Below are positions 1 through 64,000 of a stretch of 64,000 nt of DNA, piece by piece. How positions within the stretch are numbered: position 1 is the first letter of the stretch; every line of letters begins with the position of its first letter. The stretch is from contig NC_092676.1 in NCBI RefSeq assembly GCF_964355755.1, forward strand, positions 21,000,288 to 21,064,287. The letters run 5' to 3'. Position numbers and translations under genes: made by a program. The notes under the pieces were generated by a model, which was given only the letters and a program-made list of their open reading frames with translations, was not told where the DNA came from and ran no database searches. Source of the DNA: Antedon mediterranea. Its lineage: Eukaryota; Echinodermata; Crinoidea; Comatulida; Antedonidae.

Positions 1-177
1 GTCGTACGACGAGGCATGACGAGTCATTTCGTCGGGAGAAAGTTACACATGTCTCGTCGGGATTCAACTTTGAAGTTTCGTCGGGACTCGTTGTAGGACG
101 ATGTCTGAGTTGGTCTTAACAATATGTGCACCCAGGCTTATGAATTATATATATCATTATTTCGTTTTAATATTCAG

Positions 178-3100
178 GAGAAGATTGTCCAATTCCGGAA
201 GATGTTGGAAACAGTGATTTAGGGGTAGAAGGGATTCGACATGGATCAAGACACGTGTACACGTGCAAGAAGGGTTATACAATGGTTGGAGTGCCTATAC
301 TACAGTGTGTCAATGGAAAATATAACGAGAAACCACCAAGTTGCTTTGGTAAGACAGGATCACTTGCTGAGCTTGACTTCATATCTACGTATAGGCCTAC
401 TGTTGTTTTACTATATTAATATTTTCGTATGTTAAAAGAAAACGAAAAAAAAATAGGAAAGCGACGAAGAACAGAAAAAACGATAAAACAAAAATAAGGA
501 CATTTTACACGTAACATAAAGAATTTTAATAATCAAATAATCAAAGAAAATTCTCGTATTTTAATGACTAGGCCTATACCATTTCGTGTCCCATGTTTTA
601 AATCTTGTTTCATCATACTGACATTTTAAAATTAATTTCCAATTTGTTACGATATAAATATACGATATATTTTAAGGATACTGATTTTTGTTTTGACTAT
701 TGGAACTTTTGACAGTTTTGCATTTCTAAACTATTGTATTGATTTATAACCAATCTTGTTGTACCTTGTACTATTTTACTATTTTACTATTTTAAAATAA
801 TATAAAATATTGCTTCTTAGAGTATTTTCTAACTAAATAAGATAAATTCAACACAAATAAAGACATTTGAACAATTTACAGCCGATTGTGGAAATCAATC
901 GAGGTTTATGGGTACACATGACTACCTACAACATGGCAGTACTGGCAAGCTGTTATGTCATGAACATCTAGGCTACTATCTTGGTGGGAGTGGTCATGTT
1001 AGCTGCCTGAATGGAACCACTATAGGCGATTCAAAATGCTATAGTAAGATGCTATCAGATGTATAGTTTAAAGGCCCATTTACACTAGGTGATACCTGAA
1101 ACAAAGGAAATTTTATAAGTTTTCATCCTAGAACTATAGAATAACCATCTATGCTGTCTTTGATGAAAATGATGTTTTCACACGTCCAATTAAATGACGT
1201 CATGATTAGTATGAGCAATAATATAGTGACAAGACAACTTATTGTTTTATTATTATCATGACGTCATTTGATCAAAGACAGCGTAAATGATTATGCTATA
1301 GTTCTAGAACAAAACATTTTCTAATTTCTTTTGTTTTATACAAGCAAAATGTATGTTTTATCTATTTATCGTCGATCGTTATAGTTCTAATGTAAATCGG
1401 CCTTAAGACATACAGTAGGCCTAGTTCCTGAATTATTATTTCAGAGAAACCTAATCTCTCTCGACCCTGATAATTTGAATATCATTATTCGTAATCATTT
1501 ATCATGACACCTGTTATTTCAAATACGATATCGTTACATATACATACTATGTAAATGATTTAGGACACTTAATGATAACTAGGTTGTGCTTACCTCGAAA
1601 ATGTTTTTAGAAATAAATTATAGTTGTTTGTACATAATATACAGTCAGTAAATGTTAATTGCACATTACGGATACACCTATTAATTGAAATGCATTTTAA
1701 ACAAGGTCGTCTCTTATAAAGAAATTAATGAATGTAAATGATCTATGATATAGAATTAATATACCAGGAACATGTTTATAAATATAATTATTGTTACTTT
1801 TATTATATTAATTTTAGAGCCACCATCATTTCAAGAAAGGCCAGTAGATGATTACGTAATTGAGAACCGAGATATTATGTTGAAGTGTATCCCCGGTGCT
1901 GATGATTCGATTATCACGTGGTACAGGGGTGAAAATGAGGTCAGGGATACGCATTTAGATGCCATAAAATTCATATGTCAGCTTTCGCTTGGTGACAGTC
2001 TGCTGCCGGAGTTTTGTGCTACTCCTCCCAAGTTGCAAGTTACTAACAACCGCTTTAGCTCTGGCTTGGTATGTGCTCGTAGGTTTGCCTTGTAAGTAAC
2101 ATTAAAATCGGCACTCCCGCAACTCAAGATCAACCCGTTGAGAAATGGAATTTCCGAGAAACGTCGCTTTAATAATAATATTTATGACGTCAAACGTATG
2201 ACGTCATTGATTAGTCAACTTTCAGCCAATCAGATTAATTTACTGTAGATGTCTTCCCTAACTTGGGGCAATAGTCCGACTTGGACGCACGGGTGACGCT
2301 ACGACATAGGCGTAACGCAAGCGAGTCGACAAATCACAAGCGATAGTTCGGATGATCCATCGCGTCCGTGATTGGTCAAATTACTTTGCGTCCAAGCCTA
2401 AAGACTGACTTACAATAGATTTGTTGCGTTCGTGTCGAACGAATTTAATCGTAGGCCTACTGTAAAGTACTGTATATCGGAACCTCTCACTGTTACTTCT
2501 ATTCATTGTAGAAGTTACATTTACGACGTCAATCGTGAGTATGAAGTAATCACTCGAAATTAGTGAGACGTAGTTATAGTGTAATGCTTACTTTAACCTT
2601 CCCTTCTTTAACTAACTTTGAATATTATGCTGATTTAGCAAGGTGGCTTGAATTGCTAACGCCAATTCTGTGTGTGCTTGCTTGTTTTTGACGTTGATTT
2701 TACACTTACAATTGTATAAACATTATTAAGACCTACTACAGTAGTTATAACCATTGTAGTGTTAACTGTATTAACATATACAAGCCGTGTACCTTTGATA
2801 TCTACTACGGTTGCCAATAATACCTGTGTGATCAAGGCAATCTAACAACAGGACGCTGAGCTCGCCTTGCCGAGAGAGGAACCCGTAACAGTGTCTGACT
2901 GCAACAAATGCCAACAGTACTGTACACATTCTTCGCGGCGGCGCGTGGTAGGGTGATCGTGTCACAGCCACAGATAAAAACTTTGATCTAAGGAGCTCAG
3001 CATCTTCTTGTTATATTGCCTTGGTTTAACACATTTTCGTTTAGTCAGAAAAGTAAAACTAATGTAGGCCTAATTTTAGAAAAATGAAATATTATTTTTT

Positions 3101-6100
3101 AAAGAAAATACCATACGTGTATACGAGTATAACTCAAGAAAGTGTCCGAAGTAATATCATTATGAATAGTTTATATATATGCATAAATATCTAAACGCCC
3201 TATGTGACAAAGGTATCATTCAATAATACAGGAGCAAATAAAAATCTACCTGTGAGACTTGTGGGGTTATATTAATTTAATCAAACACGATTTATTGTAG
3301 ATGTTACTGGATGAGAAGACGGACGAACAATCGAGGATTTCGAAGGCTATGAATGGATCTGTGTTGATTATCAAGGGGGCAACAGCCCAGGACGCTGGCC
3401 CCTATACTTGCAAGATTTCCAATCCGGTCGGTACTGCTACCTCAACTGCCCGTCTTACGGTCATTGGTAAGTTGGTCGGCAAGTTAACATATCCACGTTG
3501 CTATTATTTTAATATCTTTTAACTATTAATTTTCTACTATATCAGTGCTTAGGTGATATACCAATTTCAAGATCCTTTCTAGCCGTTTTAGTTATTTGAA
3601 ATGTACTGTAGGTGTGACTTAAAGTAGGCCTACTATGTGACATGCGTCATTTGTGATGTGATCGGAAATGTGGGAATGGATTTGTGTTTTAATATCAATG
3701 TTTATCATCTATATTTATTATTTCAGGAGAGAATCGTTTGCCACACATTGTGGAACCACTCGATCCTATAACTGTATATGCTGGAGAGAACGTTCAGCTA
3801 AAATGCGCGAATAAAGGTGATCCAGCCCCTAACGTAACCTGGCTCTTTGAAGCTGCCCCTATCACAACTGGTCATTCTGATACGCTTATTGTAGACTCGA
3901 CACTCTTTATCACCAAGTCAGAAGCTAAGAATTCTGGGAGATATACATGTGTTGCTACCAATACGTATGGAACAGATACTGCCAATTTTACGTTAACAGT
4001 TTTAGGTAAGAGCCGCTTGTAGGACCAAGCCCGTAGCCAGAGGTTTGACAAAAAATAAAGACTGACAGCAAAAGCACTAAAATATGAAAATTATTTTAGG
4101 CTAGGCCTACATCTATCTTTTCTTCAGTTGCTTATGCTTGTCCTCGCCCTTTTTGCGGAAAAATATACAGACAAACATTTATATTAATATATCTTTTATA
4201 GTCTACATAGGCTACACTATAAACAACTAGGCCTATAGCCAGATTAACTAATTTCAACTAAAGTATGTTCTTTTCTTTTCTATAGAACCTTCAACTGAGC
4301 CACCTTCTCCGCCAGAACGAATTGGATATGTAAAAGACCCAGAAAGTCAACTGAGGGCGTTGCTAATGTGTCCATACGGTGGCAAAGCCGAAGAAGCTGT
4401 TCGCTGGACATTCGATGACGGGGATCTAAAATCTACGTTACGACACTACACCGTCACTAACCGTCGTCTCATCATCCACGACGCCGATGAGTCGGATAAC
4501 GGCATTTATACGTGTACTGTACACACAACTAAAGGGATTCAAACCTTCAGAACCATTTTGACCATCACCCCGTCAGGTATATAGCTGTAATTAAAACAGT
4601 TTTTGTGTAGTTTTATGAGATCTAGTGTTCGTATGTAGTGGTATATTTTGTGATTAATATATATAACTGGAACGTTTGTTCGTTTTTCTCTGGCTTTAGA
4701 CGCAATTCAACAGAAAGGATTAATATATTCCGGTGAAGACGAGGTTCTATCCGATTCTGGGTTCACAAATCCATCTGCAAGACCAGCGGAAGAGTCACCC
4801 GAGTTCCACACGACAACCATTGCTACCCCTCCTGACTACACAGAACCGCAAAAGAAACATCCCACTAAGCCTTCGCTGAAACAGGCAGACAGTGCGCCAA
4901 AAGCTTCGTCAGATTGCAGTCCTTGTTCCGGTAGGCAAAAATAAGTACTATTATTCTTTTACCGTAGGCTATTTGGAGACTGCGGAAAACTTGTGTCCAC
5001 ACCTCAAAGACACCATTGAAGTTTAACCAGAGTTAAAAACGCAGTGTACTTGTAATTTGTATCTTTCTTTGTGACTTTTAAGTTATTTTAGTACATTCTC
5101 TTCTCTTTTTAGAGCCTAAAATCAAACCACGCAGACGCGATATCAACGATACCGGCCTACCTGATTATTTTCGTGGATGGGTTGATGTTCAGGGACAAGG
5201 TGCTGCAAATGATTATTGCCGGTAAGTTGTGCAAGTTTCCAGTTAAACGATACATTTGTAATTAAATTAAAAGTACTAAACTTCTAATAATTGTTTTATT
5301 TGAGTTTCTGAATGGTTTTCAGTGTGTATATTCCTATTTGCCCGTGTTAAGACATTACTGATCCCCAGTTAGCGGTGATGGTGTATCCCCATACTTCGGT
5401 TTGGTGCTAGCTTGATGTTTTTGTCTCTTCCTTTTGGTTTCCTCTCTTTATCTTTATTGTCGAACGCATATAGACATCGTTTATTTGCGCTATATAAATC
5501 TATCATTATGACAATTTAAGCGTTTTATATAATACGTTTTTGTGTACTGAACAAAATAAATTGCGTCATGATGGTGTCGTTTTAGGCACTTTCTTATTTG
5601 GCATGACGTTGTGATGTCATATCGACGTATAATAGTAATTGACATCCTCTAGATTCAGTATCATCCTCATCGATTGTAATTGTTTAGCCTCGGATATCTT
5701 TCCTATGATAGATTGATTAACCCGAGTCCTAACCAATTGATGCTTGCGTGTGCGTTAGCGGGTACACAGGGTGAGAGCCAGTACAACTACGTGTCGACGT
5801 CGAATCTCGACCCAGGGTACAAGGAAACATCGTACATGAAAGATGAAGACGGAGATGGGAAGGATGATTACTGCAGGTGAGACAAAATACCAAGCCAATC
5901 TAAGTCACAGATTGATAAGAAAACGAAACTAAACTTACCGGTACTCTATCCAAAACAAAAGAAATAGACCTTATATAATGTATGGTACTGTGTCGTATTG
6001 TTGATTACGGTTATTATTGTTTTTATTAAAGATGTGTTGGAGCGGGAAGAGAAATGTACGTTTGGTGTATGAAAGCGTCTGAAGACGGCTTTGTAGGCAA

Positions 6101-6218
6101 AGCGGCTGGTGGCAGGGCCTGGCCAAGCCAATACACGTTCGTGGCACCAGGACCTCGAAGCGTACTACGCAAGTGCAGAAAAATAAAAGTTGATCCGTTC
6201 TTCGGCCAACCTGTATGA
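178..6218 (+). CDS. Secreted sushi (CCP) plus immunoglobulin domain protein, 3' part
   Basis: Ten coding exons with matching phases: 178-348, 882-1043, 1818-1939, 3301-3466, 3727-4005, 4286-4576, 4700-4930, 5113-5221, 5688-5876, 6032-6218 (TGA). The 5' end, including any signal peptide, lies outside the window. Exons 1 and 2 are symmetric phase 1-1 modules, each a four-cysteine CCP domain, both without the usual Trp before the last Cys. Exons 3+4 form one Ig domain split by a phase-0 intron (ITWYRG, DAGPYTCKI). Exon 5 is a second Ig domain (NVTWLF, SGRYTCVA) and exon 6 a third (VRWTF, NGIYTCTV). Exon 7 is a Pro/Ser/Thr/Glu-rich linker. Exons 8-10 carry two Cys-containing modules around DVQGQGAANDYCR and DEDGDGKDDYCR. 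No membrane segment is seen in the C-terminal part, so it is probably extracellular, in adhesion or humoral recognition (inference). No orthologue was recognised; lectin-type or complement-like proteins are alternatives. Confidence 0.8.
1067..1406. mobile_element. Foldback MITE in an intron
   Basis: The ends read TTAAAGGCCCATTTACA and, inverted, TGTAAATCGGCCTTAA. A second inverted pair lies inside: about 1131-1165 (CTAGAACTATAG, GCTGTCTTTGAT) against about 1270-1305 (ATCAAAGACAGC, CTATAGTTCTAG). No ORF is present, so it is a non-autonomous DNA element. It lies in the intron between the second CCP exon and the first Ig exon. Related ends occur at 11209-11396. Confidence 0.65.
2271..2404. mobile_element. 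Short foldback element
   Basis: The ends AGTCCGACTTGGACGCA and TGCGTCCAAGCCTAAAGACT are imperfect inverted repeats. The interior (CGTAACGCAAGCG, AATCACAAGCGAT) resembles the larger elements at 51541-51880. It is intronic and non-coding. Confidence 0.45.
2831..3025. mobile_element. Foldback MITE, family with CAAGGCAATCTAACAACAGG ends
   Basis: The left end has CAAGGCAATCTAACAACAGG followed by CGCTGAGCT. The right end has AGCTCAGCATCTTCTTG and ATTGCCTTGG, its inverse complement with a few changes. The same termini enclose a related element at 15105-15322 in another gene. It sits in an intron of the CCP/Ig gene. Minus-strand reading frames here are fortuitous. Confidence 0.65.
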
Positions 6219-7677
6219 TTGTTAAATAGAGCTCTTTTAAGACTTTGTAAATATCTATATATGTGTAAATTATTGTTTTTATGTTTGAATCCCTTCAGGA
6301 TAAAAAATATACATTTTGTTGAACATTATAATGTCTTCTAAAATTAAGAAAACGTTTTCTGACCGATCAGAAGATCCGACCAGTATGTATACGACTTTTA
6401 GAGAGAGTCGGAGTCGAAAGAGTAATAGAAGTTTATTCATGTGAGGGAACCGAGATGGCTTTACAATACATACAACATGTATGTAGTGAATGTTTAATTT
6501 AAAAGATTGTTTTATTGTTCGGAGGCTTGATTTCTGCTCTTTGTACGTTTTCGTCTCCAACCTTTCAAAGTTTATTCTAGAAATGTAAACATGTTTAGGT
6601 TGAGCTAAAATTACTCAATAATATGTGAGCCTGATTAGGTAAGGCTTACATGATGTCATTATATACATAATTTATGTTAAAGTTATTATTAAATCTATAC
6701 CTCTTGTAGGAATGTTCAATGTAGCTATATTACACAGATAAAAATCATTGTCAACACATTACATGCGCGCTTATTTGTCTATAGCGCCTACCTATGTGAT
6801 ATGAGTACAGTATTTGAGAGAGGCAGCCTGCTAATAAAAATAGGTCCAGCTCAGGGATGATTTTAAAAATGTTTTTATTCAAGAGTTGTTAAGAATATCG
6901 AGGTAAAAGCAAATAAAAGAGTGAAGTCAAGATGCTTACTTTGTATTGTAATTTTGTGTCTATTATTATTATAAAAACGTTTGCGAACAAAAGCGAGAAA
7001 AAAAAGTCATTGAAATTTCACTAACTTCGGAATATATTAATATTTATTTTAGGATGAAAAGTTCCAATGATGACATAATAAATATTTATAACTATTAACT
7101 GATGAATAATGGTGGTGGTAGGTCCGATCCGACGATTAAAACATTTTACTACTACAGATAAATGTAAATAATTTTAAATATAGCGCCCTCTTTTTTGAAT
7201 GTGATGGCGCCCGCTTTTAAATTTCACAGGAAGTTTTCGTGTTCAATCAAGCATGTAAATGGCAACAGGGATTGGCTCAGACTCAGTTTGGTATTTGAAA
7301 AAAAAAAGGAGTTAGCAGCAGGTATGTTATTAAATTATATAGACCTAGGCCTATACAGTATTATCAAGTTTAAAAAAAATATAAATTGTCTTTTTGTCTA
7401 GGTTAGATTTAGTCTAGAGTATGTTAAACAACACTCGTGGGATGTCGTATACGCAGGCGTAGTTAGCTGGCCAGTGTGTAGGCCTAGTAAGTACCACTCT
7501 CTATTTAAGTGCACACCGCCGACCACCCGACCAGCACCAGGCAGGCAGTATGCTGCGGGGAGAGAGGCTCTCAACGACTATACCGGGAATCCGTTGCAAT
7601 GCATCCATACCTCACCGGTCTAGCTAGGCTACATTGTTAGGCATATGCCTATTAGTTTTTTCTATCTTTTATTTCAG
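6219..7677. other. Intergenic region: 3' flank of the CCP/Ig gene and promoter side of the TBC gene
   Basis: No coding exon was found. AT-rich sequence follows the TGA at 6218, with possible poly(A) signals near 6829 and 6913. Around 7500-7620 a GC-richer block with a TTTAAG box (near 7505) is a plausible promoter or first non-coding exon for the TBC gene. A pyrimidine-rich acceptor (TTTATTTCAG, ending 7677) could open the 5' UTR exon that carries the start codon. Confidence 0.4.
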
Positions 7678-7841
7678 CTGTGGAGTGGGTCATGCAGGAG
7701 GACAGGATAGATGAGTGAGATTCATTATAAATGATGTAACATTTTAAATGGGAAGTTTAGTTTATTAATAAACAACAAAACGAAATATTTTATCCAGTAC
7801 TGCTGTCCTACTACTGTACTTCTACTAGGCCTACAACCAAA

Positions 7842-10800
7842 ATGGATGAACTAGAAAATAAGAGTGAACTAACATACTTTACAAGTAAAGAATGCAAAAG
7901 AAATGAAACACTGAAAAAACCAAAAACATACCAACCAAACTATGAAACTCAACCAAATACTAGTGATACTTTAGTACTTGAACCAGAAGGCGAAAACTGT
8001 GAACCTTTGGTACAACTTAATGACGTAATTGTAGAGTCCAACATAGCAAATGTACAACTCGAAGGCAACCGCAATACATCTGGCATACAACCTCCGGAAT
8101 TTGAAACCACAGAATCGTATCCAGAACGAAACAATTCATCTGAAACATTTGTTGAACTGGACAAAGCCGATGAAAACAGAATGCAAACTGAATGTAAAGA
8201 TGATTGCAACAAAAATGAAAACATGATGGAATCATGTGAAACCATACAAGTAAATTCCGAAACCAATGAACTGCCAGAATTCAATGACATTGTAAATTTA
8301 GACAGTGAAAACATTTCAATGTCTTCAGAATCAGAGGTGAAACCCATTAAACTTTTAAAATGCGAAACCGATGAATTTCCAGAATGCGAAACCGACGAAC
8401 ACCTGGAATATGAAACCGATGAAAATCGGGAATTAAAAGCACACAGAGACACCCCAGATAGTGAAACGTTTGAGCATCTGGAATTAGAAACCAATGAAAA
8501 TCTGGAGTTAGTAACCGATGAAAAACCAGAATGTGATAAAGACGATGGTATGATCTATGATGAGTATGGTTTTGCGTGTGTGGATGCCAAAAATGACACG
8601 ATTGAACGACAACATGAATATACCAAAAGGTGATGAAAAACATTTTGCTAATTTTAAATAAGGATGGGTTGGAAGGTTATACAACATAATTAATTGTTCA
8701 TTCTCCCTTAATTAATTGCACTTTTAAAATCATTCAAATGACCATCAATTTGTGTATGGTTCTCATTTTTGACAGTATGAGGCCTAATATCTAATAAAAA
8801 CCTCCTGTTTTTGTGGCAAACAAGAGACTTACTGTATTGCATTGGAAAATATGGAAGATCAATTACCAATATTGTCAATCTATCAAAAATTAAATATTTA
8901 TTTCCTTCAATTACAATTTACAGCAAAGATGGAAACAAATCTATAACAACAATGAAATGTATTACTGTAATAAGGTTTATAAGGGCAAAATACTATCATT
9001 GTTCAGCCGGAATGACTATAAAATGAAGGAACTATGGTTATTGGTAACTTTGCTCTAAATGTTGTTTTGTCTGTTCAACCTCATTGACTATAAATTAAAA
9101 AAACAAATTAATATACAGGCTAAAATGAAGCCATACAAAGAACAGGGTGGAGTCAGGCAAACAGACATAACCTTTAACTTAATAAATATAAATTAAAATC
9201 AAGTTAAGTTATCAGAACTATACACAATTAATGAATTTTATTTCAATTTACAGCGCCCTGTCAGAATCTCAACAACAAGCACTATCCAAGTTTCTTGATC
9301 AGATTTCAGGTGATATTGATAACAAATCCCTAGGTAAACTGCAATCACACATCCGTAGAGGAATTCCACACCATTTGAGAGGGAAGCTATGGAAAGCTGT
9401 TTTGGGAATAAATAAGCTACAGGCTTCAAGCAAATTCAATTATTTGGTATTTACAGTTAATTTGTTTAATAAAAAGAGGTCAATAGGTTGATCTTGACAA
9501 TTTGAATACTGTATATGATTTGTCTTTTGTATTCGTTTAGCTCTATGAAAGGAAATGTCTTTCTTCCGTAAAATCTGTTTGGCTGGTATCAATAGGACAA
9601 TAGCACTAAAGATAATTTCTCCATAAAATAGTAATTATATTAAGTGCTCAGAAAGAAAGACTTTGCGAAAATGCACCCGATTCCCAGTGCTGTGTCTCCA
9701 CATACTGTACTATCTATTGATGTAGGTTACTGTTAACTTGGGATTTTAATAAGCATTTTTGCACCATTAGAACCCATATTAAGGAAAGGGGACACCTTGG
9801 GCTCAACAAAGTGTCCCCACAATAGAGGTTGGTTGTAGTGTTAAGTATTTCCCCTCTTTTGTTTAACACAGGAAGTGTCCCCTGTCTGAATAGGGTATCT
9901 CAAAGTTCTATTGTGTGTTTGTGTGTTTGTTTGTTTTATTTTTATACTGGGTGACCTCTTCAGTCAAAGACTGATCTCCCAGAGGGCCCAGTTGGTGATC
10001 AGTGGCTATGATGTACTAATACACCGGGGTAACCCCCTATTCGTCTCCAAAGATGTACTAGGTTCTTTAAAGTGCACACGAGCAAGTTGTGTACACTGGA
10101 CCTACGGTTTATAGTCCTTATCCGAGAAAACTCGTTCTACCACCAGAACCATGGAGTGAGTGAGCCTCGAACCCCTGCCGATGTTATGGCTACGTGATTA
10201 CGGTTCCACTGTCTTAACCGCTCGGCCACTCACTCACTCTGTACACTATTGATTAATTTTTTTGAAAACCAATATGTATGGTCTATACTGTATAAAGGAT
10301 GTTTGCATTTCAGTAGTTCTTATAATACAATAACTAAAAGTTTTGTACTTACTGGTACTGACATACTGTACATGTCAAAGCAAGTAAATTCTAATACAAA
10401 TTGTGTATGTTTTTGTTCAAACTGTCTAACTACAAAGCAAGTAATATACTTGACAAATGATTAAATAGTAAAATATTTGCAGTTACTGTACCCTCAAACC
10501 TTGACTGAACAAGTGCTGCTTTTATGTAAATTCCAAGTTCAATAAACACCACAGACAAAACATTATAGCACAGATCTTATTAACAAGCATTATCAATCGC
10601 AAATCTCCACTTGTTTTTCAGTTGAATGTTCAGTTACTGCGGCAGCAGTTAGTGGACCTAAATATCAGCGAATATTGCTCTAGTAAATTAGCGTCCGACA
10701 GTTTAGACGACTACAACGTGGAGTTTTATGAAAAGTCGCATATTCCAGTCACCGTTATCCGTCAAATCTCTGTAGACGTCGGTATGTAGCCTTGAATTAT

Positions 10801-13800
10801 TTTGTGTTATGGTCAACATCTTTATTTTGCATTAATATTGTAAAAAATATTTTTATAATGCATTATTCATTATTAGAATTATACATAAAAAGAACTACAT
10901 GAATATGATTAATACCCTATTGTAGTAAATATATTATATTAAAAAATATACAGGACAGTAAATTAAATATATAATGATTCACAATCAATACTAATTTAAT
11001 ATGCTATTGTTAACAGTACAGTAATTCTTGAATTATAAATAAGTATTTTAACCCAAGGCCGAATGTAAAAAACATGTTGTGCAGTGTACACTAATTAAAT
11101 TATTATTCACACAGAATAAATCTAAACTAATTACTAAATATTCTCTCAAAAGGCTAAACTAGCAAAAGTAAAAAAAAAAGCAATGAGATCATTTTACTGT
11201 AGTGGGTATAAAGGCCAGTTTACACAGACGAACGGTAACAATAAACGGAAAACCGCGTAGCTTGTCCCACGAAGAATCTGTATCTAGTATCTAAGCGTAA
11301 AAAACATCCGCGATATGTGTAAATGGTCATAAGGAATAATATAGATTCTATATTTTTATTACCGTTACTGCCAGTCTGTGTAAATTGGCCTTAAAGTGTA
11401 AAAACACCATCAAGACCCTTATTCCAATCCACCCCAATTTTTAATTTGCGATATATCTTTTTACCTTGACTTTAGATCGTACGTTCCCACTTCATCGTAG
11501 ATTTCGTGGCAATGGGGTAGAGGGCGTTGAGGGGCGGGCAGCATTGTTTCGTGTTCTTGCTGTTTATGCCAGATACAACCCAGCTGTTGGCTACTGCCAG
11601 GGTAAGAATATTGCTTATGGAATATGATTATTTACTGTAAGCCCTCCAATATAACACCAGATAGAGGGTGGTAAGGGAGAGGTCAAGAGGGAACAATATG
11701 GAGCGCATGTGATGTATTGAGGGAGGATTCATACCAACTACAACGAACAAACCTGTGTTGTCATTTGTTTATGTCTGAGTCCATAATATATAATAACCAA
11801 CATATGGACGATAAAAATGTGATTTCTAAATCTATAAACTATGTTAATAGCCAGTCTTAAAGTCTTAAAAACAAATTGAGAGTTGGCTATTATATTATCA
11901 AATAAATATTTATATTTTTTTTAATTGTAGGTATGTCTTATATAGTCGGAATGCTCTTAATGAATCTAGATGAAGTTGATGCATTTTGGGTAATGGTCGT
12001 GTTATTTGAAAAGGCCAAGTATCTGTCGGGCTACTTTAACTCATCCATGGGCAGGTACAGATACTTTGAATTGCATAGTTTATAACATAAACAATAAATT
12101 GTAGAGGCATAGTTGTTATGTCTGTGTAACATACAATATACAGACATTCACTAGTATAGGAGTATTACGGTACCATAGAAATTTGGAGACTTTCGCATTG
12201 CTTATTTTGAGTTCCATTTTCCATAACTTTTTGATGAAATTTTTTTACATATCTTAATAGTTTTATGGAATAAAATGATTTTGATTGATAACAACAAAAA
12301 TTATGCAAAAATTGTATGCATTCTTTAGACATACTGTAGAAGAACCTCCCTACTCTTCCTTTCCGACACTTTATTGTGGGGACATCATCACTATTAAAGA
12401 GACATTTTCCCATGAAATTAACAAAAGACAATATATGGCCATGGCCAACCACTATTCAGAGGCCAACCAAAAAAAAGAAAAAGAGAAGAGAGAAAATGCC
12501 CTTTTATTAATAGGGATTCTACTGCACTTTAATATTTAAATCTACTCTTTACTTAATATCCCTGTTTTTCTTAATAAATAAATGCATCTAATCTACATAA
12601 ATATATTAAAAATATTGTCTCCATATTTAAATCAACAGTATTTAAATTACTCGGTTTTACTTTTCATATAATACCATACGTTATGTTTAATGTTGCAGAA
12701 TACAGCGTCATGCAGAGGTTTTTAAATGTCTACTTAAGCAAAGAAAGCCATTACTGTATAGGCATCTGGTAAGCTAATTCAACTCATTAAATATGTTTTT
12801 GCTGTTTATTCAAATTGACAATCGTGAAATAAGGCCTATCTATAATAATTATGTTTTTAGTCGAAGAATATATTTTTTAATTTTCTTTTATCCACTTATT
12901 TTCATTTCAAATATCTATTTTGTCTAAGTGATGATTAAAACACACATAACAATTATTATGTAATGCCCATGACTTGATTGATTGTATATATTCGAGTTGT
13001 AGTTCTCTTCTCTAATGTCAGTTTATCCAAGTAAGCTAGCACTTATAGACTACCATCAACACCTCATGTGTAATTAGTTACAAGTTTATTTAGTCAAATT
13101 ACCAAGAACTATAACATTTTTCACTGCACTGATATTCATGTAAAAAATGCATGCCCAGTACAAAATAAACACACAATGTTCCATATAAAAATGTAGAAAG
13201 TAGAGTTTGTGAATAATAATCATATTAGTTATTGAGAGACTCAAATATATTAATTCAAAACAAGTTAATTTCATTATAATTTCATCCTTGTCAATGCATT
13301 GTTTGATCTATTGATTTCTATTGATTATCATTATACTACTATTTAAACAGATTGATTGAAAATCCTAGTGCATTTTAGGAAGGATACCATATTGATTTTT
13401 GCATAATGCAACAAGTACTACACATTAAAGCTTAATATCATTGTTTTCCTCAATAAATAAATGTGTCTATTCTAATCTACACCAAACATATAGATATAAT
13501 ATTAATAATACTGTCTTCAATACACAATATATACCATATTAAAAATACCGTCTCCACTACACAATATATATTAAAAATACTGTCTCCACTAGACAACGCA
13601 AGGACAAAAGCGCAACGCAAGTAATTTGACCAATCACAACATGAATTGAATGAATTGTGTTTGTTCCACGGACTTGCGTTGCACTTAAATATTTTAAATT
13701 TAACAAAAGTGAATTACCTGTTACGTAAACAAAATTATCCTTCGTGGGCGTTGATATTTCCTGTACAATAGGCTTAATTTGTGGACTTCCTTGGATAAAG

Positions 13801-16800
13801 CGACAAACAGATAAAAATGTGTTGAAAGCAATTACTACTGTAGTTGCTTACAATGTGAATAATTACTTCACCTGCTCTTTGTAACAAATAATTCACTTAG
13901 TAATTGATAGCTAAATTGATTTTCTCTTAGATGTATACCTACAAAAATCCACAGTAGCAAAACTGTTACTGTATGATATGTTTTATAGATTATATTTTAC
14001 CAAGAAGTTCCCACTTTGGCCCATGGTTCCTTCTCAAGGGCTGTCAAGTATTTAGTTAACAGTTGGTGGATTTTTATTCTAAAAAACCTGTCCATATATA
14101 AAGTTAATTATAATGTATTATAATTATAAATGGTCGAAGGAAATTATAAATGGATAGTATAATGTTATGTATGTGATTGTGAGATTACCAAGAAGTTCCC
14201 ACTTCTGTGTTGTGCCTTTGGCCCATGGTTTCCTCTTGAGCTGTCAAATTTTTAGTTAACAGTGGGTGCATTTTTATTCTAAATAATCTGTCCATATACA
14301 GTTACCATATTAAATGTATTATATTATAAAGGGATAGTATAATGATTTGTATACTTAGATTATTACATTATCAACCATAGTCAATACTTCTATTGACTAT
14401 GTATCAACTAAACATTAGTATGCATAATGTCCAACATAGTTTCACTGCATTAAACTTAATATAACCTGACCTGAATCATTATCAACTTACTTGTTATGCA
14501 GTGCATGTGACCAGAGTCATTATCAATCAACTCACGCAAACCAATGCATATCTATGCTGCACTATATAGTGATCGACACTATTGTCATGGATTTTTTTTG
14601 TGCTTGCCAATCCACAATTGTGCCTGTTTTGAATCTATTGCTCAGATCTCAAAATGAAAGGTTAATTGTGAATATAAATTCATGTACACTTTTTACCCAT
14701 TTGATTTTGTGACATATGGCTGGCAATCTGAATTTTAATATTGGATTGTCACCTCTTTCATCATAGACCGTACCTACCTTTATAAGTACTCAATTTCATA
14801 CAAAATTTGAATATATTATTGTTGAGACAATTCTTTTTCATGCATTTCATTTAATTTTATTTGTTGTTATTTTCATAGGAGAAAGTTGGTGTCCATCCAT
14901 TAATGTTTATCACTCCATGGTTTATGTGCCTGTATACATCATTACCATGTTGGGACACAGTGCTATCAATATGGGATCATCTTATAATGCAAGGTACAGT
15001 AATTCTTACTGTTTTTCACATATGTCTCTGTATCTCTATCACAACTATTCTTCACTTGTCTATGTTGTACCAGTGTTTATTTTGTGTAATTGTACCTGTA
15101 TAAAACCAAGGCAATCTAACAACAGGATGCTGAGCTCCAGAGATCAAAGACTTTATCTGAGGCTGCGAAACGATCATTCTACACCCTTAGCAGACACTGC
15201 TCGAAGAATGTACATACTGTTGGTATTTGTCGCAGCCAGACATAAGATCAAAGGATTGTTACTATTTCTTATCTTGGCAAGTTGAGCTCAGTGTGCTATT
15301 GTTAGACTGCCTTGATAAACCAAGATAGACCATTATACTATAATGGTCACCTCTAAGCATTTCACATTTCCAGTCACTTGACAGGTACTGTAAAAGAATA
15401 AAGAAAATTCATATTTTATTTTATTTTAATTTATTCGGTTTCAAAATAAGATTACACAGGACAATAGGTAGAGTAGTATGGCATTATATACATTGCACCA
15501 GAACTGTTTCATTTTTCATGAGGGGTGTCTATGTGGAATAATTCTGTAGTAAACGAACATTCAGATTAATTCAAATAACTTATACTTTTATGTGTTTAGG
15601 AGTTACAGTTATTTTTCGAGTTGGCCTCGCATTGTTGGAAATCATTGAAGATAAAATTATGTCCACCACAGATATGTCACTGATCTTGCCTTCCCTACTT
15701 CATGTGCCAGTGGCTTAGTGAGTACCTATACATATTTTTCATGCTTTAAAAATTAGTTTGGTATAAACTACTTTTCTGTATATTGCTGTGTTTTTTCTAC
15801 TAGGAGACCGAAGACCTGTTTACACTAAGCATGATAAAAAATGATACATTTTTTATTGACGTTTGTTATCATTCTAGTATAAACAGGCTTTTAGAAGACC
15901 GCAAACTGTTTATCATGGATGTGGCTGAGTTTAAAGAAAGTTATTGCTTTAAACTTGCTCTAGTAAAATTGAAATTTTAATAAACCATACAAAGGAATCA
16001 TGAATCCATTTTATAATTAGAATTCAAATCAAGTAGTGGTTGTATTTTTTACAGTGCAAAGTCAGATAGCTTATTACCAGTACTCTGGGAGACGACAGTC
16101 CATCGGTGGGAGATTGACAGCATACAAGCTATTGTTGATGAAGAGATTGAGAAAGCGAAACAAGGTAAGAGGTAAACTAGTTCAAGAAGGGTTAATAGTG
16201 GTTGCAAAACCAGTAGAAACTATATTGGCCTAAATTACATACAGGTTTGAAAGTGCACATTAACAAAATCTTCAGGATCCTAAAACCCTGTCTACACTAT
16301 CAAACAGCAAAATGTGATGTGCCCATATATGCACATGCTGATGTCATATCACTACCATATTTGGGCATATCACTACCATATTTAGGCACATCACACACAA
16401 CACAATGATATTTCCAATGAAGCCGCAATTATTGCCAGACATTGCTTAATGTGCACTACACTATTATTGTAACCACAGCTACGTTTGTAAATTTGTATTT
16501 TACTACGGATCGCACCGGTCATATATCTATCCTGTACAAGTCTTGTACAGTCAACTCTCCCAATACCGGACACCTTTGGGCCGGCCAAATAAGTCTGGTT
16601 TTCGGAATGTGTTTTTAATGGTAAAAATAAATTTGGGACCTTTTGGTCCTCAAAAAAAGTCTGGTATTGGGAGAGTTTCTGGTTTTCAGAGAGTCCGGTA
16701 TTGGGAGAGTTGACTGTACCTCTTTGATCATATACTATATTTAATTGTTTATATTGACAATGTTTTTGCACTTTTTGATTTGCATTTCAAATGCTACACA

Positions 16801-19800
16801 CTTGTACTACACTATTACAATATTCATTCATTTTTTTTAATTCATGAGCAAAATGTGCATTTTGTTTTGCTTGTTTTATTCAGCATGGTTTTGCAATGCT
16901 TTTGTGTGTGTTTATGCAATTTACCAATATTAAAAAGTTTTTTCCAACTTTACAATTAATAACAATTAGGGTTTTCCTATAATTTAATATAGTTACTTAT
17001 ATTATATGGATTTAGAGACTTTAGATAATAATAATAGTTAAAATGAAAAACATACATATAATAATCAACTTTGTCTGGATAGACCAACTACACAGAAAAT
17101 ATATTCAGTTCTATATGGCTAATAGAAAACATAATGAAAATGTCAGAAGTCGCAATATGAAGGATGATATCCAATTAAGTGTAATGTACAGTCAGAATCT
17201 TACCAATCTAGGTTAACCATAACCCATTTAATACACAGGAAAAACAATATTAAAAACATAAAAAAAAAAAAATGTTCACAAATAGTAGATAATTCAGTTT
17301 TATTTTTACGGAATATTATAAAATATTGTTTATGTTGTTTTTTATTTCTGAACTCAAATCAATTTTAGTTTTAAATATTTCTAATTTTTTATTTATTGTT
17401 TTTGCTCTATGTTAGTAGATGTTATGATTGTTTGTTTTCTTTACTCTTTTTACCCTTTCTTTTAAATTTTCCTCCTTGTTGCTAAGATTAAGAACACATT
17501 TAGGAATGTACTTTAGAGACACAGACATCTTGTGAATGTTGCTTGAGTATTTCAATTTCTATCACCTTCTTGTACTGTGCTTTTTCTTGAAAGAAATTGT
17601 ATGTTTTTTAAGAATATAGATTTATTGAATTGGTGGAGGAAAGCTTCCTTGTCAAAAATGATTCTATTGCAGAGCCCGTTTTAGTATTAGTCCAGTAGAA
17701 TACATATTAGTTAAATTACTACTATCAATTTGTTATACTAAGTTGGACACTTAGTGAAATGTGTCTTTCTTTCCATTGCCTCGATGTAGCCTCTATGTGT
17801 GTGAAGGCCTTAAAACGATGGCGAAGAGGAGGCAGATTGCAACAACTGGCCCTGGAGCCTAACTTTTTTCATGGCGATCTGGCAGCTCTCTCCTCCAATG
17901 CTGTCGCTGGTAACTGTTGCATACAGTAACTCACGGCAACACTTCTTCTCTGTTGTAAATGTTCTCTCAGAAAAAATTACTGAAATATACGTGTTTACCA
18001 TTGTAATCTAGTATTATAATCTCAGTACTACAAAACCATATTTTTTCCTTTGTGATCAGTAATCCATATTACTAATATGTGTTTAGGTGGTGTTCAGGCA
18101 GGTTTAATTACTATGGAGAAATTTAAATTACTTTTGTGTGTTTTTTTACAGTAAGTTCCCTAATTCCAAATTTAAAACATGTGCCATTAACTAATGGTTG
18201 TTTTAGCATATGCCATTTTTCTCAGCAAATAAATCTTTATACCTGCAGGAGAAAATTCCAGTTTATAAACCAGTTATAAATTTCTAATCAAATCCATTTG
18301 AAATTAACTGGTTTTACTGTAATTTGGTTATTGTAGTAACTGGTTTACTGGTATAAACTGGTTAAATATTCCAATTGATTATCATTAGTGTAAAACCAGT
18401 TTAAAGCATGTCATTTGGTTACTAATATTCAGAGGTGTCTGGAACTGGGAATTTTCTTTATTAACTAAAGTAGACACTAGAGTACATTTTACAAAGTTCT
18501 TATTTCCTAGAATATTAGAAAATTGAATAAAAAAACATATATATTTTGTAGAAAGTAGAATATCATGAATCAAATTCAGTTTGCAGTTGGAAATATTTAA
18601 CACAATTAAAATGTACTTATGTATTATATATTTATAGGAATTTAATTATATTTATCTAAATAGGCTATTTATTATTATGAACTTCACTTAAAATTTAAAG
18701 TTTATTTATTTTTATGGTATCATATATCTTATTTTTATTGCTATAACTATACTATATTACGACTAAACAATATATTAATATATTACCTACATTGTAAACA
18801 AATTATGTGTTAGATAATTAGTACAATACTAGAATACGATGCTATAGAGAGGTTGGCATCAGTTCCCACAAATCGTGGGCAAGTAGAATTAATGTAGCAT
18901 CAGTTTTCACATGCTGAGGGCAAGTAGAGATTAAATTTCCATAATCACTAGTAGTTTCATAGATAACAAAAATATATAAAACATTGTATATCTAAGATTG
19001 AAAAAGGTCACCCCAAACATCATTTTAAGTCAACCCTTCTGGTAAACACTTAGATTGTAAACTTGGGTGAGGAGGCAGTGGGGTGTAAGGGGAAGGGGAG
19101 TGGATGTAAGGGGAGAGTGAATCTTTGTAAATAAAAATGCTAAAATAATGTTCAATCATTTGCATTTTATTTTGACAAATATAAAATGTTTTAAGATTAT
19201 AAATCAAGGAAAATAAATACTACCTGCATACACAAGTAAAACAAAAATATTTATTTTTTCATTGTTCCCTCACATATAATTTTCATAATTGATAAGGAGC
19301 TTACATGTAACGTATATAACCTTGCTCCTTCAGTTTGTACCTTCTGACTCCCCTCTTCTTAATCTCTGTCTACAGTATCAAACTTTATGTGATGTGCCCA
19401 TATATGGACATGAGGAGTCATATCACTACCATATTTAAGCATATCACTACCATATTTGGGCACATAAAACTTTTTTGTCAAACTAGTTTGATAGTGTAGA
19501 CAGGGCTTTAGATTAGTCATGTCATGCGAAATACTATACCCATAATGCATCATGCACTATTTAAGACCATAATTACCATTAACATATCTTCGCATCATAT
19601 CATACCCATACATTCATATCATTTCCCATAATGCATCATGCGATATCCACTGGCATGGCTTGTTTCATAATTTATTGAACTATTTTTCAAAAAGCAATTT
19701 TATTTATTCTTATGAAATTACTAACAATTTGCATGATGGGCACTTGCAAAGAGCACAAATTGTATCACCATTACTAACCCTCAACACTTGGCACTTTGAT

Positions 19801-22406
19801 GCTTGCATTGACATCAAACATGGAATATTATCTGTCGGTGTGTGTGTCTGATACAGGTCGCAAGAGAGCTCTGATGGCAGATGAATATGAGCAAAAATCA
19901 AAGAGGCACAAGACAAACGCAGCAGAAGGTTAGTGTGGTTTTTGATTCAGTCAGATTACATCTTAAAGATATATTCTTCCCTTAAAAAAAACACAAAAAA
20001 AAAACTGGACAGACAATGGGATTCTGGTTTAACAGTTATCTCCAAAAAAAACCCCCAAAATTGTAATTCACAACAATGCACCAAAATTCTTTCCTACAAT
20101 TTTGAAAACTGGACTTTCCAGTAAACCACAATTTGGCTTGGTATTGTGCAATTGTAGGTTGCACTGTTACTGATCTTAATACTATTGAATTATACTACTG
20201 TGTATTTGCCTTTAAGGTTCATTGTTCAAGAGAATCGTCAACATCTTTACCCCTGCTAGTCAAAGACAGCAAGGACCATCATTGGGCAATAAATCACAAG
20301 TAGTAGCAACTAAAAAGAGAAAAGAGCGCCATCGCAAGTACCCAGGACATGTGGTCACCAGACAACAGACTAACCAAAAAGAACAGGACGAAGTTTCATC
20401 CACCGAGAGACGTTTAAGTTCCGTCTCGATCTCGCCACCACCGAAAGAGAATGACGAGACGACAAATCCTTTGGCGTTTCAGAGCAAAGATATAACAATG
20501 AAAGCAAGTATTTAGATACCTTTTATCCCCTGTAATAAAATGTCAATTCAGTTACAATTCATTATGTGAACTTTTGCTGTAAACCTCACTTTTACTTTGA
20601 AGACAAAGCTAATTTATGTCATTACTTATTTCTATACTACTGTATATACTTAGGCTCCATATGACACCAGGTATAGAGGACGGAATACAGGAAAAAACAA
20701 CAGTGGAAATTCCAAAGCTTTACACACAGGGTAGGTGAGATTATTATACCCTTTTCATACCTGCAAAAAGTTAAACAAAGCAACATCTTGCATAGTTAAA
20801 ACAATTTTCTGGAAAAACAAGGGACCCCTGTGAAATCTCGAGAGAATTACCAGAAAATTCAAGAAAAACACTGATGAGAGACCTGTTTTTGTTTCGAGAA
20901 GTCCTGAGTTAAGATAAGATAACTTTTATTGATCCTCAAAATGGAAATTCATTGCTCGTCATAATAACAAAGAAAACACAATAAAAACAAATATAGCATA
21001 AAACCATTCATATAAAAACATCTAAAAAAATACAAGATAATATTATCTTCTTGACTTCCTGTTGTATGTACTGGATGATACCGGAGGGAGTTGTTCCTGC
21101 GAGCACGGTGCCCTGTTGTGAAACTGACCAATAATCATAGTAATCTAATAGCACTAAAAACTATGTTTTCTCCCGAGATTTCTCATGGTTCATGTATGAT
21201 CAAACCTGGTTATAACTTGTTAAAAGTTATAACAATATATGCAGGTGTGAAAAGGGTATTAGAGGCATATCACATGCTAACTTTCTCTTGTTCTTGTTAT
21301 TTAACTCCTGCTAAATTTCCAACAAAAACAGTAAGGTTTGAACATACACAGTTTAGTAAACCTTATTATTATACTCAATTCTTATTAGATTCAAAGTTTA
21401 TTATTTATATTTTATTTTTCTTGAATACTAACTACTTCAGTAGGGATGTAACCTTAAGTCCAAAGTCAACAAGAAGATGTTCCAAAGGCTTCCAATTTGA
21501 TGGCGTACGTCGTAGTCCAAGAATCAGCAGTACAGACTATAGATCTAGGCTGGAGAAAAAGACCCTAGAAAACTGGAAGAATCCATTTAACACGCCCTCC
21601 AACAGAAAGCTGATAAGCAGGTAAAAAATAGAGACTCCTGGAGAGCAAACAGGGGAATCCCATAAAAAAATAATATGTATAGAATAATATTCCTACCTGT
21701 ACACTAGCCCAACTTGCTTATGACTGACTGATTTTCTAAACTAATGCTAAAACCATGCCCAAAATTATGGAACGCCTCCTCTGCCTTCAATTTTGTCGAT
21801 AGGTGGCGGTATAAATTACACAATATTTGACTGCATGACGATTGGTGTGTACTGCATGACGATTGGTGTGTACTGAATGACGATTGGTGTGTACTGCATG
21901 ACGATTGGTGTGTACTGCATGACGTTTGGTGTGTACTGCATGACGATTGGTGTGTACTGCATGACGATTGGTATGTACTGCATGACGATTGGTGTGTACT
22001 GCATGACGATTGGTGTGTGCCGAAAAATGCTAAAAACACATGAGGCCTCCAGCATTGGAGGGCCACTTGGGGTTCCTAAGCCAGGGGCCTCAGACCTCTG
22101 CGTTAATTGCACCACTGATTGTAATATTTCATAATTACTTTCTTTGTAGCTCAGCAAAGGTGCAACATGCTTTCAAGATGTTTCATACACCAACACCATT
22201 GAGAAATAACCAGGTACTGTAGATACATCAGTTTGTAGTTACAAACACCATATTAGCATACTTATAGTCTGCCATTTGTGTAAAATGATTAACATTGTTT
22301 GTTTTCTTACAAGCAGGGACGTTGTCTGCAGCCCAGTCCGTTCTTTTCCAGTCCAGAGATTGAAATGAGTACAATAGATACACCAAGACAACCTCAAGAT
22401 CCATGA
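7842..22406 (+). CDS. TBC-domain Rab GTPase-activating protein, 857 residues
   Basis: Fifteen coding exons, all phases matching, 2574 nt: 7842-8629, 9254-9446, 10622-10781, 11476-11601, 11931-12054, 12699-12768, 14879-14993, 15600-15717, 16055-16164, 19857-19928, 20217-20503, 20654-20730, 21441-21620, 22150-22213, 22317-22406. The ATG has a good context (CCAAAATGG). Residues 1-260 are acidic with ETDE-type repeats and end in YDEYGF, a motif that often precedes TBC domains. The TBC domain spans roughly 295-540: RRGIPHHLRGKLW, the arginine-finger motif I-x-x-D-x-x-R (ISVDVDR, about 375-382), the glutamine finger YCQG (about 422), ITPWFMCLYTS and the IWD box. Both catalytic fingers are present, so GAP activity on a membrane-traffic Rab is expected. 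The tail has two basic nuclear-signal-like clusters (GRKRALMADEYEQKSKRHK; KKRKERHRK) and low-complexity sequence. Intron 11 uses a GC donor (GCAAGT). The subfamily was not resolved. Confidence 0.88.
9947..10239 (-). mobile_element. tRNA-derived SINE
   Basis: On the minus strand the head looks like a tRNA with a long variable arm (Ser/Leu type): an A box at TGGCCGAGCGG (about 10218-10230) and a B box at GGGTTCGAGGC (about 10164-10175). A GTGCACTTTAAAGAACCTAG-containing body follows, ending near 9947. It lies in intron 2 of the TBC gene, antisense to it. The tRNA-like region lacks a proper acceptor stem, so it is a retroposon rather than a tRNA gene. Confidence 0.7.
11209..11396. mobile_element. 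Foldback MITE with AAGGCCAGTTTACACAGAC ends
   Basis: The inverted ends are AAGGCCAGTTTACACAGAC and GTCTGTGTAAATTGGCCTT, with one mismatch. The interior has GGTAACAATAA against TTATTACCGTTAC-type pairing. It lies in intron 3 of the TBC gene. A rearranged relative is at 29340-29555. Confidence 0.7.
13998..14340. repeat. Tandem duplication, period about 185 bp
   Basis: The block TACCAAGAAGTTCCCACTT, then TTGGCCCATGGTT, TTAGTTAACAGT and CTGTCCATATA, occurs from 13998 and again from about 14184 with small indels. It lies in intron 6 of the TBC gene. No coding potential is visible. Confidence 0.65.
15105..15322. mobile_element. Foldback MITE, same family as 2831-3025
   Basis: Termini ACCAAGGCAATCTAACAACA and, inverted, TGTTAGACTGCCTTG, each followed inward by a GAGCTC-type box (GAGCTCC; GAGCTCAG). 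The interior also folds (ATCAAAGACTTT / AAGATCAAAGG; GCTGCGA / TCGCAGC). It is intronic in the TBC gene. The plus-strand reading frame through it is incidental. Confidence 0.65.
15805..15900. mobile_element. Very short foldback element
   Basis: AGACCTGTTTACACTAA at the left and AGTATAAACAGGCTTTT at the right are inverted, around AT-rich sequence with ATGATAAAAAATG and TTGTTATCATT. At about 95 bp it is probably a minimal MITE. Confidence 0.5.
16285..16400. mobile_element. MITE of the TCTACACTATCAAAC family, right end lost
   Basis: It starts CCCTGTCTACACTATCAAAC and contains the family core (GTGCCCATATATG, ATATCACTACCATATTTGGG). The inverted right terminus is missing. Fuller copies are at 19361-19514 and 22490-22630. 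Confidence 0.6.
16548..16716. mobile_element. Pogo/Tigger-like MITE
   Basis: It begins CAGTCAACTCTCCCAATACC, ends with the inverse complement GGTATTGGGAGAGTTGACTG, and is flanked by TA on both sides (16546-16547, 16717-16718). CAGT ends with a TA duplication fit the pogo branch of Tc1/mariner. There is no transposase. It lies in intron 9 of the TBC gene. Confidence 0.75.
19361..19514. mobile_element. MITE of the TCTACACTATCAAAC family
   Basis: The left end is CTCTGTCTACAGTATCAAAC and the right end is its inverse, GTTTGATAGTGTAGACAG. The core is GTGCCCATATATGGACATG with two ATATCACTACCATATTT units. It is intronic in the TBC gene. Confidence 0.7.
21831..22019 (+). repeat. Minisatellite, nine 21-bp units
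   Basis: The unit CTGCATGACGATTGGTGTGT plus A is repeated about nine times with single-base variants. Because 21 is a multiple of three, long spurious reading frames run through it on both strands. It lies in intron 13 of the TBC gene and is not part of the coding sequence. Confidence 0.85.
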
Positions 22407-22489
22407 ATTGACAACTTTGACCAGGCTGAGGCTTAAGTAGCCCTAGGCCTACTAGTGATTGCTTTGTGTGCAAGAGTATTTATTATATA

Positions 22490-22630
22490 AAGCTCTGTCT
22501 ACACCATCAAACTTTATGTGACAAAAAATGTAATGTGCCCATATATGGACGTTATGGTGTCATATCACTACCATATTTGGGCACATCACACTTGTTGTCA
22601 AACTAGTTTGATAGTGTAGACAGAACTTAA
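22490..22630. mobile_element. MITE of the TCTACACTATCAAAC family, most complete copy
   Basis: Ends AGCTCTGTCTACACCATCAA and, inverted, AGTTTGATAGTGTAGACAGA. The core is GTGCCCATATATGGACG, TCATATCACTACCATATTTG and GGGCACATCACA. It lies about 85 bp after the TBC stop codon, so it may sit within the 3' UTR. Confidence 0.75.
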
Positions 22631-24744
22631 GATGTCTGTTTGATGCCTTCATTTTGATGTGATAAATAACACTTTGGTTTGTAGAACAATTAGTACTTAC
22701 TAAAAATAAACTAAATGGCTGTGGTGAATCCATAGTAATTGATATTATATACATATTCAATAAGGTGATGAATATTTATCACCATCATTGATGAATATTC
22801 ATTATAATGATGAATATTCATTAAGATGATGATACATATCATGGTAATGATCACTGCAATTGTAATATAATTTTAACAGTACTTTACTAAATTTTATATA
22901 GAGATAAATGAAAAGGTTTATGCAAAATGGACACAGAGGAACCGTTGTAAGAATAAATTAAGTAGGCCTTCTGCAATAAAAGGTTTAAACAGTAATAAAC
23001 TGCTCTTGGTACCAATAGACCTTTCCCATTTGGTTCTAAAGAAAAGGTAGATACGCAATTAAAGTAGTGCAGATACAGTGGTACTAAGGTTTTACATTTC
23101 CATATAGGTGAATAAATACAATATTATGAATTAGGCAATGTTTTGAATGCAGCAGAATTGGAAAGTTTTATTTTGTATACGGATCGTTACTGTTCTTGCT
23201 TCTAAAGAGGGCAGTTATACATTGAAATATATTTTGGGTATTTTGTGAAGATGGTAGGAACCAATCAAATCAAAGTTTAATCTAGATCAGGAGAAACCAC
23301 AAGCATATTTCGGTAGTACTTTGTCAGTACTATACTAATGTCCATTGCATTGATTCACTATACTTCAGTTTGTTGATTCCTAACCAAACAGATTTCAATG
23401 ACATTTTTAGGATTTGGATTGTATAAGGTAACTTTTTTTTGTAGTCACATAGTGTGCCATGTACAGTAGTTTAATACAATTGCTGTGCGTGTAGTATGTC
23501 GTTATTACTTAATAAATATGAATTACAGTATGTCATATTGCTTTTGAAATATCTGAAAATCATACATACATTTTAAAAAACAACTCGAGAGTCATCCAGT
23601 TAATCTGCTTTGGTGGACTTGACAATTGGCAAAGCTGTAAATTGTTAACAAAAAATTAAGAAGAAAACAAATTATTGCCTACAATTATGTCGCGCTTTTG
23701 GTTGTTTTAATTAGAAACAAATACGCATTTTTGTTAGTACGATAATTAAATAAAATCTGAAAAACTATTTTATATTTAAAACTTTATAATTTTGATATAA
23801 TTGTGATGAGAGACTGAATTTTGATGTAGCGCCCTCTATTATTGTATCTGCCTCTTTTTAATGGTGGACACACATTCGTGAATTCAGGTAGAAATATCCT
23901 TACAATAAAATCAATCAACATCCGTGTTTGTAGCACCACTTTTGTCGAATAAATTGTTTATTTCATGTTATTATGTGTTGTGTTACGTTTTAGATTTAAA
24001 ATAATCACAATATTTTGTCTAAAAACATTTTTTTCGGCAGTAGATTGTCCGCAATTATTTTTTTCTTGGGAGGCCGAATGTGCGTTGTGTACGTACGTTC
24101 AGCTGACTGACTAAAAAAGAAGCCTAGCTAGGCCTGGCCTAGGCTGGTAGTTGAAATATTCTGTTTAAAACAAACCTATCTTTTCCGTTGATTCATTTTC
24201 TTTTCCTATGTGACTTTGTTATCGTACCGATAAGGCTAGAGCAGGCCTAGCTAGGCCCCCAGTAGTAATGCCCAAGTCAAGTGCGACTGTTGCTGCGGGG
24301 GATTTCCGTTGAGAATGGCGTGCTGGACACGGGCGATCCTAGGCCTAGCTTACATGGAGGCCTACTAGACTTAAAAAAGGATAGACTAGTAGATTTGGCC
24401 CATATGTTCTAATTAGGCTAGGCCTAGTCTTCTGTTTTAATCAGCCTAGTCTTCTGTTTTAATCCGCCTAGGCTTAGTACTGTAACAGTGTAGTACTATT
24501 ATTGTATTAATATAACTAGGCCCTAGCTATAGTAGAAGTCAGGTTTGTAAAGTTGTACAGTACATCTTTTACTATACTACTGGCCTAGCTAGCTAGGCCC
24601 AAGGGTAGGTAGCCCTACAATTTTCTAATATAGCCTAGTAAACACTACATAGGTGTAGTAAAATTGTAAATGAGGAAATAAATTTACTAAAACTGGCACA
24701 ATTGATTGACATCTTTTTTCTTAACCTACCTTTCTTTTTTTAGG
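22631..24744. other. TBC 3' flank and RPS10 5' flank
   Basis: No protein-coding exon seen. GATGAATATTCATTA-type repeats lie at 22765-22845. AATAAA-type signals occur near 22974 and 23509. A pyrimidine-rich stretch around 24180-24215 (TCATTTTCTTTTCCT) could hold the 5'-TOP start of RPS10. The acceptor at 24743 implies a non-coding first exon upstream, whose donor I could not fix. Confidence 0.4.
24120..24620. repeat. Dense AGGCCT/CTAG palindrome cluster
   Basis: Many overlapping CTAGGCCTAG, GCTAGGCC and TAGGCCTA palindromes are packed within 500 bp, just upstream of the RPS10 coding exons and probably within its first intron. A comparable cluster sits at 56735-57060 in the first intron of the oxidoreductase gene. 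Confidence 0.5.
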
Positions 24745-27179
24745 ATGTTGATGCCAAAGAAAAACCGTGTTGCCATTTATGAACACTTATTCAAAGAAGG
24801 TGTAATGGTAGCCAAGAAAGACTATACTCTGGCAAAACACCCAGAACTAGATGTTCCTAACCTTCAAGTTATCAAAGCCTTGGGTGTAAGTATTTTGATT
24901 TATTGCAAAGAAGATTGTACATGCTCACTTTTTTCTAATAATACAGAAAAATATATTATTATTTTATTCTTTTTATTAATTAAATATTTAACACTAATGT
25001 GTGTCAATGTTTAAAAAAATAGAAGCTGGTTGGTTTATCGGTTGGCTTTCTGTTTTTATTACCTGAAACATATTTTATAAATTCTAAAACCTTTTGTTTT
25101 TTATTTTGTGCTATTTTTTAGGCACTATAGTATCAGAACAACACATTTTTTTAGAGGAGGGAGTGGGATATCCCTACACTTTGTTGTGTCTGAAATGTGT
25201 CTGCTTAATAGAGTTCTACAGTTTTTTAAACTTATATGTATATATTACGCTCCTCTACTTTCTGCTATATTCATATATAGTATGTTGTTTTGTAGAGCAC
25301 TCTTCATTTCGAAACGGTGCATTTTTGTTGTGAATACTATTAGCATTTTGCAAAGCACGCTCGTTGAGCTTGTGCACTCTTTGTGTTCATAATCAGTGTA
25401 CCATGTCCCGCATACCTGGCTCAGCCTATATATTGTGCCAGTTCTGCGGTACATTTCATTTAGAAACCTGAGCTGCACTGACGAGATCTAATAAGATCGA
25501 AACAGTACTGTCTCCAGTATATATATATATAATGTATATTTGAATGTAAATATATAATGTATATTTGAATGTAAATTTATTGTAGTCTTTGAAGTCCCGT
25601 GGCTATGTAAAAGAACAGTTTGCTTGGAGACATTACTATTGGTATCTGTCAAATGAAGGTATCCAGTACTTGAGAGACTTCTTGCACCTTCCACCAGAAA
25701 TTGTGCCATCAACCCTCAAACGACAGGCAAGACCAGAGCAGTCAAGACCACGACCCAAAAGTATGTCAATTTCTGTTATACTGTAGATGAAAAATGATAA
25801 TTTATTTTATGAGGGTGGTCCATCCAGCTGAAGCTGACCCTAACAAAATATATCATGACAAGACAACAATTAAATGGAATGGTTGAAACATGCATTGGTT
25901 TTATCTGATTTAAAATAGCAACAGTTGATTCGCAATTTTCATTGAGGACCTGCCCCGGCAACAGACAATGCTGCTAATTGCAAAATACGCTCTATGTGAT
26001 TGGCAGCATTGCGTTAGCATGGGCAACCACATTGGATAACCGTTTGATCTCATAGCCAATGAGTCAATCCTTGTATTATTTTGTCCTTTTTGTTTTTAAT
26101 TGTAGGTTTTGACAACCGTGGTCCAAGTTCAGCCGAAGCAGGCCAGAGAGATAGTTACCGAAGAGGACCAGGTGAGTGATTCTAAATATAGTAGCATTGC
26201 AATATACAGTAGACCCTTCATTTTAAGTACTGTACGAGACCAAAAGACCAGGCCTACCCTCACATCTAGCTAGGCCTAGCCTACTATAAAAGTATATGCA
26301 GGCTGTGTGATATTTTATAAAGAAAAAATCAATGCTCTTGTATTTTCTATCAATAAAAACAGTCCTGCTGTAGGGGGCACTGCACAGCCATGGCTTATGG
26401 TCTGCTGTTTATAAATTGCACCCTCAGTATAAGAAAATTAAATTACTAAAAATGATGATGTCATCGATCATTTTATGTGTATGTGTAGGGGGTTACCCCG
26501 GTGAACTGGTTCACACAATAGCCCCTGTATCAGGAGGATTACCACCTATCTGATAGGACAGTGATTAATTTACTATTGGTAATCCTTGGCCACATTGCCT
26601 AAAGACATAAAATAAATATGTGTATGTATAATCTATGGAACATTAAATCAGGGTACGTAAAACAAAGCTTCTACTGTACTTATTGTTGCTTGGAATACAA
26701 GAATATGACTTTCCAGACATAATTTTGCAAGAAAGGAAATAGTGGACATTTAGAAATATGTCAATTAATACAATAACTAATGTAACCTTTTTTACAGCTG
26801 GTGGCGGACCAGACAAGAAGGGTGAAGCCGGTGCCGGAGCCTCTCCTGCATTTGAATTTGTACGTAAATGTTTTTATTTATTGCTGTATACTAAAATTAT
26901 TAGTAGTAGCCCCAGCCCCTTCTACATTTTGAAACATCCAAATTTAATTTTACAATTTTAAGACCCTGGTGTGTGTCTCTCCACTCCTCCATATTCAAAC
27001 ATTTTAAAATGTAATCTGAATTTGAAACTATGCCTTGGTTCTAAACCAACAATGTGCTAAGGAAGGATAATTTATAATTGTTTTCTCACTCTACAACTCT
27101 GTCGACAATATCTTGAATGTTTTTGCTTTTTTTATTTCAGAAAGGAGGATATGGGCGTGGTCGACCAACACAGCAGTAG
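24745..27179 (+). CDS. RPS10: 40S ribosomal protein S10 (eS10)
   Basis: Five coding exons: 24745-24885, 25586-25760, 26106-26171, 26798-26859, 27141-27179 (TAG); 483 nt, 160 residues. This is close to the roughly 165 residues of vertebrate S10. The start [57 protein letters not shown] and the basic Gly-rich tail [10 protein letters not shown] are diagnostic of the family. Most of the protein is the winged-helix S10_plectin domain, followed by a disordered Arg/Gly tail. It is a component of the small ribosomal subunit head. The ATG follows a 3' splice site by one base (TTTTAG-G-ATG), so the 5' UTR is mostly in an upstream exon. Intron 2 (24886-25585) carries a hammerhead-ribozyme repeat in the sense orientation. 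Confidence 0.96.
25239..25517 (+). mobile_element. Retrozyme-like repeat, one unit, in the RPS10 intron
   Basis: About 279 bp from TATATTACGCTCCTC to the hammerhead, clearly the same repeat as the tandem copies at 37252-37703 (shared ACGCTCCTCTACTTTCTGCT, GCAAAGCACGCTCGTTGAGC, TGTACCATGTCCCGCATACC). It encodes no protein. Both sides are TA-rich, and a (TA)n run starts directly after it. Non-autonomous, probably RNA-mediated mobility is inferred from the ribozyme, by analogy with metazoan retrozymes. Confidence 0.75.
25473..25517 (+). ncRNA. Type I hammerhead ribozyme, intron copy
   Basis: Core CTGACGA at 25478-25484. Stem II is GATCT/AGATC around loop AATA (25485-25498), then GAAA at 25499-25502. 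Stem III is a minimal ACA/TGT hairpin with loop GTAC. The predicted cleavage is after C25512. Stem I is CTGCA (25473-25477) against TCCAG (25513-25517), with one C-C mismatch where the other copies have TGCAG. All invariant core bases are present; the stem I change may lower activity. The cleavage site is 73 nt upstream of the exon at 25586. Confidence 0.78.
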
Positions 27180-27234
27180 AATTCATGGTAGCATCAATTC
27201 CAACATCTGTAAATTTTTATTAATTATGTGACAA

Positions 27235-27246
27235 AATAAAAATAAA
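27235..27246 (+). terminator. RPS10 polyadenylation signals
   Basis: Two abutting AATAAA hexamers (27235-27240 and 27241-27246) lie 56-67 bp after the RPS10 stop codon, followed by T-rich sequence. The short 3' UTR is typical for a ribosomal protein gene. Confidence 0.7.
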
Positions 27247-29339
27247 CAAAAGCTCAACATGTGAAAACGACTCTTTCTTCTTTATCTTGTTGATAATGAA
27301 ACATTTTTATGTACCAAACCAATTACTTTTTTATTATGTCGATGGTTTAATCTTGTTTTATAAATGAAATTTATATATCATCTATTTCTCACATGCTGAC
27401 ATTGTTGCTTGTAACATTTTGAATCATATACAGTAATGTGTAAATCATGGATGTATATGATGAATCTCCTGCCAATTACTGTACATCGAATACATGATTT
27501 AAAAAAAAAAGAGAAAAACGATGTGGACGATCCCACTCCCATAATAGGGAGGGATAATATCAAAACCAATCATTTTTTTTTTCTCCCAGCGCTTTGGGAC
27601 AATCTTTTGATAGTACCTGTATAAGCGCTATATAAATCGAACAACATTATGAACGAACGCAATATATATGACGTCCGTAAGCGAAAGACAGATCGTCTCG
27701 TTTTTTGACAATTAAGTTTTTTGGAAAGTGTTAATAAATGTGCACCCTACGATGAATGCATTATGCTACCTGTTGCTGTACGTCGCATGAATTATTTTCT
27801 TTTAAAAACTGACCCAACTGCGTCCGCGTTTAAATGTACAAAGGCATAATAACACAAAAGTATGATTTCCATTTTTTGAGCGAAAACTGCGGGAAAACGA
27901 AATTCGAATATTGTAATCGCACAGTCTAAAAGCCGTTTGGGCATTACGTTTTTAGATCTGTGCACAACTGCGACTATTAATCGCTGTACGCGATGCTATT
28001 ATTAGAAGATATAAAAAGGTTTCTTTGCCGTTTGTGTTCACATTTCATAGTTATTTCTGGTGTTAAAGATTTTTCCAGGCTATTTCGAAATGAAATGAAT
28101 GTCAAACGTTATTTCCGGAACTATTTCAATACTTGCTTATGTGTGCTCTTTTTCTATCATATTGTGCAACTTCATAGATACTGGTGTTTTCGTCAGATTA
28201 AAAAGTTTCACTTCCTTGACAGACTTAATTATGTTTGTTTATTATTTCTACAACAATTTGGTTTGGCTACGTGCTAACTGTAAACACAGCATTGTTCTTG
28301 GGCCTTTAATTTTCATTTCTTTCATTCGCTAATTACTCTCAATTACGTATGACCACAGTTATTTTATGGCATAATAGTTTCTTCAATCTTAATCCTTTAA
28401 TGGATACAACACAACACGATCATCCTGTTATGACACCGTTTATGAATCCACATTTTAGTAACAATATATAGGCCTCTGTATGACACCACCACCAACAATT
28501 CAGGGTTCACATTTTAACGGGCAAAACATTTCTATTGATCATACATTCTAATAATTATCGATTTCTCCATTTGTTTCATAATTTTTTGGTATTTTTAGTG
28601 TGCTACACTATTTTGTTGGAAATAAGCATTTTCTTATCAGTGGGGGATTTTGTACACAAGTTGTAATGGGAAGCATTTTTAAAAAATTAGGAAAAATAAA
28701 CGGTGTGGTATTTTAACAAATATTATCAAGTGACTAAATATATGTAATATAACTTGAATTTTACGTTTCTGGTGTTTTTTTTATTAACTTCATTTTTAAT
28801 TTTTATTTTCATGCTATAGCAAAAAATATTCACTGTATACCCACCAATTTTTTTCACTTTCTAGGGAGTCACCGGATATGGTAATAAACCATTGGTTAAA
28901 CTACCTAACTACTGAAAAAAATAGCACAATTTTGCCAAATTTTGCATTTGGCAACTTTAATGGAAATTCAAAAGTCACTTTTTTTGTCGTGATTTCTATT
29001 ACACATCTCTTTTATGAACATTTAGCCAGATATTGTATTCAAAATTCATGCCTGTACCTGAGCTTTAACTTACGTCGTACGTTGGGTGTGCGCGAATATT
29101 TTTTGTGAACTGATTACATTATTGTATCTCGGTATTTCACCTAATAATTTGTCAAAATAACAAATTAAAATCTAGTTCATTTTGTATACATACACTTTAC
29201 ATACATTACTCGTTCTGAATGGTATTAAAAAATATTTTTTTAAATTCCGGATTTTTTCTAACTCCGCTCAGTATAGCTTACATAAGTAATAGATATGTTC
29301 ACGCTCAGCGTGGTCCTCACTCTGTTGTTTCATAAAACG

Positions 29340-29555
29340 TGGCCAATTTACACAGACGAGCGATAACGTGGCCAAAATAATTGTAAAGGCCAATTTAAAA
29401 GTAATACAAATATAGAAGCTTATGTTATTTCTTATGACCATTACACAAAACGCGGGGCGGGCGGACGATTTCCGCTCAGGACAGATACAGATTCTACGTG
29501 TGGGACAAGCTATGCGGTTTTCCGGTTACTCTCGCTAAATTTACCTTTAAGCCAT
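29340..29555. mobile_element. Degenerate foldback MITE related to 11209-11396
   Basis: GTGGCCAATTTACACAGACG near the left edge, AAAGGCCAATTTAAAA inside, and AATTTACCTTTAAG at the right are rearranged parts of the family ends. The interior shares CAGATACAGATTCTACG-like sequence with the 11.2-kb copy, in reverse orientation. Confidence 0.45.
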
Positions 29556-29929
29556 TTTAAAAGCGGATTTATCGGACGTTAAAAAGTTTTGTATTTGGAT
29601 TTTTTTTGGAAAATTATTGTTCAGATTTGGTAAACAAGCGGTGTATGGGTGTAATCCATAATGACCTGAAGTAAGGCTAAATATAGCAACAACAAACGCA
29701 GTATTTCGCAAACTTCGGTAATTATAAAATATGGTGTTTGTAATCAAAGGGATTTTTTTTATTTAACTTGAATAGACAACGAGATAGCATTTTAAATGAA
29801 TTGCTTTGTGTATTGTTAACCAGTCTTACAAAACGTGTCATAAAAAGGTAGGCCTAAGGGTAATTTCATTGTCGCCACTTTCAAATAATACCTTTTCTGT
29901 ATATATTTAGTAGCCTATATGCCTATATA

Positions 29930-30075
29930 TATTATATCTAACGGCAATTTACTGAACAATTTAAATGCTGTGAGTATCAGTGGCTGGATATCAATGGAGA
30001 TACAAATAAACTAAGCAAAAAGCTCAATCAAAACGATAAAATAAAACATCCAGAAAAACACTATAGCCCTAATTC
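29930..30075. repeat. Interspersed repeat, second copy at about 38722-38850
   Basis: Shared blocks are GGCAATTTACTGAA, ATCAGTGGCTGGATATCAAT, GGAGATACAAA and CAATCAAAACGATAAA. The 38.7-kb copy continues into GAGCTTTCGGGCAACACTAG. Both copies follow TA-rich runs. The class is unknown. Confidence 0.5.
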
Positions 30076-30828
30076 AGAGAAAGTAGAGTACTTGGATATG
30101 ACGGCGAATATAACGCAGACAATTGCTATATATCCAGTAGATTTGAAATTTATTTTATTAACATAATATAATATACTTCCCGAAGTTTCTTTGGATGGAT
30201 GATGATGGATGATTTATGAAACCAAACACAATAAACATTTAAGATTCGGGACTTTCCCCAATGACGCAATTCACACAGTATTGATAGCATAATAATATCC
30301 GTCTGTTTTGCTGTAATTCTTTAAGTCTGGTATTAAGTAATGTTAACAATCCCAGATGCTGTAATGTTACTATTTTTAATATGCCTAATTCTAGTTTAAA
30401 TATTCACCGTATTGCAACTTGAACATTAGTATTATTATTAAACTACAAGAGAAAGTTAGTAAAGATAGTGCGGTTACTGCAGTCAAGGTTTTCCATTGTA
30501 AGTAATGTTTTCCATTGTAAATAATGTTTTTTAACTTGTTACATAATTACTACTGTAAATGTATAATGCAAAGGTATAACGATATTTTAAGACATGACCC
30601 AGAGCATGTCAAAGCCCGATAATCATCCTGTATTTTTCAACAGGGAGCCTATATGTAGTCCTACTCTCGTTATGATAGACAAACGAACTAATTTGGTATG
30701 ATCAATTGCATTAAAAGGCCCGTCTGAAAATGAGGCGTCATAATTTGAAGTAAATTGTTTCTCGTTCTATTAAATTCTAGCTTAGAGTAAAACAAAATCA
30801 GAACAAAATTTTATATTTTTTATAGATT

Positions 30829-33800
30829 ATGACGCCTTTAAAAATCGTTTACTTCTGTTTACTTGCAATCAGTATGGTCAACGGAGTGTGTAGTATGCCT
30901 ACAGGTCACAATTCTGGATCGGACATCCTAAATATCATTGGACCAAGAAATAATTGTTCATCTGTGAGACTGTGCGATCTTCATCATTATGAACTAGCTT
31001 TAACAGCGACTGAAATCAACAGGTTTCCTAAAGAGCCGATTTCATGTTATTTAAATAAAAATCAACAAATTAGGTAAGATTATTATAATATTAGTAAAAG
31101 GTTTTGCCCTACTCTGACGTTTGTACTTTATACTGGCTTGCTAGTGATCATGATGTCGTGGGTTCGAGCCGGACCCGAGAATTTTTGCGCAAGTAGGTCT
31201 ACTCTCAATGTACTTAGTAGTACAAATTAGAGACTGACGAAATGGTACTTCACAGTATCTACAAACAATTACAGTTATTATATTATAGAGATATTGATAA
31301 TCATAATAATATTGATGATGATTGATAATGATATGCTTATTATACATGTTTCGATTAATGAGGAATATCTTCATAGAGATTGATTTTTAAAAATAAACTA
31401 AACTACCTCAATATTGTATCATATTTTTACAGATACTACATTTGTCGCAAGTGCTCTGTGTGTGAACCGTTATCTGCTGTTCTTCTTGAATGTGGAAGAA
31501 AACACGATACAATCTGCTCCAATCATTCAAAAGGTAATTTCAAAACATAATTTTGTACTAAATAATTCTTACCTTAGCATTAAAATTCTGAAGTTGCTTT
31601 GATAGACTCGAGTTCTGGTCGCTAGGGCGGCCGGATGTGATGGAGGAGAGGAAGCTTCTTTAGTGGAAAAAAAACCACTATAAATTCACTTTTAATTTAT
31701 CGCATTTTAGAAAGCAGTGGGAGGGGAAGACGGTTCGTCGGCTACGAGCCTTCGTCATTCCCCTCAAATATTCATATTATGCACATATAACCTAATCAAT
31801 GTTTAATACCATAGAATATATTGTTAATTAAAGATGTATTGTCCCCCAAAAACATGACAAATTAGGAATAATTAAATTTGAATAGGTTATTTTGTAAAAA
31901 AAGTTTTCACTTATAAAACGACAAAATAAATGGCAAAATTCAACCAAACAATTATTGGCTGGCCAATTTTAATGTTTTTTGCGTTAAATTATATAGATAC
32001 ATTTTTTGGTCAAAGTGAATAACTATTCAAATGGCATATTCAACAAAAATTGTTTAAAGAATTATTTTTTTCAGGTGGAACAATACATTATTAAATATTG
32101 TTTTTTTAACAGTTGAGTCAAGAGGCACCGTTGCATCTTCAATAAAAAGCTTGTCCACATTGACCATCGAAGAAACAATCCCTGTGGATGCAAATACAGA
32201 AAATAAAGATAGTAAACGGTCGCTATATATCATTGTTACTGTTGGTGTAGTCTTTCCAAATGTGATTCTTGTATATTTCTATATCACGCTAAGGAGATGG
32301 TTAGTTATACTTTCTTATTTTTACTTTTATGTTGAAACCTGACATGCGAACGAAAAACAATCACTTTAGTTATAAATCTAACGTAAGCCTATGTATACGC
32401 TATGCAATGGTGGTATAATGCCATACAGACTGGAAAATAATAATGGTATTAAGAAAATATTGTCCAAAACGAAAAGATTTGAACACGAAAACTTTAAAGA
32501 AAATATACTATTAACTGACCGTTCAATGATGCGTACTATATTGCACGCTATGTGAGCCACAATCGTCTAATCAAATCACAGGAATTGTTTAATTACATAA
32601 GTTATAAATTCACATTCTTTTGACAAAATAATAGCTTCTTTCAAACGCGTCATGGATAGGTCTATACTTGATAAATATTTTGTTTACAGTATTATGAATA
32701 TTTAAAATAACTATGATGTAGGCCTACGCAGTAATTTTGAATATCAAATTATTCCTCTTTCAGGAAACGTCTTTTCAAAAGAATTTGTGCAACAGCAAAG
32801 CTTACAAATGAATCCACTGTCAGCGTAATTCCCGCATCGTCTGAAAGAACATCAGTGGGAGTAACCACAACTTGCAATGTGTCTTTAGGAGGCACAGCCA
32901 CTACTCCGATGACTATGATAACAAGCACTAAGAAGACATCATACAATCCATTCTGGCTTGAAATGAAAGCAACCATTGGACCAGAAGGTGGTGTTGTCAG
33001 TGACCCTAGATCTGGCGTGAACCTGATTATTCCACCCGGTGCTATTCCAGAAACTCACCCCAAACAAGAGATTATCGTCCGAGTTGCACTTAAACCATCT
33101 AATTTTGGGCTTAACCAGCAAAAGGATTTAACTCTGCTAGGACCAGTGGTTGAGTGTTTGTCGCCTGGTTTAGCAGAATTCAACTCTAATGTCACTTTGG
33201 TGGTGCCACATCGTGCTAAACTCAACCCAGACTGGAAGTTCCAGGTTCTACATTCCGAAGACAAGTACTCGGATCCCGTTTCCAAGTTTCGATGGACAGT
33301 AACAAGTTCTAATCACGATGCGAAACATGGTGTGCACTTTGAGGTTGACGAAAATTTCTTTAGGATCAAAACAAGTCACTTTACAACATACACATGTGCT
33401 GGGAGCTGTTCTAGAAAGGCGCCCTTGAATTTGCAGGTTGTGGTGTATGGGGACTATGTTCATATTGACGGGAGGAAACAAACAGTCGATCTACGGTGTT
33501 ACGTCTGTGATACAATAAAGGATTATTCTCATACATTTCGTGTTAACGAGCGCAATGGTCCTCTGTGTGTACCACGACCAATCAACCATTTCTTTGACAA
33601 AAAGACAAAGAAAATTGAATTGTTTTTTCCAGAAGATGATTTTGGAACAGACTTCCAGTGGACATCTGAGACGTTTAACGATTCTCTTCCGAATTCAAGG
33701 GTAATTATCAATATTGATCAGTCACCATTAACACCGTTATCAGAATAAACATCATCATGATAAACATCATCATGATACACATCAGCATGCTCAACACAAG

Positions 33801-35298
33801 CATGATAAAAACCATCATGATCAACACCATCATGATCAACACCAGCATTATCAACACAAGCATGATCAATACCAGCATGACCAACACTAGCATGATCAAC
33901 ACTAGCATGATCAACACCATCATGATCAACACCATCATGATAAACACCATCATGATCAACAACATCATGATGAACACTATTATGATGAACACCAGCATGA
34001 TCAACACCAGTATGATCAACATCATCATGATTAACACCTTCGTCATTAACACCATCATGATCAACACCATCATGATCAACACATATTGAACTCATTTTGC
34101 TAAGTTTATTGATTACACATTTATAAGAAATATCTTTGAAGCACGTAGCCCGATGTTGTTCAGAGGCGATTCCACATTACGAGGCCTTCACACTGAAACC
34201 TAAAGACGAGGGAACACGGGTCGACAGTTTAGAGATGACATTGAAAATTGTTGCGAATGGTTTAACAGAAATCATTGGTCCAATAAGGATGATTACAATG
34301 GTACGTTATACGAATAATATTGTAGTTGTTTGAAATCTATAAACTACAGTATAAAATCTAATTCATGGCAGTGTTAAACTAATGATATATTAAGTTGTAA
34401 GTACTCATTGTTAAACTAATAACGCAAATAGACAAAACTGAATGTGGAACCTTATTGATCAAATTAATGAATTTTTTATTTAGGATACTGGACGATCTCA
34501 ATCACCAGCTAACTATACAGGTAGGCCTATGTGACATTAATTTAAAATAAGAAAATGTCACAAAAAATGTGATGACATCAGACATGATGATATCATAACA
34601 CTACCATATTTGGGCATATCAAAACCATATTTGGGTACATCACACTTTTGTTCAAACTAGTTTAATTTAATGTCGTATGCACAGCTAATCCTTATATTTA
34701 AAATTTACATAAATGTGAAATAGTTATCTTCCTGTATAATGACGTTACTGTTCTAAAATCATATACCATGTATTCCCGTAGTGCATCCCGTATTGCGGGG
34801 ATACCTAGAATTTTAGAACGGCGTAACCTTTTATGAAATGTATGCATATTTACATAATTATGATGCGGCGTTGATACTTCGAGGTATTGCTTCCAACGCA
34901 TCTCCCTTTTATGTCTACACAAAATAGCATAAAGTAAAACTTTGCATCATTACATTATTGTATATAATAATAAAAATAATGTTTTTTGTTTAAATATAGA
35001 TATTGTGAGTAACGAAACATTAAGAGAAATTTCACGAGAGATTCCCAGAGATAAGTGGAAAGATGTCTACCGCACATTACATGACTTTGCGAAGTTTGAA
35101 GGAAGCGCGAACATTGATATTGAAAATATCGAGCACAACAATCAATCAGAAATGGGAGAAATGAAATACCAGGTATTGATGCTATGGCGTACTAAAGCGG
35201 GCAGACAAGCTACGAAGACTGCATTAACGCAAGCCCTCAGGAGCTGCCAACTTAACAGTATCGCAGACGATTGCATCAAATTAGAGAGCACAATATAA
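30829..35298 (+). CDS. TNFR-CRD/TM/ZU5/UPA/death receptor, upstream copy with a damaged splice acceptor
   Basis: Exons by homology with the 49.7-kb paralogue: 30829-31073, 31433-31533, 32113-32299, 32764-33700, (34127-34300), 34484-34520, 35000-35298. The order is: a signal peptide; a Cys-rich ectodomain whose second exon is one TNFR-type repeat (YYICRKCSVCEP, CGRKHDTICS); a Ser/Thr stalk; a membrane helix (about 155-172: SLYIIVTVGVVFPNVIL); ZU5 from FWLEMKATIGPEGGVV with IPPGAIPE; UPA (VVVYGDYV, RCYVCDTIKD); and a death domain in the last exon. ZU5-UPA-DD is the intracellular set of UNC5 and PIDD proteins; signalling through death-domain partners is inferred. The expected AG before 34127 is AA. 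Use of the shifted AG gives a frameshift and stop after three codons; retention of the intron ends the protein at 33748. The product probably lacks the rest of UPA and the death domain, unless splicing skips to another exon. Confidence 0.75.
31828..32094. mobile_element. piggyBac-like MITE (TTAA target)
   Basis: TTAAAGATGTATTGTCCCCC at the left and GGTGGAACAATACATTATTAA, its imperfect inverse, at the right. TTAA is present at both edges (31828-31831, 32091-32094). Inner inverted pieces (TTTGAATAGGTTATTTTG / GTGAATAACTATTCAAA) extend the fold. It ends 18 bp before coding exon 3 of the upstream receptor gene, next to the polypyrimidine tract. Confidence 0.6.
33752..34082 (+). repeat. Minisatellite, 15-bp ATCATGATCAACACC units, upstream receptor
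   Basis: About 22 degenerate 15-bp units (ATGATCAACACCATC and variants) fill most of the intron between the ZU5/UPA exon and the UPA/linker exon. The same minisatellite occupies the homologous intron of the paralogue (53204-53526), so it predates the duplication. Long reading frames on both strands arise only from the 15-bp period. Confidence 0.85.
34125..34127 (+). promoter_or_regulatory. Destroyed 3' splice acceptor
   Basis: The paralogue has TTTACAG followed by GAAATATCTTTG (exon from 53573). Here the aligned sequence is TTTATAAGAAATATCTTTG: the acceptor AG has become AA, and a new AG is created one base downstream. Splicing at that AG gives frame AAA TAT CTT TGA, an immediate stop. Confidence 0.8.
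34553..34672. mobile_element. MITE of the TCTACACTATCAAAC family, degraded
   Basis: It keeps the core (ATGATGATATCATAACACTACC, CATATTTGGGCATATC) and the right-end CAAACTAGTTT; the left end is degraded. It lies in the last intron of the upstream receptor. A relative sits at the matching position of the paralogue (54043-54120), so the insertion predates the gene duplication. Confidence 0.55.
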
Positions 35299-35346
35299 TT
35301 ACATTCCATATTGTAAGCCTAGTTTATCGTTTGTGTTTATATTGTA

Positions 35347-35527
35347 AAGCTTAGTTCCCACTAGCGACGCGTAAGAAAATGCCCTTCCAATAATGTTGTT
35401 ATCCCCGCCTGCGTAAAATCAAACCTACGATGTATTGCGTCGTCGGTTCCCATTTGTGATATTACGCAATACAACACTTTCCGTCGACACGTCACTGCGT
35501 TGCGTTCTAGTGGGAACCACGTTTTAG
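35347..35527. mobile_element. MITE with GTTCCCACTAGCGACGC ends
   Basis: Left AAGCTTAGTTCCCACTAGCG, right CGTTCTAGTGGGAACCACG. The interior (TTTGATTTTACGCAGGCGGGG-type sequence in reverse, ATTGCGTCGTCGGTTCCC) matches the elements at 50819-51035 and 51881-52080. It follows the upstream receptor's stop by about 50 bp. Confidence 0.7.
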
Positions 35528-35939
35528 TACAGACAGACATGAACAGAACAGAACACATCTTGTGAATTGTTGTGACGACGTTAGGTTAATCCAGTTACCC
35601 CAAATAGGGGTGTTTTACGTGCTGTATACGGGTCGTCCCTGCTTAAACATTACCAAGACCTTATATTGATCATTTTGAATTAAAAATACAAACAGTGACC
35701 AAGCTAAAATTTAATTCAATCCATGTAAGCCATTTTGTAAATGTTCTTCATTCCCTTGTTCCGTTTATTACATTGTCTCCCCTACCGATACATTGTTTTA
35801 TTGCAATTAGTCTACGTTATTAAAACACTTATATATACCAATTGTTCTATTCAAATAATTCTTTCTAGGAAATGTTCTTAGACATCAGTGTGTACAGTAA
35901 AAGCTTTTAATCACATCATGATGTAGGCTCATTTATTTA

Positions 35940-36030
35940 TTTTTGTTTTTTTCCATAAAACTTACAGATACCAAACAATTGGGCGGCATTGGTTGATTGA
36001 TTCTCTATACAAAGATAATAATAACAATAT
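35940..36030. repeat. Direct repeat partner of 39053-39145
   Basis: TTCCATAAAACTTACAGATACC, CAATTGGGCGGCAT, TTGGTTGATT and CAAAGATAATAATAACAATATT recur with small differences at 39053-39145. Both copies precede, at different distances, the relics described at 36327-36490 and 39240-39620. This indicates segmental duplication of the spacer. Confidence 0.65.
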
Positions 36031-36262
36031 TATTCAAGTAATTTTCTTTTGGATGATCCAAAGTCAAGCTTTCGCTGGTCAACGACGCAGTTAATCGTGA
36101 GTGAGTCTCTGTGACCATGAGGAACCTCCATGCTGTGACTTGGACTTGTTACCATTAGATCTCGTATTTGGTATAGCGCCATCTATGGAACGTTCAGGTT
36201 TACCCAAATGGGATTGTCGGGGCCTCCTCTTTAGTAAGTTGTATAATTTTGGGAGTTCCAAA

Positions 36263-36326
36263 CCGCCGTCTTCTCTGTTCATAGTGTTAGTTAATTAAAT
36301 AACACTATGAACAGAGACGACGGCGG
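36263..36326. repeat. Near-perfect 27-bp palindrome
   Basis: The arm CCGCCGTCTTCTCTGTTCAT (36263-36282, continuing AGTGTTA) pairs with the right arm ending GAACAGAGACGACGGCGG at 36326. There is one mismatch over 27 bp and a loop of about 10 nt containing GTTAATTAAA. It marks the junction to the receptor-promoter-like sequence that starts at 36327. Confidence 0.8.
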
Positions 36327-36490
36327 AGTCTGTCCATGATAACATTACATTTTTTGAATGCATTCTTACCGTAATTGTTTACCCTATTTAAAAATAGAAG
36401 TTTTGCCTGTGACGTCATTTATAACAATTGCTTCTCCAGTGAAGTGAATTACGACATTGTCGGGGTTTTCCGTAAGATTTAAATAGATAG
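36327..36490 (+). pseudogene. Relic of a receptor-gene 5' flank
   Basis: AGTCTGTCCATGATAACATT, TGTGACGTCATTTATAACAA, GAAGTGAATTACGACATT and GGGGTTTTCCGTAAGAT are near-copies of 39484-39610. They are diverged relatives of the sequence just upstream of the downstream receptor gene (about 49480-49650: CTGTGATCTCATTTATAATA, AAGTGAATTACAACATTACT). No receptor exon follows. Confidence 0.5.
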
Positions 36491-36729
36491 CAAAATGTTA
36501 GATAGCAAACAATTAGATAGCAAATAATCGGAGAGGGTAGGGAGGGATGGTGCTGAAAGCGAAGCGAAAATCACTTGCCAGAGGGTCAGGTTGCCGCCAA
36601 GAGCGAGATTTACCGAAGCAACGGCGTTCTAGCGTAATTTGAGACCGTTTTAATATATTTTAGAGGCGAGTTTTTAAAGTGCAAAAAATACCTAAGAATA
36701 TTAAAAGTTTGACTGACAGGTAAAAAAAG

Positions 36730-37222
36730 CTACGCCGATGAACGAATTACTAAAAATCGTAAAAAAATCCTCTTATTTTAGGGTAAAGTAGGCCTACGGA
36801 TATTGCGCCTCTTTTCATCCATCAACGAATGTTCTCAGTTTAGAAAATTTGAGCGTATCTCAACATTGAATAATTGACAATAATTTTCAGTGACAAGTAT
36901 TTTTATATAGGCAAAAAGTGTGCATCTTCGACTGGTAGTTGTTGATATCATTTAAGCCAACAAACGCGAAATTATTACTGGTCACTGATCCTACTTTTTA
37001 ACTGAGAGGTATCAAGTGCATTTTGTTTAGTCCGTAGTAATTAGTACAGTCTTTTTGTTTATTTTTAATTCATTTATGTGTAAATTTACTTTGTATGGAC
37101 CAGAGATTCCGAAATAAAAGATTGAATGAATAAAATAAATGAATAACCAAGAGGACGGCATTGTTCATTGTCCTCTTATTGATACCCAATATAATATGGT
37201 TTTACAGATTTTAACATAAAGA
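36730..37222 (+). repeat. Repeat R, truncated copy interrupted by the ribozyme array
   Basis: From GCTACGCCGATGAACGAATT to GGTTTTACAGATTTTAACAT. Fuller copies are at about 39880-40797 (same orientation) and 37809-38640 (inverted). This copy breaks off at about 37222, shortly before the ribozyme array. The repeat contains no protein-coding frame. Confidence 0.65.
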
Positions 37223-37379
37223 TTCATCAATATAACTCTATATATCTTTATATTTTGCAAAGCACGCTCGTTGAGCTTGTGCACTTTTTGTGCTCATAAT
37301 CAATGTACCATGTCCCGCATAACTGGCTCAGCCTATATATTGTGCCAGTTCTGCGGTACATATTATTTCGAAACCTGAA

Positions 37380-37424
37380 CTGCACTGACGAGATCTAATA
37401 ACATCGAAACAGTACTGTCTGCAG
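37380..37424 (+). ncRNA. Type I hammerhead ribozyme, first array copy
   Basis: Core CTGACGA 37385-37391. Stem II is GATCT/ACATC (one C-C mismatch) with loop AATA. GAAA is at 37406-37409. Stem III is ACA/TGT with loop GTAC, and cleavage is predicted after C37419. Stem I is CTGCA (37380-37384) with TGCAG (37420-37424), fully paired. The catalytic core is intact, but stem II is weakened. Confidence 0.8.
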
Positions 37425-37654
37425 ATTGGATATTACGCTCCTCTACTTTCTGCTATATATAGTATTTTGTTTTGTAGAGCACTCTTCAGTTCGAAACGGT
37501 GCATTTTTTGTGTGAATACTATTAGCATTTTGCAAAGCACGCTCGTTGAGCTTGTGCACTCTTTGTGTTCATAATCAGTGTACCATGTCCCGCATACCTG
37601 GCTCAGCCTATATATTGTGCCAGTTCTGCGGTACATTTCATTTCGAAACCTGAG

Positions 37655-37699
37655 CTGCACTGACGAGATCTAATAAGATCGGAACAGTACTGTCTGCAG
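37655..37699 (+). ncRNA. Type I hammerhead ribozyme, second array copy, core mutated
   Basis: Stem I is CTGCA/TGCAG, core CTGACGA 37660-37666, and stem II a perfect GATCT/AGATC. The conserved GAAA has become GGAA (37681-37684), which changes the invariant A13. Stem III ACA/TGT is intact and cleavage would be after C37694. A13 substitution is expected to abolish or strongly reduce cleavage. Confidence 0.78.
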
Positions 37700-37808
37700 A
37701 TTGGATATATATATATATATCGAAACTTCACATAAACCATTTAAACGATTTGTTACGAAAATGACGTTCCAAAACACTATTTTACAATCCTACTTTTAAA
37801 TTGTCCCG

Positions 37809-38640
37809 GCCCCCCGGCTGTCGTGTCTGTAGTGTCGTATTGAAAATTGCTTTGGGAATAATTAGAACCAAAATGCAAAATAAGAATTGTTATTATAATT
37901 ATTTAGGAATTATAGCCATACTCACCTGTGGTGGCGCCAGGTTGGAATAGGTGAGGGAAGGGGGTTGTTGCTAGTACGTGAAGAAATTTTCGTAAATGGT
38001 TCACTACACGGGGTTTCGACGTGCGGAATGCATTTCATACACGTTTAAGATTTATTCATTGAAAATCAAGTTCTTTAATGAGGTAGAGTAACATATGTTA
38101 AAATCTGTAAAACCATATTATATTGGGTATCAATAAGAGGACAATGAACAATGCCGTCCTCTTGGTTATTCATTCATCATTCATTCAATCTTTTATTTCG
38201 GAATCTCTGGTCCATACAAAGTAAATTTACACATAAATGAATTAAAAATAAACAAAAAGACTGTACTAATTACTACTGGACTAAACACAATACACTTGGT
38301 ACCTCTCAGTTAAAAAATGACCAGTTATAATTTCGCGTTTGTTGGCTTAAATGATATCAACAACTACCAGTCAGAGATGCACACTTTTTGCCTATTTAAA
38401 AATACTTTTATCACTGAAAATTATTGTCAATTATTCAATGTTGAGATACGCTCAAATTGTCTAAACTGAGAACATTCGTTGATGGATGAAAAGAGGCGCC
38501 ATATCCGTAGTTCTATACTTTACCCTTTGATAGACTATGTAAGAGGAACGAAATAATCTAATTTTCATTAAAAATGTTTGGGTTTTATTTGTGGGAAATA
38601 TTTGATTTGTTCAGCCAATCACTATGTTAAACAACCTCAT
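37809..38640 (-). repeat. Repeat R, inverted copy (left arm of a long inverted repeat)
   Basis: Read on the minus strand this segment matches 39955-40797 nearly base for base. Shared landmarks are CCCCCCGGCTGTCGTGTCTG, CACCTGTGGTGGCGCCAGG, GAACAATGCCGTCCTCTTGG and GTGGGAAATATTTGATTTG. The arms are about 835 bp and are separated by about 1.3 kb. Confidence 0.8.
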
Positions 38641-38642
38641 TC

Positions 38643-38712
38643 ATTCTAAACCGGGCGGTTTAGAATTAATGTTCTTTGCCTGTTGTGTTTTATATATATA
38701 TATAATATATAC
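38643..38712. repeat. Short repeat box next to a TA tract
   Basis: CATTCTAAACCGGGCGGTTT then AGAATTAATGTTCTTTGCCT, then a TA run. The same box plus TA run occurs at about 62501-62575 in the oxidoreductase gene. It may be the end of an uncharacterised mobile element. Confidence 0.5.
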
Positions 38713-38721
38713 ATATATATA

Positions 38722-38900
38722 AATCCAAAGGCAAATTACTGAAAAAATGGCAATGCTGTGGATATCAGTGACTGGATCTCAATGGAGATACAAAAAAAAA
38801 GCGAAGAGCTAAATCAAAACGATAAAGTAAAAGTTAAAAACAGCCAGAAAAGTTAGCAGAGCTTTCGGGCAACACTAGCCCTCCATCAGTGCAAGTAAAG
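38722..38900. repeat. Interspersed repeat, copy of 29930-30075 with extra tail
   Basis: Shares GATATCAGTGACTGGAT, CTCAATGGAGATACAAA and AAATCAAAACGATAAA with the earlier copy. It continues through AGAGCTTTCGGGCAACACTA and GCCCTCCATCAGTG, a tail that looks like the end of a retroelement. The class was not determined. Confidence 0.5.
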
Positions 38901-39239
38901 GAATTTGGATAACGTCATAGTATAAGAAATGGCAAGTGCTGCCTGGGTGGACAGGAATAAAAGAAATACAACAAAAGGAGACAGAATGGAGTCTGAATAA
39001 GAGTAGAAAACAAAGAAGGTAGTATATTATATATATAATTATTATACTGTTGGTTTTTCCATAAAACTTAAATAGATACCAAACGATTGGGCGGCATATA
39101 TTGGTTGATTAATTCTCTTATACAAAGAAAATAATAACAATATTCATTCTTTTCTTGCGCCTAATTGGTTCTAAAAATTCCCGAAACTTTAATATTAGTC
39201 GACACTAGAAGCTTCACTGATGCAGCCGTGTACGGGACA

Positions 39240-39620
39240 AGCTGTAAAAGTAGGGATTGTAAGTAGTGTTTTGGAATGTAATTAGTGTTTTGGAATGTAA
39301 TTTTCCTAACAAACAAATCGTTACAAATTAGGTAGTTTACTGGAAGTTTCGAATTACCGACTGCGATAAAGTACACTTTGAAATCCCGAAATTAAACCAG
39401 TGAAGAAATGTTGGACTTAACTATGGCAAACAGCATTTATTTGAAACTTCGAGTTTGCGACTTAAAGAAGGTTGTGCATACTAGAGTCTGTCCATGATAA
39501 CATTACATTTTTTTAATGCATTCTTACCGTAATTGTTTACCCTATTTAAAAATAGAAAACTTGTCCTGTGACGTCATTTATAACATTACGACATTGTCGG
39601 GGTTTTCCGTAAGATCTAAA
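39240..39620 (+). pseudogene. Second relic of a receptor-gene 5' flank
   Basis: It aligns in order with 49217-49660, the 5' flank of the downstream receptor gene: AAAAGTAGG...ATTGTAA, GTGTTTTGGAA, AACAAATCGTT, AGTTTCGA, GAGTTTGC, TGTGACGTCATTTATAA. The downstream part also matches 36327-36490. No receptor exon follows, so it is probably the remnant of a further duplicated copy. Confidence 0.5.
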
Positions 39621-39954
39621 TAGATATCAAAAAATTAGATAGCAAATAAGATAGGAATGCAAGGGCGATATTTACCGAAGCAACGGCGTTCTAGCGTAAT
39701 TTGAGACCGTTTTAATATAATATTTTAGAGGCGAGTTTGTCATTTTTTAAGTGAAAAAAATACCTAAGATTTATCGTGACATTGTTATGTAATAAATATA
39801 AATATTGAAAGTTTGACTTGGTTTAGTGGCCAAGTATTATCAATAATTATTATTCTATAGAATGTTAAGATCAGGTAAAAAAAGCTAAGCCGATGAACGA
39901 ATTACTAAAAATCGTAAAAAAATCCTCTTGTTTTTTCATTGCATTGCACATTGC

Positions 39955-40797
39955 ATGAGGTTGTTTAACATAGTGATTGGCTGAACAAATCAAATATTTC
40001 CCACAAATAAAACCCAAACATTTTTAATGAAAATTAGATTATTTCGTTCCTCTTACATAGTCTATCAAAGGGTAAAGTATAGAACTACGGATATGGCGCC
40101 TCTTTTCATCCATCAACGAATGTTCTCAGTTTAGACAATTTGAGCGTATCTCAACATTGAATAATTGACAATAATTTTCAGTGATCAAAAGTATTTTTAA
40201 ATAGGCAAAAAGTGTGCATCTCTGACTGGTAGTTGTTAATATCATTTAAGCCAACAAACGCGAAATTATAACTGGTCATTTTTTAACTGAGAGGTACCAA
40301 GTGTATTGTGTTTAGTCCAGTAGTAATTAGTACAGTCTTTTTGTTTATTTTTAATTCATTTATGTGTAAATTTACTTTGTATGGACCAGAGATTCCGAAA
40401 TAAAAGATTGAATGAATGATGAATGAATAACCAAGAGGACGGCATTGTTCATTGTCCTCTTATTGATACCCAATATAATATGGTTTTACAGATTTTAACA
40501 TATGTTACTCTACCCCATTAAAGAACTTGATTTTCAATGAATAAATCTTAAACGTGTGTGAAATGCATTCCGCACGTCGAAACCCCGTGTAGTGAACCAT
40601 TTACGAAAATTTCTTCACGTACTAGCAACAACTCCCTTCCCTCACCTATTCCAACCTGGCGCCACCACAGGTGAGTATGGCTATAATTCCTAAATAATTA
40701 TAATAACAATTCTTATTTTGCATTTTGGTTCTAATTATTCCCAAAGCAATTTTCAATACGACACTACAGACACGACAGCCGGGGGGCGATTTTTTTT
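39955..40797 (+). repeat. Repeat R, direct copy (right arm of the long inverted repeat)
   Basis: Inverse partner of 37809-38640. Its right part and the following about 115 bp (40366-40915) are also the inverse partner of 48674-49224 on the far side of the BEL/Pao element. The retrotransposon therefore sits in the spacer of a second inverted repeat. Confidence 0.8.
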
Positions 40798-41269
40798 TTC
40801 GTACATAAGTTGGGGACCCCCTCATGAAACGTCACAAAATAAACATGAATAATTCATCAGTTAAATTTTCTTGTTCCGTGTGCACCCAAGCGTATAGCAA
40901 CAAGAAGTGATTACAGTAGTTTACACAAGTGCGGTACGATTCTAGGCCTATCTCCGCTGTGGTTGCCGCGTGCGATTTCATAATAGAATAGCGGCGTTTT
41001 GTGTGGATTGTCGAAATAATCAGCCTTTAGTTTATGGTGTGTTTAATATAATTTATTACTAAAGAATTACGTGTTAAAATTATAGTTTCTATTGATACTA
41101 TTAGGCCTAATTACTATTCTCTAAACCCATGTCTATTCTAGTAGTAGCTGTGTTGGTGTGTGTGACGTGTGTGTTAGAGTCAGCAAAATTAAACAATAAA
41201 CATTCAACAAAAATACATTTTTTATTCTCGTGGGTCTAACCTTCCCATCTCATGTGTTCATATACGCGC
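40798..41269. other. Spacer left of the BEL/Pao element
   Basis: Up to about 40915 it continues the inverted repeat shared with the right side. The rest is AT-rich, with GT-rich stretches and TTATTCTCGTGGGTCTAA near 41225, which recurs as TTATTCTTGTGGGTCTAA near 48470. No gene seen. Confidence 0.5.
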
Positions 41270-41760
41270 TGTTACCGTAGGCGTCCATCATAAATAAATT
41301 ACAAATTTTGTAGATACTGATGTTCCTTTATTTATTCTCTGAACTATCTCTTGTATCTCTACAAATTACAGTATCATTAGCAACTTGAATAAACACCGTG
41401 AAAACTATAATAAAACAAAGATTAGCATTACAATGTAGGCCTAATCATATCATCATTGTACAGGCAGACAAGCACAGGTCTGACTCATGGGGCCGGGGAA
41501 CATGGTACCCTAAGGCCTAGGGCTAGCTCTCAGCAATGAAGTAAAACTCAACTAATTAAAAATACAAGTCATAAGTTATAATTACAATCACATGAATAAC
41601 CATGTGTAAATACCTTGTAGCCTATTTGGAGCCTATGGTAAAGATACTTTTAACAATGATTATCTCTAAACTTTATGTCATAAAATGTGTCTTATTCTCT
41701 CTTATCACTTTTTATCTATCTGAGCTCTAGAGGGCCTCCTGTAAGTAGGCTGCAGTTACA
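41270..41760 (-). repeat. BEL/Pao 3' LTR
   Basis: A 491-bp direct repeat of 47892-48382, downstream of the pol end on the element's own strand. TGT/ACA termini. A poly(A) signal is readable on the minus strand (complement of TTTATTTATT near 41321). Preceded by CGCGC. Confidence 0.93.
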
Positions 41761-41877
41761 CTCCCACCCAAATCATCTATGATTTAACCTAAACTTCCAC
41801 CCGTGCCAGAATAAACACTAGCAATGCAAAACTGGAAGTACCTTAACAATATTTACCAAAACTATTGAAAGAATAAG

Positions 41878-44727
41878 TTAACAGTTTGTATTTTCTAAAA
41901 TCAAGGTTAGTTTATGAATTGGCCTTTCCAAATATGTTGCGCGTTTCAACCGTTTTCCATCATTATCGATATTTGTGTCTGCAACAATTAACCTAACTTT
42001 TCTCACTAGTCCGTCCTCACTTGGCATTAATTCAGATATTCTGGCCAATTTCCAGTCTCCGCGTATCAAATGTTCTTCTTTTAGTAGTACTATGTCTCCT
42101 ATCTCAAGGTTTCGGCGTACTTGGTTCCACTTAGCTCTCGATTGAAGGTTGGTCAAATATTCCTTTTTCCATCTTGACCAAAATTCATTGGCCAGAAACT
42201 GAACTCGACGCCATCTTCTTAATGCATATACGTCTTCCTTGACAAAGAACCCAGGCGGTGGAAAAACGATTTTCGATTTCATTGTGAGTAGCTGGTTTGG
42301 AGTTAAGGCTTCGGGTCCATGTGGATCATTTAGATTTTCGGTTGTTAGAGGTCTACTATTGACGATAGCCATCGTTTCGTACAGGAATGTACGGAGAGAC
42401 GTGCTATCTAATCTTGACTTGTATTGATTAAGAATGGAATAGAGAACGTTACGGATTGTTCTTATTTGTCTTTCCCAAATGCCTCCCATATGACTGGCGG
42501 AAGGAACATTAGAAAAGAAGTTACAGTTTTGATCTGCTAGGAACTTTCGCACCTTATCTTCTTTAATCTCCTTAAAGGCCTTTGTGAGCTCATGTTGTGC
42601 TCCCATAAAGTTACTGCCTTGATCACAACGAAATTGACGAACATTGCCACGTATAGCAATGAAGCATCTAAGAGCGTTGATAAAGGCGTCTGTTGTCATG
42701 TCGTCGAGCATCTCTATATGAATGGCTCTTGATGCCATACATGTGAATAACAATCCATACCTTTTTAATTCTCTTCTTCCCTCCTTAACCAAAAATGGTC
42801 CAAAACAGTCAAACCCAGTATATGTAAACGGAGGGGTTGGTTCCAATCTTTCATTTGGTAAGTTTGCCATTTTTTGGTCTTGATTACGCCCACGTAATTT
42901 TCTGCATTGAACACACTTGTAGATATGGCTTGATACAGCTGAACTTATTCCAACTATCCAAAATCCATTGGATCTAACTGCATTGGTCGTAAAGCCTCTT
43001 CCTTGATGGGCTGTTTTCTCATGGTAGTGTTTAATTATTAAATGTGTTACATGGCTTCTTTTTGGCAATATTGCAGGATGTTTAACACCCATATCTAGAG
43101 AGGTGGCTCGTTTCAGGCGACCACCAACTCGCAGTAATCCGTCAACATCTACGTACGGGTCTAACTTCGCAAGATTGCCTGTGCACTTGGAAGATTGCTT
43201 GTAGAGTTGGTCGATGTCTTTTTTGAAGAACTTATGTTGGACCATTTTGATGATGGTCTTTTCAGCTTCGATTCTGTCTTCTACAGAGGTAATGGTATAA
43301 TGATTTTTGGTTTTTCTTGTTTTGATGAATTTCTTAAGAGCGGCAACTCCTGTAACTGCTCTCTTATAATCGGAAAAACGTTCTACACGATTTAGCAAGC
43401 AATTTTCTTCAGTGGAATTTATCGCAAGCACGCTAGCTTGGTTTACTTCCGGATCGTTGGAAGATACGTCAAATTTTTGATTATTTTCCACTATATTTCC
43501 GCATTTCCAAAGGAGTTTTGGTCCTTGAAACCAGTTGGATGTCTGTAAGTCCTTTGCTCCAAGACCTCTTGAAGCATGGTCGGCTGGATTCTCATTCGTA
43601 GATATGTAGTTCCATTGTTCAGGATTTGTGGTATCTCTAATGCGTTGGACGCGATTAGCTACGTACACATGGAAACGTCTGGCTTCGTTTCTGACATAAC
43701 CAAGTACTACCTTCGAGTCAGTCCAGAAGTAGTGTGCTGAATTTTTATATTCTAGTTCTTGATATAGAATGGTACTGACTTTCGTTGACAACACCGCGGC
43801 TTGTAGCTCTAATCTTGGAATACTAACAACCTTTTTGGGTGCCACTCGGGCCTTTGCCATTATCAGCGCACAGTGAATCTCAGAGAAGTCATTTTCAAGT
43901 CTTATATACGAGCACTGCCCATAACCAGAATTACTTGCGTCGGAAAAGTGATGAAATTCGACCTTTCTTTGTTGGAAATCTTTTGGTTTGAAGCACCTAT
44001 TAATCGTAATGGTGGCAAGCTTTGGAAGGTCTAATCTCCATTTCTCCCATTTTGGACGAAGCTCCTCGGAAAGTTTTTCGTCCCAGTCTGTTCCCTCCTT
44101 GCACACTTCTTGCAGTATTTGCTTACCCTTGAGTGTAAATGGGGCAAGAAGTCCAAGTGGGTCGAAAATTGATGCTACAGTGGATAGAATTCCTCGGCGT
44201 GTCAATGGAGTGTCTTTCATGGTGATTCTAAATTGAAAGTTATCTGACTCGACGCACCATTGTATTCCAAGGGCCCTTTCAACTGGTAAGTCTTCGAATG
44301 ATAGGTCTCGATCTACGGTTCCTTTAGCCTGTTCTGATTTTGGGATGGTAGACATAACGTCTCGTTGGTTGGAAATAAATTTATGTAGTCTAAGTGAGCC
44401 CTTTGCACACAGTTTTCTGGCATCTTCTATTAATTCAACTGCTTCAGGTACAGTTTCTACGCTCTTTAGACCATCGTCTACATAAAAGTTGTTCTTAATG
44501 AAGTTAACTGTCTCTGGTTTGTGTTGTTCGGCAAAGTGTTCCGCCATGTATTTTAGTCCGAAATTAGAGCAACCTGGTGAGGAAGCGGCTCCAAACAAGT
44601 GGACCTTCATTCTGTAATCTATGGGTTGCCTTTCGAGATTTCCATCTTCCCACCACAAGAAGCGTAGATAGTTTCTGTCATTCTGGTTAACATGAAACTG
44701 GTGAAACATCCTCTCTATATCACACAT
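41878..44727 (-). CDS. BEL/Pao pol, RT to integrase part
   Basis: An open stretch of 949 codons in the same frame as the gag part. It is a continuation after a stop codon, and its Met is not a genuine start. In order: RT palm motif A (CDIERMFHQF) and catalytic FYVDDG; RNase H (FSDASNSGYG, WTDSKV, ADHAS); the integrase zinc region with two His (KHYHEKTAHQG) and CVQC; the integrase core with Asp (GFDCFGPF), Asp (CDQGSNF) and Glu (GGIWERQIR); then the Trp-rich C-terminal domain (FWSRWKKEY, GDIVLLKEE). All catalytic acidic residues are visible. Function: reverse transcription and integration of the element. Confidence 0.92.
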   Translation of the reverse strand: MCDIERMFHQFHVNQNDRNYLRFLWWEDGNLERQPIDYRMKVHLFGAASSPGCSNFGLKYMAEHFAEQHKPETVNFIKNNFYVDDGLKSVETVPEAVELIEDARKLCAKGSLRLHKFISNQRDVMSTIPKSEQAKGTVDRDLSFEDLPVERALGIQWCVESDNFQFRITMKDTPLTRRGILSTVASIFDPLGLLAPFTLKGKQILQEVCKEGTDWDEKLSEELRPKWEKWRLDLPKLATITINRCFKPKDFQQRKVEFHHFSDASNSGYGQCSYIRLENDFSEIHCALIMAKARVAPKKVVSIPRLELQAAVLSTKVSTILYQELEYKNSAHYFWTDSKVVLGYVRNEARRFHVYVANRVQRIRDTTNPEQWNYISTNENPADHASRGLGAKDLQTSNWFQGPKLLWKCGNIVENNQKFDVSSNDPEVNQASVLAINSTEENCLLNRVERFSDYKRAVTGVAALKKFIKTRKTKNHYTITSVEDRIEAEKTIIKMVQHKFFKKDIDQLYKQSSKCTGNLAKLDPYVDVDGLLRVGGRLKRATSLDMGVKHPAILPKRSHVTHLIIKHYHEKTAHQGRGFTTNAVRSNGFWIVGISSAVSSHIYKCVQCRKLRGRNQDQKMANLPNERLEPTPPFTYTGFDCFGPFLVKEGRRELKRYGLLFTCMASRAIHIEMLDDMTTDAFINALRCFIAIRGNVRQFRCDQGSNFMGAQHELTKAFKEIKEDKVRKFLADQNCNFFSNVPSASHMGGIWERQIRTIRNVLYSILNQYKSRLDSTSLRTFLYETMAIVNSRPLTTENLNDPHGPEALTPNQLLTMKSKIVFPPPGFFVKEDVYALRRWRRVQFLANEFWSRWKKEYLTNLQSRAKWNQVRRNLEIGDIVLLKEEHLIRGDWKLARISELMPSEDGLVRKVRLIVADTNIDNDGKRLKRATYLERPIHKLTLILENTNC

Positions 44728-44805
44728 TATGGCTATGGGTTCTTGTCTAAATCTGCATAGTACACCTATGAGTGTGTTGTTTAGGTCTGGTCCAGTAAGA
44801 AGATG

Positions 44806-47800
44806 TTAATTCAAGGCTGTACCTTTGTAGTTAGCGGAGCAGTCAAAGACAACACGAATTTTGGTGGGTTTCTTAGGGTGGTAAATTCCGTGATGAGGTA
44901 TGTACCATGCTGGCTCTTTTTGTATTTCATTTGCTGGTACTTTCTCGGCATCTCCATTTTGAAGTATTTCTGTCATAAATTTTTGATAATCTTCAAAGTA
45001 CTTCTCATTCGTCAGGAAACGTCGTTTTAGGTGGTTCAATCGATGCAGTACACAAATTCTGTTATTCGGTAATACTGGCCTCTTTTTAAAGGGTAATGGC
45101 ATTTCGATATGTCGGTCTTCATTGATATGGACTTCCTTTTTTAGAGTATCCATAAACTGCACGTCTTCTTGAGAGAGAACTGTGTCTCTTGTAACTTTCT
45201 CCGTGAAGTCGTACTCCAAGGCTCTTATTGCATCTAATGGAGTAACTATTTCTTTAACAGCTGTTTTTAAGACATAGTGAACTTCTTTGGTTGGTTCCGA
45301 TTTCAAATTAGATTCGTACGTTAAGTGTAGATCGTTTGGAATTTCCTTCACCATTACTCTATGACTGTGACCGATTTTATCTTGAGGAACATAAGATGTC
45401 TCAGCTCCTCCTCCTACCACACTCCAACCCAATTGAGTTTTGATAGCGAATGGTTCATTTCCATTTCCTGAAATATGGTCTATGGGTGCCAGAGCCTGTG
45501 GAACGTTATACCCAATAAGCAACCCTATTTCACAGTTTTGTCTAGATGGTATCTGTTGACTTATCCTTTGTAGATGAGCATAACATCTCGTCTTTTCGGG
45601 TGTAGGAATATGTGATTGGTCAACTGGTATGTATTCTCTAGTATATGCCGTTGGTAGCTGAATTTTTGTTTCTTCAAAGAAACCTCTAATCATTAGGTTG
45701 TTATACTTCTTGCAAGATACGACTTCCCTTTTAGACGTCATCGTAGTCAATCTTAGTGTTGCTGGTTCGCAACTTGCACCAATTTGGTTTGCAGTATCTT
45801 CTAGCACAAAGGTTGTGTCGGATTGTGTGTCTAATAGGGCATATACAAGATGTTCCTTTTCAGGTTTATGTTCATTGGATATCCAGACGGGAACTATCAT
45901 TGAAGACATTGTGTTGTTTGTGTTTCTGCGGACATTTTTGCAGTTTGAAGTCTTTACTGATTTTACCACTTCAGACTTAGCGTCACCATTCGGCCGAGTC
46001 TCGGCGTCAATCTCGTTAGCCTGATCTCTCTCCTTTACATTTGAAGTCTTTACTGATTGTACTACTTCAGACTTAGCGTCAACATTCGGCTGTGTCACGG
46101 CGTCAATCTCGTTAGCCGGATCTCTCTCCTTTACATGGAGACTTGTTGGATGTCTCCTTTGGCAAATTTTACAAATACTTTTCTGGTTACAGTTCCTTGA
46201 CACATGGCCATGTTGTAAGCAGCTGAAACATAGACCATTTTGCTTGATGTATTGCTGTTTTTCGGTATCGGGTTTTCTGGCAAACGCTCTGCAGTCACTT
46301 AGGTGATGGTTATTCATTTTACACATGAAGCATGATGGCATTCCACTGATACTGGTGGCTAGCGTTTGAGATTGGTTTCGATATCTTGAACTTTTTTCTG
46401 TGAATTTTGTTTCATTTTCTGGTATTAAGGTAACAGGATCGCAAACAATTTCAGCTTCGGTCGTCAAAAATGTGGAAAAGTCATTGAATGTTGGATAACT
46501 ACCCTTGATTTGCATAGCGCTCACTGCGTTTCTTCGCCATCTATTCACTAACCAATCTGGTAATTTTTGAAGAATTTTCCGGTTTTCTCTGCTGTCATTA
46601 AGAACTTCCAAGCCTTTCATTTCCTTCATTGCTATGTTGCATTGGTTCAGAAAGTCAGAGAGTCGCCTAAGGCCATTGTAATCTCTTGCTTGAATCCTTG
46701 GCCAGCTGTCTAATTTGTCTCTAAATGCTTCGGAAACTATAAATGGATTTCCATATCTTTTTTCTAAAACTGATTTAGCGTTTTCATAAGCATGTTCACC
46801 TTGTAGCAGAAAGTGTCCACTGACAACTTCCTTTGCTGGGCCTCCTATGTATCTCTTAAGGTAGTGAATTCTGTCTGCCTTAGAAATTCCTTTATTTTCG
46901 ATTAAACATCTAAAGGATGCGTTCCAATCATAGTACTTAAGAGGATCGCCATCAAATATTGGTGGCTCTGGTGCTGGTATGCGGTTCATCCTGAAGGCTG
47001 AAGAAAAGGCTTCTGCTAAAGCGTTTAAGTCTGTGGTACTGCTAGATTGATTTTGAGGCATTGTCGATTGGGCTGTTGTTGCTTGTGTCTGTGTCATTAG
47101 AGGTTGAGGTTTGGTTAGGTTGCGAAACCTTAGTGCATGATCATTTGAGGTTTGGTGTGGGGTGGTCATAATTTCTCCATATCCGTTCTGAATTTCCTGT
47201 TGAATTGCATCAACTCGTGCATTCTCTACAGCTGCAGCTTGTTTAGCCTCTAAAACTTTGAACTCTGCTTCAGCTTTGGCATGTTCTGTTCTTTGCTGTG
47301 CTTCCCGCCTTATTTCTTCAAGCCTTGCTTCTGCTTTCTTAATTTCCATTTCAGCTTCCTTTGCTGTAAGGTCTGCTTTCTGTTTAGCCATTTTTTCAGC
47401 AAATTGAGCAGTTTTGTTGGCTGCAGCAGCATTCGCCACAGCTTGAGCTTTAATGCTAACAATAGATCGACATGAACTCCTTGATGCTGCAGATTTTGAG
47501 GCTTGACACTCCAGGGCTAATGCATGTGCCCTATCCATAGCGCTTGTTATACTAGCTTGGATGGAGTTGGTAATGGTGAGATATATGTTCTCATTCTCCA
47601 GGTGATCTTCGCGATGAATACCATCTCTATCTTGTGCATACAATTTATTCAATACGCACCAAGCATCACTATATTCCTTTAATGCAGCTTTAGCTTTGCA
47701 TAATGCAGTTTGTATCTCAAATTCGTCGCTTGGAACATCTTCTAGTTCACTTGATGCTTCTTGAGCCTTTCTCTGAGTTTGAGTCAACAGTTTTACTTCA

Positions 47801-47913
47801 GTAGCAATGCTAATTGACAGGGCCTTAGCTGTAGGGCGTCTCTCACTCTGTTCTCTTAGATTCATTGAGTTTTCGTCAGCTAAGTTTTCACTGTTACCGT
47901 AGGCGTCCATCAT
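44806..47913 (-). CDS. BEL/Pao gag-protease and start of RT
   Basis: 1035 codons. Roughly 1-520 is a coiled-coil-rich Gag with Ala/Glu/Lys repeats. Zinc knuckles follow near 528 (CFMCKMNNHHLSDC) and 559 (CFSCLQHGHVSRNC). The protease region has ALLDTQSDTTF near 690, where a Gln replaces the usual Gly of the D-[ST]-G triad. RT begins before the TAA at 44806-44808. The first ATG (47911-47913) lies inside the 5' LTR, 22 nt before its end; the next Met, in NSMNLRE, is an alternative start. The TAA may be a recent nonsense mutation or a readthrough site. Confidence 0.9.
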   Translation of the reverse strand: MMDAYGNSENLADENSMNLREQSERRPTAKALSISIATEVKLLTQTQRKAQEASSELEDVPSDEFEIQTALCKAKAALKEYSDAWCVLNKLYAQDRDGIHREDHLENENIYLTITNSIQASITSAMDRAHALALECQASKSAASRSSCRSIVSIKAQAVANAAAANKTAQFAEKMAKQKADLTAKEAEMEIKKAEARLEEIRREAQQRTEHAKAEAEFKVLEAKQAAAVENARVDAIQQEIQNGYGEIMTTPHQTSNDHALRFRNLTKPQPLMTQTQATTAQSTMPQNQSSSTTDLNALAEAFSSAFRMNRIPAPEPPIFDGDPLKYYDWNASFRCLIENKGISKADRIHYLKRYIGGPAKEVVSGHFLLQGEHAYENAKSVLEKRYGNPFIVSEAFRDKLDSWPRIQARDYNGLRRLSDFLNQCNIAMKEMKGLEVLNDSRENRKILQKLPDWLVNRWRRNAVSAMQIKGSYPTFNDFSTFLTTEAEIVCDPVTLIPENETKFTEKSSRYRNQSQTLATSISGMPSCFMCKMNNHHLSDCRAFARKPDTEKQQYIKQNGLCFSCLQHGHVSRNCNQKSICKICQRRHPTSLHVKERDPANEIDAVTQPNVDAKSEVVQSVKTSNVKERDQANEIDAETRPNGDAKSEVVKSVKTSNCKNVRRNTNNTMSSMIVPVWISNEHKPEKEHLVYALLDTQSDTTFVLEDTANQIGASCEPATLRLTTMTSKREVVSCKKYNNLMIRGFFEETKIQLPTAYTREYIPVDQSHIPTPEKTRCYAHLQRISQQIPSRQNCEIGLLIGYNVPQALAPIDHISGNGNEPFAIKTQLGWSVVGGGAETSYVPQDKIGHSHRVMVKEIPNDLHLTYESNLKSEPTKEVHYVLKTAVKEIVTPLDAIRALEYDFTEKVTRDTVLSQEDVQFMDTLKKEVHINEDRHIEMPLPFKKRPVLPNNRICVLHRLNHLKRRFLTNEKYFEDYQKFMTEILQNGDAEKVPANEIQKEPAWYIPHHGIYHPKKPTKIRVVFDCSANYKGTALN

Positions 47914-48382
47914 AAATAAATTACAAATTTTGTAGATACTGATGTTCCTTTATTTATTCTCTGAACTATCTCTTGTATCTCTACAAATTACAGTATCATT
48001 AGCAACTTGAATAAACACCGTGAAAACTATAATAAAACAAAGATTAGCATTACAATGTAGGCCTAATCATATCATCATTGTACAGGCAGACAAGCACAGG
48101 TCTGACTCATGGGGCCGGGGAACATGGTACCCTAAGGCCTAGGGCTAGCTCTCAGCAATGAAGTAAAACTCAACTAATTAAAAATACAAGTCATAAGTTA
48201 TAATTACAATCACATGAATAACCATGTGTAAATACCTTGTAGCCTATTTGGAGCCTATGGTAAAGATACTTTTAACAATGATTATCTCTAAACTTTATGT
48301 CATAAAATGTGTCTTATTCTCTCTTATCACTTTTTATCTATCTGAGCTCTAGAGGGCCTCCTGTAAGTAGGCTGCAGTTACA
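47892..48382 (-). repeat. BEL/Pao 5' LTR
   Basis: 491 bp, apparently identical to the 3' LTR. It is followed on the plus strand by the target duplication CGCGC. Directly inside the LTR on the minus strand the sequence is GTGAAAACTTAGCTGACG; I could not match this to a familiar primer-binding site. Confidence 0.93.
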
Positions 48383-48387
48383 CGCGC

Positions 48388-48673
48388 AGTTCCTTTGATT
48401 ACATGCATATTGTTTGATAATAAAATAGCAGAATTAAAAAAATACAGTACACAAATTATACACATTCTTTATTCTTGTGGGTCTAAGCTTTCTTTGGGCT
48501 ATGTCCAATGAATTACTACTTAGTGTAATGTCTTGCCTAGCTGTCGATTAGCCTCGACTCGACACATTTTGCATAGTGGTGTGCGTGTGTGTGTGAAGAA
48601 GAGTGCGCGAAGGCAGTCACGTGAATTGACTTAGAATCCTAGGCCTACTGTAAAAAGTATCGTATCGCAGTTG
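48388..48673. other. Spacer right of the BEL/Pao element
   Basis: Continuation of the pre-insertion spacer. AT-rich, with a GTGTGCGTGTGTGTGTG run and the TTATTCTTGTGGGTCTAA motif. No gene seen. Confidence 0.45.
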
Positions 48674-49224
48674 TGTAATCACTTCTTGTTGCTATACGCT
48701 TGGGTGCACACGGAACAAGAACATTTAACTGATGAATTATTCATGTTTATTTTGTGACGTTTCATGAGGGGGTCCCCAACTTATGTACGAAAAAAAAAAT
48801 CGCCCCCCGGCTGTCGTGTCTGTAGTGTCGTATTGAAAATTGCTTTGGGAATAATTAGAACCAAAATGCAAAATAAGAATTGTTATTATAATTATTTAGG
48901 AATTATATCCATACTCACCTGTGGTGGCGCCAGGTTGGAATAGGTGAGGGAAGGGGGTTGTTGCTAGTACGTGAAGAAATTTTCGTAAATGGTTCACTAC
49001 ACGGGGTTTCGACGTGCGGAATGCATTTCACACACGTTTAAGATTTATTCATTGAAAATCAAGTTCTTTAATGGGGTAGAGTAACATATGTTAAAATCTG
49101 TAAAACCATATTATATTGGGTATCAATAAGAGGACAATGAACAATGCCGTCCTCTTGGTTATTCATTCATCATTCATTCAATCTTTTATTTCGGAATCTC
49201 TGGTCCATACAAAGTAAATTTAAA
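48674..49224 (-). repeat. Repeat R, inverted copy right of the BEL/Pao element
   Basis: Inverse complement of 40366-40915: TGTAATCACTTCTTGTTGCT, GTGCACACGGAACAAG, GGGGTCCCCAACTTATGTAC, CACCTGTGGTGGCGCCAGG, CCGTCCTCTTGGTTATTC. It ends where sequence homologous to the receptor 5' flank begins. Confidence 0.78.
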
Positions 49225-49712
49225 AGTAGGATTGTAAAATAGTGTTTTGGAACGTCATTTTCGTAACAAATCGTTTAAATGGTTTATGTGAAGTTTCGAG
49301 TGTTACGGTTATTAATACTGACTGAGAAAAAGTACACAATGTAAGGTATTGGAACCCCGGAATTAGGCCTGTAAGGAAGGTAGGATGGTTTATGAGTTCC
49401 ACCGAGTGGCGCCAAATATATTTTCTTATTTTTTAGACGTTTGTTTGATCTCCGAGTTTGCCACTTTTGGAGAAGTATGTGTATGTCCATCACATGACGT
49501 CTGTTATTTTTACATTATTATTAGTTGTTTTCCGCTTGTATAAATACAAATATACACTTTTTTCTGTGATCTCATTTATAATAACACCTTCCAAATAGTG
49601 TATAAGTGAATTACAACATTACTGTTCATGTTTTTATACACCGTATAAAAGTTTTAAGCATTGCCATTTTTTTTACTGTGACAATGTGCGCTTCACATTT
49701 TATTTTTAGATT
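49217..49712 (+). promoter_or_regulatory. 5' flank of the downstream receptor gene
   Basis: Contains a CGCTTGTATAAATAC TATA-like box near 49534-49548. A pyrimidine/AG acceptor (TTTATTTTTAG, ending 49709) stands three bases before the ATG and resembles the one at 30825 in the paralogue. A non-coding first exon is therefore likely in this interval. Two diverged copies without a gene are at 36327-36490 and 39240-39620. Confidence 0.45.
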
Positions 49713-52700
49713 ATGATGTCTTTCAAAATCAGTTGCGTCTGTTTACTTGTAATCTGTATGGGAAATAGATGCATGTCTAAACGTTACGACATCTCTAACT
49801 TAAGAGAAACATGTTCAACGACAAGCCAATGCGGTCCTCATCAATATGAACTAGGCTTAACAGAGACTGAAATCAACAAGTTTGCGCCGAAAGAGGCCAA
49901 GACATTTCCATGTCATTTAAATCGGAATCAACAAATCAGGTAATTTAGAAGAATTATCAAATTTATTTTATTGTATTGATGATTTTGTTATATTGTATTT
50001 ATTCGTTTGCATAGCACCTCGCCACGAACAGAGCGAGAGAACAGCTGATATACTACTTGATAAAAAGAAAATGCATACGTTTAAATAGAGGCACCAACAA
50101 CAGGAAGCATGTCCCAGATGCATGAGGAAAAGGCCACCAACTTTCCTTTACATAATAGTTTTGTTACAAAGAATAACAGTAGATAATATAATATTAATAT
50201 ACATAAAATGTATAATTTTAAGAAAAAAAAATGTTGAGTATATACTGTAATATATAAATTACCTCTAATGATTAAACCATTAGTTACGGCATTTTAGTTT
50301 ACACCATGCTGCATCACATTTCATTTAAATATTTTTTTCTTTATTTGTTTTAATCCAACAATACAAATTTCATAATAACATTTTCATAAATTACTACCGG
50401 TAATGGCAAGAAAAGGAGGAGGAATTTAAGGATTTTAATCTCTTCCCCCCGCCCCACTTTTTTTAATCGAGAGTAATTGTTTAATGACATGGAATGGAAC
50501 ACCTACTCTGAAAAACATAAATACTTCAATTAATATGCGAGTTTATTTTATCGTTTATTGCAGATACTATATTTGTCACCCGTGTTCTGTATGTGAACCA
50601 CCATTTACAGTTCTTCTTGAATGTGGAAGAAAACACGACACAGTATGCTACCCCAATCATTCAAAAGGTTATTAATTTTACCATTTGTTCTAATTTGATG
50701 CAAACACTCAACATATATATTCAACAAAAAATATGATAATAAATAGGACATAACCCAAGTAATTTTACCAATGAGAAGCGTGATAGCTCTTTTGCGTTCA
50801 TTTTCATGAGAACTTGGTTAAAACGTGGTTCCCACTAGGACGCAACGCAGCGACGTATCGACGCAAAGTGTTGTATTGCGTAATCACAAGTGGGAACCGA
50901 CGACGCAATAGTGCTGCAAACATCGCAGGTTTGATTTCACGCAGGCAGGGGCATCCAAACACAATTATTGGAAGGGAATTTTTTTATTTTGCGTAGATTG
51001 CGTTACGTTGCGTCGCTAGTGGGAACCAAGCTTAAGAAAAGCCCAGCCAAGAGAAGTATGCAAACGAATTAAATTGTTACGATGATCCGCCCTGATAATG
51101 ATATGAGCAGCTCTGTTCTGCATCTTTTGAAGCTGATCGGACAGACCCTTACCACAATTTCGCAAACTAAATCACAATAATTAACGATTTGTAAAGTAAA
51201 TTGAGTTTGGTTGTCAATCTTAATCAATCTCCATCTACCGCATTGTTTACCAAAATAAGTTTTTCTTTTTAACAGTTCAGCCGAGCTACATACCTAACCC
51301 TTCAACAAACGTGTCCCCAAAAACCATATTATATAGACAGCGTTTGCAAATAACTGCAGCCATGGATATACCGATCAATGAAGATAGTGAAAGTAATAAT
51401 AGAATAAAATGGCGGTTGTGGATGATTATTACTCTTGGTATAATTATTTGCGTTAATGTGGCGTTGGTTATCATAGTGAGGAAACGGTAAGTGTATGACA
51501 TTTAAAAAAAAAAAAAATTAATCCTTAAATGTATTATTCTTTAAGCGTGGTTCCCACTAGCGACGCAACGCAAGGACGTAACGCAACGTAAGTGAATTGA
51601 CCAATCACAAGCGATGGCTTATTCGCATGTGATGTGTCTATAACTTCGCTTGTCATTGGTTAAAATGCTTGTTTGTTTGTTTGTTTTTATTTTTTGCTCA
51701 TATAAAAATCAACAGTGGTACAGAAAATATATATACATCAAAAGTCGCAGACTTAACAAACAACAAAATCAGAACAAAGACAACAACAAAAAACGAGTAG
51801 GAGCAAAAGATAACCCTCTAAACCCGGAGGTTTGCGTTGCGTTTCGTCCTTACGTTACGTTCTAGTGGGAACCAAGCTTTAAAGCGTGGTTTCCACTAGA
51901 ACGCAACGCAGCGATGTATCGACGCAAAGTGCTGTATTGCGTAATCACAAGTGGGAACCGAGACGCAATATAGTGCTGAAAACATCGCAGGTTTGATTTC
52001 ACGCAGGCGGGGGCAAACACAATGATTTTTACGTTGCATAGATTGCGTTACGTTGCGTCTCTAGTGAGAACCAAGCTTAATGAACGGTGTTTTTAAACGC
52101 TGTTCATTAACAGATAATCAACACGTAAACAAGGACACTCAATAGCTGCTGTAACTGAAAAAATACCTGCGAAAGTGCACACAACCATTAATTTGAATAC
52201 ACTATATTATTACATTTCAGGAGTAGACGTCCTTCCAAAAGAACTTTCAGAAATGAATCAACGGTCAACGTAATTCCCGCATCATCTGAACAAACAGCCA
52301 TAGGAGTAGACATACTCACAAACTGTAATATATCTTTAAGCACAACCACTCCGATGACTATGATAACAAGCACTAAACAGACATCATACGACCCATTCTG
52401 GCTGGAAATTAAAGCAACCATTGGACCAGAAGGCGGTGTTTTATGTGACTCCAGATCTAGTGTAAGCTTAATTGTACCACCCGGGTCTATTCCAGAAACT
52501 CACCCCAAACAAGAGATTATCGTCCGAGTTGCACTTAAACCATCTAATTTTGGGCTTAACCAGCAAAAGTATTTAACTCTGCTAGGACCAGTGGTTGAAT
52601 GTTTGTCGCCTGGTTTAGCAGAATTCAACTCGAATGTCACTTTGGTGGTGCCACATCGTGCTAAACTCAACCCCGACTGGAAGTTCCAGGTTCTACATTC

Positions 52701-54596
52701 CGAAGACAAGTACTCGGATCCCGTTTCTAAATTTCGATGGACAGTAACAAGTTCTAATCAAGATGCGAAACATGGTCTGCACTTTGAGGTTGACGAACAT
52801 TTCTTTAGGATCAAAACAAGTCACTTTACAACATACACATGTGCTGGGAGCTGTTCTAGAAAGGCGCCCTTGAATCTGCAGGTTGTGGTGTATGGGGACT
52901 ATGTTCATATAGACGGGAGGAAACAAACAGTCGATCTACGATGTTACGTCTGTGATACAATAAAGGATTATTCTCATACATTTCGTGTTAACGAGCGCAA
53001 TGGTCCTTTGTGTGTACCACGACCAATCAACCATTTCTTCGACAAAAAGACAAAGAAAATTGAATTGTTTTTTCCAGAAGATGATTTTGGAAGAGACTTT
53101 CCGTGGACATCTGAGACGTTTAACGATTCTCTTCCGAATTCAAGGGTAATTATCAATATTGATCAGTCACCATTAAAACCGTTATCAGCAACATCAGAAT
53201 AAACATCATCGTGATCAACATCATCATGATCAACACAAGCATGCTCAACACCTGCAGCATGATCAACACCAGCATGATCAATGCAAGCATGATCAATACC
53301 AGCATGATCAACACCAACATGATCAACACCATCTTGATAAAAACCATCATGATCAACACCATCACGATAAACACCAGCATGATGAACACCATCATGATGA
53401 ACACCATCATGATAAACACCATCATGATCAACGCCATGCATGCTCAACACCATCATGCTCAACACCATCATGCCCAATACCATCATGCTCAACACCATCA
53501 TGATCAACAACACCATCGTGATCAACACATATTGAACTCATTTTACTAAGTTTATTGATTACATATTTACAGGAAATATCTTTGAAGCACGTAGCCCGAT
53601 GTTGTTCAGAGGCGATTCCACATTACGAGGCCTTCACGCTGAAACCTAAAGACGAGGAAACACAGGTCGACAGTTTAGAGATGACATTGAAAATTTTTGC
53701 GAATGGTTTAACAGAAATCATTGGTCCAATAAGGATGATTACAATGGTACGTTCAATATTATACCTCTATTATTGTAGTTGTTTAAAATTAATCAAAAAA
53801 CTGTTTACGAATTCCTGACAGTGTTAAACTAATGATATACTAAATTTGTTGTACTTATCGTTTGTTAAAGTATAAAGGCAAATAGACAAAACTGAATGGG
53901 AACCTTTAATTGACTAAACTAATACATTTTTTATTTAGGATACCGGACGATTTCAACCACCAGCTCACTATACAGGTATTTGACATTAATTTAAAATGAG
54001 AAAATATTTGCTTTTTCAAACTGCGCTTGACTGTCAACACATTAAGCTTTGTCTACACTATCAAACTTTATGTGATGTGTCCATATATAGACATGATGAT
54101 GTCATAACACTCCCATATTGCGGAGGTACCTAGAATTTTAGAAGAGCGTAACCTTTCATGGTATCTATGCATATTTACTAATTATGATGCGGCGTTGATG
54201 TTTTGAGCGCGTCTACACAAACTAGCATAAAGTAAAACTTTGCATCATTAACCTATTGTATATAATGATAAAAATAATGTTTTTTGTTTAAATGTAGATA
54301 TTGTGAGTAACGAAACATTAAGAGAAGTTTCACGACAGATTCCCAGAGATAAGTGGAAAGATGTCTATCGCACATTGCATGATTTTGCGAAGTTTGAGGG
54401 AAGCGCGAACATTGATATTGAAAATATCGAGCACAACAATCAATCAGAAATGGGAGAAATGAAATACCAGGTATTGATGCTATGGCGTACTAAAGCGGGC
54501 AGACAAGCTACGAAGACTGCATTAACGCAAGCCCTCAGGAGCTGCCAACTTAACAGTATCGCAGACGATTGCATCAAATTAGAGAGCACAATATAA
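49713..54596 (+). CDS. TNFR-CRD/TM/ZU5/UPA/death receptor, intact copy, 658 residues
   Basis: Seven coding exons with consistent phases: 49713-49939, 50564-50667, 51276-51486, 52221-53145, 53573-53746, 53939-53975, 54298-54596; 1977 nt. A signal peptide starts MMSFKISCVCLLVICMG. The ectodomain of about 85 residues ends in one TNFR-type cysteine-rich repeat (YYICHPCSVCEPP, LLECGRKHDTVC). A stalk is followed by a membrane helix (about 155-177, MIITLGIIICVNVALVIIV) and a basic stop-transfer. ZU5 (about 236-335; ATIGPEGGVL, VPPGSIPETHP), UPA (about 365-545; VVVYGDYVHIDG, RCYVCDTIKDYS, LKHVARCC) and a death domain (about 560-645; LREVSRQIPRDKWKDV, LMLWRTKAG) follow. It is likely a plasma-membrane receptor with UNC5/PIDD-type autoinhibition and death-fold signalling; the ligand is unknown. 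Exons 4-7 are nearly identical to those of the upstream copy, exons 1-3 are not. Confidence 0.88.
50819..51035. mobile_element. MITE with GTTCCCACTAG ends
   Basis: AAACGTGGTTCCCACTAGGA at the left, and at the right GCGTCGCTAGTGGGAACCAA. The interior has GCAACGCAGCGACGTATCG, ACGCAAAGTGTTGTATTGCG and GATTTCACGCAGGCAGGGG. It is intronic in the intact receptor gene; nearly the same element is at 51881-52080. Confidence 0.75.
51541..51880. mobile_element. MITE with GTTCCCACTAGCGACGC ends, longer variant
   Basis: Left TTAAGCGTGGTTCCCACTAG then CGACGCAACGCAAGGACG. Right CGTCCTTACGTTACGTTCTA then GTGGGAACCAAGCTT. The middle has CCAATCACAAGCGATGG and an AAC-rich insert. It abuts the next copy at 51881. 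Confidence 0.75.
51881..52080. mobile_element. MITE with GTTTCCACTAG ends, abutting copy
   Basis: Starts AAAGCGTGGTTTCCACTAGA directly after the previous element and ends GTCTCTAGTGAGAACCAAGC. The interior matches 50819-51035 (ATTGCGTAATCACAAGTGGG, GATTTCACGCAGGCGGGGGC). The two elements are head-to-tail in one intron. Confidence 0.75.
53204..53526 (+). repeat. Minisatellite, 15-bp ATCATGATCAACACC units, downstream receptor
   Basis: About 21 degenerate units, including a CATCATGCTCAACAC variant run, in the intron between exons 4 and 5. Homologous to 33752-34082. Intron retention would add a short tail (VIINIDQSPLKPLSATSE) and stop at 53202, just before the array. Confidence 0.85.
54043..54120. 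mobile_element. MITE remnant of the TCTACACTATCAAAC family
   Basis: AGCTTTGTCTACACTATCAA, GTGATGTGTCCATATATAG and CATGATGATGTCATAACACT remain; the right end is lost. It lies in the last intron, at the position homologous to 34553-34672. Confidence 0.6.
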
Positions 54597-56662
54597 TTAC
54601 ATTCCATATTTCAGCTTGGTATAATTTGACGACGTGTCTAATAGGCTACAAACAGGAAGTCCATGAACAGGGAACCCACAATCCTCAAATCAAATGGCAA
54701 GATTCTACTTAAGTGTGTTATAACTTTATCATTATGTAGTCCACCCTTCACAACCCAAACGACATGTCACAATATTGTACACTTTAACACATTATTATTT
54801 TTGTATTGTATATTACCTGTATGATAGATAAAACTAAGACTGAAAGGATCCTATCATTGGTCGTCCAGTGCCCACTTTGAAACAAGAAAGTGCATAAAGC
54901 CAATCATCTGAGGCAGATACTAGATGCAGTCTTTCAAGAACATGTCATTTTTTAATAGTCGAGAAAGATTATTTAGGGGGTTAGGTTTAGTATATTTAGG
55001 AAGTAGATCAGCTATCTTGCAATTCTTTATAATAACAAATATTATTATCATGATTTCTGTCTCAATTGCATAGAAAAAAAAAATAATACTCCCTTGTCCC
55101 ATCCAACTCTACTAACCGGACCAACGTTGCTTATTCGGTGATCTGACGTGAACCAGTGTTTCAACGTGGTAAATGTTTAAACCTGTTATGTATAGCAGCC
55201 TGGTAATGATGTGTATTAACATTTTATAAATATTAACGCTAAATTATAAACAATTCTCGACATTTTGCTCAGATATATACGTACCCATACCAAAACAATA
55301 TCCATTTCAAATAAAAGTGACATATTTCAAATGTGACCTGCTCTGGCAAAGTGAAACATAAGTCGAAAATTAAAATGTTTCAGATTTGTATTCTATCTGG
55401 TAGGAAATGTAATATCCTTTACAATTATACGAAACTTAATATTTAACAATATATAATATATAAGGGGATCTTGAGATATTGTACATTATGTCGAAGCATG
55501 TATAAAGAAATACAAATAACTATAATAACAATAATCGTTATTTTTATAACCTACGGTTATAAAATTAACTATTACATTTTATATACAAATAACAGTTTTG
55601 AGAAAATCATGATTGCATGTAAATTAATGTTGGTTAATCTAATTGTGTATACTTTATAAGTATCACACATTCACAAAATATGATACAACGAAATGTTTTT
55701 TTTTTTGGGTGGATATTGATTACCTTACTGTGCTATGCTATGTTAAGTACATACTTATGTTTCTTTTAAGCACTTACTTAAAATGGTAAAAAAAGGGGTA
55801 AATTAATATTTTTTACACTGAAAAATTGTATTATTCTTTAAAATAACTTAGGCCTAAACTAATGTATACATTAAATTAAGTTATATAACATTACATACCA
55901 TTTCTTGAACTACTGGATTTAAGTACATTCTTAAAAGTGTACTAAAACAATTTAAGATAGCCTTTGTGTACGGTTTATTAACCGGTCAATTGAATTATGT
56001 CGAAGCTCAATGTGTGATCTTAATTTCATTTAATCCATGTCTTGTTTTTATACTATATTTTGATAATTAAATTTTAATGAATATTATAATTATTAAGCGT
56101 TTCAGTGTACTGGTATTAAACGGCCCGGTTTTGGCCATGAAATAGGCATACTAATAAAAAAATAACGGATATTATGAACTCAAAGGTCCTTAACCTAATA
56201 AACGGCTTGTTAAACCTATAAAACATGGTAAAGATCAGAGACTTTAATAAACATTTTATCTGCACTCTGGCGGCCCACTGTTCAATTTTACTTTAGGCTG
56301 TATTTGTTTATTTTTTTCTCCTTTTTAAACATGTTTATTGAAAATTTCTCTGCTCATGTATTCTGGTAAATGTTGCAGTTTAGCATAATTAATAATGCCA
56401 ACAATTAATAGAAACTGTGTCGGACGACGGGGGGGGGGGGGGGGGGGGGCGGGGGGGGGGGGGGCTGCCAGAGAGAGAGAGACCTGGGAAACTTATTGAA
56501 TACTGCGCATGTGCCGTACGATATTGCCTCATTTAACAACAGCCCAGATTCTGCAGGCAGAGAGGCGGTCTAGCTTGTACCAAAAGAACTTGTGTTATAA
56601 GTTCTTTGCTTGTACGTGATCTTGACTGGTCGTTGTCTCGGAAACTGGGCTAGATTTTAAGG
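54597..56662. other. Intergenic region between the receptor and oxidoreductase genes
   Basis: AT-rich with no recognised coding exon. Small reading frames at 54920-55102 and 55471-55659 have random-like composition. The proximal promoter of the oxidoreductase gene probably lies between about 56480 and 56660. Confidence 0.5.
56429..56464. repeat. Homopolymer G tract (G21-C-G14)
   Basis: 36 bases of G with a single C, followed by (GA)n, about 200 bp upstream of the oxidoreductase start codon. It could form a G-quadruplex. Length may be unreliable, because such runs are error-prone in sequencing. Confidence 0.85.
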
Positions 56663-59600
56663 ATGGCAAGTGCACGGTAATGTTTTGTTTATTTAATAAT
56701 GAACGGTATGACTATGATGGATGTCCCTACTACTACTAGCCTAGAGGCTAGACTAGGCCTAAAGTAATACTATTTATTAGAAGTAGGGCCTACTAACTAC
56801 TCTAGCTAGCTAGGCCAGGCCTACTAGGCCTAGCTAATAATATTAATGATAATAAGTAGGCCTAGCTAGGCCCCTAGGCCTAGGTCGATTTACCGCCTAG
56901 GCCTACTACCTATGCCCTACCTAGGCAAGTAGTAGAATCTGTCTACAAATAGAGGTAGGCCTAGCGAAGTCTACTAGGGCTAGGCCTAGAAACTAGCTCT
57001 TCCTTCCTAGCTAAGCTTAACTAGAAGCCAGCTATCCTAGCTATAGGCTAGTATTACTAGAAGAAGCCAGTTTTCAACCGTATGTAATTCCCGGTATTAA
57101 CTATTAATGGTATTTTCAAATTCAAGAGACAATATTAATTATTATTATATTAATTTCAGAAAATAGAATTCGTCCTATTTATTTATGCAGTACCAAATAA
57201 AAATGAAGGCAATTTGTAAGAAATTAGTAGCATATACCACTTTTCATTTTATGCCTAACGTCCAGAGTTGTTCAAGAATTATAATTAGGTATGTAAAAAC
57301 TGCATTTCAAACTTTAAAAAAGACCTTATTTCCTGATTTCACATCCTTTTTACTATAAATATAATATATATAGTATAGATTTGTCAGCTAAAGTCACTAG
57401 ATAGTAGTAGTGGGTGTTTTGGGAAGTACTGTTTGCAGTTTTCCTGGATTTGAGTAACGTTGTTTATTTTTTATAACTTACAACTTCATTATTATTATAT
57501 TATTTACAGGGATTACCACATCGTTCCTGTAGAGGAAGCTAGATCTTTCATACAAAGATGTATGGTGGCAACAGGGACGAGGGAGTCACATGCTAACGAT
57601 TTAGCAGAGGTTTTAGTAACAGCTGATCACCGTGGTCATTATAGTCATGGAATGAATAGGCTTGGTATGTGAAATTAAAATTAGGTGAAGTGATTTGCCT
57701 AACGGTGGGACCCCTTGTTCGATAATAATTAAGCTGCTTTATGATGATGTCAGGACAGTGGAACTGCTTGCTAAAACACAAACTGCATTTTTCTGGCCAA
57801 TAGTGTATTGTCCGTAACCATCAATACACATACCTAATTATGTGGTACAGTAAATCAAATGCAATTACTTATTATTACAGTAATAATTGTATTAATTTTG
57901 TACATTGCTATGTTTGGCTAATCTTCCCTTACATCGCTCTGGTCCTCACATCAGTCATGTGCCACCTTAGCCTCGGGGAATGTCTTTATCTGCTAGAATT
58001 GCCCCAAACACATGTAAACTATCTAGCCAGTTCTACTTCAACTTCAAAACCCTGCATACAAGTCTTGTCTACCATCAATTGAAATCTTACCAGGTCAAGG
58101 TTTACAACAAAACCTTTACTTTTGTATAAAATTGTCCTTTATTTAAATCACAATATATTTATCTTAAGAGAGATAAAAGAAATATTTGAAATTGAATATG
58201 ATTCAATTGAGCAGTTGGCTGACAATAGTATATGCTGTGATTTTTTTTCCATTTTATTGTATCAAGCTGAATATCATTTTTTAATGATTTTTGATTTAAT
58301 TTATTTTATTATTATTTGTATTTTCAATCAGATATGTATGTCAATGATATAAAAAATGGAATCACAGTCAGCGATAAGGATCCAGTTATCTTAAAGGAAA
58401 CGGCAGCAACAGCCTGGGTTGAGGGAAACAACGTCTTGGGACCGGTCGTTGGTAAATTCTGTACAGATATTGCAATCAAGAAGGCAAAGGAGGCTGGTAT
58501 TGGATGGGTAGTGGCCAAAGGTTTGCACTGCTTTGTGCTGTAAATATATGCTGGGATGTAAGGCAGTTCATAATAACATACCACTGTACAGTAATACTGT
58601 ATTTACTTAATACAGTGGCAGATCCAAGACTTTTAAATAGTTTAAGTAGGGGTGTCTGTGTCTAGAAATTGTAAAATTAAGTGCATTTTGGATCCACCCA
58701 TGACCTATTGTACCCAATACCAACTTAGCTAAAATATCGGGTTGATTTTGTTGTACAGTAAGTATCAACACATCCTTGTAGTGTTCTCCCAATATTAGAA
58801 ATCAAGTCTGGCAAATTGTCTATCAAACTTACAAAATATAGCCTTTGATTTGGTCTATGTGTATAATGGCTAGGCCTAACCTACAACTACTTGATAAGTA
58901 TTAGGTTATGTATAATTTTCTTCTTATACTTTTTTATTACCGATTAGAGCCAATTTAGTCCGGCAAATCTTACTGGCAAAACCTGCTTTGGTAGACTACC
59001 CTTATCTCTTTTTGAACAGTGAGTTTTGTGTACCAATTTGTATTTTCTGCCAAAGTAATAAAATAATCACTGTCGGGCCTGACGCTTTTTTTTACTATTG
59101 ACATTTAATGTAAAAACTACAATTTAAGTATATACACTGGGTACACTTCATCTTTTAGGTAGTAACCACTACAGTATAGCAGGTTGGTATGCATTAAAGG
59201 CTATGCAAGAAGGTTTAATCGGAATGTCTTTTACAAACACGTCACCGCTAGTAACTCCAACCCGTGCACAAAAGGTAAGGGCAGATATTGTAGTTAATAC
59301 TTATTCAGGCAGCTGGAAATCCAACATTAATATGCAGTAGGTTTACCACCAGATTATGATTAATTTTACACAGAATTATAAAATGTGGATATAAGCCAAC
59401 ACACTGCATATTTGTTCTCAGCCAAAATCAATTAAAAACAAATACTATTTCAACCATCAACCAAGAGGGTAACCCTTACAGTTTGGGCCAGTGGCTTAAC
59501 TGATATTCAGCGGCCCTCTTTATTAAAATTAAAATACATTACAAACAATAATATTAACAATAATAATTAACAAGCAATCATCAAAACTCATATATATATA

Positions 59601-62600
59601 TATATATAAAATATAACATTAAATTAGGAAAATCAGTATCAATATTATATAATATAAAATCAAATAATGTAGTAACAAATAAATCAATAGGTCAAAAGTT
59701 TAAAATATACCTTTTCAACTTAAGTATATTTTCAATTTTGCCTCAGTGGATTCTTATTCTAACAGTTTCATTTCATTATTTTTTTGGTCTATTTAAGTAT
59801 ATACAAAACAAAAAAAACTGATATAATACTGCACATACTTTTACAATACCAATGCAATTTATTATTTAATTTTTATCAAGTTATCAAAATAGAATAAAGT
59901 CATTGAGATTTTATTATATTATTGCTTATAATTACATATTGCCTAATTAATTTAATTTTGAGTACACATAATATTTTCAAATTGCTGTCTTTGTAATAAT
60001 TTCAACTTGATGAAATGATATAAAATCTTAAATAATATATTCAGCCGTCACTTGGAACAAATCCTATAGCGTGTGGAGCACCAGCGAAAGATGATGATGG
60101 CTTTGTTTTGGACATGGCAACTTCAGCAGTGGCTTTAGGAAAGGTACAGTAGTGAATTTATATATTTTAAATTAAACGTACTAATCTGCCCGCATTACTT
60201 TTTGCCAGTGTTTTAAGGCAGAAATTATTTTCAATGAAAAGAATTTTAAAGATAGCTGACATATTTTGTAACTGAACCTAACCCTGAAAAATATTCTCTA
60301 GCAGATATTAAAAAAACAAAGAAACCAATGGCACTGAACTCAGAGCTTGAAATCCAGCCTAACCATTCACTGGCTTCAGATATCTTAGTTTTCTAGACAC
60401 CCTCTCAGAAAGGCTATTGTTATAGTTTCATTTATGTCCATGCTTATATAGCGCCCTCTATAAGGATATATGTCACAACTATGCTCATAACTATACTTTT
60501 TTTTACCATTATTTCTTAATAGATTGAGTTGAATGATCGTAAAGGCATCCCAATTCCAGATGGATGGGGCTCTGATGCCAGTGGAAAGGTACAGTAATTT
60601 TCCCTATAATCCATAATATTTAAACAAAAATTAATAAAAATTCTCCATTTCAATTATTCAAATTAATTTTTTTGAACTTTAAAAACTTGATTTACTCACA
60701 ATGAAAATAGTGTCATAGCATTGTATACTATAAAAAAAAACACATTAATGTATTTACTGTACTAAGATCTTATTTTAATATTTTATATAATATTTTTTAG
60801 GTATCTAATGATTCCAAAGCAGTTTTGAGTGGAGGAGGTTTAATGCCGCTAGGAGGTACAGAGATGTGCAGTGGTTATAAGGTACAAGTACTTCAAATTG
60901 ACCCTAATTTATGTAAATTTTAGCTATTTTATCTTTATGGAAAAACGTATATATTAATTAAATAATAATACCAATCACTTTTCACAAAATTAGTATTTCT
61001 ATTACAAATAGTTACCTCTTCATCAAATTAAATTGATTGATATTGTAATTTGAGCCATTTTGCTTGAAGGAAAGTGGTATATAATTATACATAAGAAAAT
61101 GCTATTTCTATTACAAATAGTTACCCATTATACGAGGTCATTGATAACCCTATCCTATCTAATATTACAAACAATTTTAGCACTAATTTTTTTCTTAAAG
61201 GGCTTGTATAATTGTTTAAAAAAATAGAAATGTAAACCATTTTGGTTGGAATAAGTTCCTCTAGATGCTATAATGTTTAAGCATATCAGTGGACTGTGTC
61301 TTGAATTTGCTAATCTTTTCCATTTACACATTATTTCCTAGGGTTATGGATTGGGAATGATGGTGGAACTATTTTGTGGCATTCTTGGCGGAGCAAACTA
61401 TGGTCCAAACATTAGGAAATGGAAATCGTCTAGTGAAGTGGCAAATCTGGCAAGTTTTATAATGCTTTTGTTTTAGGTGACCCACTTAATTTAATGCTTT
61501 AGTTAATAATTACACTTATAGGGCACTTACTTTCTATCATGTGACCAACAATCATCCAATCAAATGACTGGATTCTATTTACGTGTTATATATTTGTGCC
61601 TAATGCATTTTTCTCAAATTCTTTTCTATGAAAGGCTCTGAAACCTTATAATTGATCGAAATGACACTTTACAATTAATTTCACTCTTCCCTGGCTATAT
61701 TAAATATTTTAATGAACACTGTAGTTAAGATGATCGTTTGATCATTTCAATGTGATTGTTCGGTGGAGCTATTGTATTTAGTGGAAAAGGGCAATACACA
61801 GATACATTGTTAACAATTTTATGATTTTGTGTTTGAAAAACTGCTTTATTTTTTTTATAGGGACAATGTTTTGTAGCCATTAATCCAGAGGCCTTCGCTC
61901 CAGGCTTTCCAGACAGAATGCAATCTTTTATTGATGACTTTCGTAATTTACCGGCAGTGAGTAATTAGTTTTTTAAATTATTTAATTAATTATAAAAAAT
62001 TAAATGTTTTGTTGTATTAATAATAATAATAATAAATTTGGACTTTTAAGTGCATAATGCATAAAGCCTTTATGCACTTCACATGAAAATAAAAGTAATC
62101 CATGAAATAAATAAAATAAAAAGGCTATTTTAATGTAATTCTTCATTTTGTTAATTTCTAGGCTGAAGGTGAAACAGAAGTGCTTGTGGCTGGAGATCCA
62201 GAGAGAAAACACATTGATAAAGTGAAGAAAGATGGAGGCTTATCTTATCACAAAAATCTTATTGAACACATTGTAAGTATACAGTGTATTTTATATATAT
62301 ATAGCCGAGAATGTTAAAAAGTCGCTATCCAATCGAGTTTGAACAATACCATGAAAGCCCCAGTGGTCTAATGGTTAGGACATCTGCATATCAAGCAGGC
62401 GGTCCGAGTTCGAGTCTCGGTAGGGGCGACTTTTTCTCATTCTCACAGATTTCCTCATCTTTATCGTTTCAAATTAATTAATTAAATTTCAGTATATCAC
62501 CGGGCGGTTTAGAATTAATGTTCTTTGCCTGATGTGTTTATATATATATATATATGTATATCAATAAGCTTCACCATTGTTTGACATACCGCGTTCTACT

Positions 62601-62858
62601 ATTTTGTGTCATTTATTCCTGGGCAGGGTGCAGGAGGCAAGTGTAATTTTTGTCCATATTTTCTTCAGTCTTCTTCTTTTTACTTTCGCTAGAGCTAGTT
62701 TTGCAGGTGCATTTATTTAGTTTAATTTAGGTTTACTTTTAGAAGGCATTTTTCATCCAAGTTTAAATGCTAGCTATCTTATAATTTCTCTCTGATTTTG
62801 TTTACAGAACACACTTGCCAACAGTCTTAATGTTGAGCCAATAAAGACCATAGATTAA
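56663..62858 (+). CDS. Malate/L-lactate dehydrogenase family (Ldh2/Mdh2 type) oxidoreductase, 361 residues
   Basis: Eleven coding exons in phase: 56663-56676, 57510-57664, 58332-58520, 59159-59274, 60045-60143, 60523-60588, 60801-60881, 61342-61449, 61861-61956, 62162-62272, 62808-62858; 1086 nt. Family marks in order: VPVEEARSF; the active-site [13 protein letters not shown] with its conserved His; [48 protein letters not shown]; and [20 protein letters not shown]. The length agrees with the roughly 350-residue family, which uses NAD(P)H with a non-Rossmann fold to interconvert 2-hydroxy and 2-keto acids. The exact substrate (malate, lactate, sulfolactate, diketogulonate) cannot be told from sequence. 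There is no clear transit peptide (MASARDYHI), so it is probably cytosolic. Intron 8 uses a GC donor (CTG-GCAAGT). Confidence 0.93.
56735..57060. repeat. AGGCCT/CTAG palindrome cluster in intron 1
   Basis: A continuous run of overlapping TAGGCCTAG, CTAGCTAGG and CCTAGGCCTA motifs directly after the first coding exon of the oxidoreductase gene. It parallels 24120-24620 upstream of the RPS10 coding exons. Confidence 0.55.
62357..62428 (+). tRNA. tRNA-like sequence, anticodon loop ATATCAA (would be AUC), probable pseudogene or SINE head
   Basis: 72 nt fold as a cloverleaf. Acceptor GCCCCAG/TAGGGGC has one A-A mismatch and a G-U pair; the D arm is GTC/GAC. The anticodon stem is TCTGC/GCAGG with loop ATATCAA; the variable loop is CGGT. 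The T arm is CCGAG/CTCGG with TTCGAGT; the discriminator base is G. A box TGGTCTAATGG and B box GAGTTCGAGTC are good. A T5 pol III terminator follows (62431-62435). The anticodon AUC (Asp) is abnormal, because Asp tRNAs use GUC. It lies in intron 10 of the oxidoreductase gene. Confidence 0.6.
62501..62575. repeat. Repeat box plus TA tract, copy of 38643-38712
   Basis: CCGGGCGGTTTAGAATTAAT, GTTCTTTGCCTGATGTG and a (TA)n run match the box at 38.65 kb. Intronic, about 75 bp after the tRNA-like sequence. Confidence 0.5.
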
Positions 62859-64000
62859 TAGCAGAGTTTTATTAGTAATTGAGTATGTATACAAAGGTTT
62901 TATACTTTTTATAATTCGTTTTACTAATTTTACTTGATATTTACAAGTATCAATAATAATAATAATGTTACTGTATGTCAACAATAATATCAATAAATAT
63001 TTAAAAAAATCAGATTATATATTACATTAATTTGATTGTTAACATTTAGATGAAAAAAATTAATAATATTATGCAACTGGGCTTTCATTATGGTATTTTC
63101 AAAGAGGCTAATGCGGTCATTGTTTTATGTTATGCTACCGTTACTATCTATTTTCCAGTAAACAGATGTCTTAAAAATATAAATCTATTAGGTGCTGCTT
63201 CTCTAACTGCAGTTTACCCGTCCATATCTAGGCTGTATCATGTTTATATCATATAAGTGTTTTGGTGGGTGTAGTATTTTCCTGCTTTAAAACAAATTAA
63301 TTATATTTTTGCATAACATTTTACCCACGCAATGAAAGTTATTTTAATTTAACGTTGGTTTTAAGATGTAATCATGTAAAGATAATGAAGTATTATTTTA
63401 AATCATGATCTAACATATATATTTTTAAATTGCTAAATTGTATTAACTTATAGTGTAAATACAGATATCAATAAACAATTATTCATAAATCCATAAGCTG
63501 ATTCTGTATTATGATGTAGACATTAGCGTATTCTGTTAGAAAAGCAACACTGACAGATTCCCTCTGCCTCTAGGTTATTTTGTACTTTTGTCTAGAAAAT
63601 GTGCAATTCAACACACTTGTAATTTTGTATATTTACAATGTACAATATCCACTTTACTATAGATGGTCCAACAAACAGTCCCCAACTCTTTTGAGTCGTG
63701 TTTCGTTTTTTTCTGTGTTTACAAAGATCGACCGCCTTTCTGAACGATGATGGCAGAATATAGGCTCTTTCTCATAAATGTTAATTCCTTACTGTACATC
63801 TTATTTAGATAAAGTAAAACAATTGAAAATGATAACACTTCACAAATCATTTTTTCCAAACAAATTTATTTGGTAAATAAGAGCAGCCTAGCAACCCTTG
63901 CTAGAAATTAAAATTTAAAAAATTTGCATAATAAGCTGAAAATTTTCAAGATATTGCCCCACCCCTCCCAGTACTTTGCAACAACATTTATTTTAGACTA
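62859..64000 (+). other. 3' flank of the oxidoreductase gene
   Basis: Probable 3' UTR. AATAAA hexamers are at 62992-62997 and 63470-63475, either of which could end the transcript. The rest is AT-rich, and no further gene was seen to the window end. The frame at 63050-63256 has no recognisable features. Confidence 0.5.

What the first reader, a model, noticed from the sequence alone, without database searches (positions are those of the whole stretch)
37252..37703. Tandem hammerhead-ribozyme repeat (retrozyme-like) with a 275-nt unit
Both units carry CTGAnGA, a 5-bp stem II with AATA loop, a GAAA-type box and a minimal stem III palindrome (ACAGTACTGT) before the cleavage C, all at hammerhead spacing. 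The two predicted cleavage sites are exactly one repeat apart, so transcription of the array could release a 275-nt RNA able to circularise. Small metazoan retrozymes are known to have this organisation; this family appears not to be annotated from sequence features alone.
Basis: partly seen in the sequence, partly recalled or inferred. Interest (0 to 1): 0.88.

Follow-up and report, generated by a model that had tools for sequence, protein, structure and literature searches.

The report
Ribozyme-bearing jumping RNA element (retrozyme)
A short repeat carrying a self-cutting RNA motif belongs to a family of at least 110 copies scattered through an animal-like genome; how the copies end suggests that they were pasted in by the reverse transcriptase of another mobile element, a Penelope-like element, which could answer an open question about how such circular-RNA elements move.

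Summary
The 275-nt repeat and both hammerhead motifs are real. They belong to a dispersed family: 110 genome-wide exact matches to the ribozyme core, against 0 for the reversed pattern. This is a new, species-specific member of a known kind, the metazoan non-LTR retrozyme (type I hammerhead, short palindromic stem III, 41% GC, no ORF).

Unit 2 has GGAA (A13G, a change private to this copy), and unit 1 has a C·C mismatch in stem II. Release of a 275-nt circle from this particular locus is therefore doubtful.

The new part is how the copies are inserted. Of 98 elements, 71 end exactly ...TGCAGATTGGA, 11 nt past the cleavage site; 87 are followed by TA. Their 5' ends are scattered and a few have flush 7-15 bp target duplications. 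A linear monomer cut at that site cannot template such an end, so the template was circular or uncleaved.

A GIY-YIG Penelope-like element (PLE) of the same genome ends in the same TTGGA at the same TA-rich targets. Its ends lie within 100 bp of 14 of 49 retrozymes. The literature named PLEs as candidate mobilisers but reported no diagnostic motif; this gives one. Cleavage, circles and mobilisation remain untested.

The parts
37252..37705 (+). Retrozyme insertion, 1.6 units (443 nt to the second cleavage site plus 11 nt), 5'-truncated
   Evidence: Boundaries from alignment to the repeated unit; family in genome
37420..37694 (+). One complete 275-nt unit, from predicted cleavage site to predicted cleavage site
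   Evidence: circular fold -72.8 kcal/mol, z -2.86
37380..37424 (+). Hammerhead 1: stem I 37380-37384/37420-37424, CTGACGA 37385-37391, stem II 37392-37405 with C-C mismatch, GAAA 37406-37409, stem III palindrome, cleavage after 37419
   Evidence: Sequence; RF02275 22.4 bits; fold
37655..37699 (+). Hammerhead 2: CTGACGA 37660-37666, stem II 37667-37680 (5 bp, AATA loop), GGAA 37681-37684 (A13G), cleavage after 37694
   Evidence: Sequence; RF02275 29.2 bits; A13G found in no other aligned copy
37695..37705 (+). Fixed 3' terminus TGCAGATTGGA, 11 nt downstream of the cleavage site
   Evidence: 71 of 98 elements have this exact 11-mer, 87 of 98 followed by TA
37706..37720 (+). TA tract at the 3' junction, read as target DNA
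   Evidence: Flush target duplications starting with TA at other copies
25242..25531 (+). Second copy of the family in the window, about one unit, hammerhead core intact (CTGACGA at 25478), 3' stem I strand altered to TCCAG
38695..38892 (-). 3'-terminal piece of a Penelope-like element (repeat 'X'), 90% identical; its own stem reads CTGATGG in place of CTGATGA; ends TTTGGA|TTTATATA
   Evidence: X lies downstream of a GIY-YIG ORF in L079 and L080
29916..30057 (-). Older, degraded copy of the same Penelope-like 3' end (83%)

Best explanation
This is a copy of a non-autonomous metazoan retrozyme. A source copy is transcribed; its type I hammerheads cut the RNA into 275-nt units, and the units are probably closed into circles by a host ligase (inferred). 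The reverse transcriptase and GIY-YIG endonuclease of a Penelope-like element then nick TA-rich DNA and begin copying the RNA at a fixed internal site, UUGGA, 11 nt past the ribozyme cleavage site. Copying runs across the ribozyme and around the unit until it stops, giving insertions with one fixed 3' end, scattered 5' ends, and occasionally more than one unit. Shown here: motif, family, fixed end, truncation, target, and the shared end with a local PLE. Inferred: cleavage, circularity, and the identity of the enzyme.
For: 110 intact-core copies against 0 in the reversed control. In 98 distinct elements the 3' end is TGCAGATTGGA in 71 and is followed by TA in 87; lengths to the cleavage site run from 35 to 455 nt, 9 exceed one unit, and the unit seams examined run straight on without an inserted TA tract. 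Flanks are TA-rich: TA/AT dinucleotide fraction 0.49 on the 5' side and 0.70 on the 3' side, background 0.22. Flush target duplications: 5 against 0.93 in shuffles, p 0.003 (one of the five is itself mostly TA repeat). A PLE 3' end (X) ends TTTGGA|TTTATATA in 26 of 31 copies and lies downstream of a GIY-YIG ORF. X lies within 100 bp of 14 of 49 retrozymes: 16 hits in 0-100 bp, about one per 100 bp further out. An 857-aa ORF with RT and GIY-YIG matches exists in the genome. Internal initiation, AT-rich targets and tails are established for PLEs (PMC11167929, PMC3846280).
Against: No expression, cleavage or circle data. TTGGA is only five shared bases (chance about 1 in 1000), and TA tracts are common targets, so a LINE with similar taste is not excluded. 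In the PLE studied in vitro, ribozyme cleavage was not needed and unprocessed RNA was the substrate (PMC11167929), so the template may have been an uncleaved linear precursor rather than a circle. The ribozyme is not significantly more conserved than the rest of the unit (p 0.20). Only a few target duplications can be resolved in TA repeats. Both hammerheads at this locus are damaged. Most copies are shorter than one unit.
Confidence: 0.66

Rival explanations
1. SINE-like element: a linear, uncleaved transcript is copied by a LINE or PLE reverse transcriptase, and the hammerhead plays no part in mobility.
For: 5' truncation with a fixed 3' end is the normal SINE/LINE pattern. Every analysed copy reads through the cleavage site. 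The hammerhead is not more conserved than the rest. In vitro the PLE used unprocessed RNA (PMC11167929).
Against: The exact 275-nt period with seamless unit joins in longer copies needs tandem masters or a circle. The core is intact in at least 110 copies. No separate tail sequence or RNA polymerase III promoter was identified (the latter was not searched for systematically).
Confidence: 0.22
2. Ordinary satellite DNA with a relic hammerhead, spread by recombination or unequal crossing over rather than by RNA.
For: Tandem arrangement at some loci; several copies clustered on C10 at 13.7-15.0 Mb.
Against: Most copies are single, truncated, dispersed over 11 large contigs and sit at unrelated TA sites with a common 3' end and some target duplications.
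Confidence: 0.05
3. Chance resemblance to a hammerhead.
For: No Rfam gathering-score hit; the two window copies are imperfect.
Against: RF02275 E 9e-5 genome-wide for intact copies and none in 14 control genomes; all core positions present in the family.
Confidence: 0.03

Closest known systems
Metazoan non-LTR retrozymes (Cervera and de la Pena 2020, PMC7229834)
   Same: Type I hammerhead in a 150-450 bp repeat, GC below 50%, no LTR, PBS, PPT or ORF found, short stem III capped by a tetraloop, target duplications longer than 4 bp when present, stable predicted circle
   Different: Own sequence and 275-nt unit; mostly single 5'-truncated copies rather than long arrays; a fixed 3' terminus and TA targets are documented here, whereas those authors report no motif that points to the mobilising element (PMC7761336)
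Penelope-like elements with minimal hammerheads (PMC11167929, PMC3846280)
   Same: Same insertion pattern: internal start of reverse transcription downstream of a hammerhead, AT-rich target, 5' truncation, target duplications near 10 bp; shares TTGGA terminus with a local PLE
   Different: The retrozyme encodes no protein and has no other sequence match to the PLE pieces tested
Rfam RF02275 Hammerhead_HH9
   Same: Best Rfam match over full model length, same three-stem layout
   Different: 22-34 bits, below the gathering score of 52
Plant LTR retrozymes (PMC4918200)
   Same: Non-autonomous hammerhead element thought to move through circular RNA
   Different: Plant ones carry type III hammerheads in LTRs with PBS and PPT, 4-bp duplications

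Membership tests
Metazoan non-LTR retrozyme | Type I hammerhead with intact core | tested here: met
   Met by the family: 110 intact cores, RF02275 E 9e-5. The window copies are each damaged: A13G, stem II mismatch
Metazoan non-LTR retrozyme | Short repeat unit of 150-450 bp, tandem in at least some copies | tested here: met
   275-nt unit; 9 of 98 elements exceed one unit
Metazoan non-LTR retrozyme | GC below 50%, no protein-coding ORF | tested here: met
   41% GC; no ORF of 100 aa or more overlaps 37252-37705
Metazoan non-LTR retrozyme | No LTR, PBS or PPT | not tested
   Not scanned for specifically; the junction maps show no paired terminal repeats
Metazoan non-LTR retrozyme | Target duplications longer than 4 bp | tested here: met
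   7, 10, 11 and 15 bp at L086, L100, L109, L013; 5 against 0.93 in shuffles, p 0.003; unresolvable in TA repeats elsewhere
Metazoan non-LTR retrozyme | Self-cleavage and circular RNA in the animal | not testable with these tools
   Needs RNA
Rfam hammerhead family RF02275 | Score at or above gathering cut-off | tested here: not met
   22.4-34.4 bits against 52; filed as related, not as a member
Penelope-like element | Encodes RT and GIY-YIG endonuclease | tested here: not met
   The retrozyme has no ORF; the separate X element does have a GIY-YIG ORF upstream
Mobilised by a PLE (works like) | Fixed internal 3' end downstream of hammerhead, AT-rich target, 5' truncation, end shared with a local PLE | tested here: met

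The most novel reading that the evidence does not exclude
Animal retrozyme RNAs, circular or uncleaved, are copied into the genome by Penelope-like reverse transcriptases that start at a fixed internal UUGGA site just past the ribozyme cleavage point and prime on TA-rich DNA, so the genomic 3' end of each copy records that the RNA was joined across its own cleavage site.
Probability: 0.5. Interest if true: 0.72.

Novelty: new member of a known kind. Interest (0 to 1): 0.52.

Why it matters
Animal retrozymes make abundant small circular RNAs, but what moves them is unknown; published work proposed Penelope-like elements on the ground of co-occurrence and said that no motif in the repeats helps to decide (PMC7229834, PMC7761336). 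The fixed 3' end, TA targets and the shared TTGGA terminus give a concrete, genome-readable signature that can be checked in corals, mussels and axolotl and tested with a purified PLE protein. The position of the end past the cleavage site also gives a genomic argument that the copied RNA was not the cut linear monomer.

Tried and rejected
Rfam at gathering score: no hammerhead. Type I model RF00163 over the genome: only one credible sub-threshold site elsewhere, none in this family. Rfam on the PLE 3' end: nothing, so its hammerhead is assigned by motif only. Purifying selection on the ribozyme: not significant. Covariation: not attempted, since copies are about 95% identical and stem changes look like decay. 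Sequence similarity between the retrozyme unit and PLE pieces beyond the terminus: none. Search for a PLE Pfam model PF26215: not in library. Naming the host from assembly size and chromosome number in papers: failed.

Full report
What is in the window. The repeat is real: 37252-37433 and 37527-37708 are 95% identical at a spacing of 275. The order in each unit is stem I strand CTGCA, CTGACGA, stem II, the GAAA box, the palindrome ACAGTACTGT (read as a 3-bp stem III with a GUAC loop), then C and the stem I partner TGCAG. Predicted cleavage is after 37419 and after 37694. Rfam in E-value mode aligns the whole Hammerhead_HH9 model to both (29.2 and 22.4 bits); none reaches a gathering score. Two details in the finding are wrong for this copy. 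Unit 2 has GGAA, that is G at the conserved position A13, where mutations are reported to lower cleavage 10-100 fold (PMC4075628). Unit 1 has a C·C mismatch inside stem II, and its predicted fold does not form stem II. The array holds 1.6 units. Release of a 275-nt circle from this locus is therefore doubtful.

The family. The window lies in a 354-Mb eukaryotic genome. The exact core pattern occurs 110 times (58 forward, 52 reverse) and the reversed control pattern 0 times. RF02275 reaches 34.4 bits (E 9e-5) on intact copies and matches nothing in 14 control genomes. A second copy lies in this window at 25242-25531, with an intact core. Copies are about 95% identical, so the family is young; the ribozyme columns are not significantly less variable than the rest (p 0.20) and A13G is private to this copy. 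The unit has 41% GC and no ORF of 100 aa or more. A circular unit is predicted to fold at -72.8 kcal/mol, z -2.86 against dinucleotide shuffles. These are the features of metazoan non-LTR retrozymes (PMC7229834).

How copies are inserted. I mapped both ends of 98 distinct elements. The 3' end is nearly constant: 71 read TGCAGATTGGA, 11 nt past the cleavage site, and in 87 the next two bases are TA. The 5' end is scattered from 35 to 455 nt before the last cleavage site, and 9 elements exceed one unit; because the pattern needs an intact core, shorter remnants are not counted. In the dimers examined the unit seam runs on as GGATATTACGCTCC without an inserted TA tract. Flanks are TA-rich (dinucleotide fraction 0.49 and 0.70, background 0.22). 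Where the target is not a plain TA repeat, flush duplications of 7 to 15 bp can be read (L086, L100, L109, L013); the shuffle test gives 5 against 0.93, p 0.003, of which one, L002, is mostly TA repeat. This is the signature of target-primed reverse transcription with 5' truncation. Because the start point lies past the cleavage site and the sequence across that site is continuous, a linear monomer cut there cannot have been the template; it was either a closed circle or uncleaved RNA. The data do not separate these two.

The likely partner. Many retrozymes abut a repeat, X. X starts near CTGATGAAGGGC...GCCCGAAAGC, which fits a minimal PLE-type hammerhead by motif (Rfam does not recognise it), and ends TTTGGA|TTTATATA in 26 of 31 copies. 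At two loci X lies downstream of a GIY-YIG endonuclease reading frame, which makes it the 3' end of a Penelope-like element. X and the retrozyme therefore share the terminal TTGGA and the TA-rich target. Among 49 retrozymes with kilobase flanks, 14 have X within 100 bp: 16 hits in the first 100 bp against about one per 100 bp further out. The simplest reading is that both use the same target sites. The genome also holds a different PLE family with an 857-aa ORF bearing RVT_1 and GIY-YIG matches. Biochemistry of a lizard PLE shows AT-rich cleavage and internal initiation downstream of its hammerhead, explaining the genomic tail (PMC11167929); rotifer PLEs have 9-10 bp duplications and favour AT-rich targets (PMC3846280). 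The same in vitro work found that ribozyme cleavage was not needed, which is the main argument for the SINE-like rival.

Limits. No RNA or biochemical evidence was available. Shared TTGGA is short (chance about 1 in 1000) and LINE tails in this genome were not surveyed. The host could not be named. Copy counts are lower bounds.

Verdict. A new, species-specific member of a known kind, with one damaged copy at the reported place, and an insertion signature that makes a published open question testable.

Noticed in passing
   Followed up: yes
window 36326-37218, 37809-38643 (inverted), 39484-40787: Three copies of one roughly 0.9-1.3 kb segment, two direct and one inverted (92-100% identical), with the retrozyme in the gap between the first two.
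   Followed up: partly
window 41878-47913 (-): Bel/Pao-type retrotransposon ORFs: Peptidase_A17, integrase, DUF1759; a 96-bp tandem duplication lies inside at 45944-46136.
   Followed up: partly
window 32855-33748 and 52354-53202: Two similar ZU5-domain ORFs, each followed by a 15-bp minisatellite of about 22 copies: a segmental duplication.
   Followed up: partly
L016 616-1008: Two Penelope-like 3' ends head to head with their 3' ends outward, as expected if both DNA strands are cut and extended.
   Followed up: no
L130 495-3068: An apparently uninterrupted 857-aa PLE ORF with RT and GIY-YIG matches, from a different PLE family than X; an imperfect hammerhead-like stretch follows at about 3085-3118.
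   Followed up: partly
G000 C10:10407900-10407945 (-): Sub-threshold Hammerhead_1 match (29.4 bits, E 0.005) that is not in the retrozyme site list; possibly another hammerhead family.
   Followed up: no
5' junctions of full-length copies (L010, L015, L026, L047): Several near-unit-length copies start at (GG)ATATTACGCTCC, the same point as the 3' end, often next to a TA tract: possibly one full turn resolved by microhomology.
   Followed up: partly
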